From an uncultured SAR116 cluster alpha proteobacterium (GTDB lineage Bacteria; Pseudomonadota; Alphaproteobacteria; Puniceispirillales; Puniceispirillaceae), in NCBI GenBank assembly GCA_902520885.1, contig CABYPW010000014.1, forward strand, positions 1 through 61,852: a stretch of DNA of 61,852 nt, given 5' to 3'. Both the position numbers and the translations under genes were made by a program. Position 1 is the stretch's first letter. Each line of letters begins with the position of its first letter. Under the pieces are notes generated by a model. That model made no database searches, was not told the origin of the DNA, and saw only the letters and a program-made list of their open reading frames with translations. Of the stretch, positions 1-61,852 are shown one piece after another.

Positions 1-921
1 TTTCACCAAAAAGATGATTTTGATGATGCTATTGCAAATTATGTGAAGCCAATTAGTTCAGAATTTAGAGGATATAAAATTTGGCAATGTCCGCCTAATG
101 GTCAGGGGGTAATAGCTTTATTGTTATTGAATATGGCATCAGAAATGAATTGCTTTGGAGATGATCCAATTAATCTTGAACGCATGCATTATGAAATTGA
201 AGCGGGAAAACTTGCTTATAGAGATAGGTCTGCTGTTTTAGCAGACCCCAAATTCCATTCAGTGCCTGTAGACCAACTTTTGTCAAAAAAATATGCAAAA
301 CAGTTATTAAGCCAAATAAGAGCTGACAAGGCGATTTCTTCCCTACCAACATCTACGCTACCCAAACATTCAAATACAGTTTATATCACTGTAATTGACC
401 AAAATCGAAACGCTTGTTCGCTAATTAACACAGTTTATAATTCTTTCGGATCCGGTCTTCTGGCCCCTAAATCGGGAGTTTTGCTGCACAATAGAGGTAT
501 GGGTTTTGTTCTTGAGGAAGGTCATCCAAATTGCCTAGAACCAGGAAAACGACCATTGCATACTATCATACCTGGTTTAGTGACCAAAGATGACAAACTT
601 GTAATGTCATATGGAGTTATGGGAGGGGAATATCAGGCGTTTGGGCATATGCAATTTTTATCTCGTTTTTTTGATTATGGACTTGATATTCAAAGTGCAC
701 AGGATAAACCACGCTTCTTTCCTGATCCTTTTTCTGAAAATATAGACATGGAGACGACAATACCACGCAGCATTCAAAATGATTTAGTAAAGATGGGTCA
801 TCAGGTAAGAAAAGCATCGATACCAATCGGGGGCTCACAAGCAATCCACCTTGACCAAATTTCAAATGTATTGACCGCAGGCTCTGACCCTAGAAAAGAT
901 GGTTTGGCAGTAGGTTTCTAG
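1..921 (+). CDS. Gamma-glutamyltransferase, C-terminal part (5' truncated by window edge)
   Basis: This is the C-terminal portion of a gamma-glutamyltransferase family enzyme, which normally cleaves gamma-glutamyl bonds (for example glutathione) in the periplasm after self-processing into two chains. The frame is open from base 1, so the true start lies outside. The PPNGQG motif of the large chain is near codon 32. The SNTVYITVID stretch places the autocatalytic Thr at codon 126 (bases 376-378), and the oxyanion-side GVMGGEYQ motif follows. The small chain appears complete to the TAG stop. Family membership is secure; whether the substrate is glutathione or another gamma-glutamyl or acylated compound cannot be told. 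The next gene is convergent, three bases away. Confidence 0.9.
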   Translation, partial: FHQKDDFDDAIANYVKPISSEFRGYKIWQCPPNGQGVIALLLLNMASEMNCFGDDPINLERMHYEIEAGKLAYRDRSAVLADPKFHSVPVDQLLSKKYAKQLLSQIRADKAISSLPTSTLPKHSNTVYITVIDQNRNACSLINTVYNSFGSGLLAPKSGVLLHNRGMGFVLEEGHPNCLEPGKRPLHTIIPGLVTKDDKLVMSYGVMGGEYQAFGHMQFLSRFFDYGLDIQSAQDKPRFFPDPFSENIDMETTIPRSIQNDLVKMGHQVRKASIPIGGSQAIHLDQISNVLTAGSDPRKDGLAVGF

Positions 922-924
922 CGT

Positions 925-1506
925 TTAATCTGAGGCTAAACCAGCATTAAACTTAAATCCCACCTTTTCAAATTGCTTAACGAGGTTAGGTTCGACTGAA
1001 TTAATTTTATCAGCTGCTGCAGGAGTGAACGCGATATCGTTCATATCATGAACGCCACCAGATATTAAAACCTGCAAGAGACCGTCTGTTTTTCCAGAGT
1101 TTTTAAAAGAGCGACATACACCTGGTGGAACGGATATAGTATCAAACTTTTCCAAAATGATTGTGTCGGCCCCATCATCATTCCAACTCACTTCAAATTG
1201 GCCTTCTAGAACAGTAAAGGTCTCATAAGTATTTACATGATTATGTAAACCAGGCCCTTGTCCTGGAGGACACTTTGCGTGGGTCATAGTAATCCCACCA
1301 GCCCCAACAATAGGTGCTCCAGCATTAATAGGAGTATTTCCTTCTGCTGGGTCAAGACCTATTACAGATAAAAGCTGCCTCGCATAAACTACATCCCTTC
1401 CTTCTATAGGGATATTGGCGTCTTTTTGAATTGCGAGTGGCTCAAGTTCTTTAAATTTTGAAACTCTTTTAGTCATTTCTTCAGGCGTTATATGGTTTGT
1501 TTTCAT
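925..1506 (-). CDS. Cupin-domain protein
   Basis: A 193-residue protein with one recognisable cupin beta-barrel in its middle. Motif 1 is seen as GLHNHVNTYETFTVLEG (His-x-His and the downstream Glu). Motif 2, PPGVCRSFKN, carries Arg where the third metal-binding His is usual, so metal binding may be altered. A good ribosome binding site (GAGGGAG) lies just before the ATG at 1506. Single-domain cupins of this kind include sugar isomerases, dioxygenase-like proteins and ligand sensors; no specific role can be assigned. It stands alone between a GGT gene and a divergent FAH-family gene. Confidence 0.8.
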   Translation of the reverse strand: MKTNHITPEEMTKRVSKFKELEPLAIQKDANIPIEGRDVVYARQLLSVIGLDPAEGNTPINAGAPIVGAGGITMTHAKCPPGQGPGLHNHVNTYETFTVLEGQFEVSWNDDGADTIILEKFDTISVPPGVCRSFKNSGKTDGLLQVLISGGVHDMNDIAFTPAAADKINSVEPNLVKQFEKVGFKFNAGLASD

Positions 1507-1671
1507 TGCTCCCTCGCTAATGTGATTAAAACACTCTGACTCTAGTGATGAATATTATCTCAATGATATTTTCAATAATTTTATTCTATTTTGACAATAA
1601 ATGGAAAATAATCTTTGATAAATAGAGACTTTAATATTTATACAATTTGAGTAAAATATAAGGAGAAAAAT

Positions 1672-2514
1672 ATGAAGTTGGTTAGATTTGGTTCAGAAGG
1701 AAATGAAAAACCAGGATTAATCGACGAGCAAGGGAATTTATGTGATTTATCGTCTTATCTCGATGATATTTCTGGCCCAAATCTCTCTGAGGATAAGCTA
1801 CTAGAAATTTCAAAAATTGATACAAGTAACCTTCCAAAAATTGATAAATCAACACGTTTAGGCCCGTGCGTAAATAATGTTGGAAAGTTTATTTGCATTG
1901 GACTCAATTATGCAGACCATGCAAAAGAAGCTAGTATGGAAGTGCCGCCGGAGCCAGTCATCTTTATGAAGGCTACTAGTGCTATTTGTGGACCAGCAGA
2001 TCCAATCTTATTGCCAAGGGGAAGCCTAAAAACTGACTGGGAAGTTGAGCTGGCCGTTGTGATAGGTAAAAAAGCAAAATATGTCAATTTAGACGAAGCG
2101 ATGTCATATGTCGCCGGATATGCTGCCAGCAATGATATTTCTGAGCGCACCTATCAGTTGGAAAGTACAGGACAGTGGACTAAAGGGAAATCATGCGATA
2201 GCTTCGGTCCGCTTGGTCCTTGGCTTGTCACCAAAGATGAAATACAGGACCCGCAAAACCTATTCATGTGGTTAAGTGTAAATGGTAAAAAAATGCAAGA
2301 TGGTTCAACTAAAACCATGGTTTATGGGGTTGCGTTTCTTGTTCACTATATAAGCCAATTTATGAGTTTGATGCCAGGAGATATAATCTCAACTGGTACC
2401 CCACCAGGAGTTGGTCTTGGTATGACACCACCGGTTTATTTGAAAGCTGGCGATGTTGTGACTTTGGGAATTGAAGGCTTAGGTGAACATAGACAATTGG
2501 TTGTCGCCGAATAG
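1672..2514 (+). CDS. Fumarylacetoacetate hydrolase family protein
   Basis: A 280-residue enzyme of the FAH fold: a short variable N-terminal domain (about 1-70) and the catalytic domain. The metal-binding signature is visible: Glu residues in DWEVELAVVIG and the Asp in AASNDISERTYQ. The closing PGDIISTGTPPGVGLGM motif is also characteristic. Members hydrolyse or isomerise 1,3-dicarbonyl compounds from aromatic or sugar-acid breakdown (fumarylacetoacetate, 2-hydroxyhepta-2,4-diene-dioate, ureidoglycolate, 2,4-diketo-3-deoxy acids). The substrate is not determined by sequence alone. An AAGGAGA ribosome binding site precedes the ATG at optimal spacing. The gene is monocistronic in appearance. 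Confidence 0.88.
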   Translation: MKLVRFGSEGNEKPGLIDEQGNLCDLSSYLDDISGPNLSEDKLLEISKIDTSNLPKIDKSTRLGPCVNNVGKFICIGLNYADHAKEASMEVPPEPVIFMKATSAICGPADPILLPRGSLKTDWEVELAVVIGKKAKYVNLDEAMSYVAGYAASNDISERTYQLESTGQWTKGKSCDSFGPLGPWLVTKDEIQDPQNLFMWLSVNGKKMQDGSTKTMVYGVAFLVHYISQFMSLMPGDIISTGTPPGVGLGMTPPVYLKAGDVVTLGIEGLGEHRQLVVAE

Positions 2515-2728
2515 ACCATTAAGACTGGAACAAAATAAAACAAAAACAAAGATTTTTATAAATTAGCAGCGTTCTCTCATCAGGTGGTTTTTTTTGTCTG
2601 TTGATATAGATCTTAATTTATTTCTTTCTAATTTTGGAATTGAAAGATTATTATCAGTTAAATGGATATAACATTAGCTTCATTAAGATCTAAAAATATT
2701 TAGAAAAAGGTTACATGGGAATTGAGAT

Positions 2729-4477
2729 ATGGAAAGAAGGTTAGCAACAATACTTGCTCTAGATGTTGTGAATTTTAGTAAATTAATGGCTGAGGATGAA
2801 GTAAAAACTCTAGAAAATCTTGGTTCTGCCCGCTCTTTGATTGATTCATGTATTGCGGAACACGAAGGCCGAATATTTAATACGGCGGGGGATAGTGTGC
2901 TCGCAGAATTTTTTAGTCCTGTGAAAGCTGTTGAATGCGCCGTTAAAATACAAAATGCCACAAAGGTAAAAAATAGTGAGTTATCAGAATCCGATAAAAT
3001 GGATTTTCGAATTGGTATCAATATCGGTGATGTAATGGTACAAGATGGTAATTTGTTCGGAGACTCAGTAAATATTGCTGCACGACTAGAATCGCAGTCT
3101 ATAACAGGAGGTATTTGTATCTCTCAAAGTGTTTTTGACATGGTAAATATGAAAGTCAAAGTATCCTATGAGGATGCAGGTGAGTTGGAACTTAAAAATA
3201 TTGGACGTCCAATCAAAGCATACAATGTATTAAAATGTAAAGGTGCTCAACGAGGCTTTGTAAGCTCAGAGGATAAGCCTAAAGTAGAAATAACTCTCAA
3301 GGAGCCCGGGTCGCTTGCGGTCCTTTTGTTTAAAAATTTGTCAAATGACGAGGAACAATCTTATTTTTGTGAAGGATTTTCAGAAGATCTAATTTCTGCT
3401 CTTTCAAGGTATCGAAAACTCCTAGTAATTTCTAGCAATGCTAGTTTTTCCTATGCATCAAAAGAAAAAAAACATTCTGAGATTGGTCAAGAGCTTGGTG
3501 TTCGTTATCTTCTCGAAGGAAAGGTTCGAAAGTTAGGTAATCGAGTGCGTATTAGCGCGAGTCTATTATCAACAGAAACAGCAGAAACACTATGGTCTGA
3601 TAATTTTGATACCAATATGGATGAGATTTTTGACGTGCAGGATAGTCTGATAGAGACCATTGTATCCACAATTGTAGGAAACGTTGAAAGAGATGAAATA
3701 AAAAAAATCTCCAATGCAAAACCCGAAAATCTGAAGGCATATGACTTAGTTCTTCAGGGCCTTGAATATCATAAGAGAAGTTCCGTTTCTGCTGAGAACA
3801 ATAAAAAGGCGTTAAGTCTTTTTACACAAGCAACAGAGGTTGATCCATCGTATGCAAGGGCATTTGCCTGGAAGACTTGTTCGTTAGCAAATAATGCCGA
3901 GTGGTTTCAAGACGAAATGCCCGAGGGCTGGATGCAAGATGCTTTTGCATCGGTTAATAAAGCAATGGAATTAGACCCTAATGATCCTGAGGCGCATCGT
4001 ATAATGGGAGCAGTAAAGCTAATGTTTGAGGGTGATATGGAAAAAGCGTTGTTTCATCATGAGAAGGCTATCGAGATTTGTCCAAGTGATACTTATCACA
4101 TTGCTAGATATGCAATATTGCTTTGTTACCTGGGTGAGCCGGATAAAGGTCTCAAAGAAATTGAGCGGGCTATAAGAATAGACCCTTTTTGTTCAGAACT
4201 TATACTAGAAACTCAAGGCATGTGTCATTATTTGATTGGAAATTACGAAAAAGCAATTTCAAGCTTTAAGAAAATGCAAATCGACACTAGAACTAGCCTT
4301 TTTTACAAAGCGGCTTGTCACCAAATGTTAGAGCAGACTGATATAGCTAATAATATATTGGAGCTAGCTTTTAATGAAAGTGGTATGGATATAGATAAAT
4401 TCATTACCACGCAGTTTTTTCAAGACGAAAGTATGAAAAATTCATTAGTTAATGTCTTAGAAGCAATTAATGCTTAA
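2729..4477 (+). CDS. Class III adenylate/guanylate cyclase with TolB-like and TPR regions
   Basis: A 582-residue signalling protein that probably makes a cyclic nucleotide in the cytoplasm. Residues 1-165 are a class III cyclase homology domain; the two metal-binding aspartates are seen at D12 (ALDVVNFSKLM) and D55 (TAGDSVLAEF), followed by FGDSVNIAARLES. Residues about 195-330 resemble the TolB/FlgO-like middle region common in rhizobial multi-domain cyclases (SLAVLLFKNLSND, then GVRYLLEGKVRK). The remainder is helical with TPR-like repeats. No membrane segment is evident. It converges on a second cyclase gene 50 bases downstream. Nucleotide specificity (cAMP or cGMP) is not settled. Confidence 0.88.
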   Translation: MERRLATILALDVVNFSKLMAEDEVKTLENLGSARSLIDSCIAEHEGRIFNTAGDSVLAEFFSPVKAVECAVKIQNATKVKNSELSESDKMDFRIGINIGDVMVQDGNLFGDSVNIAARLESQSITGGICISQSVFDMVNMKVKVSYEDAGELELKNIGRPIKAYNVLKCKGAQRGFVSSEDKPKVEITLKEPGSLAVLLFKNLSNDEEQSYFCEGFSEDLISALSRYRKLLVISSNASFSYASKEKKHSEIGQELGVRYLLEGKVRKLGNRVRISASLLSTETAETLWSDNFDTNMDEIFDVQDSLIETIVSTIVGNVERDEIKKISNAKPENLKAYDLVLQGLEYHKRSSVSAENNKKALSLFTQATEVDPSYARAFAWKTCSLANNAEWFQDEMPEGWMQDAFASVNKAMELDPNDPEAHRIMGAVKLMFEGDMEKALFHHEKAIEICPSDTYHIARYAILLCYLGEPDKGLKEIERAIRIDPFCSELILETQGMCHYLIGNYEKAISSFKKMQIDTRTSLFYKAACHQMLEQTDIANNILELAFNESGMDIDKFITTQFFQDESMKNSLVNVLEAINA

Positions 4478-4527
4478 ATGGGGCTAAGCTAGCCTTAATT
4501 CACGTTTAAAAAAAGAAACACTTTGAC

Positions 4528-5511
4528 TTACTTATCTGTTGCGTTTTGTATTTCGTTCATCATGTGTTTCATTTTTAGATAAACGTTTTCAAGGTTTAAT
4601 AAATCTTCTTTTCCGAAAGACGTTTGGTTTAGTTCAATTTTTAAATGACTGGTATCGATAATTAATCGCTCTGATTCTTCTATTTGTTCGCTTATCACTT
4701 CATAATATTTTACAGGACGAGAAATTCCTTTCAGTTTTATTTCACCTACTTCTTCAAGCGCAAATAAATCGCGTACCAAAAGATAAGTTTCTTCAGATAC
4801 AATAATTTTATTTGGTTGTGCTGAACTCTCTAATCGCGAAGCTAAATTAACGGGAGATCCAATGACTGTGTAATCTAAACGATTCTCTGAACCAAAATTT
4901 CCTACTGTGCAAAAGCCAGTGTTTATCCCTATTCTAATGCTAAGGGCAGATTTAAGACTGAAATTTTTACCCCAAAAATTAGTGAGCTCTTGCATTTTTT
5001 GTTGCATTTCGATTGCCATTTTCAGACAAGATGTAGCGTCTTCAGCATAACCTTTAGATTCTGGGTCGCCAAAAAAAATAAGAATAGCATCTCCGATATA
5101 CTTATCGATTGTTCCACCATATTTAAGTGCAATGGTAGACATTTCGGTAAGATAAAAGTTTATTAGGCTTGTTAATTCTTCTGATTCAAGGTGTTCTGTA
5201 ATATCAGTAAAACCTACTATGTCAGAAAAAAACACCGTAAGTTTTTTCCTCTGACTTGTGACATTTGCATCTTGATTGCCTGAGAATATTTGCTCATAGA
5301 TTTGAGGTGAGAGGTATCTTGACAATTTAGAGGAAAGAACTTCAAGTTCTGCAGTTTTTTCTTGTGCTTCCTGCTTCGCCTCATCAGCAATTTTTTTTTG
5401 TTTTTCTAATTGCGTAGATAATGAACGGCGCAAATTAGCCTCTAATTTTAGCTTGGAATTCTCTTTTTTTAATTGTGCAAATGCTTCAGCTGTTAACTCG
5501 ATATCTGACAT
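4528..5511 (-). CDS. Class III adenylate/guanylate cyclase with N-terminal coiled coil
   Basis: A 327-residue soluble cyclase. Residues about 8-65 are rich in Lys, Glu and Gln with heptad character and probably form a coiled coil or signalling helix. The cyclase domain occupies about 88-275, with metal-binding D97 (FFSDIVGFT) and D141 (KYIGDAILIFFG), RIGINTGFCTVGNFG and GSPVNLASRLES. A short tail of about 50 residues follows. The architecture differs from its neighbour, so the pair is not a recent duplication. Whether it is controlled by an upstream partner through the coiled coil is inference. Confidence 0.88.
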   Translation of the reverse strand: MSDIELTAEAFAQLKKENSKLKLEANLRRSLSTQLEKQKKIADEAKQEAQEKTAELEVLSSKLSRYLSPQIYEQIFSGNQDANVTSQRKKLTVFFSDIVGFTDITEHLESEELTSLINFYLTEMSTIALKYGGTIDKYIGDAILIFFGDPESKGYAEDATSCLKMAIEMQQKMQELTNFWGKNFSLKSALSIRIGINTGFCTVGNFGSENRLDYTVIGSPVNLASRLESSAQPNKIIVSEETYLLVRDLFALEEVGEIKLKGISRPVKYYEVISEQIEESERLIIDTSHLKIELNQTSFGKEDLLNLENVYLKMKHMMNEIQNATDK

Positions 5512-5736
5512 CTTAGACCTAGAGTAATGAAAGGTAATATTTATTAATGTGATTATTACATTATTATTTGTTAATATCTACTTTGTTCAATATATTCACT
5601 TTATCCAATATTATAAGTTCATTATTTAAAATATTTTTAGATTTATAATTGAGATTGGTTTGAATGTGATTATAATTAGTGCAATGAAAAATAAAGCCTT
5701 AAATTAGGCCAAATTTCTTAATAAAGGGATTGTTCC

Positions 5737-7437
5737 TTGAAAAAACCTATTGTCATTTTGCTGGTTGTTTTTGGTATTTTCAGCGGTGGTTATCTTCTAC
5801 TGCTAAATCAATCAAAAAGAGTAGCTATTGATACATTAGAAAATTTTAATAAGACTCTCCAGAGAAGTTTTGGAGATGTTCAGATAACCTATGATGATAT
5901 TAGGACAAATATATTTCAGAGGTCAGCTATAGCAGAAGAACTAGTTTTAAGTGTCTCCGATAATCAGATTATTAAAGTTGATGAAATGGTAATATCTGGT
6001 GAGGAGGGAAGTATAAGATTTGCTAATTTATCAGATCTAGAGCTCAGTTTTATGTATGACGAAATACAATTTAAAACTGCTATAGGTAAACTCTTCATTG
6101 AAGAATTAAAACTTGGAAAAATTCAAAGTTTTTTGAATGATTATCGTGACTCATCGGATGCTATATTATTCATTTTGGATGAGCTATCCATCAGCAAATT
6201 TGAACTTGAAGACTTTTCTCTGATAGGAACAAACATGAATGATGAGCCTATCATCTCTTTATCTGGCGGAGTTTTTGTTGATGACCTCTACCGAGGTTCT
6301 ATGAATAATGTGAATGCAATTGAGTTAATTATTAACAATAGAGCATATTCCAATTTAAGTCCTTTCGATTTTGAAACAGATAACATTGAAATTTCAAATT
6401 TTGAATTGAAACCATTTTTCGAGGCTTTTAATTCCGAACAAAAGGAAGTTTTTCACCAATTAAACCAGGCATTTGGTATCACAAAACTTGATATTGAAAA
6501 AAGTTCATTATCTTTCCCTGACAGAAACTTGAGAATGATAATTGGTAAAGGTGACCTTGAAATTGAAAATAGTTTTCTCGAGACATTTACGCTGGAGGAT
6601 TTCGTTTTTCAAGAAAAATCAGTTGATACAAATGTATCTATTGGAGAGATGAATTTGAAAGGACTTGATTTATCAATTGATTTTTTGTCTCAAGAAATCC
6701 TTTACGAAAATGTTTCTCGTGTTTTTGGTGTTGAAGAATTTTTTCTAAAAGATGTTTCCATTCTTCATGATGAAATTCTGTTAAGGTTTGCAGAATTTGG
6801 ATTTTCTGAAATTGAAACAAAATTGAATCAGGTAATTAGTGGAAAGACTTTCATGTATGGTCTCGAAATACCTTTTTCTGGGATAGAAGAAATTAATCAA
6901 AAACTTGTTGAAGAGATTGTCTTAACTACAGGTTTAGATAAATTAAAAGCCAGTTTTCAAACTGAGTTTCATTACGATGAAGACGATAAAGGATATTCTA
7001 ACTCCATCAAGGCTGAGCTTGATCAACTCGCAGAAATAGAATTTTCATTGGAAATGGCAGAATTTGATCCAATCTCTTTGACAGAACTCGAACAAGTTCC
7101 CTCCTCCATTTTATTAGCTATTTTTGGTGAGGAGATAGAATTTAGAAAAATAAAAATTGATTACAACGATTTTAAATTGGCAGATATTTTGTTCAAAATT
7201 TATCCGCAAATCGTTATGGGCATAGATTTCATCAAAGTACAAGCATCATTATTGCTTTATCAGTATCCAAATGAAAAAGAGTTATTGATTAGTGCTCTAA
7301 ACAATTTTGGGCGTGAAAGAAATAAATTTGGTTTAAATGTTTTAGCTGTCAAACCATTAAGAGTGTCTGAAGTTTCTCAGCACTTTGCATCAGGACGACT
7401 GAATGAATACGTATCGATTGAAGCGTACGGAAATTAA
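5737..7437 (+). CDS. Uncharacterised membrane-anchored protein
   Basis: I do not recognise this 566-residue protein. It begins with a Lys-Lys pair followed by a hydrophobic segment (about residues 4-23), which is either an uncleaved membrane anchor or a signal peptide. The rest is acidic, Phe- and Ile-rich and looks like alternating beta strands, which recalls AsmA-like or DUF945-like envelope proteins, but no motif proves this. The start is TTG, chosen because an AAAGGGA element lies eight bases upstream and the lipophilic segment follows at once. It stands alone between a cyclase gene and a convergent YaiI-family gene. Confidence 0.7.
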   Translation: MKKPIVILLVVFGIFSGGYLLLLNQSKRVAIDTLENFNKTLQRSFGDVQITYDDIRTNIFQRSAIAEELVLSVSDNQIIKVDEMVISGEEGSIRFANLSDLELSFMYDEIQFKTAIGKLFIEELKLGKIQSFLNDYRDSSDAILFILDELSISKFELEDFSLIGTNMNDEPIISLSGGVFVDDLYRGSMNNVNAIELIINNRAYSNLSPFDFETDNIEISNFELKPFFEAFNSEQKEVFHQLNQAFGITKLDIEKSSLSFPDRNLRMIIGKGDLEIENSFLETFTLEDFVFQEKSVDTNVSIGEMNLKGLDLSIDFLSQEILYENVSRVFGVEEFFLKDVSILHDEILLRFAEFGFSEIETKLNQVISGKTFMYGLEIPFSGIEEINQKLVEEIVLTTGLDKLKASFQTEFHYDEDDKGYSNSIKAELDQLAEIEFSLEMAEFDPISLTELEQVPSSILLAIFGEEIEFRKIKIDYNDFKLADILFKIYPQIVMGIDFIKVQASLLLYQYPNEKELLISALNNFGRERNKFGLNVLAVKPLRVSEVSQHFASGRLNEYVSIEAYGN

Positions 7438-7494
7438 GTAAACCAGAAATTAGTTTTAATTTAGAACTAAATTATTGTCCAAAATTAAATATAT

Positions 7495-7959
7495 TTATTT
7501 AATAATTTTTTTAGATTGCTGTATTAATTTCTCTAAGGAATCGAGAAAACGTGCCCTGTCTATTTTGGAAAATTGTTTATGAGTTTGCGTATGAAAGGGA
7601 TTCGCAGCTCTAAGGTCGGTCATTAAATTACGCATGGCAACCATATTTCCTATATTTTTTTCTGTAATTATTTCCCCATTATTTTTTATAACTAAGCACC
7701 CTTTTTCTAAAACTATTGAGGCCAATGGTATGTCTGCAGTTATTACTATGTCGCCAAAACAGATTTCCTCTGAGATATAATTGTCAGCTTTATCTAGCCC
7801 TTGTTCTACAACAACTATTTTTATAATTGGGTTTATCGATGGCCTAATCCCACCATTGCTTACAAGGATGACATTTATCTTATGCCTTGTTGCAACTTGT
7901 TCTATTTCTTTTTTAACAGGGCAAGCATCCGCATCTACGTATATTTGCAAAATAATCAT
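7495..7959 (-). CDS. YaiI/YqxD family protein (UPF0178, DUF188)
   Basis: A 154-residue member of the YaiI/YqxD family. The diagnostic N-terminal IYVDADACPVK is present, followed by VILVSNGG, a conserved GLDKADNYI and DIVITADIPLA, matching the PIN-like nuclease fold proposed for this family. Biochemical function is unknown. The ATG used here sits directly against an AAAGGGA; a TTG nine bases further in (7950) would give the family's usual N-terminus (LQIYVDADACP) with better spacing, so the start may be three codons later. Confidence 0.88.
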   Translation of the reverse strand: MIILQIYVDADACPVKKEIEQVATRHKINVILVSNGGIRPSINPIIKIVVVEQGLDKADNYISEEICFGDIVITADIPLASIVLEKGCLVIKNNGEIITEKNIGNMVAMRNLMTDLRAANPFHTQTHKQFSKIDRARFLDSLEKLIQQSKKIIK

Positions 7960-8099
7960 TCCCTTTTCTGTTAGATTAAGAAATCAATTTTTTGAGTACT
8001 TTTTAGCAACAACTGAAGAATTTCATTTGGAAATTTAAATTGTTTTTAGTTTCATTTAATTTTCATTTTCATATACTAAATTCTGACCTGGAGTAAAAT

Positions 8100-8948
8100 A
8101 TGTTTTCTGAATCATTTCCCACAGTATCTGTTCGTGGTGTTGAAATTCCTTCTATTGGATATGGTACTATGTTGTTTCCCGAACCAGAGAAAGCTATCTC
8201 TTTGATCTCGCAAGCAATTGAATCTGGCTACAGACATATTGATACAGCAAGGAAATATGGATCTGAAGAATGGGTAGGTGAGGCTATCCGTAATACTTCT
8301 ATATCTCGAGAGGAAATCTGGGTTACTACCAAAGTTACAGAAGAGAATGCTAAAGCAGATGATTTTGCAAGGTCAGTAGATAAAAGTTTGAAAACAATGC
8401 AATTAAATTACGTAGATTTATTATTAATTCATTGGCCACAACCCAAAGTGCCTCTCTCAGAGACGATTGGTGCTTTAATAAAAGCTAAGCAAGAAGGTCT
8501 TGCAAAAAATATTGGAATATCAAATTTTACCGTTGAACTGATACATAAAGCAGTGCAACTATCTTCAGAACAATTATTCACGAATCAAATCGAATATCAT
8601 CCATTTATTAACCAAGATAAAGTTTTGCAAACATGCAGGAAATTCGGTATTTCAGTTACATGTCATGTACCATTAGCTAGAGGTGAAGTGCTAAAAAGCC
8701 CTCAAATTAAAGAAATTGCTAAATTTCATAAGAAGTCACCTGCTCAAGTCACCCTTAAATGGCTAATTCAACAAAAAAGTATAATCGTTGTGCCTAGAGG
8801 TTTATCCAGAGGTGAAATAATAGAAAACATAAATTTGAGTGATTTTAGTTTGTCAGATGAGCAAATGAATATGATATCGAAGTTACGTAAGAGAAATTTA
8901 CGCCTGGTTGATCCAGAGGTCCGACGGCCTGTTTGGGATTTGCCCTAA
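8100..8948 (+). CDS. Aldo/keto reductase
   Basis: A 282-residue NADPH-type aldo/keto reductase, close in style to the 2,5-diketo-D-gluconate reductase/AKR5 group. The catalytic tetrad can be placed: D48 and Y53 in HIDTARKYG, K78 in WVTTKV, and H111 in LLLIHWP. The nucleotide-binding C-terminal part has IVVPRGLSRGEIIENI, a variant of the usual IPKS motif with Arg for Ser/Lys positions. GGAG precedes the ATG at seven bases. It reduces aldehydes or ketones in the cytosol; the physiological substrate is unknown. Confidence 0.9.
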   Translation: MFSESFPTVSVRGVEIPSIGYGTMLFPEPEKAISLISQAIESGYRHIDTARKYGSEEWVGEAIRNTSISREEIWVTTKVTEENAKADDFARSVDKSLKTMQLNYVDLLLIHWPQPKVPLSETIGALIKAKQEGLAKNIGISNFTVELIHKAVQLSSEQLFTNQIEYHPFINQDKVLQTCRKFGISVTCHVPLARGEVLKSPQIKEIAKFHKKSPAQVTLKWLIQQKSIIVVPRGLSRGEIIENINLSDFSLSDEQMNMISKLRKRNLRLVDPEVRRPVWDLP

Positions 8949-9037
8949 TTATTTGTGACATGATTGCGAATTTGTAATTATGATATTTATAAAATTCATT
9001 ATAATCTAATTTATTTTTTGTTTCGGGAACACTATTC

Positions 9038-10915
9038 ATGAAAGATTATCATTCAACGTATGCTTTTGAAAAGCAGGATAGGGAAACTTTCTGGCTTAAG
9101 GCCTCAAAATCTATTGATTGGATTATTCCACCTAAAATTGCTCTAGATGATAGTAACTCACCATTTTCTAAATGGTTTCCTGATGGAAAAATGAATAGTT
9201 GTTTTAATGCTGTAGATAGGCATGTGCTTGCAGGACGCCAGGAGCAAACAGCTATTCAGTATGAATCCCCAATAACGGGGCAATCAGCCTCAATGAGTTA
9301 TGGAGAGTTGAAAAAGCAAACTGAAAAATTTGCAGGCATGCTTAATGAGCAAGGCCTTAAAAAAGGGGATAGGGTAATAATTTACATGCCTATGATCAAG
9401 GAGGCAGTGATTGCAATGCTTGGTTGCGCACGTATTGGGGTAGTGCATTCAGTCGTTTTTGGTGGCTTCGCCGCCGCTGAATTGGCAAAACGCATAAATG
9501 ACTGCAAGCCAAAATTAATAGTAAGTGCTTCTTGTGGCCACGAGCCTAATCGATTAGTTCATTATAAACCACTTCTTGACCAAGCTATTCAGCAATCCAA
9601 ATATAAGCCCTCGAAATGTATAATCTATCAGCGGGATGCAGCTAAAGCAGATCTTATAGTTGGAAGAGATATTGAATGGTATGAGGCGTTAGCATCTGCT
9701 ACCCCTGCGAATCCTGTGGCTTTATCGGCAAATGACCCTTTATATATTTTGTATACTTCCGGTACAACGGGTCAGCCAAAAGGCGTTGTTAGAGATAATG
9801 GCGGGCATGCGGTAGCACTTTGTTGGAGTATGTCGAATATTTATGATGTTAATCCTGGTGAAGTTTTTTGGGCTGCCTCGGATATAGGATGGGTAGTAGG
9901 CCATTCTTATATTGTCTATGCTCCCTTATTTGCTGGTTGCACTTCTATTTTGTTTGAAGGAAAGCCAGTAGGAACCCCAGATGCAGGTGTGTTTTGGAGT
10001 GTTATTGAAAAAAATAATGTTAAAACATTATTTACGGCCCCAACAGCATTTAGGGCTATAAAAAGAATAGATCCAGAAGGTTCATTTATAAAAAAACATG
10101 ATATCAGCTCTTTGAAATATCTTTTTCTTGCTGGAGAAAGAGCAGACCCGGATACCATTTTGTGGGCTCAAGAAAAACTTAGAGTGCCAATTATTGACCA
10201 TTGGTGGCAAACAGAAACTGGTTGGTCGATTTGTGCTAACCCAGTAGGTTTAGACCAACTTCCAATTAAAATTGGATCTCCTAGTTTACCAATGCCAGGT
10301 TTTCAGATAGAAGTTTTAGATGATAGCGGGAATGTATTAGCTAATAATGTCCTAGGCTCAATCGTCATAAAGCTCCCTTTACCTCCTTCTTGTTTAACAA
10401 CTATTTGGGGCTCAAATAATACATTTGTTGAGAAATATCTTGCTCGGTTTCCAGGATATTATGAGACTGGTGACGCAGGATATTTGGATGATGATGGTTA
10501 TATTTATATTATGGCGCGAACAGATGATATAATTAATGTTGCAGGTCATAGATTATCTACTGGACAAATAGAAGAAGTAATATCAGAACATCCGGATGTT
10601 GCTGAATGCGCAGTTATAGGCATAAATGACGAACTAAAGGGACAAATACCTATTAGCCTTGTTTGTTTGTACCCTGATACGCAAAACTCAGAAACAAAAA
10701 TTTGTGAGGAAATTGTGCAATTAGTTATTAATAAAGTTGGGCGCGTGTCCTCTTTAAAGAAAGTTGTGATAATAGATAGGTTGCCAAAGACAAGATCCGG
10801 TAAAATTGTTCGGTCAACGATGGTAAAAATCGCTAACCATGAGAAATGGATGATACCAGCCACAATAGAAGATGCAACCGTGCTCGATGAAATTTCAAGA
10901 GCATTAGAAAAATAG
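9038..10915 (+). CDS. prpE: Propionyl-CoA synthetase-like acyl-CoA synthetase
   Basis: A 625-residue AMP-forming acyl-CoA synthetase that probably activates propionate or another short acid. It has the N-terminal ACAS domain, the P-loop-like YILYTSGTTGQPKG, the DHWWQTETGW motif, the hinge region YYETGDAGYLDDDGY and the C-terminal catalytic lysine in PKTRSGKI. The VRDNGGHAVALCWSM stretch is typical of PrpE rather than acetyl-CoA synthetase Acs. Reaction: acid + ATP + CoA to acyl-CoA + AMP + PPi. No methylcitrate or propionyl-CoA carboxylase genes are adjacent, so the physiological acid is inferred from similarity only. Confidence 0.87.
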   Translation: MKDYHSTYAFEKQDRETFWLKASKSIDWIIPPKIALDDSNSPFSKWFPDGKMNSCFNAVDRHVLAGRQEQTAIQYESPITGQSASMSYGELKKQTEKFAGMLNEQGLKKGDRVIIYMPMIKEAVIAMLGCARIGVVHSVVFGGFAAAELAKRINDCKPKLIVSASCGHEPNRLVHYKPLLDQAIQQSKYKPSKCIIYQRDAAKADLIVGRDIEWYEALASATPANPVALSANDPLYILYTSGTTGQPKGVVRDNGGHAVALCWSMSNIYDVNPGEVFWAASDIGWVVGHSYIVYAPLFAGCTSILFEGKPVGTPDAGVFWSVIEKNNVKTLFTAPTAFRAIKRIDPEGSFIKKHDISSLKYLFLAGERADPDTILWAQEKLRVPIIDHWWQTETGWSICANPVGLDQLPIKIGSPSLPMPGFQIEVLDDSGNVLANNVLGSIVIKLPLPPSCLTTIWGSNNTFVEKYLARFPGYYETGDAGYLDDDGYIYIMARTDDIINVAGHRLSTGQIEEVISEHPDVAECAVIGINDELKGQIPISLVCLYPDTQNSETKICEEIVQLVINKVGRVSSLKKVVIIDRLPKTRSGKIVRSTMVKIANHEKWMIPATIEDATVLDEISRALEK

Positions 10916-10958
10916 TTGTTATAAAAAGTTTTATAAATTTTAGAAATTTTCTGTAAAT

Positions 10959-10988
10959 TTGACGCAAATTGTATTATTTTTATTATAA
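10959..10988 (+). promoter_or_regulatory. Candidate sigma-70-type promoter for the cold-shock gene
   Basis: TTGACG (10959-10964) is followed after 18 bases by TTATAA (10983-10988), or after 19 bases by TATAAA. If used, transcription would begin near 10995 and give a leader of about 170 bases before the cold-shock ATG. That matches the long 5' untranslated leaders known for cspA-type genes. This is pattern matching in very AT-rich DNA, so a chance match is possible. Confidence 0.35.
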
Positions 10989-11070
10989 AATTAAAATAAT
11001 AAGGTTTTTTCATACTCTTTTTTTTCAAAAAGCATTGCGTAAAATATGGAAAACCCGTAAATACCACCTT

Positions 11071-11089
11071 TCTACTTATAGTAAGTAGA
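11071..11089 (+). promoter_or_regulatory. Hairpin in the cold-shock gene leader
   Basis: TCTACTTA (11071-11078), a three-base loop TAG, and TAAGTAGA (11082-11089) form a perfect eight-base-pair stem about 75 bases before the cold-shock start codon. Cold-shock mRNAs commonly carry leader structures that change with temperature. A second self-complementary patch around ACCGGT (about 11129-11134) flanked by A and T runs lies closer to the ribosome binding site. The thermosensing role is inference. Confidence 0.45.
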
Positions 11090-11164
11090 TATAAACAAAT
11101 TGATACGAATAGCTAGTTTTTTAAAAGACCGGTTTTTTGTGTTAATAAAAACTGAGGATAAAAA

Positions 11165-11371
11165 ATGGCTAACGGAAAAGTAAAGTGGTTTAATTCACAA
11201 AAGGGTTATGGCTTCATTGAGCCTGAGGAAGGTTCGCAAGACGTATTCGTGCATATATCAGCTGTAAAAGCTGCTGGGATGGACGCATTATCAGATGGAC
11301 AAGCTGTTTCTTACGAATTAGAAACTGGTCAGAATGGAAAAACATCTGCAGTAAATTTAGAAGCATTGTAG
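11165..11371 (+). CDS. Cold-shock protein (CspA family)
   Basis: A 68-residue single-domain OB-fold protein that binds single-stranded RNA and DNA and acts as an RNA chaperone. Both RNP motifs are intact: KGYGFIEP (RNP1) and DVFVHISAV (RNP2), after the canonical start ANGKVKWFN. Length equals the family norm. GAGGA lies six bases before the ATG. The gene has a long AT-rich leader with a hairpin and is closed by a strong intrinsic terminator, so it appears monocistronic. Confidence 0.96.
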
Positions 11372-11386
11372 GTTTAATCTATTCAG

Positions 11387-11425
11387 AAAAGCGTCAGATA
11401 TTTTCTAGTATCTGGCGTTTTTTTT
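11387..11425 (+). terminator. Rho-independent terminator of the cold-shock gene
   Basis: CGTCAGATA (11392-11400) and TATCTGGCG (11409-11417) form a nine-pair stem with one G-U pair and an eight-base loop. The stem can be extended by AAAAG against the first T residues. A run of eight T follows (11418-11425). It lies 16-20 bases after the cold-shock stop codon, in the right orientation. Confidence 0.88.
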
Positions 11426-11504
11426 GCGTCATACTAAAGATTTATAGGTAGCAGTTTTTGATAAATGAATCGTAAACTTGTTTGCTTATATTTTTTTACA
11501 GAAA

Positions 11505-12590
11505 TTATTTTCTATTCTTAAATTTAGTAATAAATATTGGCATAGAAAAAAATATAAAAAGTACTCTCACTAAGTGGTGGAATGCCACAAAAGCTACATC
11601 ATAACCAAAAATTAGAGCCAAAATAGTAGCCTCATATAAACCACCTGGAACAAAAGCAAGCCAAATCGATAGAAAATTAACGTCTAATGCGAATACGATA
11701 AAAATCGTCATAATCAAGTAGGTAATTAAAATTAATCCGGAGGTCAAACAAGCATCAACTAAAGTTGTTCTAAGCTCAAACAGTGAAATTTGTGCTAGTC
11801 TTGCTCCGACTGATGCTCCTATAGTCATTTGTGCAATTATTATTAATTCAGAAACTCTGGGTAGTTCGATTATACCGACAAAATGTAAAATGCTACTTAA
11901 AAGTATGGGGCCTAATAAATGGGGTATTGGAATTCTTATCAATTTTCCTATCCAATAACCACCAAAACATAAAAGTAAGAAAATGACGATTTGTGTTAGG
12001 GAAAGATCAACTAAATTTGGCATTTCATACAATATGTCATTAGATTTTTTGATAGCTAGATTTCCTCCGAATAATGCTAAGAGAAATGGGGTGCTGATAA
12101 ATACGATCGCCACCCTCAATAGATGAAAAAGAGCTACTACATAGTCTTTTTCAACTATCTCCCGCGCCATAACTACAGCTTCTGCTTGACCGCCAGGAAT
12201 GCTGCACAGGAAAGCTTGTTTAGGTTCATAAAGTTTAACTCTAGTCAAAAATTGAAAAGTAATAAAAGTTACAAGCAATGTTGCAATAAGCATAATGATT
12301 ACAGAAAATGTCCATTGTTGAGCAGTTTTGAGAATGTCTGGAGTGAAATTAGTTCCAATCATTACTGATATTCCAATTATCACTGGTAGATAAAACCAAT
12401 TTGCGACTATTAGCAATGGTTGCACTCTAGGGACACTTGCTCCAGTTAAAAATACCCCCATAAGACTTCCGAGAAAATAAGGTGCAGGTGCGTTCAACAA
12501 CTGAAATAGGTTAGCGCTTATGAAAGCTATTATTAGGGTAAATATAATTTTATATATTTCTGTAAATATATCATTGCCGAAAAACTTCAT
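11505..12590 (-). CDS. AbrB-family membrane protein (PF05145-type)
   Basis: A 361-residue integral membrane protein with about ten hydrophobic segments arranged as two related halves. Each half contains an APxxLG or PHLLGP-type turn followed by a PGG motif (SIPGGQAEAV in the first half, VPGGLYEATI in the second). This is the duplicated AbrB family, once annotated as putative ammonia monooxygenase; its transport role is unproven. The start at 12590 is preferred over 12596 because AAGGA is then seven bases away instead of one. It probably sits in the inner membrane. The next minus-strand gene upstream is also a membrane carrier but is 200 bases away. Confidence 0.85.
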   Translation of the reverse strand: MKFFGNDIFTEIYKIIFTLIIAFISANLFQLLNAPAPYFLGSLMGVFLTGASVPRVQPLLIVANWFYLPVIIGISVMIGTNFTPDILKTAQQWTFSVIIMLIATLLVTFITFQFLTRVKLYEPKQAFLCSIPGGQAEAVVMAREIVEKDYVVALFHLLRVAIVFISTPFLLALFGGNLAIKKSNDILYEMPNLVDLSLTQIVIFLLLCFGGYWIGKLIRIPIPHLLGPILLSSILHFVGIIELPRVSELIIIAQMTIGASVGARLAQISLFELRTTLVDACLTSGLILITYLIMTIFIVFALDVNFLSIWLAFVPGGLYEATILALIFGYDVAFVAFHHLVRVLFIFFSMPIFITKFKNRK

Positions 12591-12801
12591 GTGCATATCC
12601 TTGAGGATGTTGAGCAGATCATATCCACATAAAAATTTGGCTAATAGGATATACTGAGAGAAGAACGTTAGGATAATATTCTAAGTTTTTCTCTAAAGTA
12701 AATGGGGAAAGGTAGAAATAATTTGATCAAACAGATTAAGAAAAATATATAGATTAGGTTTGAATAAATCTTATTTCGTTAAAATATTTTTAATTATTTA
12801 T

Positions 12802-13707
12802 TTATATTGATAATTTTTCCTCTTCGGTATTACTCTTTGTTTGTCTTACAAACTCTCGCCACACAATTACCATACTACTTATGAAGATAGCACACGCTCC
12901 CAAAAGCTCAAGAGATGTTGGTAATTCAGAAAAATATAAAAATCCAACAAGCCCAGCGACTGGGAGTTGTAGATAACGAAGGGTAGTAACAACTACAGCA
13001 TCGGCATATTTATATGCAAAGGTTACAGAAAGTTGAAGGAATGATGCAAGAAGTCCAAGAATAACTAATAAATGCCAAATGTTTATGTCATGAGTGAAAA
13101 CTAATTTTGACGGAAAAATTATTGCTCCAGCTAATGAAACTATAAAGGCACCCGCAAAATTATGTATCAATGTTACTGTAAATGGAGAGTCACTTTTACC
13201 AAGTTTACGGAGAATTATAGATAGAGCAGCCCCTGTCAAAGCGGCTGCAACCCCATATATTACTCCAAGACTTAATTCGCTAGAAAATGGATTTGTTATC
13301 AGAAGCACTCCAATCATCCCTATGATTACCGCTGACCATCTATAAATTCCAATTTTTTCACCTAAAAATAATGGAGAAAAAAGAGTTACGAAAATAATTG
13401 AACTCTGAAAGAGAGCTGTTGCCAATCCAAGAGAAATATTTTGCAGAGCTAAAAAAACAAAAGTTATACTGCTAAGTCCTAAGATTACTCTTAGACCCAT
13501 AGCAACCTTATTTTGCACAGAGAATAATTTGTATTTATGAATTAAAAAAGCAGATAGGACTAAAATAGGCAGAGCAAACCAAAAACGGAAAATTAAAATA
13601 CTTATTATATGTAAATCTTGCGCAAGTATTTTCACGAGCATGCTTGTTAATACACCAAATAACACGGTCAATATTGAGAACAAAATGCCTTTAGCTACTT
13701 CTGTCAT
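12802..13707 (-). CDS. DMT superfamily transporter (EamA/RhaT type)
   Basis: A 301-residue inner-membrane protein with about ten transmembrane helices in two EamA repeats (about residues 8-138 and 150-285). Features include the KGILFSILTVLFGVLTSMLV first helix, the short GEKIGIYRW loop closing the first repeat, and the glycine-rich GVAAALTGAALSI helix opening the second. Such carriers export or import small metabolites by proton exchange. Substrate is unknown. It is divergent from the Mo-hydroxylase operon, 178 bases away, which suggests but does not prove a shared substrate. Confidence 0.88.
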   Translation of the reverse strand: MTEVAKGILFSILTVLFGVLTSMLVKILAQDLHIISILIFRFWFALPILVLSAFLIHKYKLFSVQNKVAMGLRVILGLSSITFVFLALQNISLGLATALFQSSIIFVTLFSPLFLGEKIGIYRWSAVIIGMIGVLLITNPFSSELSLGVIYGVAAALTGAALSIILRKLGKSDSPFTVTLIHNFAGAFIVSLAGAIIFPSKLVFTHDINIWHLLVILGLLASFLQLSVTFAYKYADAVVVTTLRYLQLPVAGLVGFLYFSELPTSLELLGACAIFISSMVIVWREFVRQTKSNTEEEKLSI

Positions 13708-13885
13708 TTTTTTTTCATTTCTAAAATAATAGGTAGTGTTTTTTTAAACCAAGGATACCATATTATCTCTTGGAGCACCTCTGTGAAAAGAACATTGTTG
13801 AAGATAAAAAAAATATAGACAAAATTATCGATAAAGTTAAAAATAGAAGCTAAAAACAATTATTATTCGTTGTTAGGGAAAAAGT

Positions 13886-14749
13886 ATGAAGGCATCTGCA
13901 TTCAGTTATCATAAACCAATTTCACTTGAAGACGCTCTAAGTTTACTTGAGAGCGAGGAGGAGGTAAAAATCCTTGCTGGTGGACAATCTTTAATGCCAA
14001 TGTTGAATATGCGCTTTGTTCAGCCCGAGGCTGTCATAGATGTAAATGAAATTGAAGAGCTTGCAACGATTTCTTTTAATGGCAATGTTGAGATTGGTGC
14101 TTTAACACGTCAAAAAACGCTTGGCACTCACTCCATTATAAAACAGCATTTGCCAATAATGCAGGAAGCACTAAAATGGGTTGGTCATTTTCAAACCCAG
14201 TCACGAGGAACAATTGGTGGCAGTTTGTGTCACTTAGACCCTGCATCAGAGTTGCCGATGATAGCCTTGTTGTATGATGCAGAATTAGAAGTCGCATCGA
14301 AATCTGCAACTCGTATTATTCCAATGAAAGAATGGGCACTTGCCTACATGATGCCATCAATTGCACCAGAAGAATTACTTACCAAAATCTTAATAAAGCC
14401 CTGGAGTGTGCCATATGGTTATGGCTTTCAAGAATTTGCCCGAAGACACGGCGATTTTGCTATTGCTGCGGTAGGTTGTCTTTTAAAACTCCAGGATGGG
14501 GTGATAAGCGATATCGCAATATCTATAGGCGGTGTTGAAGATGTGCCAAGACGGTTTATCGAATGTGAGGACGTATTGCGTGGTTCGAAATATGATATAG
14601 AAGAAGTAAAAAAGCAAATAATAGGCCCGCTAGACCAAATAAATTATATAGATGATAGCCTTGTTACAGGTTCATACAGACAAAAATTGCTCAAGGGATT
14701 GCTCGTACGTTCAATCGAGCAGGCAGCAAGTAGGGCAAATTCTTTATAA
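13886..14749 (+). CDS. Mo-hydroxylase FAD-binding medium subunit (CoxM/CutM type)
   Basis: A 287-residue FAD-binding subunit of a xanthine dehydrogenase/CO dehydrogenase family enzyme. It carries the FAD motifs LAGGQSLMPMLNMR (about 31-44) and the TIGGSLCHLDPASELP stretch (about 109-124), followed by the C-terminal CO-dehydrogenase-flavoprotein domain. It passes electrons from the iron-sulfur subunit to an acceptor. First gene of a tight three-gene operon (15- and 4-base gaps) with AGGGA seven bases before the ATG. The order medium-small-large is a usual one for these hydroxylases. Confidence 0.93.
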   Translation: MKASAFSYHKPISLEDALSLLESEEEVKILAGGQSLMPMLNMRFVQPEAVIDVNEIEELATISFNGNVEIGALTRQKTLGTHSIIKQHLPIMQEALKWVGHFQTQSRGTIGGSLCHLDPASELPMIALLYDAELEVASKSATRIIPMKEWALAYMMPSIAPEELLTKILIKPWSVPYGYGFQEFARRHGDFAIAAVGCLLKLQDGVISDIAISIGGVEDVPRRFIECEDVLRGSKYDIEEVKKQIIGPLDQINYIDDSLVTGSYRQKLLKGLLVRSIEQAASRANSL

Positions 14750-14764
14750 ATAGGGAGATTTTAA

Positions 14765-15250
14765 ATGCAAGAACAAGATGTTCGAATGCATGTAAATGGC
14801 AAACAAGTCTCAGGTAAAGTGGAAACGAGAACTCATTTGGGGGATTTTCTTCGTCAAGCTGCCGGACTTACTGGAACACATCTTGGATGCGAGCATGGTG
14901 TTTGTGGTGCTTGCACGGTGATTGTTGACGGAGATGCGGTGCGGTCTTGTCTTATGCTGGCGGTTCAAGCTGATAATTGTGAAGTTATAACGATAGAAGG
15001 AATAGCACAGGAGGATGGGAGTTTGCATCCTCTGCAGGAGGCTTTTCGTAATAATCATGCGTTACAATGTGGTTTCTGTACTGCTGGAATGATTACCTCA
15101 CTATATGCATTCTTAACGGAAAATCCTGAAAGAAATGAAGAAGAAATTAGAGAAGCAATATCAGGTAATATATGCCGATGCACTGGTTATCAAGGTATTG
15201 TCTTAGCTGCCAAAGAGGCAGCATCAAAAATGGCTAAAGATAGGAATTAA
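14765..15250 (+). CDS. Mo-hydroxylase 2Fe-2S small subunit (CoxS/CutS type)
   Basis: A 161-residue two-cluster iron-sulfur subunit. The N-terminal plant-type 2Fe-2S cluster is marked by CEHGVCGACTVIVDG and RSCLM. The C-terminal helical 2Fe-2S domain is marked by QCGFCTAGMI and GNICRCTGYQGI. All eight cluster cysteines are present. It transfers electrons between the molybdopterin subunit and the flavoprotein encoded on either side. GGGAG precedes the ATG. Confidence 0.95.
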   Translation: MQEQDVRMHVNGKQVSGKVETRTHLGDFLRQAAGLTGTHLGCEHGVCGACTVIVDGDAVRSCLMLAVQADNCEVITIEGIAQEDGSLHPLQEAFRNNHALQCGFCTAGMITSLYAFLTENPERNEEEIREAISGNICRCTGYQGIVLAAKEAASKMAKDRN

Positions 15251-15254
15251 AAAA

Positions 15255-17597
15255 ATGGGTGTTAGACAAATCGGAGCGCGTGTTCATAGAGTTGAGGATG
15301 ATAATTTAATTCGTGGAGAGGGAAAATACCTTGATGATATTCAACTGCCTAATATGGGTTATGCTGCATTTTTGCGTTCATCAATGGCTCACGCAAAAAT
15401 TTCAATAACAGACACAGAAGCTGCGCGGACATTAGATGGAGTACAAGCGGTATTCACTTATGACACCCTTCCATCCTCTCTTGTAAGTAAAACACAACTT
15501 GAAACTTATCCGGCTCCTATAATCAAACAAAGTATGTGTCCTGAACTTCTAGCAAACGACGAGGTAGCGCACGTCGGACAAGCTATAGCTATGGTGATTG
15601 CAAATACGCGTCATGTAGCTGAGGATGCTTGTGAATTAATACAAGTAGACTATACACCCTTGACGCCAGTTGTAGACGTAATAAAGGCAGCAAAATCAGA
15701 TAGTCAATTGACGCACAGTTCATTGAAAGACAACATTGCCGCATCTATAGAAACAAAATTCGGTGATGTGGAAACTGCATTTGAAGAATGCGAAGACTCA
15801 ATAGAGTTAAGTTTTAAACAACACAGAGGGGGATGTCACTCCATGGAATGCAGAGGTGTTCTTGGTGATTGGCAACAGCAATTGGGAGAATTAACTTTAT
15901 ACTCCTCTACTCAATGTCCATATTTAGTGCGAAGAATGGTTTCTAGACAGTTGGGTTGTCCAGAAAGCTCAATAAGGGTGATAGCCCCAGATGTTGGAGG
16001 CGGTTTTGGTCCAAAAGCTGGATACTATCCAGAGGAGGCGCTTATCGCAATTGCGTCAAAAGAGTTAAGAAAACCTGTTAAATGGACAGAAGATAGAAGA
16101 GAACATTTTATATCAACTAATCAGCAAAGAGACCAAATTTGGAAGTTAGAGGTCGCTTTTAAAAAAAATGGGGAAATAACCGCTTTAAAAGGGCATGTAA
16201 CTCTCGATAGTGGTGCTTTTTTGAATTATGGTTTATTGCTCTCGGCTACCACATTAATGCCTTTACCAGGTCCATATAAAATCAAAAACCTTCATGTTAC
16301 TCTTGATGCTGTTTACACAAATACAGTCTCTACAAGTCCTGTAAGAGGTGCAGGAAGGCCAAATGCTGCTTACGCCATGGACCGCGTGATAGATGCTGTA
16401 GCTCGTCATTTAAGCATTGACCCTGCAGAAATGAGGCAAATTAATTTAGTTAAAAACGAGGATTTTCCTTATCAGCCAGGATCAAAACATAGGAATGGTT
16501 CTATGATGACTTATGATAGCGGGGACTATACTGGAATGTTAGCTATGGTAAAGGAAATGGCAGATTATGATGGCTTCCGTCAAGAACAACAAGAGGCTAG
16601 AGCAAGAGGTAAATATTTAGGGATTGGTTTAGCTTGCTTTATTGAAGATACTGGAATGGGGCCTTACGAGGGTGTAAATGTGCGCGTTGATGTAACTGGA
16701 AATATCATCGCATCGACAGGTGCTACCAGCCAAGGTCAGGGACACGCTACAGTGATTGCACAAGTTATTGCCGAAAATCTTGACATAGATATTAGCAAAA
16801 TACGTGTTGAGGCAGGAGATACTGGAAAATTTCCCCATGGAATTGGAGCTATCGGAAGTAGAACCGGGGTAAATGTTGGTATATCTGCAAATGATGCTGC
16901 GATTCAGGTTAAAAACAAAGCTTTAAAACTAGCATCTATTTTGCTTGAAAAGCCAGAGGATGAGTTGGAGTTATCAGATGGCGCAGTACGAGCTCGTTCT
17001 GATTCCAATCAATTCATTACACTTGCAGATCTGGCATTGCAATTATCACCAGCAGTCGCTGGAAAGCTTCCAGAGGGTTTTGAAACGGCTGGTTTGGAGG
17101 CAGTGTCATATCAAACCACTGATTACATGCCTCATTCTAGCGGTGCTAATATTGCAAAAGTAGAAGTGGATGTTGTGACTGGTGGAATTAAAATTCTTGA
17201 TTATTATGTAGTTCACGATTGTGGTAGAATATTAAATCCAATGATCGTAGACGGTCAGATTATTGGTGGAGTTGTGCATGGTATAGGCAATGCTATGTTT
17301 GAGCAAATGGTATATGATGACTCTGGTAACCCGATGACTACTAATTATGGGGATTATCTTTTGCCCTTAGCTTCTGAAATGCCGGAAATTCATGTGGCGC
17401 ATATTGAAACACCATCTCCTGCAAATCCAATGGGATTAAAGGGCGCAGGAGAGGGAGGAACCATACCTGCAATTGGAGCTATGATCAATGCTATTGAAGA
17501 TGCTTTAACGCCGTTTGATGCCTATATTGCAAAATACCCTGTTACACCAGAATATATACTTGAGCTCGTCGATGGAGAGAAAATGGCAGCAGAGTAA
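15255..17597 (+). CDS. Mo-hydroxylase large molybdopterin subunit (form II CoxL-like)
   Basis: A 780-residue catalytic subunit binding the molybdenum cytosine dinucleotide cofactor. It contains the N-terminal a/b hammerhead (RVEDDNLIRGEGKYLDD), the GGGFGPKAG motif, and the C-terminal KGAGEGGTIPA with the catalytic Glu. The active-site loop reads SPVRGAGRPNAA, which corresponds to form II (AYRGAGR-type) and not to the AYXCSFR loop of true CO dehydrogenase. The enzyme is therefore more likely a hydroxylase of an aldehyde, purine or other N-heterocycle than a CO oxidiser. Cofactor insertion or maturation genes (coxD-G type) are not in the window. Confidence 0.92.
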   Translation: MGVRQIGARVHRVEDDNLIRGEGKYLDDIQLPNMGYAAFLRSSMAHAKISITDTEAARTLDGVQAVFTYDTLPSSLVSKTQLETYPAPIIKQSMCPELLANDEVAHVGQAIAMVIANTRHVAEDACELIQVDYTPLTPVVDVIKAAKSDSQLTHSSLKDNIAASIETKFGDVETAFEECEDSIELSFKQHRGGCHSMECRGVLGDWQQQLGELTLYSSTQCPYLVRRMVSRQLGCPESSIRVIAPDVGGGFGPKAGYYPEEALIAIASKELRKPVKWTEDRREHFISTNQQRDQIWKLEVAFKKNGEITALKGHVTLDSGAFLNYGLLLSATTLMPLPGPYKIKNLHVTLDAVYTNTVSTSPVRGAGRPNAAYAMDRVIDAVARHLSIDPAEMRQINLVKNEDFPYQPGSKHRNGSMMTYDSGDYTGMLAMVKEMADYDGFRQEQQEARARGKYLGIGLACFIEDTGMGPYEGVNVRVDVTGNIIASTGATSQGQGHATVIAQVIAENLDIDISKIRVEAGDTGKFPHGIGAIGSRTGVNVGISANDAAIQVKNKALKLASILLEKPEDELELSDGAVRARSDSNQFITLADLALQLSPAVAGKLPEGFETAGLEAVSYQTTDYMPHSSGANIAKVEVDVVTGGIKILDYYVVHDCGRILNPMIVDGQIIGGVVHGIGNAMFEQMVYDDSGNPMTTNYGDYLLPLASEMPEIHVAHIETPSPANPMGLKGAGEGGTIPAIGAMINAIEDALTPFDAYIAKYPVTPEYILELVDGEKMAAE

Positions 17598-17618
17598 AAT
17601 ATCAGTTCTTTAAATGAC

Positions 17619-18551
17619 TTAGTTTCTAAAGTCTAAAATTTGGTTTAAAAGAGAAATTATTTGCTTGCTTTGTTTAAAACAAGGTTTTGCCTTTTTATCA
17701 CACGATGCTTTGAAATTTTTTAACATAAATGCATACTGGTTACAGGGTTCGAATATTTTTTTTGTTCCCTCTCCAATATTTCCTAATGACCAACTTGCGG
17801 TTGCTCTTTCGATTGGATTAAAGGGCGCATCTAGTCTTGCCCATCCATGTTGAGTAGTCACATGAACACATTGTGATAACCCCATGGCGCTTGAAACATG
17901 CATATAGAGTCTTTTCCCATGTCCAAAATCTAATAACGCATTCATATCTTTTTCTACATCAAGATTAGGATCCATCTGTAGGTTACAAAATAGTAGTTGG
18001 GGCGCACTTTCAAATATCAAAATTCCTGCGAGTGCGGTGTAGCATGCAATATCCCATACTGGCCCACCACCCATTCTTGCAAAGTTTCTTATATCTCCGT
18101 CTGGCCTTGGCGGGTACGAGAAAATAGCTGAAACATGTAAAGCATCTCCAATTTCAATTTTTTTTAGCCACTCCCATTGAGGATGAGAGCGTACCATGAA
18201 TGCCTCTTGAAAATAACAATTGCTTAATTTGGCTGCTTTTTCTACAGCGTCTATTTCTGACAATGATAATGCCATCGGTTTTTCACAAAGAACATGCTTT
18301 CCCGCATTTAAAGCTTTTATGCTCCATTCAGCGTGTAAATGATTTGGAAGTGGTATGTAAACAGCTTCTACTTCTGGATTTGAGAGTACGTCATCATACC
18401 GTCCAATCTTTGAAAAGCCGTAATGTTCAAGACTTTTTGGCCTTTTTGGTTCGCGTGTACCGAGATGTACAAGAGAAAATCCATTCTCCTGCATAGCAGG
18501 TATTATCTGATTTCTTGAAATTTTTGCATCTCCTAATATCCCAAATCTCAT
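17619..18551 (-). CDS. Gfo/Idh/MocA family oxidoreductase
   Basis: A 310-residue NAD(P)-dependent dehydrogenase. The Rossmann start MRFGILGDAKISRN is slightly unusual in its glycine spacing. VYIPLPNHLHAEW and the diagnostic HVLCEKPMAL follow, then the C-terminal substrate domain with GGGPVWDIACY. Family members oxidise sugars, inositols or related alcohols. It is the last gene of a possible minus-strand series beginning at the M19-like gene, but a 50-base gap separates it. Substrate unknown. Confidence 0.88.
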   Translation of the reverse strand: MRFGILGDAKISRNQIIPAMQENGFSLVHLGTREPKRPKSLEHYGFSKIGRYDDVLSNPEVEAVYIPLPNHLHAEWSIKALNAGKHVLCEKPMALSLSEIDAVEKAAKLSNCYFQEAFMVRSHPQWEWLKKIEIGDALHVSAIFSYPPRPDGDIRNFARMGGGPVWDIACYTALAGILIFESAPQLLFCNLQMDPNLDVEKDMNALLDFGHGKRLYMHVSSAMGLSQCVHVTTQHGWARLDAPFNPIERATASWSLGNIGEGTKKIFEPCNQYAFMLKNFKASCDKKAKPCFKQSKQIISLLNQILDFRN

Positions 18552-18601
18552 ATTTTTCTCTCTACTAATTAATTCGTTTTCATTTAGCCAAACCGTCTAA
18601 T

Positions 18602-19231
18602 TCAATCGTTGTCTGTAAGGCCAGCACCTGCGCCCACTAGTCGTGATTGTTCTGTTTCTTGGACGTAGGTATTTGCTGCAATGTCTTCGATTTCTCTCCA
18701 AATTTTATCGTTTATGAATAAGGAAACAGATGGTTCTAATTCAGCTAAATCATCATGGATTTTATCTGTCATCTCTAATGTTACATAGTCAGCTTTGTTG
18801 CTAATGAGGAATTCACCATCGGCCGCTAATGAATATTCAAAAAACCTTGCAACCACCTTTTTATTGAGGCTTAATGATAAGCTTAATTCAGGGGCTAAAT
18901 GTAGGCAGAATCCAACAAGAAGTAATACGCTATCGATACGCTGGATGTTGATCTGTCTATATAAATCTGATTGTAAACAATCTACAAAGAATGGACCATC
19001 GTTAATAACTGAGACATTTCCAAAGTCCACAACTTTCCGGGATACGTCTAAAATATGAGGCTGAGTTTTAGTTGTTCGAATTAAATTTGGAAGAAAATCA
19101 AAAATTTCACTTTGATATGCGCCAATTCTTACGGCGCTAGATGCTATATCTTCAGCACGGCCGACATCTATGCCTGCACCAACACATGCCTTATAACATA
19201 AAAATTTTGTTTCGGAGAATGATCTATGCAT
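18602..19231 (-). CDS. DUF3726-like protein
   Basis: A 209-residue soluble protein. The N-terminal SFSETKFLCYKACVGAGIDV followed by an Ala-rich helix resembles my recollection of DUF3726 proteins, which begin with a similar helical region; function is unknown. There is no signal peptide, membrane segment or catalytic motif that I can identify. The ATG at 19231 is preferred over an upstream TTG (19258), because it leaves a two-base gap after the TAA of the preceding gene, the same arrangement as the junction one gene upstream. Translational coupling within a three-gene unit is likely. Confidence 0.7.
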   Translation of the reverse strand: MHRSFSETKFLCYKACVGAGIDVGRAEDIASSAVRIGAYQSEIFDFLPNLIRTTKTQPHILDVSRKVVDFGNVSVINDGPFFVDCLQSDLYRQINIQRIDSVLLLVGFCLHLAPELSLSLSLNKKVVARFFEYSLAADGEFLISNKADYVTLEMTDKIHDDLAELEPSVSLFINDKIWREIEDIAANTYVQETEQSRLVGAGAGLTDND

Positions 19232-19233
19232 AA

Positions 19234-20940
19234 TTACTGAAGGATTGGGAGCCACCAATCATCAGCATTTGAGTTATCTAATTCAGACGCTGTTGGAGCA
19301 CCCTGATATAATGTTATGCGTGTCCATCTGTCTGACTTTGGATCAAATTTCGCTGCACCAAAAAAAGATAACTTGCATCTAAGCATGTCAATTGGACGGC
19401 AATTCTTACCAATTAAATTATTTTGTATCTCGCTAAAAGGTGCCCATAAAGCGGTTTGTATTCTTCTAACAATATAACGAAATTCTGGACGTTTCATAAT
19501 GAAAATAGCAGTTATTTCATTTTCATCATGTTCTCTTAATACTTTTTCAAGTTTTTGAACTCTCTTTGCTATATCTAGAGGCTGTTCTTTTTCCGCACCT
19601 TCTTCTGTTCGTCTTATGCCTAGTCTAGGTTCAAGCTTAGCTTCAGATGTATACCAAAAATGAAAATCTTCATCAGGGTTAGAAAAATCGATTTTAAGTG
19701 CCCAATCATACTGATTCTTTATTATATCTTTTAGCAGTTTTAATGGCATATCTGGTCTAAGACGGGGTTCGGTATCGCTATTCATACAATGTGATAAATC
19801 GTCAATTTCATCACCCCCAAGTTCAATTACAAGGGCAATCATAAGCTCCTGTGTTTCAAGCGACAATTTGCTGGTTTGATTGATAAGGTTATTGATAGGA
19901 TAAATATTATCAATATAAAGATTGATTTTGGTTCTTAGATTTTTCCATTCCTTTCGAAGAATAGATATGCGTTTGGCCTGAATGGCATCTGCAGTTTGCC
20001 ATTGTTCTAAATGGGCGTTTGCCCTATCGAATAAACTGACCAAATCTTTTTTCTGGCGGGTGGTAATAGCACGTTTTCCTCGCATTTTGGCTATTGCTGT
20101 CTCTCTAGCTAAAATCCAATTATTTATCAATACGGGGTGGCTTACCAGAAAAGGTGCCATACCAAGACCAGTCGAATTACCAATTCCCAGATATCTTTTA
20201 TTTGTAGCTGAAAGCTCAATTGCAGTTTTGGGAGATTTGCATTTAGCAATATGTTCTACAAGCTTATGAGTAAATTCTCTTATGAGGTATACCGCTAGCA
20301 TCTCAATCTGGAAAGGACCAGAAAGACTTCCTCTGTTAATTACTTTTTCTCTATCTGCAATTCCAAACTTACCATTTCCGTAAACAGCCGTTGTTCTCAT
20401 CAGGTAACCAGTTGACTCAACTAGCTTTTGTTCTGGCTGAATTCCTTTTGCCAGATTATCAACAACATGTTGAAATAGCCTAACGGATTTGTTGGCTCTA
20501 CTTAGAACCAATTCTCTTTCTGAATATCTACCTGCCTCTTGCTTTGGCACTTGATTTTCTAGTCTAACTAGGTCTTCTTCGGAAGGAATGCCATCAAATA
20601 AAACATAAGTACTATCCCACGCTTCAGCAATTACACGGTCGGTTCGGTCTTCATCAGATAGTGGTTGTGTGTAAGCTATGAGTGAATAAGGTAGTCCATT
20701 AAGCTTAATAGTTAAAACAGCTTTTCCAAAGCCTTTCCCATTTAATGACCAATTTGTGACACAAAGAGATGAACCTTCTTTTGAAAGTTGGCGAATCAAA
20801 ACACGCATAAATGATAGACGTGTTGGAAAAAAACTACCAAGCCTTTCCAATCTCATGACAAGACTCGGGGGTCTTAGCTGATCCATGAAATTCTCTGTTA
20901 GCTCACATTTTTCTAATGTTTTGAACTTTTGTTTACTCAT
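19234..20940 (-). CDS. Large protein of unknown function in a DUF3726/M19 unit
   Basis: I do not recognise this 568-residue protein. It is soluble, basic and charged, with no signal peptide. A notable conserved-looking patch is GNSTGLGMAPFLVSHP at about residue 265-280, followed by a long helical, Lys/Arg-rich region (about 285-400) and a Trp-rich C-terminus (NADDWWLPILQ). The ATG at 20940 lies two bases after the stop of the M19-like gene; the longer frame from 20979 would overlap it. Its tight placement between an M19-like protein and a DUF3726-like protein implies that the three work together. No function is proposed from sequence. Confidence 0.75.
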   Translation of the reverse strand: MSKQKFKTLEKCELTENFMDQLRPPSLVMRLERLGSFFPTRLSFMRVLIRQLSKEGSSLCVTNWSLNGKGFGKAVLTIKLNGLPYSLIAYTQPLSDEDRTDRVIAEAWDSTYVLFDGIPSEEDLVRLENQVPKQEAGRYSERELVLSRANKSVRLFQHVVDNLAKGIQPEQKLVESTGYLMRTTAVYGNGKFGIADREKVINRGSLSGPFQIEMLAVYLIREFTHKLVEHIAKCKSPKTAIELSATNKRYLGIGNSTGLGMAPFLVSHPVLINNWILARETAIAKMRGKRAITTRQKKDLVSLFDRANAHLEQWQTADAIQAKRISILRKEWKNLRTKINLYIDNIYPINNLINQTSKLSLETQELMIALVIELGGDEIDDLSHCMNSDTEPRLRPDMPLKLLKDIIKNQYDWALKIDFSNPDEDFHFWYTSEAKLEPRLGIRRTEEGAEKEQPLDIAKRVQKLEKVLREHDENEITAIFIMKRPEFRYIVRRIQTALWAPFSEIQNNLIGKNCRPIDMLRCKLSFFGAAKFDPKSDRWTRITLYQGAPTASELDNSNADDWWLPILQ

Positions 20941-20942
20941 AC

Positions 20943-21920
20943 TTAGTGTCCGAATTCTTCCTCGTAAAATTTGTACCAATTATCGCCTAATATGCCATCT
21001 ATCTCTCGTTTGGAAAACCCAGTTTTTTGCAATCCTTGTTCTATATTGAAAAAATCCGAGTTCTTTCTAAACCAATAAGGCTGCATTGGAAAACCAGCTT
21101 TCTCTGCAGAACCTTCACCGAAGTCAATCGTTTTTGTCCAACGGCCATTTCGCATCCATTCAACAATTGAGTCAGGTTGGTCCTGACATAGATCACTGCC
21201 AATCCCAAGAGAGGAGGTTCCTCCTATTAAATCGGCAGTCTTAGCAATCATCTCACAGAACTCTTGTAATGTGCAGTTACTTCCATTTTTCAGATGGTGC
21301 GGATAAATGGAGAAACCTAGCATACCGCCAGAATTAGCTAAAGCTTTTATAACAGTATCTGACTTATTACGTTTTGCTTTACACCAAAAAATTGGATTTG
21401 CATGTGAAATGGTTATAGGTCTAGATGATTTTTCAATTGCTTGGAGGGTAGAATTTTCTGCTGAATGACTCATGTCAATAATGATTCCAAGACGGTTCAT
21501 TTCCGCTATCACCTCTCGTCCCATGCGAGTAATGCCACTATCTTCAGCTTCATAACAACCGGTTGCTAATAAAGACTGATTATTATAAGTAAGCTGCATA
21601 ATTCGAATGCCTAACTGATGCCATATTTGTAAAAGACTGATATCATCTTCAATTGGTGCAGGTGTTTGGAAACCAAAGATAATGGCAGTTTTTCCTTCTT
21701 TCTTAGCAAGGCGTATATCCTCAGCATAATGAGCGTGCACTATCCTATCTGGATAACGCTCAAACCATCTATTCCATTCTTCTAAGTTGAGTATTGTTTC
21801 TCTAAAATTTTCATGATAAGCGATTGTTGCATGCACACAGTCGAGTCTGCCATCAAGCATTTCTGTGAATATTTTTTCCGACCAGTTTGCATATTGCAAA
21901 CCATCAATTCTATAGCCCAT
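20943..21920 (-). CDS. Membrane-dipeptidase-like protein (peptidase family M19), atypical metal site
   Basis: A 325-residue TIM-barrel protein of the renal dipeptidase family. Conserved parts include QLGIRIMQLTYNNQ, GREVIAEMNRLGIIIDMSH, the ISHANP strand and GIGSDLCQDQPDS. The first zinc motif (usually DGHxD) reads DGLQYAN and the bridging-Glu position (GVEGG) reads GFQTP, so three of five usual zinc ligands are replaced, while the His of DMSH and of SHAN remain. It may have a mononuclear site or another activity. No signal peptide is seen, unlike secreted family members. First gene of the three-gene unit ending at 18602 and divergent from the Ldh-family reductase. Confidence 0.85.
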   Translation of the reverse strand: MGYRIDGLQYANWSEKIFTEMLDGRLDCVHATIAYHENFRETILNLEEWNRWFERYPDRIVHAHYAEDIRLAKKEGKTAIIFGFQTPAPIEDDISLLQIWHQLGIRIMQLTYNNQSLLATGCYEAEDSGITRMGREVIAEMNRLGIIIDMSHSAENSTLQAIEKSSRPITISHANPIFWCKAKRNKSDTVIKALANSGGMLGFSIYPHHLKNGSNCTLQEFCEMIAKTADLIGGTSSLGIGSDLCQDQPDSIVEWMRNGRWTKTIDFGEGSAEKAGFPMQPYWFRKNSDFFNIEQGLQKTGFSKREIDGILGDNWYKFYEEEFGH

Positions 21921-22080
21921 TAAGATGCCTTTTTGAAAATCTGATAACTTAAATTAATAACCTTCGCTTGTTCTAAAAATATCATATATAGAAATATTCG
22001 GGAATACGCTATTATTTGACCCTAATTAAAAATATGTGCGAAGTTAAACTGAATCAGTTTGATAAATTAGAGGATATTTA

Positions 22081-23085
22081 ATGGCTAAAACTAAAGCGAT
22101 GTTATTAGAGGAGATTTTTAATTTAGCATTTACTAAATTGGTGGAGGCTGGTTCAGATGAGCACAATGCTTCTATTCTCGCAACTGTTTTAAGAAACGCA
22201 GAGAGAGATGGCTCTCATTCTCACGGTTTATTTAGGTTACCAGCATATTTGACTGGGCTCAAGTCAGGTAAAATAAACGGTAATGCTAGGGCAACCATAA
22301 ATGAGATTACACCTTCCTTTGTACGTGTGGATGGAAAACAAGGATTAGCACCAACGGCTCATAATGTTGCTGTTCCAGCGCTTGTTAACGCAGCCCATAA
22401 AACTGGTGTAGCTATCGCAGCTATTCATAGATGTTTTCATATGGCGGCGTTATGGCCAGAAGTTGAAGCAATTGCTGAAAAAGGTCTTGCTGCTATTGCT
22501 TGCACAAATTATATGCCATCAGTGGCACCTGCCGGTGCAAATAAGGCCTTTTTTGGAACAAATCCAATAGCTTTTGCTTGGCCACGTCCAGGTAAAACAC
22601 CTGTAGTGTATGATATGGCAACTGCAGCAATGGCATTGGGAGATGTTCAAGTCGCAGCACGTGATGGTAAGAAAGTGCCAGAGGGAACTGGTCTTGATAG
22701 TGATGGACAGCCAACCATAGAACCCTTAGCTATTGTCAAAGGAGGCGTACTTTTGCCTTTTGGCGGGTATAAGGGTTCAGGTTTATCCATGATGGTTGAA
22801 TTGCTTACTGCTGGCCTTACAGGAGAGACTTTCTCTGATGAAACAAAGGCCCAAGACAATGCAGACGGAGGGCCTCCGATTGGAGGGCAATTTCTTTTGG
22901 CAATGTCACCTGAAATCATCGCAATAGATGATTGGCAAGAACATTGTGATTCGTTTTTTGAGCGGATAAGTGGTTTGCCCGGGGAGGGTGTAAGGCTCCC
23001 AGGGGAAAGGAGGCATAAGAATCGTCTTTCAGATGCACCAAGGAAAATAAATCTAGAACTTTTAGAGAAAATAGCCTCATTTTAA
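22081..23085 (+). CDS. Ldh/MDH2-family oxidoreductase (imino acid reductase-like)
   Basis: A 334-residue NAD(P)H-dependent enzyme of the malate/L-lactate dehydrogenase type 2 family, which includes delta1-piperideine-2-carboxylate/pyrroline-2-carboxylate reductase, ureidoglycolate dehydrogenase and sulfolactate dehydrogenase. Motifs seen are NAERDGSHSHGLFRLP (catalytic His region), FFGTNPIAFAWP, VYDMATAAMA and LLPFGGYKGSGLSMMVELL. GAGG precedes the ATG. The neighbouring sarcosine oxidase operon and M19-like unit suggest a role in N-methyl or cyclic amino acid use, but the substrate is inference. Confidence 0.9.
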   Translation: MAKTKAMLLEEIFNLAFTKLVEAGSDEHNASILATVLRNAERDGSHSHGLFRLPAYLTGLKSGKINGNARATINEITPSFVRVDGKQGLAPTAHNVAVPALVNAAHKTGVAIAAIHRCFHMAALWPEVEAIAEKGLAAIACTNYMPSVAPAGANKAFFGTNPIAFAWPRPGKTPVVYDMATAAMALGDVQVAARDGKKVPEGTGLDSDGQPTIEPLAIVKGGVLLPFGGYKGSGLSMMVELLTAGLTGETFSDETKAQDNADGGPPIGGQFLLAMSPEIIAIDDWQEHCDSFFERISGLPGEGVRLPGERRHKNRLSDAPRKINLELLEKIASF

Positions 23086-23097
23086 TGGAATAGTGTA

Positions 23098-23679
23098 TCA
23101 TTCTTTTCTAAATTCATATTGTTCGGCCGCTTCTGAAATCAGTTGCCAAATAGACTCTGAATAACTTCTTGGAAGAAAGATTTTCCAGTGATTTTGGCTT
23201 CGCCATAGTTTTGTACTTACTTGCTGAATAGATGTTGTAATTAATTTACCAACTGGAAATTGTTTTTCTCGTATATCAACAGGCACAAAATGTGTGAGGA
23301 CACGTGTTGAAAATATTCCACTAATCTTTATTTGAACAAAGCTGTGTGACAAATCAATATCCATAACGAAGTCTCTATCAATTCCCTCGAAAACGTTGGA
23401 ATAGTCATTTAAAACCCACCATTTATAGGGCTCCACTCGAACAACGTGAGCACTGCCATATTGACATACTATTCCTGGTTTCAAATAATCGCTATTAACA
23501 TTAAGGGATTTAAAATATTTTTTTAAATTATTCATTTTAATAGGCCAGGTTACAATTTGATTTAGTTTAAAGTCTCTAACAAGTTCAAATTCAATTTTGG
23601 CTTCACCATTAAATTTTTTGTTTTTTGGGAAATATGAGTCAAGTGCATTAACTCGCTCTATTTTAGGTGATTTAACCAT
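23098..23679 (-). CDS. soxG: Sarcosine oxidase gamma subunit
   Basis: A 193-residue SoxG-type subunit of heterotetrameric sarcosine oxidase. It is divergent, but the SAHVVRVEPYKWWVL segment, the VMDIDLSHSFVQIKISG strand (which in this family resembles the aminomethyltransferase fold) and the HWKIFLPRSYSESIWQLI ending fit the family. The ATG overlaps the end of soxA by eight bases, showing translational coupling. SoxG stabilises the complex. Last gene of soxBDAG and convergent with the Ldh-family gene. Confidence 0.85.
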   Translation of the reverse strand: MVKSPKIERVNALDSYFPKNKKFNGEAKIEFELVRDFKLNQIVTWPIKMNNLKKYFKSLNVNSDYLKPGIVCQYGSAHVVRVEPYKWWVLNDYSNVFEGIDRDFVMDIDLSHSFVQIKISGIFSTRVLTHFVPVDIREKQFPVGKLITTSIQQVSTKLWRSQNHWKIFLPRSYSESIWQLISEAAEQYEFRKE

Positions 23680-26650
23680 GCAATCTTAGGCCCTCTGGAT
23701 CATACATTTGGGGAGAAACGATCTCCACATCAAGAAAATTTGAACGCAATTCGTCGGATAATACAATATTTTTGTCTTTAACATAGGCAAGGCCTCCAGT
23801 TATGAAACCGAGCGCTATCCAATGTCCTAGTGCTGGAGAAAAGGTAACCGATGTTACCCAACCAAGTGGATGCCCGTTTGAGTAGCCTGCTTCGTTTAAT
23901 AACGCTCCAGCTTTGAATGTTTTATTTTTGTCTTTCGGGAAAATACCAACAAGTTGTGGCCTATCAGAGTCAGTCAGTTTTTCTCTATTTTTTAAAACTT
24001 TTCCAATATAATCTTTATTGGAGGACGCCATTTTGCTAAGTCCAATATCTTGAATAGTAACTCTTCCATCTATTTCAGCGTTTGTTAAATGACCTTTTTC
24101 AATACGCATAGTTCCTAGCGCTTCAAGTCCATAAAGACAGCATTCGAATTTTTGACCATTTTCCCAGATAAATTCCATCATTGATTGTGCATAATCACTA
24201 GGAATATATACCTCGTAGGCAAGTTCACCAGAAAAGCTAATGCGTGCTACATAGCATGGCACATTTTGTATTAGAACTTGTTTTATGCCCATGAAAGGAA
24301 GTGACTCATTCGAAATTTCATTTGGATCGTCTATAATTTTTGTTAATAAATTTCTTGAATTTGGTCCTGCAAGTGCACAGCCACCCCATTGGTCAGTAAC
24401 AGAAGTTACCTGCACACTTAAGTCAGGCCAACGAACCTGTAATAATTCCTCTAAACGGGCCATTACAGAAAAGGCATTGTCGGTGGTTGTTGTCATTAGA
24501 TAACAGTTTTCAGACAGGCGCCACGTCGTGCCATCATCAAATACTAAGCCATCGTCACGGAGCATAATTCCATATCGTGCTTTTCCAACTGGTAATTTAG
24601 CAAATGGATTTGTATAAACACGATTAATGAACTCAGTTGAGTCTGGACCTTGTATTATAATTTTGCCGAGGCTGCTGACATCGCAGATGCCAAGACTTCT
24701 TCTAGTTACTGTTGCCTCTCTTATATAGGCCGCTTCTAGCGACTCAGACTCCATTGGGTAATACCAAGGTCGATGCCATAGTCCAGCATTAATCATCACA
24801 CCCTTATTTTGGATAGAAAAATTATTAAAGGGTGTTCTCCTGATAGGTTTAAAATGAGACTGTCTATTTCTTCCTGCCAATGCTCCGAGTGAAATTGATG
24901 TATAGGGAGGGCGAAAACGAGTCACACCAACCTCGCTTATAGAACAATTAAGTGCCTCTGCCATCAGGGCAAGTCCAATAATATTTCCCATTTTCCCTTG
25001 GTCTGTTGCCATGCCCAGAGTAGTGTATCTTTTCATATGCTCTACTGAGATGAAACCTTCTTGATATGCTAAACGAATATCAGAAGAGGTAACATCATGT
25101 TGGGGGTCTACGAAGGCCTTCCCTTTTATATTATGCAAGCAAATTTCATATAACGGAGCCAAAGGAGTTTCCCATCCTCCTATTACTGTGGAGGGTTTAT
25201 GTTTTTTCCTTGAATTATACTGAAATATTTCTTTTGCAGACTGAATGCATCCTGCCTTTGTCCAAATTCCTCTAGCAGAACCAATTAAAAAAATTGATTT
25301 GTTATCTCCTGATGATAGAAAGCACGCATTTTCCTCATTCCAATTTATTGGATAGCCTTGATGTGACGCAAGATGTATTACGGGAGACCATCCAGCAGAA
25401 ATCAAAAGACAATCACAAGATAAATTACCAGCATACCTCCATTTGTTATTTGCAAACTCAACTAGATTAATTTTACCAATAGATGAGGTATTTAACCCTT
25501 TTTCTGCTTTAACAACGCCAGAACCTAAGTATAAGTTAATTCTTAAACCTGCAATCTGCTGTAAGAGTTTGTTTCCTATCTGTTCGCGAGCATCTAGTAT
25601 TGTAATCGTTGCCCCTGCATTTTCTAACTCTATTGCAGTTTCATAAGCTGAGTCATTATTTGTGCTTATAACAATATTTTTACTTAATAATAAATTGAAA
25701 CGGTTCAGATAAGTTCGAGCAGAACTAACACTCATAATTCCAGGCAAATCATTATTTATGAAGGCATAACTTCTCTCGATGGCACCGGTAGCCAATATAA
25801 TTTTTTCTGCTCTGCAAATATTAAATTGTTGTCTTGGCTTTTTTGAGGAAGTTTTATACTCTTTGGCTGGCATAACTTGCACAAGTCCTACTGTTTTATC
25901 ATCGTATAAACCAAAAGCAGTTGTGCGAGTTAAAATTGTAACCCGTAGTTTTTTAAGTACTTCAATTTGTGTCTCGAGTTCTACTGTATCTGGCTGACTT
26001 AGATAGCTCCCACCAATTGCGTAATCTTGTTCAACAATTAAGACATCTTTTCCTTCTTCTGCTGCAGAAATAGCTGCTTGAAGACCTGCGGGTCCAGTTC
26101 CAATAACCAAAACATCTGTATGAGTATGCATATGCTCATAGCAATCTGGGTCTGGCAGCCTGGAAGATTGTCCAAGCCCCGCAGCCTTGCGAATAAAGTG
26201 CTCAAAAAACATCCATATCTTTGTGCCTCGTCCCCATTCGAACGGTGGTATGCCCATGAACATTTTATAATAAAAACCAGCTGCAAAAAATTTACCAAAT
26301 ACATTCAAAATGCTTCCGATATCAAATTTTACTGAAGGCCAAGCATTCTGAGAATAAACAGAAAGACCTTGTGTTAATTCTGTAGTGGTTGCTCTGACAT
26401 TTGCCTCAGTGTAAGCGCCATTTCCAATAGTAACGAGCGCTCCAGCTTCCTCTACACCAGCAGACATGATTCCTCGTGGCCTATGGTATTTAAAGCTTCT
26501 ACCAATCACATGTTGATTATTCGCTAATAAACCGGCTGCAATGCTATCACCTTTATTGGCAAAGTATTTTTTGTTATTCCAAAAGAAAAAAATAACATTC
26601 TCTTCTACATTATCGGTACGAGATTGGTTTTTTTTGCGAAGAGGGTTCAT
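23672..26650 (-). CDS. soxA: Sarcosine oxidase alpha subunit
   Basis: A 992-residue alpha subunit. In order: an N-terminal ferredoxin-like/2Fe-2S-derived domain (with RSFKYHRPRGI near residue 55), an FAD/NAD-binding domain (VLVIGTGPAGLQAAISAAEE near 190), a SoxA A3-type region, and a C-terminal GcvT-like tetrahydrofolate-binding domain (from about 600; IQGPDSTEFINRVYTN, GELAYEVYIP, EALGTMRIEKGH). The complex demethylates sarcosine to glycine, giving 5,10-methylene-THF and hydrogen peroxide. The ATG at 26650 overlaps the soxD stop as ATGA, so it is preferred to the upstream TTG. Confidence 0.95.
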   Translation of the reverse strand: MNPLRKKNQSRTDNVEENVIFFFWNNKKYFANKGDSIAAGLLANNQHVIGRSFKYHRPRGIMSAGVEEAGALVTIGNGAYTEANVRATTTELTQGLSVYSQNAWPSVKFDIGSILNVFGKFFAAGFYYKMFMGIPPFEWGRGTKIWMFFEHFIRKAAGLGQSSRLPDPDCYEHMHTHTDVLVIGTGPAGLQAAISAAEEGKDVLIVEQDYAIGGSYLSQPDTVELETQIEVLKKLRVTILTRTTAFGLYDDKTVGLVQVMPAKEYKTSSKKPRQQFNICRAEKIILATGAIERSYAFINNDLPGIMSVSSARTYLNRFNLLLSKNIVISTNNDSAYETAIELENAGATITILDAREQIGNKLLQQIAGLRINLYLGSGVVKAEKGLNTSSIGKINLVEFANNKWRYAGNLSCDCLLISAGWSPVIHLASHQGYPINWNEENACFLSSGDNKSIFLIGSARGIWTKAGCIQSAKEIFQYNSRKKHKPSTVIGGWETPLAPLYEICLHNIKGKAFVDPQHDVTSSDIRLAYQEGFISVEHMKRYTTLGMATDQGKMGNIIGLALMAEALNCSISEVGVTRFRPPYTSISLGALAGRNRQSHFKPIRRTPFNNFSIQNKGVMINAGLWHRPWYYPMESESLEAAYIREATVTRRSLGICDVSSLGKIIIQGPDSTEFINRVYTNPFAKLPVGKARYGIMLRDDGLVFDDGTTWRLSENCYLMTTTTDNAFSVMARLEELLQVRWPDLSVQVTSVTDQWGGCALAGPNSRNLLTKIIDDPNEISNESLPFMGIKQVLIQNVPCYVARISFSGELAYEVYIPSDYAQSMMEFIWENGQKFECCLYGLEALGTMRIEKGHLTNAEIDGRVTIQDIGLSKMASSNKDYIGKVLKNREKLTDSDRPQLVGIFPKDKNKTFKAGALLNEAGYSNGHPLGWVTSVTFSPALGHWIALGFITGGLAYVKDKNIVLSDELRSNFLDVEIVSPQMYDPEGLRLHG

Positions 26651-26931
26651 GTGGTTTTCTTTATTTGTTCTTGCCAATCAGTATGAGCAAGTTTAACAGA
26701 GAAAATTTTATGGGTTACTGTATCTCTTTCAACTAGTAACCAAGAACGACAGCCATGTGTGTGTTGCCAAGTCTCGATTTGCCTCCCATAGGTATTTTTT
26801 CTCAAAAAAACGGCATCATACCAACTATTTTCATCCGCGTTCAATGCAGGAAATGTAATTTGACCTTCCCTTCCATAACTAAATTCACTTTGGTCGCGCT
26901 TTCCACAAAATGGACATTCTATTTGTATCAT
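26647..26931 (-). CDS. soxD: Sarcosine oxidase delta subunit
   Basis: A 94-residue small zinc-binding subunit. The N-terminal ECPFCGKRDQSEFSYG gives two cysteines (C6, C9), and HTHGCRSW supplies His59 and Cys61, the usual zinc ligands of this family. The GRQIETWQH and FSVKL segments are also typical. It lies between soxB and soxA with short or overlapping junctions and is required for assembly of the four-subunit enzyme. Confidence 0.94.
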   Translation of the reverse strand: MIQIECPFCGKRDQSEFSYGREGQITFPALNADENSWYDAVFLRKNTYGRQIETWQHTHGCRSWLLVERDTVTHKIFSVKLAHTDWQEQIKKTT

Positions 26932-26942
26932 CGTTTTATAGC

Positions 26943-28223
26943 CTAACCATGTAATTTTGTGTCGGGTCCTGCGCCACTTTCATCAATATAATGCCCACGC
27001 TTGAAACGTTCTAAATCGTGATTCTTTATAATTTCACTTGGTCTATCATTCGCAATAAGATCTGCAAAATACCAGCCAGAGGCAGGACTCGCTTTGAATC
27101 CTCCATAATTCCATCCAGCATTCAAATATAGATTATCTATTGGTGTTTTACACATAAAGAATGAGCCATCCATAGACATATCAACTATTCCAGACCAATG
27201 TCTTAATAACTTGACTCTTCCAAGGCACGGCATAAGAGATATTGCAGATTCTGCTACGTCCTGCACGATTGGTAAATTCCCTCTTTGAGCATAGGATTTA
27301 TACCAATCGATGTCACCACCAAATACCAAGCCCCCTTTATCAGATTGAGATATATAAAAATGTGCGCCTCCAACGCCAAAAACTACTACTTGGTCAAGCA
27401 GAGGTTTTAGCGGTTCTGTCACAAAAGCCTGTAGTTTATGGCTTTCAATAGGTAAGTTCCCTAAATTGGCAAGATGCCATAATCTAGAAGTATTCCCAGC
27501 AACTGCTAGCGCTATTTTTTTGGCTGATATTTTGCCTCTATTTGTTTGAAGGGAATTTATTTTTTGACCCTTACGGTCAATGGCAGTGACTTCACACTTT
27601 TGAATTATATCTACACCAAGTTTATCTGCAGCACGGGCATATCCCCAAGCAACTGCATCATGCCGAGCTGTTCCTGCTCTTTTTTGAACAAGACTGCCAT
27701 AAATTGGGAAGCGAGCATTTTTCGCATAATTTAAATGAGGGATTTTCTTTTCTAGCTTTGAGCGAGACCATATTTCGGCATCAGAACCGGTTTGACGCAT
27801 TATATTATATCTTCTAGCAGCTGAATCTAAGGCACTAGGTGTGTGATAAAGCGTTATATGTGAGCGTTGACTGAACATGACATTATAATTCAAGTCATGA
27901 CTAAGATTTTCCCACAATTTTAGGGAATGTTCATAAAATTCTCGATTACCCTTAAGCATATAGTTAGAGCGGACTATTGTTGTATTTCGCCCAGCATTTC
28001 CTCCACCAATCCAACCTTTTTCAACAACAGCTATATTTTTTAAATTAAAGTTTTTCGCCAGATAGTATGCGGTTGCAAGACCATGCAGACCCCCGCCCAC
28101 AATAACAATATCATACTTTGATTTTGGTTCTGGATCACGCCACTGTCTTGACCAACCAGATTGACCAATGAAACCATTTTTTAATACATTCCATGCTGAA
28201 AATCTTGTCACTTGCAAGGCCAT
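26943..28223 (-). CDS. soxB: Sarcosine oxidase beta subunit
   Basis: A 426-residue flavoprotein subunit of the DAO family. The Rossmann motif VIVGGGLHGLATAYYLA starts near residue 40. The GTARHDAVAWGYARAADKLG segment holds the His that carries covalent FMN in characterised heterotetrameric enzymes. The C-terminus has the substrate-side WNYGGFKASPASGWYFADLI. It oxidises the N-methyl amino acid; sarcosine is likely but dimethylglycine or other N-methyl compounds cannot be excluded. First gene of the sox run, 162 bases after the aldehyde dehydrogenase. Confidence 0.95.
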   Translation of the reverse strand: MALQVTRFSAWNVLKNGFIGQSGWSRQWRDPEPKSKYDIVIVGGGLHGLATAYYLAKNFNLKNIAVVEKGWIGGGNAGRNTTIVRSNYMLKGNREFYEHSLKLWENLSHDLNYNVMFSQRSHITLYHTPSALDSAARRYNIMRQTGSDAEIWSRSKLEKKIPHLNYAKNARFPIYGSLVQKRAGTARHDAVAWGYARAADKLGVDIIQKCEVTAIDRKGQKINSLQTNRGKISAKKIALAVAGNTSRLWHLANLGNLPIESHKLQAFVTEPLKPLLDQVVVFGVGGAHFYISQSDKGGLVFGGDIDWYKSYAQRGNLPIVQDVAESAISLMPCLGRVKLLRHWSGIVDMSMDGSFFMCKTPIDNLYLNAGWNYGGFKASPASGWYFADLIANDRPSEIIKNHDLERFKRGHYIDESGAGPDTKLHG

Positions 28224-28385
28224 AAACGAGTAAGGTTAAGGTTTTCCTTTAAAATGGGAAAGTACCTGTCATCTGTTAGAAAAACATCGCATTTTACAGC
28301 TGTCAACGAATATTGACGGATTAAGAGTGAAAACTTCAATAGGTAAAAAATGTCAGAAAGTTTATGTGAATTAATACTTGATATA

Positions 28386-29816
28386 TTACCAGCTTGCTGA
28401 AATATATTGTGTTTCCATAAATTCGTGCATGCCCTCATGTCCACCTTCACGACCTAGACCAGATTGCTTGCTTCCACCAAACGGTGCCGCAGGGTCTGAT
28501 ACCAAACCCCGGTTCAACCCAACCATCCCATAATCAAGGCGCTCACAAACGTGCATCCCACGTTTCATATCTTCTGTGAAAACATAAGCTACAAGACCAT
28601 ATTCAGTATCGTTGGCTCGTCTAATGACGTCTTCCGTATCTTCAAAAGACTGTATAGCGGCGACTGGCCCAAAAATCTCATCAGCAACACACTCTGCTAT
28701 TTCTGGTACATTAGTAAGAACAGTAGGTGGATAGTAAAACCCAGGACCTTCGATATCTTCCCCGCCAAGCTTAATTTCAGCACCTTTAGAAACAGCATCT
28801 TTAACAAAAAAGGCTACTTTATCTTTTGTGGATTGATTAACAAGAGGACCCACATCGGTTTCTGGGTCAAGTCCATTTCCAGTTTTAAGATTTGCCATAG
28901 CATTAGTAAATTTAGAAACAAAGTCATCGAAAACTTTTTTATGTACATAAAATCTATTTGCAGCGGTGCATGCCTCTCCGAGGTTTCTCATTTTTGCAAG
29001 CATAGCTCCCTCTACAGCTATATCGATATCAGCATCATCAAATACAATTAACGGGGCATTTCCTCCAAGTTCCATGGCTGGTTTTAATACCTGATCTGCC
29101 GCAGACCGCAATAATACCCTGCCTATTTCTGTAGAGCCAGTAAATGAAACAACTCGAACACGGGGGTCATGCAATAACCTGTCGACTAATGGTCCCGTCT
29201 TTTTGGATGGTAGAACATTCACAACTCCTTTAGGAACACCAGCTTCCTCCAGTAACGGCATTAAAGCAAGCATTGTCAAAGGCGTTTCAGATGCGGGTTT
29301 TATAATTACTGGACAGCCTGCTGCCAATGCTGGAGCAATTTTTCTTGTACCCATCGCAGCTGGGTAATTCCAAGGTGTAACTAATACTGCAATGCCTGCT
29401 GGTTTATGCTGAACAACTATACGTGCTCCACTTGCGGGCGCATGCGTGATAAGACCATCAACACGCACTGCCTCTTCTGAAAACCAGCGAAAGAATTCAG
29501 CGGCATATGCTGCTTCACCTCGGGCGTCGTTGCCAGCTTTACCGTTTTCTAAAGTTATTAAACGAGCAAATTCCTCCTGCCTTTCAATCATAAGTTCATA
29601 AGCTTTGCGCAATATTTCGGACCTAGCTCTTGGTGTCCTAGATGCCCAATCTGCAAAAGCATCTTGTGCTGCATCTAAGGCTTCTTCTGCATCTGCTATT
29701 TCGGCGGATGCGACGGAAGCAAGCACACTTTCATCTGCTGGATTAATTACATCAAACCTAGTATTTTCTGCCCCAGATTTAAAAACGCCGTTAATATATA
29801 GATCCGTATATTCCAT
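28386..29816 (-). CDS. NAD(P)-dependent succinate-semialdehyde dehydrogenase-type enzyme
   Basis: A 476-residue aldehyde dehydrogenase of the GabD/SSADH group. Seen are VTPWNYPAAM, the NAD-binding SFTGSTEIGR, the catalytic Glu in MELGGNAPLIVFDDAD, and the nucleophilic Cys in GEACTAANRFYVH. VDEIFGPVAA and PFGGSKQSGLGREGG complete the family signature. It oxidises a semialdehyde to the acid in the cytosol. It follows the lipoyl E2-like gene by 11 bases, so it belongs to the E1/E2 operon and may act on an aldehyde produced or consumed there. The SSADH substrate is from similarity only. Confidence 0.9.
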   Translation of the reverse strand: MEYTDLYINGVFKSGAENTRFDVINPADESVLASVASAEIADAEEALDAAQDAFADWASRTPRARSEILRKAYELMIERQEEFARLITLENGKAGNDARGEAAYAAEFFRWFSEEAVRVDGLITHAPASGARIVVQHKPAGIAVLVTPWNYPAAMGTRKIAPALAAGCPVIIKPASETPLTMLALMPLLEEAGVPKGVVNVLPSKKTGPLVDRLLHDPRVRVVSFTGSTEIGRVLLRSAADQVLKPAMELGGNAPLIVFDDADIDIAVEGAMLAKMRNLGEACTAANRFYVHKKVFDDFVSKFTNAMANLKTGNGLDPETDVGPLVNQSTKDKVAFFVKDAVSKGAEIKLGGEDIEGPGFYYPPTVLTNVPEIAECVADEIFGPVAAIQSFEDTEDVIRRANDTEYGLVAYVFTEDMKRGMHVCERLDYGMVGLNRGLVSDPAAPFGGSKQSGLGREGGHEGMHEFMETQYISASW

Positions 29817-29827
29817 TAAATTTTGCC

Positions 29828-30871
29828 TTAAAGTAATTGTTTTAAAGGTGATTTTATTCGCATGCTTAAGTCGCGAAGTAATGAGAGTGCATTTTGCTGA
29901 GATATTTTATTGGGTTGCCAATCCAATGTAATCATATATTGTTCTGAAAAATCTGAAATCGTAAAATTTATATCTGAATTAATATCTCCAGAAAGTTGAA
30001 TAAAATCTGTAGCTGTTAAATCACAAACTTCTGCGGTTATAGCTATATCATTGTTGGAAGGTCTGATGTTTTCTAACTGAAACTTATCTGGGTCTTGATA
30101 CAGGACACTATTTAGCTCCTCTCCAGATTTATACTTAATTCCAATAATTTCAGAGTTAATTATTACTCTCAGGCTCGCAGAAATGAATGATGCAAAGATT
30201 AATTCTGAAGAAATATTTTTTTCGGAAGCAGAGTTTATTTCAGACATAAATATCAAAAATGAGGATTTACTAACCAAGCTTGTAGCATTGTTGCGAAGGG
30301 GCATTTTCCCTTGGTGGCTGGATAATTGCCTAAGTGAGGATAGGTCAGCTGCTTTAAAAGGTTCAGTAAAACCTGCTTTTTTTAGCTCAATCAAATTTAG
30401 ATTTTCAGCTGCCGCAAGAGAGCGTAATTTTGGAGATGCAAGAATTTTCTCTTTCGTAAATGATGGTCCTTCTATCTTTTGTTCATCTAAACTGCCATTC
30501 GATGCTGAGGGTGCAGGAAAATCTTCTGCTGGTTTTGTCTCTTTTTTAATGCTTGTCTCATTAGGGAGGTTTTGTTCATTGTCATTATTATTTTTTTCAC
30601 TAGCCCTTTTCTTTTCTTGAGGCGCAGCTTCTAAGTTTTCGACAATAAGGGCAACAACTTCACCTACGGGAACATCTGTATTTTCAAATGCTGAAACATT
30701 TGCCAAGAAACCATCGTGTTGTGCTTCAACCTCCATCGTAGACTTATCTGTTTCCACTTCCATGAGTGGGTCACCTTTTTTAACAGCATCTCCCTCATTT
30801 TTAAGCCAAGCAACCAACCTTCCTGTTTCCTGAGCCATCCCTAGGGCTGGCATGATGATTTCATGCGCCAT
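29828..30871 (-). CDS. Lipoyl E2-like protein with eroded acyltransferase domain
   Basis: A 347-residue relative of dihydrolipoamide acyltransferase. Residues 1-78 are a lipoyl domain with the lipoylation site K43 in ETDKSTMEVEA. A flexible charged linker (80-140) leads to a peripheral-subunit-binding domain (about 141-178, ILASPKLRSLAAAENLNL). The rest (about 180-347) is shorter than a normal catalytic domain, and the C-terminal position of the DHRxxDG active-site motif reads LDWQPNKISQQ, so the catalytic His and Asp are absent. It probably still carries acyl groups for E1 and binds E1 or E3. The ATG at 30871 begins the canonical MAHEIIMPALGM. Confidence 0.87.
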   Translation of the reverse strand: MAHEIIMPALGMAQETGRLVAWLKNEGDAVKKGDPLMEVETDKSTMEVEAQHDGFLANVSAFENTDVPVGEVVALIVENLEAAPQEKKRASEKNNNDNEQNLPNETSIKKETKPAEDFPAPSASNGSLDEQKIEGPSFTKEKILASPKLRSLAAAENLNLIELKKAGFTEPFKAADLSSLRQLSSHQGKMPLRNNATSLVSKSSFLIFMSEINSASEKNISSELIFASFISASLRVIINSEIIGIKYKSGEELNSVLYQDPDKFQLENIRPSNNDIAITAEVCDLTATDFIQLSGDINSDINFTISDFSEQYMITLDWQPNKISQQNALSLLRDLSMRIKSPLKQLL

Positions 30872-30872
30872 T

Positions 30873-31856
30873 CTAAATTTTTCCTTCAAGAACCATTACA
30901 ACTCTCTCGTGAATCTGCTGAGCTGTAGGAACCGTTAAATCTTCTAGTACAGGTGAGAAGGGGACAGGAACATCCATTGCGCCAAGTCGCTGCACAGGAG
31001 CATCTAAATAATAGAAAGCTTTTTCAGAGATTCTCGCAGCAATTTCTGCTGTTATTCCATAATTCTGATGCCCTTCATCTATCACAATTGCATGGGAAGT
31101 CTTCTTCACAGAATTGATCAATGTTGTTTCATCAAGTGGAGATATAGTTCTTGGATCAATAACTTCTGCTGAAATATTCTGATCAGCCAGAGTATTAGCA
31201 GCCATCTCTGCTTGCTGAACCATGGAGGATGTAGCAATTAGAGTGATGTCTGTTCCAGGACGAAGAATATTTGCTTCTCCAAAGTTAATCAAATATTCTT
31301 CTTCTGGTACTTCAGCTTTATCGTTATACATCAATTTATCCTCAAAAATAACAACTGGGTTGTTATCTCTGATAGCAGTTTTCATCAACCCCTTTGCTTC
31401 ATAAGCAGAAGATGGCATGGCTACCTTTAAGCCGGGTATATGAGCAACAAGAGCTTGCAGAGATTGGCTATGCTGAGCAGCTGAACGTCGTGTAGCACCC
31501 ATATTTGTCCGCAATACCATTGGTACTGATAGCTTGCCTCCTGACATATAATGTGTTTTTGCAGCCTGATTACAAAGCTGATCCATTATCAGAAACAAGA
31601 AATCACCAAACATAAGGTCTACAATTGGTCTTAATCCTGTCATAGCAGCACCTACCGCTATTCCTGTAAAGCCTGGCTCCGATATCGGTGTGTCTATTAC
31701 TCTTTCTGTTCCAAATTCTTCAACTAGGCCGGACAAAACCTTAAATGGTGTTCCAGCCTCTGCAACATCTTCTCCAAGGATGATTATACTCTCATCCAAC
31801 CGCATTTCTTCTGCCATAGCTTCGTTTACAGCTGCCCCAAAGGTAATTTCTCTCAT
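30873..31856 (-). CDS. 2-oxoacid dehydrogenase E1 beta subunit (AcoB/PdhB type)
   Basis: A 327-residue transketolase-like beta subunit. The TPP-side Glu in GEDVAEAGTPFKV, the KVLSGLVEEFG, the DTPISEPGFTGIAVGAAM and the C-terminal domain ILRPGTDITLIATSSMV with DPRTISPLDE are all typical. Together with the alpha subunit it decarboxylates a 2-oxo acid (pyruvate, acetoin or branched-chain type) and transfers the acyl unit to lipoate. The E2-like gene starts one base after its stop codon. Confidence 0.94.
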   Translation of the reverse strand: MREITFGAAVNEAMAEEMRLDESIIILGEDVAEAGTPFKVLSGLVEEFGTERVIDTPISEPGFTGIAVGAAMTGLRPIVDLMFGDFLFLIMDQLCNQAAKTHYMSGGKLSVPMVLRTNMGATRRSAAQHSQSLQALVAHIPGLKVAMPSSAYEAKGLMKTAIRDNNPVVIFEDKLMYNDKAEVPEEEYLINFGEANILRPGTDITLIATSSMVQQAEMAANTLADQNISAEVIDPRTISPLDETTLINSVKKTSHAIVIDEGHQNYGITAEIAARISEKAFYYLDAPVQRLGAMDVPVPFSPVLEDLTVPTAQQIHERVVMVLEGKI

Positions 31857-31887
31857 TTTCTACATCCTAAATTAAAATTGTTTTACC

Positions 31888-32868
31888 TTAATTCGAGGCG
31901 AAAACATGCATATTTACCTCCGATGCATCTGGCCAAGCAGCATTAAGAGCATAATTGACGGCTTCTTCCGCATCTTTTTCTATTTGCAGCTCAATCGATT
32001 TTAGTTCTTCTGAAGTTGAGATTTTCTTATCCACTAACAGCTGACTAAAGTTAGTGATAGGATCTCTTTCCTCACGCCAAAGTTGCTCTTCTTCTTTGCT
32101 TCTATAGTACTCACGATTAATATCTCCAACATGATGTCCATGATAACGATAGGTATTTAGTAAGATAAAAAAAGGTCCATCTCCTTTTCTAGCACGCTCA
32201 ACAAGCTCTTGTGTTAAATTATTTACTGCTAATACATCTTGACCGTCTACTTCAAAACTCTCAATTCCAAATCCTTTTGCACGAGCCATGAGGTCGCCTG
32301 CGGCCATTTCCTCTACCTTAGTGTATTCTCCGTAAAGATTATTCTCGCATGCGTATATTACTGGAAGTTTCCACAAAGCAGCCATGTTCATTGTTTCATA
32401 TAAAAGACCTTGGCCAAGAGCGCCGTCTCCAAAAAAACAGACAGATACTTCTTTTTTTCCCATTCTTTTTGCAGTTAATGCAGCCCCAGTCGCAATACCA
32501 GCTGAACCACCTACGATTGCATTAGCACCGAGGTTGCCATTTGCTTGGTCAGCAATATGCATGGAACCACCTTTACCTCTGCAATACCCTTCTTGTTTGC
32601 CAAGAAGTTCACAAAACATCTGTTTAAAATCTGCTCCCTTGGCAACACAATGACCATGGCCCCTGTGCGTTGATGTTATTTTATCATTTGGTGTAAGTGC
32701 TTCGCAAATTCCAACTGCTACAGCTTCTTGGCCTACGTACATATGTGTGAGACCCGGCATTTTTGCAGATAGATATAACTGATTTGCCTGCTCTTCAAAA
32801 GCACGAATTCGCACCATTTGCCGAAACATTTGTAAATAGCTATTTTTATTATCTTTGTTATTCGACAT
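31888..32868 (-). CDS. 2-oxoacid dehydrogenase E1 alpha subunit (AcoA/PdhA type)
   Basis: A 326-residue TPP-dependent alpha subunit. The TPP motif runs from GDGALGQG to ENN (GDG x about 25 NN). RGHGHCVAKGADFKQMFCELLGK and the GKGGSMHIAD loop are standard, as is the YRYHGHHVGD phosphorylation-loop region. Length and style fit the acetoin dehydrogenase/PDH-alpha group. It is separated by 31 bases from E1 beta. The preferred 2-oxo acid is not determined. No E3 (dihydrolipoamide dehydrogenase) gene is present in the window. Confidence 0.93.
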   Translation of the reverse strand: MSNNKDNKNSYLQMFRQMVRIRAFEEQANQLYLSAKMPGLTHMYVGQEAVAVGICEALTPNDKITSTHRGHGHCVAKGADFKQMFCELLGKQEGYCRGKGGSMHIADQANGNLGANAIVGGSAGIATGAALTAKRMGKKEVSVCFFGDGALGQGLLYETMNMAALWKLPVIYACENNLYGEYTKVEEMAAGDLMARAKGFGIESFEVDGQDVLAVNNLTQELVERARKGDGPFFILLNTYRYHGHHVGDINREYYRSKEEEQLWREERDPITNFSQLLVDKKISTSEELKSIELQIEKDAEEAVNYALNAAWPDASEVNMHVFASN

Positions 32869-32935
32869 AGTTCACCGTTTTTTAGTATATTCAATTAATC
32901 AAGAAATATATGCATATCTCAGTTTAGAATTAACC

Positions 32936-34234
32936 TTAATACCTGTTAGCGATTGGGAGTTCTTCGGCTGGAAAGAGGCTTATCACTTGACATCCTTTAT
33001 CTGTAACAACTACCTCTTCTTCAATTCGTGCAGCAGATATTCCATCTGTAGCTGGGCAATATGTCTCCAGCGCAAAAACCATCCCAGTTTTTATTTCCAT
33101 GGGATTTTCGAGACTGACTGCACGCGATATTATAGGCCGTTCATGAAGAGCGAGTCCAAGTCCATGGCCGAATTGTAGCCCAAAAGCCGCAAGCTCACTT
33201 GGAAAGCCATACTCCTCAGCTTTAGGCCAAACACTGGCCACTTTGTCCGTTCCAACACCTGGTTTAATTTCAGCAATCGCTGCATTTAGCCAGTCACGCG
33301 CTTTAACGTAAGCATCGTTCTGCACCGATGTAGCACGACCAATATTAAATGTTCGATAATAACAAGTACGATACCCCTGATAACTCTGCAAAATGTCAAA
33401 AAATGCCTGGTCTCCAGGGCGGAAATATCTATCCGTAAAATTGTGAGGGTGAGGACTACATCTTTCCCCAGCTATTGCATTAATTGCTTCTACATCATCT
33501 GAGCCCATCTCATAGAGCATTTTATTTGCAAGAGCCACGATATCATTTTCTCGGACGCCTGGCTTTAATTCTTCCCATATCATATGGTATACCCCATCAA
33601 CCATACTGGCTGCTTGGTTTAATAATTGAATTTCATCCACGTTTTTTATTTCTCTTGCTTCCAGCATAATTTGTTGGCCATCTACGACATTTAGGCCAGC
33701 TTCCTGAAGCGCAAAGAACATCGCTGTTTCAGCATAATCAACTCCAACTGGCATATCAGAAACGCCTGCCTTCTTAATAAGTGAGGCAATCTCTTCTGCA
33801 TAATATTTCATCAACCCAAAAGACGGAGGTATTGTTCCTCTCATGCCAACCACTCCAGGAAGGCAATGTTCAGGGTCAAGCCAATCACAATTAAGTTTAT
33901 GATGAACAGCAGCGGAACCAAAATCCCAAACATAAGGTTCATCATCCCCGGCTAGAAGTGCAAAGCGACACATTTTGTCTCGCTCCCATTCACCAATTTT
34001 TGTTCCAGTAATATAACGTATATTATTAACATCGAACGTAAGGATAGAACCACAATTAGAGTTTTTGAGCGCATTTTTTGCTCTACTCAGCCTGTATCTT
34101 CTTAAACGGTCGTGATCAACACGTCTTTCAAAATCGACAGCGGTGTGACCAAGGGCAGGTATTGGTCTATCCCAACTCCAATTTTGATTAGAGTCGCTTG
34201 GCTGAAGAATGCGTGGGCTTAGAGCATTTGTCAT
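32936..34234 (-). CDS. M24 (Xaa-Pro peptidase/creatinase-fold) protein with incomplete metal site
   Basis: A 432-residue pita-bread-fold protein with the creatinase N-terminal domain (about 40-195) and M24 domain (about 205-425). D280, H357 (FGHGLGLALHE), E390 and E405 fit metal-site positions, but the second Asp of the usual D-x(10)-D pair falls in a CYYRT stretch (291-295), so a dinuclear centre is unlikely. The family includes prolidases, creatinase and the DMSP lyase DddP; which activity applies is unclear. It leads the E1 alpha/beta, E2-like, aldehyde dehydrogenase run, 67 bases upstream of E1 alpha. Confidence 0.83.
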   Translation of the reverse strand: MTNALSPRILQPSDSNQNWSWDRPIPALGHTAVDFERRVDHDRLRRYRLSRAKNALKNSNCGSILTFDVNNIRYITGTKIGEWERDKMCRFALLAGDDEPYVWDFGSAAVHHKLNCDWLDPEHCLPGVVGMRGTIPPSFGLMKYYAEEIASLIKKAGVSDMPVGVDYAETAMFFALQEAGLNVVDGQQIMLEAREIKNVDEIQLLNQAASMVDGVYHMIWEELKPGVRENDIVALANKMLYEMGSDDVEAINAIAGERCSPHPHNFTDRYFRPGDQAFFDILQSYQGYRTCYYRTFNIGRATSVQNDAYVKARDWLNAAIAEIKPGVGTDKVASVWPKAEEYGFPSELAAFGLQFGHGLGLALHERPIISRAVSLENPMEIKTGMVFALETYCPATDGISAARIEEEVVVTDKGCQVISLFPAEELPIANRY

Positions 34235-34366
34235 TTTACTATTCCGTTCTAAATAATACCAAATTTAAATTAGATGATTGAATTATGTATATAAAATCTT
34301 ATCTAAATTTTTAGCTTAAGCAATAAAAAATTGATCATGTTAGATGAACACCAATGAATTTTTAAA

Positions 34367-34407
34367 TAGCTAAAATGTCAATAACATTTAATGTAAGTAG
34401 CTAAAAT
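34367..34407. repeat. Direct repeat TAGCTAAAAT in promoter region of the M24 gene
   Basis: TAGCTAAAAT occurs at 34367-34376 and again at 34398-34407, a spacing of 31 bases or about three helical turns. The 220-base interval lies upstream of the M24 gene on the minus strand and downstream of the ThuA gene. The spacing would suit a regulator bound twice on one face, but the repeats are short and AT-rich. Confidence 0.35.
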
Positions 34408-34454
34408 TGCGATTTAAATTTGGATGATTTCATGTTCTAAGGCTGATTTAACTC

Positions 34455-35171
34455 TCATTTATAATTGATATTTGCTCCTGCTGCCCACAACATACCGCGC
34501 CTCATTATTTCAGTAACACTAGGATGTTTGAGATCGTCTAATAAATGTCCGATTGAGCAATAAAAAATGCGTCCCTTATCCCAGCGGCGTTTCCAAGCGA
34601 TAGGCATTACTGTCCCTTCAATCCACCAGTGGTGCTCTCCTGAGAAGGTGGTGGTTGCCAGTACTTCGTTTGATGGGTCTACTAGCATATAATATTGCTC
34701 ACTATGCAGTTTAAAACTTCTAATACCGTATGTGATAGGATCATCTGGCTTGCAAATAGTAACATCATAATGCACAAAATCAGCTGTTGGATCTTGATTA
34801 TCAGGCCAACCTGGAGGGTGGGCAACAAATTGACCGCCGATTAGAAAGTGATAGGTGGGTCTATCCCTAAATGCGTCACCCATATGTCCATGCCACCCTG
34901 CCAGACCACAGCCATTAGCAATAAGCTTAACAAGGCCATCCTCTTGCAATTTAGTCATATTACCAAATTCAGCTTGATGAGAAGAACGAGCACTTGACCA
35001 AATCGGCACAATCAACTCAACATCTTCCAATTTTTCTGGGTTTTCAAGAGGTGCCAACGTCTCATATACTTCGACATCAAACTCGTTTTTTTCGAGAAGC
35101 TCTTTACACCAATTGCTAAATGCTATTGGTGAATGACCTTCCCATCCTCCTGCAAATAATATTGCTTTCAT
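34455..35171 (-). CDS. ThuA-domain protein
   Basis: A 238-residue class I glutamine-amidotransferase-like fold of the ThuA family. The start KAILFAGGWEGHSP, the GCGLAGWHGHMGDAFRDR region and GRIFYCSIGHLLDD are characteristic. ThuA-domain proteins occur in trehalose, maltitol and other sugar loci and are often linked to 3-keto-sugar chemistry, though the exact reaction is unsettled. The ATG at 35171 begins the conserved domain; an in-frame TTG 24 bases earlier is less likely. It is 38 bases downstream of the SDR gene and probably co-transcribed with it. Confidence 0.87.
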   Translation of the reverse strand: MKAILFAGGWEGHSPIAFSNWCKELLEKNEFDVEVYETLAPLENPEKLEDVELIVPIWSSARSSHQAEFGNMTKLQEDGLVKLIANGCGLAGWHGHMGDAFRDRPTYHFLIGGQFVAHPPGWPDNQDPTADFVHYDVTICKPDDPITYGIRSFKLHSEQYYMLVDPSNEVLATTTFSGEHHWWIEGTVMPIAWKRRWDKGRIFYCSIGHLLDDLKHPSVTEIMRRGMLWAAGANINYK

Positions 35172-35209
35172 TTTTGGAGTTATCTTATATTGCAACTATA
35201 AGATGTGCA

Positions 35210-36034
35210 TTAACGCATGCATCCACCGCCATCTATACACATACCACCATCTATCATTATAAGTTGCCCGTTCATATAATCGGAGTCAGCGCTTGCAAGG
35301 AAAGATGCTGTTCCAACAATATCTTCTGGGTATGAATAACGCCCCATTAGAATCATTTTCCTTGTGACCTCATCCATCGATTTACCTTCCTCATCAAACT
35401 TGCCAATTGCAACCAGATCTTTATCTAGCTGATGCCATAATTCAGTTGCTACAACGCCAGGACCATATCCATTGACTGTGATGTTATGTTCTACTAAAGC
35501 TTTCGAACCTCCTCTTATCATTGCGAGAACAGCATGTTTTGAAGATGCGTATGGTACGATATCGTCAAAAGATAAATGCGAGGCAATGGACCCCACATTT
35601 ATGATTTTGTAGGGTCCGTTTTCTTTGCCTTGAGCTATCATTTGTTTTGCAGTTTCCTGCATGCCAAGAAGAACGCCAAGGCCATTAACTTTCATAATCA
35701 TATCCCAGTTTTCTTCTGTTATGTCCAAAAACATTAGGGGCTTGTTTATGCCAGCATTTAATACAGAAACGTTTATAGAGCCAAAGGCATTAACCGTGCA
35801 AGCCACTGCAGCTGCGTTGTCTTCTCGTGAGGTGACATCCATTTTTATGGCGACTGCTTTGCCATTTCCCGCTGAATTAATCCTGTTCGCAACTTCTTGC
35901 GCACCGGATTCATTCACGTCACCTAAGCAAACATTTGCTCCTTGGGCTGCATAATTCTCTCCAATCGCAGCCCCCATCCCCTGAGCGCCTCCCGTGATTA
36001 AAATATTTTTTCCAGCTAAACGTGATTTATTCAT
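35210..36034 (-). CDS. SDR-family oxidoreductase
   Basis: A 274-residue classical short-chain dehydrogenase. The NAD(P) motif is ITGGAQGMGAAIG, NAG occurs in VLNAGINKP, and the catalytic Ser and Tyr-x-x-x-Lys are in NVGSIASH and YASSK. A C-terminal YMNGQLIMIDGG closes the domain. The fold matches sorbitol/acetoin-type reductases, consistent with oxidation of a sugar or polyol taken up by the divergent ABC system. The ATG at 36034 has GGAG six bases upstream and is preferred over the ATG at 36046. Confidence 0.9.
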   Translation of the reverse strand: MNKSRLAGKNILITGGAQGMGAAIGENYAAQGANVCLGDVNESGAQEVANRINSAGNGKAVAIKMDVTSREDNAAAVACTVNAFGSINVSVLNAGINKPLMFLDITEENWDMIMKVNGLGVLLGMQETAKQMIAQGKENGPYKIINVGSIASHLSFDDIVPYASSKHAVLAMIRGGSKALVEHNITVNGYGPGVVATELWHQLDKDLVAIGKFDEEGKSMDEVTRKMILMGRYSYPEDIVGTASFLASADSDYMNGQLIMIDGGMCIDGGGCMR

Positions 36035-36097
36035 AATATGCTCCATCTAAGAATTCTCTATTAACTCAAACGCAAGCTATTGATCGATTAAATTGAA

Positions 36098-36140
36098 AAT
36101 ATATCCATAATGATAATAATATATCCAAAATGGATATATT
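36098..36140. promoter_or_regulatory. Candidate operator: three copies of AATATATCCA
   Basis: AATATATCCA occurs at 36098-36107 and 36118-36127 (direct, exactly 20 bases apart, two helical turns). Its exact reverse complement TGGATATATT is at 36131-36140, making a ten-base-pair perfect inverted repeat with an AAA centre. The cluster lies between the divergent SDR/ThuA and ABC-transporter operons. It looks like a binding site for a dimeric regulator controlling both directions. The wHTH-SBP protein at the end of the ABC operon is the obvious candidate, by inference. Confidence 0.6.
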
Positions 36141-36236
36141 ATCTATTCTTTGTTAAACTTCTTTACAACACAATTTTGAATAATCGCCCTATCTTTTTTT
36201 GATGAGGATTTGATGACAAAATACGGGAGGTATCAT

Positions 36237-37274
36237 ATGTCAATTGGTAAATTATTTATAAAATTTGTGGCTATCGCTGGGGTCGCTTTATTTTCGTTTT
36301 CGCCAGCGCACTCAGCTTCTCACAGTAAGGGATCAATAGTTTCATTTAATGGTCCTGCAGGAGAAGCATATATTGGTCGCTTTATTAAAGGCATAAAAGC
36401 AACAGCAGAATTAAAAGGATTTGATATAAAGGTATATGAAAACCAGTTTAATCAGGCAGAACAGGATCAACAGGTACAGCAGGTTTTAGCCGCTGGTCAA
36501 TTGCCAGATGTATTTATTTGGTGGCCATCAGATGCGGTCGCCGGTTTAGGCTCTCTTCGAGCGCTTGCTAAAACAGGAGTGCCTGTTTTAAAAATTAATC
36601 AATTACCAAATGAGCAAGATAAGCAGTACATCTTTGGTTATGCCGGTCCTGACGATAGATTAAGAGCACGAAATGCAGGCTATATGATGCGCGAAGCAGC
36701 GGCGGCAAAAAAGGCGGCAGGCGGTGAGGGGTTTAATGTTTTGGCACTCTCATATCCGCATTCATATGGTGGTTATGATTTGTCAATAAACGCTTTCAAA
36801 GAAGCAATTGCTGGTTCTGATTTAAAAATTATTGGTGATGTTGATGAGGGTTTTGGCCAAGCTAATGGATATAAAGGCGCTGCCAAAATGATTGCAAAGC
36901 TAAAAGACCAAGGCATCCATTTTGTGTATGGTATGGATGATGCCATTCTCACTGGTGGTATCAAAGCCCTTGAAGAAGCTGGCTATAAAATGGGTGAAGA
37001 TGTGATTGCTGTGGGTACTGTATGTAACGGAGATAAGCAACTTATCGAAGAAGGAAAACAGTTCGGTACCACCTTGCAGTCTCCATTGCATGAGGGACAG
37101 CTGGCTATCAAGATGGTTGAGGAGTATCTAAATACAGGAAAGCTTGAAAACTACATTAACTTCACGCCTAACCCTTCAGTTACAAAAGATACAATCGAAA
37201 CAACAGCACTTCGTGGTTTTGATGGTAAGTTATACACAGTAGAAGAATTATGTTCAGGTGCATGGGCAGACTAA
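36237..37274 (+). CDS. Sugar ABC transporter substrate-binding protein (RbsB type)
   Basis: A 345-residue periplasmic binding protein of the LacI/ribose-binding fold. Residues 1-26 form a signal peptide (hydrophobic core VAIAGVALFSF, cleavage after AHS). The mature part has NQAEQDQQVQQVLAAGQLPDVFIWWPSD, typical of the sugar-binding PBP-4-like domain, and an ALEEAGYKMGEDVIAVG segment near the C-terminus. The ATG at 36237 has GGGAGG six bases upstream; longer in-frame starts add a poor N-terminus. First gene of a five-gene operon. Ligand is probably a sugar or polyol. Confidence 0.9.
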   Translation: MSIGKLFIKFVAIAGVALFSFSPAHSASHSKGSIVSFNGPAGEAYIGRFIKGIKATAELKGFDIKVYENQFNQAEQDQQVQQVLAAGQLPDVFIWWPSDAVAGLGSLRALAKTGVPVLKINQLPNEQDKQYIFGYAGPDDRLRARNAGYMMREAAAAKKAAGGEGFNVLALSYPHSYGGYDLSINAFKEAIAGSDLKIIGDVDEGFGQANGYKGAAKMIAKLKDQGIHFVYGMDDAILTGGIKALEEAGYKMGEDVIAVGTVCNGDKQLIEEGKQFGTTLQSPLHEGQLAIKMVEEYLNTGKLENYINFTPNPSVTKDTIETTALRGFDGKLYTVEELCSGAWAD

Positions 37275-37293
37275 ACTTGCATGAGCATTGGGG

Positions 37294-37315
37294 AAGAGGG
37301 TATGCTAGCCCTCTT
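37294..37315 (+). terminator. Hairpin between binding-protein and ATPase genes
   Basis: AAGAGGG (37294-37300) and CCCTCTT (37309-37315) form a seven-pair stem with an eight-base loop, followed by a T/C-rich tract. It lies 20 bases after the binding-protein stop codon. Such a hairpin commonly limits readthrough or protects the 3' end, giving more binding protein than membrane components. Partial termination is inferred. Confidence 0.55.
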
Positions 37316-37362
37316 TCTCTTATTTATTCATTTTATACGGATGAATTTATTGGACATAATTG

Positions 37363-38874
37363 ATGGAAGAACAACTTTTATCACTTTCTAAAATAACCAG
37401 GTCATTTGGTGCTATTCATGCCTTGAAAGAAGTATCTTTTGGTGTCATGCCCGGTGAAGTTATGGGTTTGGTTGGAGAAAATGGTGCTGGAAAATCTAGT
37501 CTTGTTAAAATAATAGGAGGATTTGACTCTGGGTACACTGGTCAGTTGACCTTCGCTAATAAACAGGTACGTTTTTCCGGACCAGTCATGGCAGAGAGAG
37601 CAGGAATTGCAATTGCTCAGCAAGAATTGTCGCTTATCCCAACAATGTCAGTGGCGGAAAACGTATTATTAGTTGGCGATAATGTCCCTAAAATAGCAAC
37701 AAAAAGACAGCTTATAAAATTGGTTGAGCCTTTCCTCTCAGAGGTAGGATTGGATTATATTGACCCAGCAACTTCTGTTGAAAGGTTATCTGTTGGTGAA
37801 AGGCATCTTGTTGAGGTTGCAAGGTTGATTGCGCATGACCCACAGCTTTTGATATTAGATGAGCCTACTGCTGCTTTGGGAGAGACGGACTCAATTCGAA
37901 TTCTAGAAATGGTCGAAAGGCTGGTTAAACGTGGCAAGTCCGTAATTTATGTTAGCCACCGATTAGATGAAATTTTTAAAATTTGCGATCGTATTACAAT
38001 TTTAAGGGATGGTAGAAGTGTAGCAGTAAAAAATACAAAAGGATTGTCTGTTTCTGAACTTGTTAACTCAATGCTTGGCAGAGAATTAGAGAATATGTTC
38101 CCCAAAAGGATTTCAACTAGTTCTAAAACACCTTTGTTAAAAGTTCGTGATTTATGGCCGGACGGTTTGCTGGATCCAGTTGATTTAGATATTTTCCCTG
38201 GTGAAATTTTAGGATTGGCAGGCCAACTCGGGTCAGGTACGGGGGAGATTTTATCTGCGATCGCTGGCGCACATCCAATTAGGGGTGGAAGTCTTGAAAT
38301 GGATGGGAACGTCTTTATGCCAAAAACCCCAAATGAAGCAATCAAAGCAAAGATCGCCTATTGCTCCGAAGATAGAAAACATGACGGTTTATTTTTGGGA
38401 AGACCAATAATTGAAAATCTTACCTCTACTGCGCTAAAAAGAATTGGGAATTTTGGTATTTTACAGCCATCTGCTGAGAATGGCCTTGCAAATGATATAG
38501 CCAAAGGATTTACTATTGATAACAGCAGACTGCCATCTGAAGCTGGGGTACTGTCTGGTGGAAATCAGCAAAAAGTTGCACTTGGAAAATGGTTGGCAAT
38601 AAGTCCTAAAGTGATTTTAGTGAACGAGCCCACAAGGGGAGTTGATGTTGGTGCGAGAGCTGAAATCTATCAGACACTTCACAAACTAGCAAAAAAAGGT
38701 ACCGCTATTGTAATTGCCTCAACAGACTTACAGGAAATCGCAAATCTGCCAACAAGAATCATTGCGTTTTATCGAGGTCTTAAAGTGTCCGAACTTGGAT
38801 ATAGAGAGGTATCGGCGGAAAATATTCTTACTCAGATAACAGACCCATTTGGCGCTGCCAAGTTAGAAAGGTAG
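37363..38874 (+). CDS. Sugar ABC transporter ATPase (RbsA/MglA type, two nucleotide-binding domains)
   Basis: A 503-residue tandem ATPase. NBD1 has Walker A GENGAGKSSL, signature LSVGERHLVEVAR and Walker B LLILDEPTAAL. NBD2 has a degenerate Walker A (GQLGSGTGEIL, no Lys), signature LSGGNQQKVALGKWL and LVNEPTRGVD, the usual asymmetry in the RbsA group. The ATG at 37363 is preferred over the TTG immediately before it. It energises uptake with the two following permeases. Confidence 0.94.
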   Translation: MEEQLLSLSKITRSFGAIHALKEVSFGVMPGEVMGLVGENGAGKSSLVKIIGGFDSGYTGQLTFANKQVRFSGPVMAERAGIAIAQQELSLIPTMSVAENVLLVGDNVPKIATKRQLIKLVEPFLSEVGLDYIDPATSVERLSVGERHLVEVARLIAHDPQLLILDEPTAALGETDSIRILEMVERLVKRGKSVIYVSHRLDEIFKICDRITILRDGRSVAVKNTKGLSVSELVNSMLGRELENMFPKRISTSSKTPLLKVRDLWPDGLLDPVDLDIFPGEILGLAGQLGSGTGEILSAIAGAHPIRGGSLEMDGNVFMPKTPNEAIKAKIAYCSEDRKHDGLFLGRPIIENLTSTALKRIGNFGILQPSAENGLANDIAKGFTIDNSRLPSEAGVLSGGNQQKVALGKWLAISPKVILVNEPTRGVDVGARAEIYQTLHKLAKKGTAIVIASTDLQEIANLPTRIIAFYRGLKVSELGYREVSAENILTQITDPFGAAKLER

Positions 38875-38886
38875 GAGAAATTTAGC

Positions 38887-39912
38887 ATGTCCCCAATAAG
38901 CGAGCCAATTAACCAGTTGCCAAAACCTAGTATTTTAGAAAAACTAATTCAGAGGCATTCTAAGTTGGCAATTACGCTTCTTGCTATTTTTATAGTTGTG
39001 TTCGTTTATGGAATGGTAACCGCTCCAAATTTTCTTACCTTGTTTAACTTTAAGACTATAATCCGTGATGCGGCTCTGGTTGGCATCATGGCAATTGGTC
39101 TTACGTTCGTTACTTTATCTGGGAATTTCTTTCTCTTATCAATGAAGGAAACAGCGGCTTTATGCATTATCGCCTTTGCTACTGGAATGGCTAGCGGGTG
39201 GGGGTTTGAGTTATCATTTTTATTCACAATGGTATTTGCACTTATTGCAGGCATATCTCAAGGAGCACTTATTGGGATAGGGGGAAATCCTATTGTTGTA
39301 ACTTTGGGTGCTGCTGGTGTTTTGTATGGTCTAGGTGCTTATTGGAGTGATAATTTAGTAGTTTCCTACCGACGCCCGCATGGAGCAGAATGGCTTGGAA
39401 CGGGCTCTTTCCTCGGACTTCCTAATATTACAGTCGCCTTCATCCTGATTGCTATAAGTGCGGAGTTATTATTGCGAAAAACAAGCTTTGGAAGACAGGT
39501 CTATCTAATTGGGGCTAATAGGGCGGCAGGAAGAGCGACCGGGCATGAGAATTTCTGGATGGCAATAAAAGTGTGTACTATTGCCTCGGTCTGCTCTGCC
39601 TTTGTTGCGATTGCGTTTTCTGCGCAGGTTTCGTCTGCTCAAGTCAACTACTTTTCTTCTGAGTTTGGTTCTTCAGGTGACATGACGATAATGGTTATCG
39701 CAACTGTTATGGTTGGCGGAAACTCAATTATGGGTGGCTTTGGTTCCACACTTCGCTCAAGCCTTGGTGCCGTTTTTATATCTACCGTTGATAATATGAT
39801 GGTTTTGCATGGGTTTAATAGTGGCCCAAGGGTATTCGCTGTCGGATTAATGATTGTTTTTAGTATTATTGTGTTCGCTATATTACGTCGCGGTAGCCGA
39901 AGTGAAGAATAG
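38887..39912 (+). CDS. Sugar ABC transporter permease 1 (RbsC type)
   Basis: A 341-residue inner-membrane permease with about eight to ten hydrophobic segments. The GLTFVTLSGNFFLLS stretch and the coupling-region segment YLIGANRAAGRATGHENFWMAIKV are family marks, as is the C-terminal MVGGNSIMGGFGSTLRSSLGAV. AGGAG lies eight bases before the ATG. It pairs with a second, clearly different permease gene 69 bases downstream, so a heterodimeric channel is probable. Confidence 0.92.
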   Translation: MSPISEPINQLPKPSILEKLIQRHSKLAITLLAIFIVVFVYGMVTAPNFLTLFNFKTIIRDAALVGIMAIGLTFVTLSGNFFLLSMKETAALCIIAFATGMASGWGFELSFLFTMVFALIAGISQGALIGIGGNPIVVTLGAAGVLYGLGAYWSDNLVVSYRRPHGAEWLGTGSFLGLPNITVAFILIAISAELLLRKTSFGRQVYLIGANRAAGRATGHENFWMAIKVCTIASVCSAFVAIAFSAQVSSAQVNYFSSEFGSSGDMTIMVIATVMVGGNSIMGGFGSTLRSSLGAVFISTVDNMMVLHGFNSGPRVFAVGLMIVFSIIVFAILRRGSRSEE

Positions 39913-39981
39913 TTTTTTTTGTAATAATGTACTTATAGGTCAGAATAAATAATTATAAGTAATACATGAGGAAGATTAAAG

Positions 39982-41022
39982 ATGGCAGTTGAGAAAATAT
40001 TATCATTTATCAAACAGAAACCAGACTTAATGTTCGCGATTATTCTCGCTTTTTTTGTTTATTGTGTATTTGCATTCACGAACGATTATTTTATGACACA
40101 TAGAACAACCTTTGCAATTATGGAAAGGTTCGCTGTTCTTGGTTTGGTTGGACTTGCATTAACTCTATGTATTATCGCCGGAGAAATTGACCTATCTATT
40201 GGCTCAAATGCAGCGCTTGCAGCCGTCATTGTAGTACGATTTACCGACTCACTAGGTGCGCCAACAGCGCTTCTCATTGCAGTTGCAGTCTCAACAATTA
40301 TTGGTCTCATACAAGGATATTTTATCGCATATTTAAGAATTAGAGCAATAGTTTTGACTGTTGGCACCTTAATGTTGCTTCGCGGGATCTCTCTTTTTGT
40401 TGCTGAAGAAAAAACGGTTATGCTCACCGATTTTCGTATACCAGATTTTATAACAACAAAAGTTCTGTGGTATTTTTCTCCAGCTAGCTTGACAGTGATT
40501 GCAATGTTTGTGCTTGTTGGCTTATTCATGAACTTTACTAAATATGGCCGAGAAATTTATGCAATTGGTGGTGCCAGAAAAGAGGCACTCGCCGCTGGAA
40601 TAAGTCTCAAACGCCCAATGATTATTGTATTTGCTATTTCAGGATTCTGTGCTGGTCTTGGTGGTGTAATTATAGGGTTAAGGTCAGGTACCGCTCAGGC
40701 ATTAGGTCTCCAGTACCTTTTGTTAGCAGGGACCGTTGCTGCATTCATTGGTGGCGTAAGTATCCTAGGTGGAAGAGGCGGAGTAGTTGGTGCTGTTATT
40801 GGTGCTTTAACTGTGAATTTTCTTAATACTGGGCTTGTTTTCAATGTAACTCCGGCATTTATGGTTCAATTATATCTTGGAATTTTATTGTTAGTCGTCA
40901 TTATGTTTCAGACAGGGTCGGTGATATTTGAGAAACGACAGAGGCGATATCAGATATTAAAAGATATAGATAATAGAAGAGAACGCCTGAAAAAAGAAAT
41001 GAAGGGTGGTGCTCAGCCATAA
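39982..41022 (+). CDS. Sugar ABC transporter permease 2 (RbsC type)
   Basis: A 346-residue inner-membrane permease. Typical elements are TLCIIAGEIDLSIGSNAALA (the GxxDLS motif), YAIGGARKEALAAGISLKRP as the coupling loop and GGVSILGGRGGVVGAVIGAL near the C-terminus. Permease 1 lacks the IDLS element, which shows that the two are not recent duplicates. A basic cytoplasmic tail (KRQRRYQILKDIDNRRERL) follows the last helix. GAGGAAG precedes the ATG. Confidence 0.92.
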   Translation: MAVEKILSFIKQKPDLMFAIILAFFVYCVFAFTNDYFMTHRTTFAIMERFAVLGLVGLALTLCIIAGEIDLSIGSNAALAAVIVVRFTDSLGAPTALLIAVAVSTIIGLIQGYFIAYLRIRAIVLTVGTLMLLRGISLFVAEEKTVMLTDFRIPDFITTKVLWYFSPASLTVIAMFVLVGLFMNFTKYGREIYAIGGARKEALAAGISLKRPMIIVFAISGFCAGLGGVIIGLRSGTAQALGLQYLLLAGTVAAFIGGVSILGGRGGVVGAVIGALTVNFLNTGLVFNVTPAFMVQLYLGILLLVVIMFQTGSVIFEKRQRRYQILKDIDNRRERLKKEMKGGAQP

Positions 41023-41095
41023 AAAATTTTAGGATTGAGGTATCTAACTAAAAAATCATTTTTATCAGTTGGCCCATAATGGTAATGGAATTGCA

Positions 41096-42895
41096 ATGCG
41101 TGGAATAGACCAAAACCAATTAAATATGAAAATAGTGGGTATTTCAGATAAAAAAGAGCCCTATGAAGAGGTTGATCTGCTACCAATCGGTGCTGCAAAT
41201 CAGACACTTATTAATAGACTTGAATTTCTAGAGGAACTCCAAAACGAAATTGAGACATGCTTCAATTTGCGCACAGGTTTCAGCGAGCTTCGAATTTTAA
41301 CTGCGCTGATGAAAAATCATCTCGAAGGTAAAATATCTACCAAAACGTCCCTTGTAGGTTATTCTGGAATGGCTTTTGGAACAGCTATGAGAACTATTGA
41401 GCGCATAGAAGAGCTAGAACTAATAGTCAGAAGACCAAAAACAGAAACTGGAAAAAGTTTTTCATTGCATCCTTCAGAAAAACTTATTGCTCAATGGCAT
41501 GAATTATCTAGGCGGATGGAACATATCTTTAAGGTAAATTCTGCGTTATCCGAAGAAACAACTAATCGTATTAATTACTTTTTTGGTAGTTCATATCAGG
41601 ATGGAAATATTTTGCCGCCACCTAGTATTATGATGAAGAAGCTGCCTCTAAAAAAAGGTCTCAGCCTTCTACTACATGCAGACCCGACCTCTATGGCAAT
41701 AGCTAAACTTAAAAAACATTTTGAGATTATGTTTGGTGTGAATATCCAAAATAGGGCATTATCTATTGACCGTTTAAGAGAAGAAATTCTGATTAATGCC
41801 ACGAGAGAGCAATCCAAATATGACATAATTGCATGTGATTTGCCGTGGTTTGGAGAGATGGCAGATGCAGGGCATTTCTTGCCTTTAGATAAATATATTA
41901 ATGAGACAGGGTTTGATACTACTGACTTCTATCAAGAGGCGTTGGCAAGTTCAAGATTCAAAGGCCAGCAATTTGGAATTCCAATCCATACAACACCTGA
42001 ACTGCTCATTTGCAGAACAGATGTTTTTTCAAGCTTGGAACTGAAATTTCCAGAAACAATCCAAGAAATGCTTGATGCCGCTTATGCTATTCAGCGTGCT
42101 TCAATTGAAATGAAGGCTATCGCTTGGAATGCAGCAAGAGGCACGCCCCTTGGGCATAGTTTTTTATTCTCAATGGGCTCATTTGGTCAGCCTATCATTA
42201 ATCTTCGCCAGTTAGACTCAGGGTTTGATGCAGAGTGGCCGAAGGGAGAAGAGTTTAGACCAATGTTCGGAACAGACGCAGCAAGAGATGTCTGTGAATT
42301 TTTTTTAGAGTTGATTAACTTATCTCCAAAAAATATTCTGAATATGTCCTGGTTTGAGCGCGCTCGTGCTTATACAAATGGTGAGGTTGGCATGGTTTTT
42401 AACGCATCCCTATTGTCTCCAATGTTTGAGTTCGACAGTATGTCACCGGCATTTGGAAAATCAACTTATTTGCCTCTTCCTGCGGGAAAAGCTGGACGGC
42501 AGATTGCGCCAGTTGGCGGATATGCTCTAGCAATACCCAGAAATGTGCTATCTCAGCGTGTCCCTCACATATGGAGTGCTATTGAGGAATTATCGTCAGC
42601 ATGGGCAACAAAGATATTTATTGAAAATGGAAGTTTGGTCAGTCCTCGAAATAGTGTGTCAAAAGATAAAGAGGTACAAAAAATATCCCATGTAATTGGT
42701 ATAATTGATGATTTGGCAACCACTGGTACCCTAAAAATGTGGCCTCGTCCTCCAATACCGGAGATATCAAACTTAATTTCAATAGCTGGTACAGAGATTC
42801 ATGATTTTCTCTCTGGCAAGGTCAGCAAAAGAATAGCCCTTATGAATGCCCAGAATAGAGCAGATAGTTTGATGCGCTCTAAAGGCTATTATTAA
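41096..42895 (+). CDS. Winged-helix regulator fused to an extracellular-solute-binding-protein fold
   Basis: A 599-residue protein of unusual architecture. Residues about 60-150 look like a MarR-type winged helix (FSELRILTALMKNHL, then GTAMRTIERIEELELIVRR and a wing-like strand). Residues about 185-590 match carbohydrate-binding SBPs of family 1: SIMMKKLPLKKGLSLLLHAD, YDIIACDLPWFGEMADAGHF, a hinge with GQQFGIPIHTTPELLICR and PVGGYALAIPRN. There is no signal peptide or membrane segment, so it should be cytosolic. It is last in the sugar ABC operon, 73 bases after permease 2. The likely role is a transcription regulator sensing the imported ligand; this is inference. The start could also be a TTG at 41069. 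Confidence 0.82.
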   Translation: MRGIDQNQLNMKIVGISDKKEPYEEVDLLPIGAANQTLINRLEFLEELQNEIETCFNLRTGFSELRILTALMKNHLEGKISTKTSLVGYSGMAFGTAMRTIERIEELELIVRRPKTETGKSFSLHPSEKLIAQWHELSRRMEHIFKVNSALSEETTNRINYFFGSSYQDGNILPPPSIMMKKLPLKKGLSLLLHADPTSMAIAKLKKHFEIMFGVNIQNRALSIDRLREEILINATREQSKYDIIACDLPWFGEMADAGHFLPLDKYINETGFDTTDFYQEALASSRFKGQQFGIPIHTTPELLICRTDVFSSLELKFPETIQEMLDAAYAIQRASIEMKAIAWNAARGTPLGHSFLFSMGSFGQPIINLRQLDSGFDAEWPKGEEFRPMFGTDAARDVCEFFLELINLSPKNILNMSWFERARAYTNGEVGMVFNASLLSPMFEFDSMSPAFGKSTYLPLPAGKAGRQIAPVGGYALAIPRNVLSQRVPHIWSAIEELSSAWATKIFIENGSLVSPRNSVSKDKEVQKISHVIGIIDDLATTGTLKMWPRPPIPEISNLISIAGTEIHDFLSGKVSKRIALMNAQNRADSLMRSKGYY

Positions 42896-43520
42896 AAAAC
42901 AGCAATTTTGATTCAGCCAAAATCTGGTATTGAAAAGCCTATAGAATATAGTATGTTACAAAATCAGTTTTGGGTTACAACTTCATCAGTACTCTAAGTA
43001 GAAGTGTCTAACGTCCTCGGCACATAAACTCCCGTTCATTATTGAAAAATTAAATCTACTTAGCAAAAGACTTCAGTAACCCAATTTTTTTTCTTATTCT
43101 GCAGAAAGGAGTGCAGAAAAGGGTTGGGCTTCTATAAACTAACAAAATTTTATAAATTAATAGAAAAGCAAGAGTTTTTGACTTGAGCATTCCTGATAAA
43201 TAAAAATTTTCTCATTTTTAGACAGTTATCTGTTTCCTTTTTAAAAAGATTTAATTTTATTGATACTACCCTTGTTTTTTAAAAATTAAAAATTTGAAAA
43301 AGAGAGTTTCTCATTTGTTACGCAATTGACAAGGGAGTGATTAAATTGCAACTCTCTGAGTTAACCAGATATTATTATTTTCAAAGTTGTAACAAAAATT
43401 TTTTTTATTGCCTATTAAATACAAAATTCACGTCTTTAAAGGAATTTAAAATTACAACATTATGTAAAATTTTGGTCATATTTAATTTGAAAATGTTTAT
43501 TCAATCTAAAGGGAAAATTA
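42896..43520. other. Gene-free interval with hairpins
   Basis: This 625-base interval has no convincing gene; the one open frame in it (43337-43531) is low-complexity and has no start signals. It holds a hairpin TTCTGCA/TGCAGAA (43097-43103 and 43112-43118) with an AGGAG-containing loop, and a bulged hairpin around ACTTC/GAAGT (about 42980-43005). TTGACT near 43178 might be a -35 element. It could contain a small RNA or a long leader of the OsmC gene; otherwise I see nothing in it. Confidence 0.5.
43097..43118. other. Hairpin with GAAAGGAG loop
   Basis: TTCTGCA (43097-43103) pairs with TGCAGAA (43112-43118) around the eight-base loop GAAAGGAG. A GGA-containing loop is the shape recognised by CsrA/RsmA proteins and also resembles a sequestered Shine-Dalgarno element. 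No coding frame follows closely. Transcription of this stretch is not established. Confidence 0.35.
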
Positions 43521-44000
43521 ATGGTAACTAGTGTATTAGAAAAAAATATGAGTGAGCCTATTATAAGAACAAAAATGGTCACAGCTGAAAATTTTGCAAC
43601 GCAGAAAACTATTGCCGATTGCGGTGAGTTTGGAACCATTACTTTTGACGAACCAATACCACATGGCGGAACTGGAGAGGGGCCATCACCTCTTCAGGGA
43701 GTTTTATCTGCGCTTTGTGCGTGTGAATCTGTTACATTTAATCGTACTGCAGATGAAATGAATTTTGAGTATGAGAAACTATCTTTTTCTGCTGAATATA
43801 AAATTGATATAAGAGGTAGGTCAGGTGTACGGGGAATAACACAACATTTCAAAATTGTTCGTTTGGAAATTAATGTTAAGACAAATGAAAATGCACAGCG
43901 ATTGCAGGAAGTAGTGACAGAAACAGAACTTAGATGTCCTGTCTACAACCTTATTAAAAATGCTGGAGTTGATATATCTTGCCAGTGGGTCAGGGTATAG
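43521..44000 (+). CDS. OsmC/Ohr family protein
   Basis: A 159-residue OsmC-fold protein with the two redox cysteines in expected positions: LSALCACES (central helix) and LRCPVYNLIKNAGVD (C-terminal). GTGEGPSPLQGVLSAL is the family's conserved helix start. Members reduce organic or fatty-acid hydroperoxides, or have related thiol chemistry. It could also be the YhfA-like subgroup. AAAGGG lies eight bases before the ATG. The gene follows a long gene-free interval and precedes a dehydrogenase by 122 bases. Confidence 0.9.
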   Translation: MVTSVLEKNMSEPIIRTKMVTAENFATQKTIADCGEFGTITFDEPIPHGGTGEGPSPLQGVLSALCACESVTFNRTADEMNFEYEKLSFSAEYKIDIRGRSGVRGITQHFKIVRLEINVKTNENAQRLQEVVTETELRCPVYNLIKNAGVDISCQWVRV

Positions 44001-44122
44001 GTAAATCACAGTTGTCGATAATCCAGAGGGATAGGTTTCTGCAAATAAACTATTACAAAGCTTTTTGGATTTTTTAATTTTACGTTAATAAAGCTTAAAT
44101 TATTACTGAAAGGAAATATACG

Positions 44123-45076
44123 ATGAGTAAAGATATGGTGATTGGTTGGATTGGGCTTGGCCGTATGGGTGCGCCAATGGTTGAGAAGATCATTAAGGCA
44201 GGTTATCAAGTCAAAATTTGGAATAGAACTAAGTCGAAGGCAGACGCATTGGTAAGCGCAGGCGCTTCATTAGTCGACGCACCATCTGACCTTGCAAATG
44301 TAGATGTACTCTTCACCATGGTCTCAACTGGAAAAGATTTGAGACAAGTATATTTTGGTGACGTTGGTGTAATGTCAGGTGATGATACTCCAAAAATTCT
44401 AGTTGAGTGTTCTTCTATTAGTGCACCTGAGTCAGCTGAATTTAGACAAACAGCCATAGATAGAGGGGCAGAGTATCTTGCATGCCCAGTTTCTGGGAAC
44501 GGAAAATGCGTCAAGGCAGGCAAGTTATCCGCTGTAGCTTCAGGTGATAAAAATACCTTTGATACAGTTAGAGAAATTATAGAATGTTATGCTATGCGTG
44601 GGGTTTCTTATGTTGGTGAGGGAGAGTTATCTCGCTTTTGCAAAATAGCGCATAATGTGCTTTTAGGTGTATATATTCAAAACCTTGCAGAAATTACCAT
44701 ACTGGCTCAGGCTGCTGGTGTTCCAAGACACGCTTTTCTTGAATTTATAAATAATTCTGTTATGGGGTCTATTTTTAGTCAGTATAAAACACCAGCATTG
44801 GTCAATTTAGATTGGACAACAACATTTACTCCGCCCCTCCTGCGTAAAGATCTAGATTTAGGATTGCAAGCAGCTCGCGAATTGGGGGTGAGTATGCCTG
44901 TTACCGCAGCGACTAGAGAGGCACTTCAATCACATTTTGGCTCAGCAAGTCTTAAAGATGACCCAGAAGGATATCTAGCAGCAGATTTTAGCGCTCTAAT
45001 CGAGACGGTTGCTCTCCAGGCAGGAATTAAGCTGGTTTCTGAGAATAAAGATGTAAAAACTGGGCTTGAAGTTTAA
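44123..45076 (+). CDS. Beta-hydroxyacid dehydrogenase (3-hydroxyisobutyrate dehydrogenase family)
   Basis: A 317-residue NAD(P)-dependent dehydrogenase. The nucleotide motif is IGWIGLGRMGAPMVEKI. The substrate loop CPVSGNGKCVKAGKLSAVASG and the catalytic Lys in RFCKIAHNVLLG are present. The C-terminal helical domain ends with the usual KDLDLGLQAARELGV. Family members act on 3-hydroxyisobutyrate, tartronate semialdehyde or related acids. The gene ends at a bidirectional terminator shared with the convergent M24 gene. Confidence 0.9.
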   Translation: MSKDMVIGWIGLGRMGAPMVEKIIKAGYQVKIWNRTKSKADALVSAGASLVDAPSDLANVDVLFTMVSTGKDLRQVYFGDVGVMSGDDTPKILVECSSISAPESAEFRQTAIDRGAEYLACPVSGNGKCVKAGKLSAVASGDKNTFDTVREIIECYAMRGVSYVGEGELSRFCKIAHNVLLGVYIQNLAEITILAQAAGVPRHAFLEFINNSVMGSIFSQYKTPALVNLDWTTTFTPPLLRKDLDLGLQAARELGVSMPVTAATREALQSHFGSASLKDDPEGYLAADFSALIETVALQAGIKLVSENKDVKTGLEV

Positions 45077-45093
45077 TATTTCATACGTTTTTT

Positions 45094-45128
45094 AGAAAAA
45101 ATGGGGATAATTATCCCTACTTTTTTCT
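45094..45128. terminator. Bidirectional intrinsic terminator
   Basis: GGGATAATTATCCC (45104-45117) is a perfect palindrome flanked by AGAAAAAA (45094-45101) and TTTTTTCT (45121-45128), which are also complementary. Read on either strand it gives a GC-rich stem followed by a U run. It lies between the dehydrogenase stop (45076) and the convergent M24-like stop (45131) and can serve both. Confidence 0.85.
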
Positions 45129-45130
45129 AA

Positions 45131-46336
45131 TCAGATGAAAGCTGATTTAGCTGTTAGTAATCCAACAGGTGTTTTTTGGAGACATAAAGGCCCTTCTTTT
45201 GATATTACAAATAAAGCTCCGGTTTGCACACCTCTCATTCCAGTTGAGTCCGTGATGTTAGGCTGTACAACAATAGCCATGCCCTCCTGCAGTTTAATGT
45301 CTGGAATATCACCCGCAGGTCTTGATTTTGAGCCCAATATTGGCGGTAGATATCCACCACCAAATCCATGAATAAGGTCATCACATGTAGTAAGACCACT
45401 CTCCTCAATAATGCTGGCGGCATCTAGTATCTCTTGCATTGTGCAACCGCTCCGTAAAACTGAAGCTATTGAATTTAGGGCACTATTTGCAACCTCATGA
45501 AATTCGGTTACCCAATTAGCTGGTTTAGCGCGCATTGACATCGACCTGAGAACTTGTCCTGCATAGCCTCTAAAAGCACCACTAATTTCCATAACAATTA
45601 AATCATCTTTTGTTATTGCCCTGCTGGTAGCATTTTGTCTTGGAACCATCCCATCTGGTTTATCCATATTTGTTGATATAAAATAACGAATATGTGCCTG
45701 ACCTCCTAATTGTAACCAACTATTTTCTGCAATTGAAACTAGGTCATGCTCCGTCATATTGGGTTCTATCTTCTCATAAATTGATTTAACTGCCAGATCA
45801 GAAAAATAGGCACCAATTTTTAAACATTTAATCTCTGCATTAGTCTTGATTAGTCGAGTTTTTTCGTACCAACTGTCAAGGGGAGTAAGAAGATAACCTG
45901 CCTCTGTTATCGAAGTCATCATTTCAAAACTCATTTTACCAATTAAACCAACCTTTCGAGCTTTTATCTGGTTAAGATGGTTCAACATTGTTTGTGCTGT
46001 ATTTGGCCCACCCCAGGAAACAGAAGCACCGTATGCTGTGGATTTTGCTTGCGGTGTATGATTATAATACTGAACGAATAGTTTAGCCTCCGAATCAAGA
46101 GATATTATAAGCAGGGCCTCTGCCGATACTGGCCAGCCTGTGAGCCATGGGATTGCTGAACCCGCTCGCTCAGCACCATAAATAATAAGACTATCTAGTT
46201 TGGTATCTTCTAAATAAGTTATAACCTTTTGCCATCTTTTTTGATATTCCTCATCACTAAAACATCTTCCCTTAATCCCTCTCAAGTCCTCAAGGTCTTC
46301 ATCTAGTTTTAAGGAAAATTCAGTCTTAGTTAACAT
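45131..46336 (-). CDS. M24-family (creatinase-like) protein with degenerate metal ligands
   Basis: A 401-residue two-domain protein of the Xaa-Pro peptidase/creatinase fold, with a creatinase N-domain (about 25-165) and pita-bread domain (about 175-395). The first metal Asp position reads VMEISGAF (Glu), the second lies in GQVLRSMSM (no Asp), the His motif reads LIHGFGGGYLPP, and the final Glu positions read VQPNITDS and GVQTGAL. Little of the metal site survives, so metal-free chemistry, as in creatinase, or a non-enzymatic role is likely. It is the last of a minus-strand series with the hydrolase at 46402. Confidence 0.82.
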   Translation of the reverse strand: MLTKTEFSLKLDEDLEDLRGIKGRCFSDEEYQKRWQKVITYLEDTKLDSLIIYGAERAGSAIPWLTGWPVSAEALLIISLDSEAKLFVQYYNHTPQAKSTAYGASVSWGGPNTAQTMLNHLNQIKARKVGLIGKMSFEMMTSITEAGYLLTPLDSWYEKTRLIKTNAEIKCLKIGAYFSDLAVKSIYEKIEPNMTEHDLVSIAENSWLQLGGQAHIRYFISTNMDKPDGMVPRQNATSRAITKDDLIVMEISGAFRGYAGQVLRSMSMRAKPANWVTEFHEVANSALNSIASVLRSGCTMQEILDAASIIEESGLTTCDDLIHGFGGGYLPPILGSKSRPAGDIPDIKLQEGMAIVVQPNITDSTGMRGVQTGALFVISKEGPLCLQKTPVGLLTAKSAFI

Positions 46337-46401
46337 GGTACAAATCCATTTTTGAGGCCTCCATTTACACTAATCTTAAAAAAATTTGTAAGATTGGAGA
46401 C

Positions 46402-47469
46402 TCATTCAGTCATTTTTTTTGCCATCCAATCAGCGCTAGCTTGACGGTACTTATAGGCTCTATTATTCACGACATGGCCACCATCTGCAACAGCAAGATG
46501 TTTTATTTCTGACGCATTTTTGGCAGCTTTTTCTAGCATAAATGCATGTTCACTTGGTATCACTCGGTCTAATGAACCAGACACAATAAATAGAGGGCAT
46601 TCTATCTCTTCTGCTACATCCTTTAGTGTCATACGGCTTGCTATCTCGCGAATTGATTTTTCATCAACACCACCAGAGCGATAATTAAAACAGGTTCTTG
46701 TTAATTCAGGTAGACTGTCATAGCAAAGTGCAAGATCAAATGGACCAGATAAAGCAATGCACCCTTTTAGGTTTTTGCAGAAGGCAGCTGCTCTAGGAGC
46801 ATAGTAACCACCCATTGAAACCCCCCATAAGCCAATACTACCTCCATCTAAATCTTTTCGCGTCTTTGTAAATTCTATAACTGCTTGAACAGGTTTTTCA
46901 TATTCAGGGCAAATGGATAGATCATATTCAGCTTCCCCTTGTCCTGGTCCGTCAAAAGTAAGAGTCGCCATACCTCTATCCAAAAATAATTGTTCATTGT
47001 AAAACATCTCTTCTTTTGCACTATCCAAACCCATAATCAAAATGACAACTGGAGGTGTTTTAATACCGTTTGGAGCGCGTAAATTTCCGTATAGTGTACC
47101 ACCATTATAGGGAATTGATACGCGTTCGCCTGGTGGGTTCAAATAAGGGAGCGCTTTTGTATAAATATCAACAGCCTTTTTATGTGTTGATTTCATCTGT
47201 ATAGGGTTGTTTACAAACAGGAATTTTCCAAAATGATAGCAGATTGCTGCAGTCACATAGTGTTCACCCGCGCTTAGTAAAAACCCACTTTCTTCTGATT
47301 CACTTCCGAGACCAGCATGAATGTCTCCTCGGTTTGAGAGAGCTATACACCAATCATCCCATTTCTGGGTTTGTGTTGTTACATCTTGAAAATCTGCGAG
47401 GGGCATTCCATTGCTAACCATTCTGCCTGACCAATGCGCTTTTGCAGCTTTAATTTTTTCATCTGTCAT
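46402..47469 (-). CDS. Alpha/beta hydrolase (FrsA/DHPON-hydrolase type)
   Basis: A 355-residue hydrolase with an N-terminal helical cap (about 1-110) and an alpha/beta core. The nucleophile elbow is GVSMGG, the acid is probably Asp in SGSLDRVIP, and the His lies in ADGGHVVNN. The GMATLTFDGPGQGEAEYD loop is typical of the group that includes 2,6-dihydroxypseudooxynicotine hydrolase, which cleaves C-C bonds of ring-derived ketones. A second member of the same type is encoded at 51061. Substrate unknown. GGAAAT precedes the ATG. Confidence 0.87.
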   Translation of the reverse strand: MTDEKIKAAKAHWSGRMVSNGMPLADFQDVTTQTQKWDDWCIALSNRGDIHAGLGSESEESGFLLSAGEHYVTAAICYHFGKFLFVNNPIQMKSTHKKAVDIYTKALPYLNPPGERVSIPYNGGTLYGNLRAPNGIKTPPVVILIMGLDSAKEEMFYNEQLFLDRGMATLTFDGPGQGEAEYDLSICPEYEKPVQAVIEFTKTRKDLDGGSIGLWGVSMGGYYAPRAAAFCKNLKGCIALSGPFDLALCYDSLPELTRTCFNYRSGGVDEKSIREIASRMTLKDVAEEIECPLFIVSGSLDRVIPSEHAFMLEKAAKNASEIKHLAVADGGHVVNNRAYKYRQASADWMAKKMTE

Positions 47470-47522
47470 TTTATTTCCATAGCCTAATTACCGAAGATTT
47501 GAATAATTCATTATAATAAATA

Positions 47523-48284
47523 CTAAATACCAGTCCAGATTAACCGAACGCCTAGAGCAAAAATTGTTATGTAAACAATAATGAAAAATATTCTGTCTGT
47601 AAGAAAGTGATTAATTATTCTTCCTACGAATAATCCTACAAATGAAATGGGAATAAAAAGACTTGTAAGACCTATTAAGTCAAAATTAAAAATTCCTAAA
47701 TACCAATAGGGAACAATTTTAAGAAAGTTACAGATGCTAAAAAATACGGCCACAGTCCCCAGAAAAGCTTGTCTTGTAATATTTTGTGGGAGTAAATAGG
47801 CGGCAATAGGGGGTAGTCCGGAATGAATAAGAAAACTAGAATAACCTGCAAGAGATCCAGATAATAAACCCCAAATCGGTCCTAATATTCTTGGTTCAGT
47901 AACTTTTCTAAAATGCCGCATTAAACCATCACCAACTAAAATTAATGCTAATAGTCCAATAAAAATTTTCAAAGCTTCAGGTGTGATTAACTTAATGGTA
48001 ATGGCGCCTGTTAACATACCAATTAGGCCACCAGCTAACAATATGTTCATGCTTCTCCAAAGCACATGTTTCCGGTATAACCAATATGCAAAAGGGTCTG
48101 TTACTACTAAAATGGGAAGCAAAAAGGCGGCTGCAGTAATCGGCGGCATTATTTGAGCAGCCAACAAGACGCCTACTAGTCCAAAACCTCCACCTATTCC
48201 GCCTCGTGACATCCCCATAATGAAGCTCGCAAAACCCAGGGTTAGTAATTGGTAACTGCTATAAGATGATAGGCTCTCAAACAT
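47523..48284 (-). CDS. TauE/SafE-family membrane transporter
   Basis: A 253-residue integral membrane protein with about eight hydrophobic helices. The first half has GFASFIMGMSRGGIGGGFGLVGV, and the second half GLLSGSLAGYSSFLIHSGLPPIAAYLLP, the two related repeats of the TauE/SafE family. Members move sulfite, sulfoacetate, or other organic anions. Its placement between a C-C hydrolase and an amidohydrolase suggests it carries a carboxylate related to that pathway. This is inference. Confidence 0.88.
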   Translation of the reverse strand: MFESLSSYSSYQLLTLGFASFIMGMSRGGIGGGFGLVGVLLAAQIMPPITAAAFLLPILVVTDPFAYWLYRKHVLWRSMNILLAGGLIGMLTGAITIKLITPEALKIFIGLLALILVGDGLMRHFRKVTEPRILGPIWGLLSGSLAGYSSFLIHSGLPPIAAYLLPQNITRQAFLGTVAVFFSICNFLKIVPYWYLGIFNFDLIGLTSLFIPISFVGLFVGRIINHFLTDRIFFIIVYITIFALGVRLIWTGI

Positions 48285-48357
48285 TTTTTATAAATTTCAT
48301 TAGGTGCCTAGCTTTTTATTGTACAATGGTCATGTTCTGGTCAAATTTTAGAACCGT

Positions 48358-49320
48358 TTAAAAATTAAGATTGAGTAATTTTTGAGCGTTTGAGTGAGTA
48401 ATTTTTTGATAATCATCTGGTGACAATTTAGTTCTTTTTATCCAGCTTGTGGCATCTTTGTTATTATTGTAGGGCCAGTCTACAGCGAATAAAATCTTAT
48501 CTGAACCCATCTCCATTAATGAGCATAGTAATGCTGAGTCAGAAAAATTTCCACTTGTTGTAACATAAAAATGTTTGCAAAATGTATTGCGAAATGAAAC
48601 TTGGCGTTTATTTGGGGACTGACGTGTTGTTATACCCTCATGGGTTCTATCTATTAAAAAAGGTAACCCTTCGCCTAAGTGTCCCAAAATAATTTTAAGA
48701 TTTTGATGTTTTTCAAAAATACCTGATAGAACCATTCTGACGGCAGCTGTTGACATCTCGATACCAAATCCCCATCCAGCAGTTCCGAATACCTTAAATT
48801 CATCTGTATAATCTTTATAATAAGCATCGCTTACTCTTTTATCTGGAACACCTGGGTGAAGATAAATTGGAACATCGAGCTCTTCTGCTTTGGCAAAAAC
48901 AGGCCAATATTTAGGTAAGTCAAAAAACTCGCCCTTTAGCATACCATGTAACATGGCTCCGCACATTCCCTTTTTCGTTACACACCTCTCCAGTTCTGAA
49001 GCAGCGATTTCAGGTGCTTGCATTGGCAGGCTAGCAAAGGCTGCAAATCTTTTGGGATGTCTTGATACGATTGTTGCCAATTCATCATTTAGTTTCATTG
49101 CGAAATCAGCGGCTGTTTCAGGTGAAAAGATTTGAGCACCAGGGTGATTGTGAGATAACACTTGTATATCAATACCCGCCTCATCCATTTCTTTAATTCT
49201 GAGATCAAAATGGTCATTTAATCTAGAATGTGTTTGCGCTGGCATAGAAGAATAATTGTCTATTAAGCTTTTGATTTCGTGAGTAATATAATGTTCTTCT
49301 ATTGCGATAATTGGACTCAT
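48358..49320 (-). CDS. Amidohydrolase-family decarboxylase-like enzyme (ACMSD/gamma-resorcylate type)
   Basis: A 320-residue TIM-barrel enzyme of the ACMSD subgroup. With the ATG at 49320 the metal ligands fall where this group has them: E8 and H10 in IAIEEHY, a His in IYLHPGVPD, His in LGHLGEGLPF and Asp in LFAVDWPY. These enzymes decarboxylate aromatic or ring-opened acids without oxidation (gamma-resorcylate, 5-carboxyvanillate, aminocarboxymuconate semialdehyde) or hydrolyse related lactones. The start was chosen because AAGGA lies seven bases upstream; an in-frame TTG at 49341 would include that site inside the gene. Confidence 0.87.
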   Translation of the reverse strand: MSPIIAIEEHYITHEIKSLIDNYSSMPAQTHSRLNDHFDLRIKEMDEAGIDIQVLSHNHPGAQIFSPETAADFAMKLNDELATIVSRHPKRFAAFASLPMQAPEIAASELERCVTKKGMCGAMLHGMLKGEFFDLPKYWPVFAKAEELDVPIYLHPGVPDKRVSDAYYKDYTDEFKVFGTAGWGFGIEMSTAAVRMVLSGIFEKHQNLKIILGHLGEGLPFLIDRTHEGITTRQSPNKRQVSFRNTFCKHFYVTTSGNFSDSALLCSLMEMGSDKILFAVDWPYNNNKDATSWIKRTKLSPDDYQKITHSNAQKLLNLNF

Positions 49321-49563
49321 TTCATTTTCCTTAACTATCAATCAAATGGTTTTTTGAGGTAAACAAGAAACAGAAAAAATATATTAATTTACCTAAAATA
49401 AACAGTCTGTTTTTTAGATTTCTATTTGTTTGTTTTAAAAAATTGATTAATTAAAATTAATTTCAAAATGTAATATAAGATTGAATTAGTATTTGTAAAA
49501 TAACTTTTTTAGTGCCTGAAAAAAAAAGTACACTTGATTTACTTAATAAAGAGATGATGGCTT

Positions 49564-50343
49564 ATGAATAACAATGTTAAAACAGATTTTAAATTATATA
49601 ATGCACCTCAGTCTACTTGCAGTCAGCGTGTTCGTTTTGCCTTGCATACTAAAAGATTAGGATTTAGTGAAGTTTTGCTTGATTTATTTAGTGGTGACCA
49701 ACTGAAGCCAGAATATCTCAATATCAATCCTAATGGCGTTGTTCCAGCTTTAGATCATAACGGTAAAATAATACTAGATAGCGCTGTGATACTTGAGTAT
49801 TTAGAGGATATTTGTCCAGAAATTTTTCCTATGCGTTCCGCAGATCCTGTTAAGGCAGCGGAGATGCGAACTATGATGCGCTTTATTGATGAGGTGCCTA
49901 CGCCTGCTATAAGAGTTCCATCTTATAATCTTGCTTTTTTACCTCACTTTCAGAGTATGAGCGAAGAAGAATTTCAAGCATTAGCGGACTCAAAGCCTCT
50001 AAGAAGAGAATTTTTATTAAAGATGGGACAAACAGGATTTTCAGAAACAGATATGAATGAAGCTTTGTCACGTTTGAAGCGAGGAGTTCAAAGAATGAAT
50101 GAGTGGATTGAACACTCAGGTGGTCCATGGTTTCAGGGAAATGATCTTAGTTATGCAGATATTGCTATCATGCCAGTAATTATAAGACTTGAGGATATCA
50201 ACCTGTCTCACTTCTGGGACGATTTTCCAGGCATTTCGAATTGGATCGAACTGATAAAGTCATTGGATGCTTTTACTAAGACGTTTTATCATGGTTCGCT
50301 TTTAACTCAAAAATATCCCCATTTAAGTAAAAATAAAAAATAG
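49564..50343 (+). CDS. Glutathione S-transferase family protein
   Basis: A 259-residue GST-fold protein. The N-terminal thioredoxin-like domain has APQSTCSQRVRFAL with the catalytic Ser/Cys region, the cis-Pro NPNGVVPALDH and the glutathione-binding DSAVILEYLED. The helical C-terminal domain is longer than average (about 90-259). It sits 20 bases before a fumarylpyruvate-hydrolase-like gene, a pairing seen with maleylpyruvate or maleylacetoacetate isomerases in aromatic degradation. Isomerase activity is plausible but not proven. Confidence 0.88.
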   Translation: MNNNVKTDFKLYNAPQSTCSQRVRFALHTKRLGFSEVLLDLFSGDQLKPEYLNINPNGVVPALDHNGKIILDSAVILEYLEDICPEIFPMRSADPVKAAEMRTMMRFIDEVPTPAIRVPSYNLAFLPHFQSMSEEEFQALADSKPLRREFLLKMGQTGFSETDMNEALSRLKRGVQRMNEWIEHSGGPWFQGNDLSYADIAIMPVIIRLEDINLSHFWDDFPGISNWIELIKSLDAFTKTFYHGSLLTQKYPHLSKNKK

Positions 50344-50363
50344 ACCTAAAGTGAGGTAATAGA

Positions 50364-51050
50364 ATGACTAATTTAGTAATAAAAAAACCACTCAGTATTT
50401 ATTTGCCAGTAGCAGGGAGTGAATCTAATTTTCCAGTTAGAAGGGTATATTGTATAGGAAGAAATTATGCCGAACATGCGCGTGAAATGGGTCATGACCC
50501 AGATAGAGATCCCCCCTTCTTTTTTCAGAAAAACCCGGATAACATAGTATTAGATGGGCGTTTTAAATACCCTACTATGTCCTCTGATGTTCATCATGAA
50601 GTCGAGATGATTGTAGCATTAAAATCTGGAGGGAGTTCTATATCTGTTTCTTCTGCATACCAGCATATTTTTGGATATGGTATTGGTTTTGACATGACTA
50701 GACGAGATTTACAACATCAAGCCAAAAAAATGGGCAGGCCTTGGGAGGTGGGTAAAGCATTCGAGCAATCCGCCCCATGTAGTGAATTACACCCAATTGA
50801 AACAACTGGGGTTATAGAGAAAGGTAAAATTTCGCTTCACGTAAATGGTGAAATTCGCCAGAATGCAGACCTTTCGGACATGATTTGGTCGGTCCCAGAA
50901 ATGATATCAATATTATCAGAGTATTTTGAGTTATCAGCTGGCGATATCATTCTAACTGGCACTCCTGCAGGTGTTGGCGCTGTCAGGCCAGGTGATAATA
51001 TGAAAGCTTACATAGAACGACTTGGCGAATTTGTTGTTATGGTTTATTAA
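50364..51050 (+). CDS. Fumarylacetoacetate hydrolase family protein, fumarylpyruvate-hydrolase-like
   Basis: A 228-residue FAH-fold enzyme. The opening FPVRRVYCIGRNYAEHAREMG and DRDPPFFFQKNPDNIV closely resemble NagK-type fumarylpyruvate hydrolases. The metal ligands are in HHEVEMIVALK (two Glu) and GIGFDMTRRDLQ (Asp), with GDIILTGTPAGVGAV at the end. Reaction in the known enzyme: fumarylpyruvate to fumarate and pyruvate, the last step of the gentisate route. No gentisate dioxygenase is in this window. GAGG precedes the ATG. Confidence 0.88.
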   Translation: MTNLVIKKPLSIYLPVAGSESNFPVRRVYCIGRNYAEHAREMGHDPDRDPPFFFQKNPDNIVLDGRFKYPTMSSDVHHEVEMIVALKSGGSSISVSSAYQHIFGYGIGFDMTRRDLQHQAKKMGRPWEVGKAFEQSAPCSELHPIETTGVIEKGKISLHVNGEIRQNADLSDMIWSVPEMISILSEYFELSAGDIILTGTPAGVGAVRPGDNMKAYIERLGEFVVMVY

Positions 51051-51060
51051 ATAAATTTTT

Positions 51061-52209
51061 TTAATTATTTTTAGGTGTTTGCCTGTTAAGTTTTTCTTTT
51101 AACCAACGAAATGATGCAGGGGCCCAATCAGAGAAATATTTAAATGCACAATGGCCAGCATCTGGATAGATTCTAGCCTCTCTTCCGAGTGCAGGGCCGT
51201 TTTCTAGCATAAAATAAATATTGCCTATCGGAGCCAAGTGATCTTTTTTTCCATTTATCATTAAGATAGGCATAGTAATGTTATCCAGGACTCCTTGTTC
51301 TGGAAGTGCCCATTGCGTGTATAATTCATTTTCCTTTTCAACACTCCACTCAGGAAAGGTTAAGGAACCATTTTTGGGTCCAAATTTGTACTGAGAACGA
51401 CTAGACCTAGCTTCTACATAATCTAAAAGCTCTTGTTCTGTCATTTGATACCCAAAATGATGCCCCGCAGATGCTACAACAGCTTTCACCATTTTAGGGT
51501 AATGTCCAGCAAGTTGCATAACTGAATAGCCGCCTCTGCTTATGCCAAATGCACCAATTCTCTCAGGATCAACGCTTGGCAGTGATGCTAAATAATCTAT
51601 TGCAGCAATCCATGCTGAGACGGATTCAGGTTTCCAAGGCATCAGATTATCTCCAGTACCAGGTGCGTCCATTACCAAAGCGACCATGTCATTTTCAATA
51701 CAAAAATCTCCGGCCCATCCTCTGTCCTCTTTGAACATATCAGCTCCACACATTATAAGGACTGCAGCATGTTGTTTTTTTTGACTGGGAACGCGCAAAT
51801 GACATTTTATCTCATGTCCGTTATGCTCGATTACGATTTCTTGAACTTTTGGCTTTAAATGAGTGCACGATTTTTTATATGCTCTGTTACAATCCTCACT
51901 GATAGATTTTTTCATATCTGAAATGGAACCGGGAAACCTTCCAATAGAGTAATATGTGCGCGCTTGCAGGAAGCATTTTCTTGCTTCTTGAAACTTTCCT
52001 TCTGTTTCAAGTTTATCACCTTTGCTTTCATAGTTTTCTCCAGCTTCTCTCCATAGGGGTACCCATTCTTCCTCATTAGTGCCGGAAACTCGATCGACAT
52101 AAGATTGAAGGTATTTCATATCCTCTATCATAGATAGCCAGCGTCGATAGAAACCAGCGTGATCAATTCTTGTCGGGTTCTCATCTGGAATACTAACGAA
52201 AGTGGCCAT
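51061..52209 (-). CDS. Alpha/beta hydrolase (FrsA/DHPON-hydrolase type), second copy
   Basis: A 382-residue hydrolase with a helical N-terminal part (about 1-125) and alpha/beta core. The nucleophile lies in GAFGISRGGYSVMQ, the acid in INGKKDHLAP and the His in YPDAGHCAFK. MVALVMDAPGTGDNLMPW corresponds to the DGPGQGE loop of its relative at 46402, but the two are clearly diverged. The ATG at 52209 has AGGAG six bases upstream and overlaps the end of the GntR gene by 17 bases, so the two are co-transcribed. Confidence 0.86.
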   Translation of the reverse strand: MATFVSIPDENPTRIDHAGFYRRWLSMIEDMKYLQSYVDRVSGTNEEEWVPLWREAGENYESKGDKLETEGKFQEARKCFLQARTYYSIGRFPGSISDMKKSISEDCNRAYKKSCTHLKPKVQEIVIEHNGHEIKCHLRVPSQKKQHAAVLIMCGADMFKEDRGWAGDFCIENDMVALVMDAPGTGDNLMPWKPESVSAWIAAIDYLASLPSVDPERIGAFGISRGGYSVMQLAGHYPKMVKAVVASAGHHFGYQMTEQELLDYVEARSSRSQYKFGPKNGSLTFPEWSVEKENELYTQWALPEQGVLDNITMPILMINGKKDHLAPIGNIYFMLENGPALGREARIYPDAGHCAFKYFSDWAPASFRWLKEKLNRQTPKNN

Positions 52210-52948
52210 TATCAACTCCTGTGTCAATTTTTATAAGTCGAAGAATTTCATCTTGAGCATCTTTGACTTCAATATCAATTATTAGTGTAGCTTTAGAAAT
52301 ATCCTTTTGTAAGATAGCTTGATAAAGATTTGACAAATTTTTAAGACTTCGTTGTTGTCGCATTGGATCCCGATTTGGATGAGTGAGCCCAAGAGTACGC
52401 CAGCGCCAAGACTGACAGGTAAGAGTGTCAATCAGACCAGATAAAACTTGATTACCTGCATATAAATAAATAATTTCAAAGAATTTATTTTTCTGCTTTA
52501 TGATTAAGTCTGGCGAATCTTTTTTTAATGAGGTTTCAAGTTGCCTAAAACTATCTTTTAATTTTTTGAGTGTTTTTTCGGATTGATTTTCAATAAAAAG
52601 ACTAACAGCCAATTTTTCAAGAGTCGCACGTATCAAATAAATCTCATAAGCCTCTGAGGCAGACATTATACGAACTCTTGGTCCAACTTGAGGTTCAACT
52701 GTGATAAGCTTTTCTGTCTCAAGTTGTCGTATAACTTCACGTATCACCGTCCGAGAAACACCTAAAGTTTCAATAAGCTCTCTTTCTTTAATGCGAGCGC
52801 CTGGTTTATAATCTCCACGAATAATTTTATCTCTAAGGTACAGATGTGCCTGTGCTCTTAATGGTGCTGCATCTCTAGCGATAAACAATGTTTTTTTTTC
52901 ATTTTTTCTTGACAAAATGATCATCCAATTAGACTTTAATCCCGTCAT
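52193..52948 (-). CDS. GntR-family transcriptional regulator (FCD type)
   Basis: A 251-residue regulator. The winged helix is at about 28-98 (LRDKIIRGDYKPGARIKERELIETLGVSRTVIREVIRQ is the family signature region). The helical FCD ligand-binding domain follows from about 105, with the metal-site-type residues partly visible (the IYLIRATLEKLAVSL helix opens it). Such regulators respond to carboxylic acids. It is divergent from the oxidoreductase at 52998 with only 49 bases between, and co-transcribed with the hydrolase at 51061, so it may control both directions. No good ribosome binding site supports this exact start. Confidence 0.88.
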   Translation of the reverse strand: MTGLKSNWMIILSRKNEKKTLFIARDAAPLRAQAHLYLRDKIIRGDYKPGARIKERELIETLGVSRTVIREVIRQLETEKLITVEPQVGPRVRIMSASEAYEIYLIRATLEKLAVSLFIENQSEKTLKKLKDSFRQLETSLKKDSPDLIIKQKNKFFEIIYLYAGNQVLSGLIDTLTCQSWRWRTLGLTHPNRDPMRQQRSLKNLSNLYQAILQKDISKATLIIDIEVKDAQDEILRLIKIDTGVDNGHFR

Positions 52949-52997
52949 ACGATATTATTGTTTGAAGAAATTGAAAAGAAAAAAATTGGAGTGTTAG

Positions 52998-54068
52998 ATG
53001 AATATTCAATCGCCTGTAAAATTAGGAATTGTAGGACTAGGCAGGTGGGCCAAAGTGCTTACCAACGCAGCACAAAAGTCAGATAAATTGCAGATTATTG
53101 CAGGGCACTCACGGTCTGAAGAAAAACGAGATGCTTTCACACAACAATTTGGAATTAATACATATGGAAGCCTTGAACAAATTCTGGCAATGCCAGATAT
53201 TGAAGGTGTAATAATTACTGTTCCAAATGAACAGCATTTCTCAATTGCCAAACAGATTGCAGAGGCTGGCAAGCATGTTTACACGGAAAAACCAATTTCT
53301 AATATTTTAGCTGACGGTCTTAGAATGGAAATGCTGCAAAAAAAACACAATATAATAATGACTGTTGGCCATAGTGCAAGACTGCTTAAAGGCATACAAA
53401 TGATGAAAGAACATCTTGATGATGGCTCTCTTGGTAAACTAGCTTTTATAGAAGCTAATTTTTCTAATGAAAGAGCGCTCGAACTTACACCTGATACATG
53501 GCGATGGTATCGTGATAGGGCTCCAGGGGGACCTCTATCTCAATTAGCTATTCATATGTTTGATATATTGCACTACCTCGGAGGAGATGTAGAAGGGATC
53601 TCTTCTATAGCGTCAAAGTTATCACCAGTGGGAGCAGAAGTTGACGACCAATCTATGTCAACCGTTCGTTTCAAGAACGGAGTTGTTGGTTATGTTGGAA
53701 GTTGTTGGACATCTCCAGGAATATTCTCTACCCGAGTATTTGCACAGGCGGGATTAATGCATTTTGAGCTAGATTTTGCCTCTTGGGATGAACCAGAGAA
53801 TCTTCATAAAAGTTCTTCTCTTTATATCCAGCGTGGAAAAGATGGCTATGGTTTACGAGAAGATTTAAAGATTTTTTCAGGAAACATGTTTCAAGACGAA
53901 TTGGAAATTTTTGCAGACGCGTGTCGTTCGGGTTCCGCTACAAAGCTCACAGCTCATGATGGGAATGTGGCTGTCGCTATGGTTTACGCAGCTCTTAAAT
54001 CGGTAGGAAACAATGCAGTAATGGTTTCAGTAGATGAAGTTATGTCAGAGGCATCGGCTGAGATTTAA
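52998..54068 (+). CDS. Gfo/Idh/MocA family oxidoreductase
   Basis: A 356-residue NAD(P)-dependent dehydrogenase. It begins KLGIVGLGRWAKVLTNAA, with VIITVPNEQH, the KHVYTEKPIS motif and the C-domain RAPGGPLSQLAIHMFDILHYL (catalytic His/Asp region). GGAG lies six bases before the ATG. It differs strongly from the relative at 17619, having the canonical GLG motif. It heads a plus-strand series with creatininase, cupin and a 2-hydroxyacid dehydrogenase, and is probably regulated by the divergent GntR protein. Confidence 0.92.
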   Translation: MNIQSPVKLGIVGLGRWAKVLTNAAQKSDKLQIIAGHSRSEEKRDAFTQQFGINTYGSLEQILAMPDIEGVIITVPNEQHFSIAKQIAEAGKHVYTEKPISNILADGLRMEMLQKKHNIIMTVGHSARLLKGIQMMKEHLDDGSLGKLAFIEANFSNERALELTPDTWRWYRDRAPGGPLSQLAIHMFDILHYLGGDVEGISSIASKLSPVGAEVDDQSMSTVRFKNGVVGYVGSCWTSPGIFSTRVFAQAGLMHFELDFASWDEPENLHKSSSLYIQRGKDGYGLREDLKIFSGNMFQDELEIFADACRSGSATKLTAHDGNVAVAMVYAALKSVGNNAVMVSVDEVMSEASAEI

Positions 54069-54190
54069 TTCTTATATTCTCTTAGTTATATAAGTATATA
54101 GCATAGAATTTTTAAATTAAACGTTACTAGCTTTTTGAGAAATTTTGATTGATAGTGGGATATTAGTTATAGATTACAAGGAACTATGAA

Positions 54191-54997
54191 GTGTCATTAC
54201 ATAGCAGAAAATTAGAGTTACTTACTCAGCCAGAAGTGGCAAGACAAATTGAAAATAATCCTTTGATAATTTTACCAGCAGGAAGTGTTGAACAGCATGG
54301 ACCACATTTGCCCGCTGGAACTGATATTTTCGCTGCCTATATTATCGCAGAACGAATAGCAGAAAAAATGGATGGTTTAGTCGTGCCGGGCGGACCACTA
54401 GGAGTTACCCCATTTCATATGCCTTACGAAGCTACAATAACGTTATCTCATGAAACTTATATTCGTGTAGTATACGAAACATGTCAGTCGCTTGCCCAGC
54501 ATGGGGCAAAACGTCTCATGATTGTAAATTGGCATGAGGGCAATTCATCATCTCTTGCCATTGCTGCAGAGCGTTTGCACAGGGAATGTGGATTGAGTGT
54601 ACTGACTGTTCAGGCCTGTTATGTAGCATCCGAACTATACGGTCCAACTTCAGGTGGTTTAACTCACGGTGGGGAAATCGAAACGCTTGCTATTTTGGCA
54701 GCCCATCCAGAGCTTGTTCACCTTGATAGAATAGAGGGTTCGTCAGACCATAAACATGGGTCTAGGATGGATAAGTTAAGAAGAACACGTTCGTATCAGC
54801 CAGTATTAACAGACATTCGTACAATCGCTCCAACTGGTTGGTATGGTGATCCTAGTCGAGCTACTATAGAAAAAGGAAAGCAAATGCTTGAAGATCTTGG
54901 AAATGCTATTTCACAGGAGGCTAGTGAAATTTTCACGCTTCTTGATGAAGTAAATGGAGGCATCGCCACTTTAGATAAAATGGCAAAAAAGGAATAG
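54191..54997 (+). CDS. Creatininase family protein
   Basis: A 268-residue metal-dependent amidohydrolase of the creatininase fold. Metal ligands seen are E34 and H36 in GSVEQHGPH, D45 in AGTDIFAAY, H115 in NWHEGN and the HGGEIET motif at 159-165. The family includes creatinine amidohydrolase, FAPy deformylase and mycofactocin protease MftE. The GTG start at 54191 is supported by AAGGA eight bases upstream. The cupin gene follows after three bases. The amide or lactam substrate is unknown. Confidence 0.9.
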   Translation: MSLHSRKLELLTQPEVARQIENNPLIILPAGSVEQHGPHLPAGTDIFAAYIIAERIAEKMDGLVVPGGPLGVTPFHMPYEATITLSHETYIRVVYETCQSLAQHGAKRLMIVNWHEGNSSSLAIAAERLHRECGLSVLTVQACYVASELYGPTSGGLTHGGEIETLAILAAHPELVHLDRIEGSSDHKHGSRMDKLRRTRSYQPVLTDIRTIAPTGWYGDPSRATIEKGKQMLEDLGNAISQEASEIFTLLDEVNGGIATLDKMAKKE

Positions 54998-55000
54998 CGC

Positions 55001-55363
55001 ATGGCGCAAAAAATAAAAGCTGGAAATGCTGAGCGCCTATTATTGCCAGGTCGAGTATCTCATCAAATTGCAAGTGCTGGTGCAGGAGCAGATAATATAT
55101 GCGTTCGGCTAGTTGAAATTGAGCCAGAACATCAACAAACCTTTAGAAGAAATAGACATTGCCATCCGGATGTTGAGGAATGTATTTATGTTCTTGAAGG
55201 AGAGGGGTGTACGTATGCAGATACAGGTGAATATTCGATGTCGGTGGGTGATACCCTTATAATGCCACCGAATGAGCATCATGTAACACGGAACACTGGC
55301 AGGTCTATATTGAAATTGTTATGTTTTTTTCCCACTGGCAAAGTAACCATTAAGGGTGAGTAG
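55001..55363 (+). CDS. Small cupin-domain protein
   Basis: A 120-residue single cupin barrel. Motif 1 is HCHPDVEECIYVLEGEG (two His and Glu) and motif 2 is MPPNEHHVTRN, so the full metal-binding set appears intact, in contrast to the cupin at 925. Such proteins may be isomerases, dioxygenases or accessory factors. It is coupled to the creatininase gene upstream, with a three-base gap, and to the dehydrogenase downstream. Confidence 0.88.
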   Translation: MAQKIKAGNAERLLLPGRVSHQIASAGAGADNICVRLVEIEPEHQQTFRRNRHCHPDVEECIYVLEGEGCTYADTGEYSMSVGDTLIMPPNEHHVTRNTGRSILKLLCFFPTGKVTIKGE

Positions 55364-55385
55364 GAAATTAGAGCCGGAACTAGTA

Positions 55386-56378
55386 ATGTCTTCAATTGAC
55401 TTAAAAGAGCACATAATTTGTCTTAGACCAGAGGCAGATTTTATAGAGTTTGATGCTGTCGCACCGGCCAGATTTTCGGTAGAGTATTTAAAGCCGGACG
55501 ATTTTTCTTTAGCACGCTATCTAGAGAAGACGCGAGCATTAATTATTCCAGCAGTTGGTCCAAAAATATCTAACGAGATATTCAAAAACTCAAACATTGA
55601 GATGGTTCAGGTTACTGGGGCGGGGATAGATAGACTCGACTCGGAGTATTGTCGTTTTAACAAGATTGCAGTGTGTAACGTTCAGGGTGTGAGCGCGTTT
55701 GCAGTTGCTGAATATTGTATTGGTTCCGCAATTACTCTATCAAGGCAGTTACATCTCGGAAACGGTGCAATTAAGGAAGGAAAATATGACTCCATCCGCT
55801 TAAAGATGTTAGAAAAAAAAATGGTGTCCCTTAAAGGACAAAACGTCGGAATAATTGGATTTGGTAGTATAGGTAGAGAAACTGCTAGGTTATTCAAAAT
55901 GATGGGCTGTGAGATTTTATGTTTTGATCTTTTTCCGCCGGACCAAAAAGAAACAGAAAAAGTTGGAGCAACAATTTGTGATCTGTCATCATTATTATCA
56001 CAAAGTGATATTGTATCTCTTCATGTTCCATTAACAACGGAAACAAAAGGCCTTATTTCAAAATCCGAGCTTAAATTAATGAAAAAAAATGCAATTCTAA
56101 TAAATGCTGCAAGAGGGGGAGTTGTTAAAGAATTTGATCTTGCATCCGCAATTGAGTCAGAACAAATCAAAGGTGTCGTTGTAGATGTATATAGTCAAGA
56201 ACCGGCATCATCTGACAATCCCTTGTTAAATATCTCAAAGGATGCGATGGACCGAGTATTATATTCACCTCACATTGCGGGCATTACAAAACAATCTTGG
56301 ACAGAATTATTTCGTCAATCCTGGAGAAACCTGTCTTTATTTTTTGATAACAAACCGCTTAATAACAGACAAATTTAG
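55386..56378 (+). CDS. D-2-hydroxyacid dehydrogenase family protein
   Basis: A 330-residue NAD(P)-dependent dehydrogenase. The nucleotide motif is VGIIGFGSIGRETARLF. The catalytic triad fits Arg in NAARGGVVKE, Glu in YSQEPASSDNPL and His in SPHIAGIT. It reduces 2-oxo acids or oxidises D-2-hydroxy acids. The ATG at 55386 has a weak GGA seven bases upstream; a GTG at 55356, overlapping the cupin stop, is possible and would add ten residues. Last gene of the operon. Confidence 0.88.
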   Translation: MSSIDLKEHIICLRPEADFIEFDAVAPARFSVEYLKPDDFSLARYLEKTRALIIPAVGPKISNEIFKNSNIEMVQVTGAGIDRLDSEYCRFNKIAVCNVQGVSAFAVAEYCIGSAITLSRQLHLGNGAIKEGKYDSIRLKMLEKKMVSLKGQNVGIIGFGSIGRETARLFKMMGCEILCFDLFPPDQKETEKVGATICDLSSLLSQSDIVSLHVPLTTETKGLISKSELKLMKKNAILINAARGGVVKEFDLASAIESEQIKGVVVDVYSQEPASSDNPLLNISKDAMDRVLYSPHIAGITKQSWTELFRQSWRNLSLFFDNKPLNNRQI

Positions 56379-56403
56379 AATTTTTTACCCATAAGTTTTT
56401 AAA

Positions 56404-57204
56404 TTAATTATCTTGGTTCCAAATTTTTTCAACGCGCTCAAAAGCCGCTTTTCCTTCTTCTCGTCGTTTCTCTTCTGTGATATCACCCCAATCTATTACA
56501 GCTGACTTATAAGCTGGACGAGAAATAATATTTTCAAACCAGTTATTTAATGCAGTCATTTTTGACCATAACGGGGCCATCTGGAACGAGCTTAAGCGCG
56601 TTAGATAAACAACAAGTGATATATCTGCCAGCGAATAACTATTCCCCGCCAACCACTTATTTGATTGAAGATGTTGATTCATTTCAGAGAAAAGCTCTTT
56701 AAACGCTTGGACAGACGGAGGTAGAAGTGGGCTTTCTAAACCCATCTCAATGTTAATCTTGTCGTTATTCTTTCTAACGCCATCGCGCATTTTTGCATAA
56801 TACTCTGCCAACTGTTCTTTGTCTGTTTTTTTGTAGATATGACGGTTTACTATACAAACACCTATGGTTCTGCTGGCAACATGAATTCCATCTTCTATTT
56901 TGCGCATCCACAATCGCATTTTGGCTACTTCTTTTGGGTCTTTTGAGCGAAGATTGATGTGATTTGGATATGCATCTTCTAGATATTCTAAAATGAGAGT
57001 TGATTCCGGAAGCGTAAACGCCCCATCTTTTAAGAGTGGTATAAGACCTTTTGGATTATACTTATGGAAATCATCAGGCCTTTGGCTGGCATCACCAAGC
57101 GCTGTGTCCACAATCACACTTTTCCATTCCAAGCCTTTTTCTTCAAGGCCTAGACGCACCCTCTGTGCGGCAGTGGAGCGGTCATAATGATAAAGTGTAA
57201 GCAT
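56404..57204 (-). CDS. Glutathione S-transferase family protein
   Basis: A 266-residue GST-fold protein. The N-terminal domain has YHYDRSTAAQRVRLGLEEKGLEW, the cis-Pro NPKGLIPLLKDG and PESTLILEYLEDAYP. The C-terminal helical domain contains NKWLAGNSYSLADISLVVYL, the conserved GST N-capping box region. Gene 57230 upstream encodes another glutathione-linked enzyme, 25 bases away, so the two are probably one unit. Activity on a specific electrophile is unknown. Confidence 0.9.
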   Translation of the reverse strand: MLTLYHYDRSTAAQRVRLGLEEKGLEWKSVIVDTALGDASQRPDDFHKYNPKGLIPLLKDGAFTLPESTLILEYLEDAYPNHINLRSKDPKEVAKMRLWMRKIEDGIHVASRTIGVCIVNRHIYKKTDKEQLAEYYAKMRDGVRKNNDKINIEMGLESPLLPPSVQAFKELFSEMNQHLQSNKWLAGNSYSLADISLVVYLTRLSSFQMAPLWSKMTALNNWFENIISRPAYKSAVIDWGDITEEKRREEGKAAFERVEKIWNQDN

Positions 57205-57229
57205 TCAGCAAACCCCTTTGTTATTTTAA

Positions 57230-58174
57230 TCACAAATCTGCAATATTATAAGACACTCCTACCGGTATAATAGCATATGGATTTATTTTAAGATGTGAAA
57301 GGTAGTAATGATCAATTATATGGTCAAGCTTGATTGTAGAAAGAACTTTTGGAGTATTAAGTAGTCGATGCATGTAGCTATGAACGTTTGGATAATCACG
57401 CAGTTTTTTCTTATTGCATTTAAAATGATAATAATAAATTGGATCAAAACGAACCAATGTTGGAAGTAGTCGCCAATCTACTTCACACGCTTCATCACCA
57501 AGAAGAAAAAGATTTTCATTTAAAATTTTCTCTAATTCGTCGAGTGTTTTAAATAATAAATCAACTGCTTTAAAATAAGCTTCTTGTGATTTTGCAAAAC
57601 CCACACGGTAAACTCCATTATTCAACCCGCGATATATTAAATCATTCATGGACTGAAGTTTTTCATTATCATAAAATTTTGTCATCCGGTTTTCATCTTG
57701 GCCAGTAAGGGCACAGAAGGGCCCATCTAGCATTCTGATTATTTCAGAAGATTCGTTATTTACAATCGTTTTGGTTTTTTTATCCCAAAGTGTTGGAACT
57801 GTCACTTTGCCTGTAAATTTATTATCTACGTGGGTATACAACTGATGCAAGTAATCAATTTTTAGACCGGTATTGTTGAAAACGTCAGAATACTCCATAA
57901 AATTCCAACCATCCGGATAGCTAATAGGATGTACAATTGAGACACCGATTACATCTTCGAGATTTAAAAGCGCACGATATAGTAAGGCGCGATGTGCCCA
58001 TGGACATGCATAAGCAACAATTAATTCATATCTTCCAGCTTCGGCAGGAAAGTCACCTCTACCTGGAGCAGTAATAAAATTCCGATATGGAGATTCAGGG
58101 CGAATGAAACTTCCATCGGGCGCCTGTTTGCCTTCAAAATCTGCGCCCCAAACGCCGTCTACCAACATACCCAT
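57230..58174 (-). CDS. Glutathionyl-hydroquinone reductase (Xi-class GST, YqjG-like)
   Basis: A 314-residue Xi-class GST. The active-site YACPWAHRALLYRALLNLED is diagnostic, with the catalytic Cys of the CPWAHR motif, and the downstream VPTLWDKKTKTIVNNESSEIIRML is the usual glutathione site. SFIRPESPYRNFI near the N-terminus is also typical. The enzyme reduces glutathionyl-hydroquinones to hydroquinones in the cytosol and belongs to quinone or aromatic detoxification. Codon 3 is also ATG and could be used. Confidence 0.93.
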   Translation of the reverse strand: MGMLVDGVWGADFEGKQAPDGSFIRPESPYRNFITAPGRGDFPAEAGRYELIVAYACPWAHRALLYRALLNLEDVIGVSIVHPISYPDGWNFMEYSDVFNNTGLKIDYLHQLYTHVDNKFTGKVTVPTLWDKKTKTIVNNESSEIIRMLDGPFCALTGQDENRMTKFYDNEKLQSMNDLIYRGLNNGVYRVGFAKSQEAYFKAVDLLFKTLDELEKILNENLFLLGDEACEVDWRLLPTLVRFDPIYYYHFKCNKKKLRDYPNVHSYMHRLLNTPKVLSTIKLDHIIDHYYLSHLKINPYAIIPVGVSYNIADL

Positions 58175-58199
58175 TTAAAATTTTTCCTATTTATAAATA

Positions 58200-58227
58200 A
58201 AGAAGGCCAGCATTTGCCGGCCTTCTT
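58200..58227 (-). terminator. Rho-independent terminator of the NitT/TauT-type ABC operon
   Basis: Bases 58200-58211 and 58216-58227 form a twelve-pair stem with one G-U pair on the minus-strand transcript and a four-base loop. A T-rich tract follows in the minus direction. It lies 20 bases beyond the binding-protein stop (58247) and before the start of the hydroquinone reductase gene, so it ends the ABC operon. Confidence 0.88.
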
Positions 58228-58246
58228 ATTTGTAACCAATTTAGCT

Positions 58247-59311
58247 TTACGCAGGTCTCTTTGCTAGGCCAAGAGACTCCTGTGCTGCATGCAAGAAACG
58301 CAAATCAACTGCATCGCGCCAGTCAAAATCAGATGGTACTTGACCGAGGTCACGTACACCTTGTGCAAAGCTATCCATTGACTCCGCAGTAAATCCGCCA
58401 TCTTTGCAGATTTGGTCTAATTCAACCTCATACTGAGCTTCAAACTCCGGTGGGATATCAAAACCTTTTGATCTCATTTCAGAATAAGCAGCATCCTTAT
58501 TTGCAGGGTCAAATAACCACTGTCTTGCTTTTAATTCGGCATACTGCCAAGCATAAAGTGCATCTTCGTTTTTATCGCCCCACTCCATGTTAGTAATAAA
58601 ACCCTCTTGCGGCACTTCATATTGAGTTGCTGAAATAAATTTTCCACCATTATCCTTTAGACCTTTTTCATGGCGAGGAAATACAGATCCTCCGGTAAGG
58701 ACACCAGCAATAATTGCTTTCATTCTTCCATCAGAACCGCCTTTCATTGGTACCATTTCTACATCTTTATCTGGGTCTATTCCGTTCTGAATAAGAATTT
58801 GGCGTTGTATCCAAGTATTTCTGCCTCCGAGGCCACCACCAGAGATTTTTCCTCCTTTAAGGTCATCAAAAGTTTCAATACCCTTACCAACACCCATAAT
58901 CCACCATTCTTTATCACGATATACGCTAAGAAGCTTTAAAGGCTTTCCGCTTGCTGCATGAGAGCCAAAAAGAACGTCAACGTCAGAGTGAGCTACATCA
59001 AGGCTTCCGCCGATAAGGCCAGGAAAGTACTCATCGGTCAAATAAAACTCAATATCCTCTATACCAGCACTCTCATAAAATCCCTTAAATTGGGCAAGAC
59101 GCCATGACCACTGAGCGGCATAATTAGGATTCCAATCTGCCATTCTAATAGTACTGACGCTGGACTTTATAGCTGAAGAATCAACCGCCCAGGCGCCTTT
59201 AAAAGGCACTGCAGTTGCTCCAATTGCTATGCCAAGCGCTCCTAAACCACCCTTGAGCAAAACCTCTCTTCTGGGCAGTAGTATCTTTGTCTTTTGTTTT
59301 AATCTCGCCAT
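58247..59311 (-). CDS. ABC transporter substrate-binding protein (NitT/TauT family)
   Basis: A 354-residue periplasmic protein of the SsuA/THI5-like type. The N-terminus contains PRREVLLKGGLGALGIAIGA, a twin-arginine-style signal, with cleavage near GAWA. The mature part has WNPNYAAQWSWRLAQFKGFYESAGIEDIEF and GSLDVAHSDVDVLFGSHAASG, typical of binding proteins for sulfonates, nitrate, or pyrimidine precursors. GGGAGG lies six bases before the ATG. Third gene of the ABC operon. The ligand is not predictable. Confidence 0.9.
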   Translation of the reverse strand: MARLKQKTKILLPRREVLLKGGLGALGIAIGATAVPFKGAWAVDSSAIKSSVSTIRMADWNPNYAAQWSWRLAQFKGFYESAGIEDIEFYLTDEYFPGLIGGSLDVAHSDVDVLFGSHAASGKPLKLLSVYRDKEWWIMGVGKGIETFDDLKGGKISGGGLGGRNTWIQRQILIQNGIDPDKDVEMVPMKGGSDGRMKAIIAGVLTGGSVFPRHEKGLKDNGGKFISATQYEVPQEGFITNMEWGDKNEDALYAWQYAELKARQWLFDPANKDAAYSEMRSKGFDIPPEFEAQYEVELDQICKDGGFTAESMDSFAQGVRDLGQVPSDFDWRDAVDLRFLHAAQESLGLAKRPA

Positions 59312-59356
59312 TTTTTTCCTCCCATTTTGTTTTTGTTTTCGGTATCTGTGTAGGCA

Positions 59357-60232
59357 TCACAGATGATTCACATTTCGCCATGGGGCTACTTTAGCCTCAA
59401 GCCATCGTGTGAAATTTATAAGTGATAGTGACATCACGATTAGTAAAAGTAGGACTGCGAAAGTCATTGCAGTGTTAAAAGTATCTGCGGAACGTTGGAT
59501 TAGGTATCCCAGACCATTTGAACCACCAAATAATTCGGCGATCACAACACCGATTAGTCCGCGGCCTATGCCTTGTTGTATTCCAGAAATAATGAATGGT
59601 AATGTGTATGGCAGTACCACTTTATAGTAAAGTTGTACTCTATTTGCTCCGAAGACTTTTGCGGCTGCTAAAAGGGATTTTTCAGTTGTTTTAACTCCTG
59701 CCCATGCATTTATTACGATTGGAAAAACTGCAGAAATAACAATAATAGTTACCTGCATCGTTGTTGTGAATCCGAGAAATAAAATAAAAAGAGGAACTAG
59801 AGCAATTCTAGGAAGCGAGGCTAGTGCCCATACATATGGGCTTAAAATAGATTCTACATACTTATTTCCACCCATCAGTAACCCACCAGGTATTCCTATC
59901 GCCATAGCTATCGCAAGCCCGGTCATCAAATTCGTAAAACTATGAAGAAAATGGTCTAATATACTTCCAGAAAATACAGCTCCTTCGGGAGCTCTTGTTG
60001 TCATTCCAACCCATAACTCTTGAAACATTGCAGAGGCTTTTGGAAGAAACAAAGAATTGATGTTACCATATGTTGTGACAATCTCCCAAAGAATGAAAAA
60101 GATGATTAAATTGACAGAAGTTACAACAAAACCTCTAGTTCTTCTCCAAACCTCTTTAAAAGTCCAACCTACATCTTGTATTCGATTTGGGTCATCAGTT
60201 TCATACTGTATTTGTTCAGTTGCCTTAGCCAT
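59357..60232 (-). CDS. ABC transporter permease (NitT/TauT family)
   Basis: A 291-residue inner-membrane permease with about six helices. The BPD_transp_1 coupling motif is visible as AAAKVFGANRVQLYYKVVLPYTLPFI. The N-terminal cytosolic extension (about 1-30) is longer than average. GAGGTG precedes the ATG, which lies two bases beyond the ATPase stop. It forms the channel with the ATPase at 60235 and the binding protein at 58247. Confidence 0.93.
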   Translation of the reverse strand: MAKATEQIQYETDDPNRIQDVGWTFKEVWRRTRGFVVTSVNLIIFFILWEIVTTYGNINSLFLPKASAMFQELWVGMTTRAPEGAVFSGSILDHFLHSFTNLMTGLAIAMAIGIPGGLLMGGNKYVESILSPYVWALASLPRIALVPLFILFLGFTTTMQVTIIVISAVFPIVINAWAGVKTTEKSLLAAAKVFGANRVQLYYKVVLPYTLPFIISGIQQGIGRGLIGVVIAELFGGSNGLGYLIQRSADTFNTAMTFAVLLLLIVMSLSLINFTRWLEAKVAPWRNVNHL

Positions 60233-60234
60233 CT

Positions 60235-61047
60235 TTATTCACCTCTTGTAGTCTGCATTGCTTCGTCTTTGACTAAGTTCCATATATGATCGCGCAACTC
60301 AGCATAGGTTTTTGATATTTTTACCTCAGAATTATTCATCCGTGGCCGAGGAAAGTCGATATTTACAATTTCTTTTATTTTTCCTGGTCTATAGGAAATA
60401 ACCACTACTCGGTCACCTAATAGTATAGCCTCGTCTATCGAATGAGTGATAAAAACACAAGTTTGACCTGTTTCCATCACAATTCGTTCCATCTCAGCTT
60501 GCATAGCCTCTCTTGTCATAGCATCAATTGCCGCAAATGGTTCATCAGCAAGTAAAATATCGGGATTGGTAGCAAGAGCTCTAGCAATTCCAACACGCTG
60601 TTTCATCCCACCAGATAGCTCATATGGAAAAGACTTTTCAAACCCTGCCAGATCCACTAGTTCAAGACAGTTTTTAACTCTTTGTTTTTTTTCTTCTTCA
60701 CTGATTCCAAGATTCTGAAGCTCATAGGGCAAACGTATGTTAGACTCTACAGTTCTCCAGGGAAGCAATGCATAATCTTGAAAGACCATCGCACGGTCAG
60801 GCCCCGGTGCAGTCACTTCTTCTCCTCGTACTTTCACGCTGCCTCCTGACTTTGGAATTAACCCTGAAACAGCATTGATAAAGCTGGTTTTTCCACAACC
60901 AGAAGGGCCCACTAAAACTACAAACTCCCCTTTTTTTATTTCTAAGTTTATATCTTGAAGGGCAATGAGTTTTTTCCGCTCCCTATGCAAATCATAAGAA
61001 ATTGTTAGGTCATCAGCTACTATTATATTTTCATTCGAAATTGGCAT
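60235..61047 (-). CDS. ABC transporter ATP-binding protein (NitT/TauT family)
   Basis: A 270-residue ATPase. Walker A is GPSGCGKTSFINA, the Q-loop lies in MVFQDYALLPWRTVESN, the signature is LSGGMKQRVGIARAL, Walker B is ILLADEPFAAID and the H-loop is FITHSIDEA. It is the first gene of the operon on the minus strand, preceded by a G-rich ribosome binding site (C8 on the plus strand at about 61055-61062). Confidence 0.95.
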   Translation of the reverse strand: MPISNENIIVADDLTISYDLHRERKKLIALQDINLEIKKGEFVVLVGPSGCGKTSFINAVSGLIPKSGGSVKVRGEEVTAPGPDRAMVFQDYALLPWRTVESNIRLPYELQNLGISEEEKKQRVKNCLELVDLAGFEKSFPYELSGGMKQRVGIARALATNPDILLADEPFAAIDAMTREAMQAEMERIVMETGQTCVFITHSIDEAILLGDRVVVISYRPGKIKEIVNIDFPRPRMNNSEVKISKTYAELRDHIWNLVKDEAMQTTRGE

Positions 61048-61285
61048 ATTAAATCCCCCCCCGAGAATATGAATATGAACTATAACTGAAGTAAAATTGT
61101 TTAGTGTTGAATGAAAATCGTCAAGCAGAAAATTCTAATTTTTGAATTTTTCTTCCAAATTATCGATAATATTCAACTATTTAACTTAAAATCATTCTAA
61201 ATTATGCTCTTTTTTATGAGAGATTTATCGAGAAAATGAATGTCGTTTTTTACATGAAATGAAGGTAGACTTATCTTTTAATTTT

Positions 61286-61852
61286 TTAAAATATCGAATA
61301 GTCGACTTGCTTATTTTTATTTATTGTGGAATGTAATGCTGGCATAGGATACTTCAAGCCTGAGGCACAGTTATATAGAATTGCTCTCTGGCTATCTGAA
61401 ATCATTCCTCTTTTTAAAGCCTGTTTATATGCTACTGCGGTGGCAGCTCCCTCTGGGCACAGTAATAAACCATCTTTCTTAGCAATTTCATCTCTCATAT
61501 TCACAATTTCATTATCATCTACTATTATTCCGAAGCCATCTGATTCTTTTATAGCTCGAATAATAAGAAAATCCCCAACTGCGACTGGAACCCTAATTCC
61601 AGCTGCTATTGTTTGGGCATTTTCCCAAATTGGGGCATGTTCAAGACCTTCCTGCCAGGCTTTTACAATAGGAGCGCATCCGGATGATTGAACTGCTATC
61701 ATTTTTGGAAGTTTCCCTTTAATCCAACCAAGGCTTTTTAATTCCTGAAATGCCTTCCACATTCCAATAAGCCCAGTTCCTCCGCCAGTTGGATAGAAAA
61801 TCAGGTCAGGTAAATTCCAACCTAATTGCTCTGCTAGCTCAAGTCCCATTGT
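61286..61852 (-). CDS. Threonine-synthase-like PLP enzyme, C-terminal part (5' truncated by window edge)
   Basis: The C-terminal 188 residues of a fold-type II PLP enzyme. PTGGGTGLIGMWKAF is the PLP-phosphate-binding glycine loop, and VGDFLIIRAIKES and LCPEGAATAVAYKQAL are typical of threonine synthase and its relatives. The frame continues past the window edge, so the lysine that binds PLP is not visible. It may be threonine synthase or a related lyase. It is upstream of the ABC operon on the same strand, with a 238-base gap. Confidence 0.85.
   Translation of the reverse strand, partial: TMGLELAEQLGWNLPDLIFYPTGGGTGLIGMWKAFQELKSLGWIKGKLPKMIAVQSSGCAPIVKAWQEGLEHAPIWENAQTIAAGIRVPVAVGDFLIIRAIKESDGFGIIVDDNEIVNMRDEIAKKDGLLLCPEGAATAVAYKQALKRGMISDSQRAILYNCASGLKYPMPALHSTINKNKQVDYSIF

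Follow-up and report, generated by a model that had tools for sequence, protein, structure and literature searches.

LacI and LysR are the older solutions in which a DNA-binding head is joined to a sensor with a binding-protein fold. LacI/GalR regulators, which serve sugar operons, combine a non-winged helix-turn-helix (HTH) with a periplasmic-binding-protein-like sensor of type I (Peripla_BP), and LysR-type regulators carry an N-terminal winged helix followed by a type II periplasmic-binding-protein-like effector domain. Fusions of GntR with a solute-binding protein (SBP) are found in Firmicutes. Proteins of the MarR family are short stand-alone dimers of about 150 amino acids, and SBP_bac_1 proteins are normally exported, usually serving CUT1 transporters. 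What appears to be the closest named analogue of the protein described here is SgrR of E. coli (DsvR in Vibrio cholerae), in which an N-terminal HTH is followed by a C-terminal SBP_bac_5 domain and which regulates sugar-related genes (PMC13060122). The original prediction for this locus, that no named family is known with an HTH-then-SBP order, needs correcting with respect to SgrR, which has that order.

The window, by which we mean the whole stretch of 61,852 nucleotides that was analysed, comes from an uncultured SAR116 cluster alphaproteobacterium and contains a gene for a predicted fusion of a winged helix-turn-helix (wHTH) domain with an SBP domain (Table 1). The longest version of the open reading frame begins at TTG 41069 and adds nine residues; the start at 41096 is favoured by the relatives in the family alignment. 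The frame is single and unbroken, and all 39 further copies and relatives checked for frameshifts are likewise single open frames, of at least 564 residues, in agreement with the prediction of one gene without a frameshift. Two near-identical copies (99-100%) were found in public SAR116 records by a genome contig search. The gene begins 73 bases after the last permease gene of an ABC transporter operon.

Table 1. Features of the regulator locus and its linked genes, with positions in the window
Feature	Position	Strand	Remarks
Rest of divergent run	28386..34234	-	SSADH-like aldehyde dehydrogenase, lipoyl-domain protein, TPP-dependent E1 beta, E1 alpha, M24 family protein
Divergent ThuA-like and SDR (acetoin-reductase-like) genes	34455..36046	-	share operator region
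Degenerate second operator-like repeat TATATCCATAATGATAATA	36100..36118		20 bp upstream of the predicted operator, 5.3 bits
Predicted operator core ATCCAAAATGGAT	36123..36135		exact ATCCA-N3-TGGAT
Exported type I (Peripla_BP_4) substrate-binding protein, CUT2-type transporter	36210..37274	+	Peripla_BP_4, 94 bits
CUT2-type ABC ATPase	37360..38874	+	two ABC stretches; best NCBIfam match AraG/RbsA-like, below cut-off
BPD_transp_2 permease 1	38887..39912	+	Pfam
BPD_transp_2 permease 2	39982..41022	+	Pfam
Predicted wHTH-SBP regulator gene	41096..42895	+	ATG start, 599 aa; TTG 41069 start possible
Predicted winged helix-turn-helix domain	41276..41539	+	residues ~61-148; family-level evidence
SBP_bac_1 (sugar-binding-protein) domain	41654..42892	+	residues 187-599; putative ligand sensor

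The C-terminal part had been read as a family-1 sugar-binding SBP at residues of about 185-590, and database matches confirmed this. With Pfam SBP_bac_1 (PF01547) the window protein scores 65 bits over residues 216-483, where the cut-off is 26, and SBP_bac_8 matches it as well; at E <= 1 the SBP_bac_1 model also matches all 34 of the family SBP halves scanned. A profile of these 34 halves (A2) matched 51 distinct solved sequences at E <= 1e-10, the best being 5iai (1.6e-58), with the trehalose/maltose-binding protein 1eu8 at 2.4e-43. The profile and the tree described below use 34 of 40 rows, the omitted ones (L009, L010, L060, L075, L080 and L081) being near-copies or close relatives of rows that were kept. 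The C-terminal 410 residues of the window protein are homologous to exported CUT1 sugar-binding proteins such as 5iai and 1eu8, from which it differs in showing no signal peptide, in its predicted N-terminal DNA-binding domain and in its setting, as no CUT1 permeases were found among the neighbouring window genes scanned. It is unlikely that the SBP half of such a regulator has lost small-molecule binding and works by contact with another protein, for example a transporter subunit or an enzyme. The half has diverged, with 30% identity or less to non-fused SBPs among the matches listed, which would suit such a loss; yet it can be aligned with sugar-binding structures over almost its whole length, keeps a 'YRKDLF' stretch and a GG-aromatic position, both with a putative role in ligand binding, when compared with 5iai and 1eu8, and has 15 invariant columns across the 34 sequences. 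A sensor that binds a small ligand is the reading we prefer for this half.

A MarR-type winged helix had been predicted at residues of about 60-150, and it was borne out at the level of the family only. No HTH model of Pfam or NCBIfam matched the window protein at E <= 1, either in the whole protein or in its N-terminal half by itself. When the N-terminal halves of 40 family members (alignment A1) were scanned one by one, MarR_2 matched 32 of them at E <= 1 (best 3.1e-5) and HTH_IclR matched 18 (best 1.9e-8), and in a control scan of the 34 SBP halves 11 families were matched, none of them a winged helix. With the family profile against the PDB, TubR came first (3e-4) and a SlyA-like structure followed (1.7e-3), and in an HHalign comparison with 12 MarR-type proteins taken from related genomes the aligned part was residues of about 61-148, including the wing (E 6e-5, probability 65). 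The family consensus, T-TSL---SG-PYATA-R-I------GLI--RPRT-TGKSFSLHPS, follows a helix-turn-helix-wing pattern in the alignment; the wHTH segment 'TSLVGYSGMAFGTAMRTIERIEELELIVRRPKTETGKSFSLHPS' of the window protein spans residues 84-127. AlphaFold gave a mean pLDDT of 31 for the full length from three nearly identical sequences, an alignment too shallow for the purpose, and a pLDDT of 62 for residues 30-164, again from a shallow alignment; the latter model lacked strands and a wing, Foldseek gave no match for it at E <= 0.001, and neither model was informative about the fold. Membership of the MarR-type wHTH fold is supported at the sequence-family level, whereas the window protein by itself gives no significant match. 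Of the profile check on both halves that was proposed with the original prediction, the SBP side succeeded on the window protein itself (SBP_bac_1 and SBP_bac_8), and the HTH side failed there and needed the family members. The likeness to the MarR family lies in the winged helix, most often of MarR_2 and also of IclR type. Here, however, the wHTH is joined to an SBP, and with a fused product of 599 amino acids the protein does not belong to the MarR family proper, in which the MarR domain stands alone without another large domain.

SgrR shares the layout of the window protein, with the HTH at the N-terminal end and the solute-binding-protein domain at the C-terminal end, but differs in its sensor, which is SBP_bac_5 and not SBP_bac_1, and in its genomic setting. 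As a parent family it was rejected: the window protein has no meaningful BLASTP match to E. coli SgrR, the SBP halves are unrelated by HHalign, and the wHTH heads are only weakly alike (HHalign probability 12). The SgrR_N model matched two of the 40 family members (best 4e-4), and neither SgrR_N nor SBP_bac_5 matched the window protein at E <= 1. In the preferred reading the window family is a separate lineage. LacI/GalR proteins resemble it in joining a DNA-binding head to a periplasmic-binding-protein-like sensor, but the window family would have a wHTH in place of the non-winged HTH and SBP_bac_1 in place of the type I sensor, and neither the LacI HTH model nor the Peripla_BP sensor model hit the window protein at E <= 1. 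The same holds for HTH_1 and LysR_substrate; in place of the LysR-type effector domain, the window protein has as its sensor an entire SBP_bac_1 domain, about 410 residues long. At title and abstract level, with most subscription journals outside the scope of the search, no description of a wHTH-SBP_bac_1 family or of its operator was found, and the two papers in which one of the operator strings occurs are, by their titles, on other subjects.

The wHTH-SBP fusion is a family and does not stand alone. Full-length relatives with 24-48% identity to the window protein occur in other Alphaproteobacteria and in Paraburkholderia, from 48% in Skermanella to about 24% in Paraburkholderia. Among genomes of the class, nine of 387 gave a match at E <= 1e-30, and among genomes drawn from the phylum seven of 396 did so at E <= 1e-25, the own genome being included in both counts; more relatives were sought in viral contigs and none was found. 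In a tree of the 34 fused SBP halves with 14 non-fused SBPs, all 34 fusions fell into one clade (support 0.958), which points to a single origin of the fused SBP halves among the members compared. Each of three non-fused relatives (about 25% identity) has CUT1 permeases next to it together with a regulator of LacI or ROK type; by their setting these three are ordinary transport proteins. One locus (L069) carries two different wHTH-SBP paralogues, at 4872 on the plus strand and 12582 on the minus strand, either side of one CUT2 operon.

The original prediction also held that the protein has no signal peptide, and by eye none was seen in any of 16 members, with chosen or annotated starts. A hydrophobicity score separated the groups partly, with 0.77-2.16 for the fusions and 0.89-2.62 for exported SBPs. 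In several members the annotated start falls at the first helix of the wHTH, so that database versions of the family may be truncated. The start codons annotated at 9025 in L039 and at 9013 in L042 coincide with the first helix of the winged helix or fall within it. A tblastn search of plasmid records returned 333 matching records, of which 34 cover at least 80% of the query, and 26 of these 34 bear the label 'extracellular solute-binding protein'. These labels, together with the normal export of SBP_bac_1 proteins, would suit an exported or membrane-attached SBP with an odd N-terminal extension that acts as the partner of an ABC transporter. We regard this as highly improbable, as visual inspection of the 16 members revealed no signal peptide, the starts often lie at the first wHTH helix, the family has an N-terminal winged helix at the profile level, and the linked transporter is of the CUT2 type with its own Peripla_BP_4 protein, whereas SBP_bac_1 usually serves CUT1. 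An exported SBP was rejected on account of the absence of a visible signal peptide and of the type of the adjoining transporter; judged from sequence, neither an export signal nor cognate permeases were apparent. A cytoplasmic protein is the reading carried forward here.

The operon that ends with the regulator gene runs from a Peripla_BP_4 protein through a double ABC ATPase and two BPD_transp_2 permeases, and is of the CUT2 type (RbsBAC-like). It had been described as an RbsBAC-type operon with its own, unrelated periplasmic binding protein, and this description holds, given a match of that protein to Peripla_BP_4 (94 bits) and not to SBP_bac_1. The probable start of the binding protein is the ATG at 36237, opening MSIGKLFIKFVAIAGVALFSFSPAHSA, in which a signal peptide can be recognised by eye. 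The binding protein was found in five genomes, two of which (G035 and G037, with copies at 756-1817 of C177 and 110-1126 of C37) gave no regulator match, but these assemblies are fragmentary, in 250 and 130 contigs, and a gap in them would look the same as a missing gene.

A survey of genome neighbourhoods, proposed as a further check, covered 38 loci, some of which (three or more) are near-copies of others, and placed CUT2 ABC genes within the fetched flanks of wHTH-SBP fusions in 32 of them. The six exceptions are four Rhizobiaceae loci of hydroxyquinol type (L046, L074, L075 and L076), a CUT1 locus (L048) and a locus that runs into the end of its record (L077). Upstream, the nearest recognised gene is a divergent CUT2 binding-protein gene in 20 of 35 regions, and to face such a gene is a usual position for a regulator. 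Loci with a roseobacter-type gene order have recurring partners, namely SDR, M24, TPP-dependent E1 alpha and beta, lipoyl protein, aldehyde dehydrogenase, ThuA and a 3-hydroxyisobutyrate-dehydrogenase-like enzyme, and the window carries this partner set on both sides of the ABC operon. The M24 protein of the divergent run (28386-36046, minus strand) is distantly DddP-like, with 95.6 bits against a cut-off of 600.

A predicted operator was obtained from the relatives. All 5-base inverted repeats with spacers of 0-12 were scanned de novo in the 400 bases upstream of relatives, using 35 of 40 upstream regions (the window, L009, L010, L078 and L080 were omitted). The dyad ATCCA-N3-TGGAT was present in nine of the 35 regions, compared with four for the next best dyad and a maximum of three in 100 Markov resamplings. 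The window contains one exact copy, in the intergenic stretch from which the SDR and binding-protein genes diverge; the extended 19-bp site, TATATCCAAAATGGATATA, spans 36120-36138. With up to two mismatches 30 sites were found in the window against 37.9 expected, so that there is no enrichment and the case rests on the strong site. The own genome holds five exact sites, and the four besides the window site lie inside open reading frames of 269-417 amino acids. Across 37 wide loci (753,714 bases, window included) there are 18 exact matches, 16 of them between 500 bases upstream and 250 bases downstream of the called starts of linked genes. The exact site at 11926 in L076 is about 100 bases before a ketopantoate-reductase-type gene adjoining the regulator, and that at 10774 in L081 directly follows the regulator, ahead of a CUT1 operon.

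A 19-base matrix was then built from 13 sites in 10 training loci, none of them from the window's family or from the named Rhizobiaceae loci; L066 was offered for training, gave no site and stands outside the held-out set, and L009, L010, L078 and L080 were omitted from the test. The single best site of a locus was counted as anchored if no more than 300 bases separated it from the called start of the regulator, CUT2 binding-protein or regulator-joined oxidoreductase gene. This was so in 14 of 24 held-out loci, compared with a mean of 3.0 and a maximum of 10 for 500 column-shuffled matrices, none of which reached 14; the count is indicative, the anchor rule having been set after the site list was seen, and because the held-out loci are related the 14 are not independent events. 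Among the 10 misses, the best or second site precedes other cluster genes in L057, L061, L040, L081, L048 and L076, and L047, L065, L073 and L062 have no convincing top site by the matrix. In L062-L064 a variant, ATTCA-N3-TGAAT, lies in the gap before the regulator. Within the window the matrix ranks the predicted operator first, with 23.6 bits against 13.9 for the next best site. A second site of more than 4 bits was found at a distance of 20-21 bases in 13 of the 17 loci examined (20 in the window), a count made without a chance control; such a spacing is about two helical turns and would suit two dimers on one face of the DNA. A promoter-like match, TTGAAA-16-AATAAT at 36093-36120, runs across part of the first repeat and reaches up to the operator, though AT-rich DNA holds many matches of this kind (6 found, 1.9 expected).

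The palindrome could belong to another transcription factor common to these loci even if the fusion is a true regulator, and ROK, FCD and LysR regulators are indeed annotated in some neighbourhoods. We give this little credence, since no other regulator type recurs in the same manner among the annotated loci listed, and the site is found in loci whose genes differ (roseobacter-type, hydroxyquinol-type and CUT1-type). Nor did the 16 neighbouring window proteins scanned, from open reading frames of at least 100 amino acids, show an HTH model: 12 flanking proteins between 28.4 and 48.3 kb gave none (seven scanned at E <= 1e-5, five at E <= 1e-4), and the four transporter proteins gave none at E <= 1. 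The fusion itself is the factor to which we assign the site.

The fused architecture, the lack of a recognisable signal peptide, the conservation of both halves, the linkage to transporter and catabolic genes and the placement of the palindrome can be read from the sequence, and on these the protein is very probably a cytoplasmic one-component regulator, with the wHTH acting on ATCCA-N3-TGGAT, the SBP domain serving as ligand sensor and the divergent promoters of the window under its control. This agrees with the original prediction of a regulator with a captured SBP sensor, which is supported in that the operator predicted from relatives falls in the linked promoter gap. DNA binding, ligand binding, dimerisation and the sign of regulation are inferred, and the mechanism would run as follows. 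The N-terminal winged helix, probably as a dimer, would bind ATCCA-N3-TGGAT palindromes, which are often paired 20-21 bp apart. The SBP domain would close around a ligand or intermediate, sugar- or polyol-like, whose presence signals the imported compound, and the bound ligand may be the imported substrate. Closure would alter DNA binding and so switch two divergent operons, which in the window would be the ABC operon and the opposing SDR-ThuA-M24-dehydrogenase run, from promoters in 36047-36236. Being the last gene of the ABC operon, the regulator would control itself too. Repression relieved by ligand is slightly favoured over activation, because the operator abuts the promoter-like match, a weak argument in AT-rich DNA. 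The linked enzymes give a hint of a polyol- or acetoin-like carbon source.

It is probable that the family constitutes a separate, unnamed class of one-component regulators, in which a MarR/IclR-like wHTH is fused to a CUT1-type SBP minus its export signal. The class would have diversified across Alphaproteobacteria with jumps beyond, become linked to at least three catabolic gene sets and kept one recognisable, often tandem operator, ATCCA-N3-TGGAT, while hidden in databases among extracellular solute-binding proteins. If this is true, evolution has once more, and independently, made a gene switch out of a binding-protein fold, beside LacI, LysR and SgrR. It also suggests that entries named 'extracellular solute-binding protein' in many Alphaproteobacteria are cytoplasmic regulators, and for marine and soil bacteria such labels would distort both the number of transporters counted and the substrates predicted. 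The operator may disclose CUT2 regulons, and hence offer a way to the substrates of these transporters, and with a predicted operator in hand DNA binding can be tested at once.

Several gene sets at or near these loci deserve mention in their own right. In five Rhizobiaceae loci (L046, L074, L075, L076 and L079) a butanediol-type dehydrogenase, YciI, a Gfo/Idh/MocA protein and an intradiol dioxygenase adjoin the regulator, forming the hydroxyquinol-type set, and four of the five also have a maleylacetate reductase; this set may lead from a cyclic polyol to hydroxyquinol. An operator-like site precedes the oxidoreductase gene, in the adjoining gap, in each of the five. In the window, a sarcosine-oxidase-alpha-like protein with a GCV_T domain is encoded at 23672-26677 on the minus strand, adjoined by a DAO-family oxidase at 26943-28223 on the same strand. 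A second M24/creatinase-like protein is found on the far side of the ABC operon, at 45131-46336 (minus strand).
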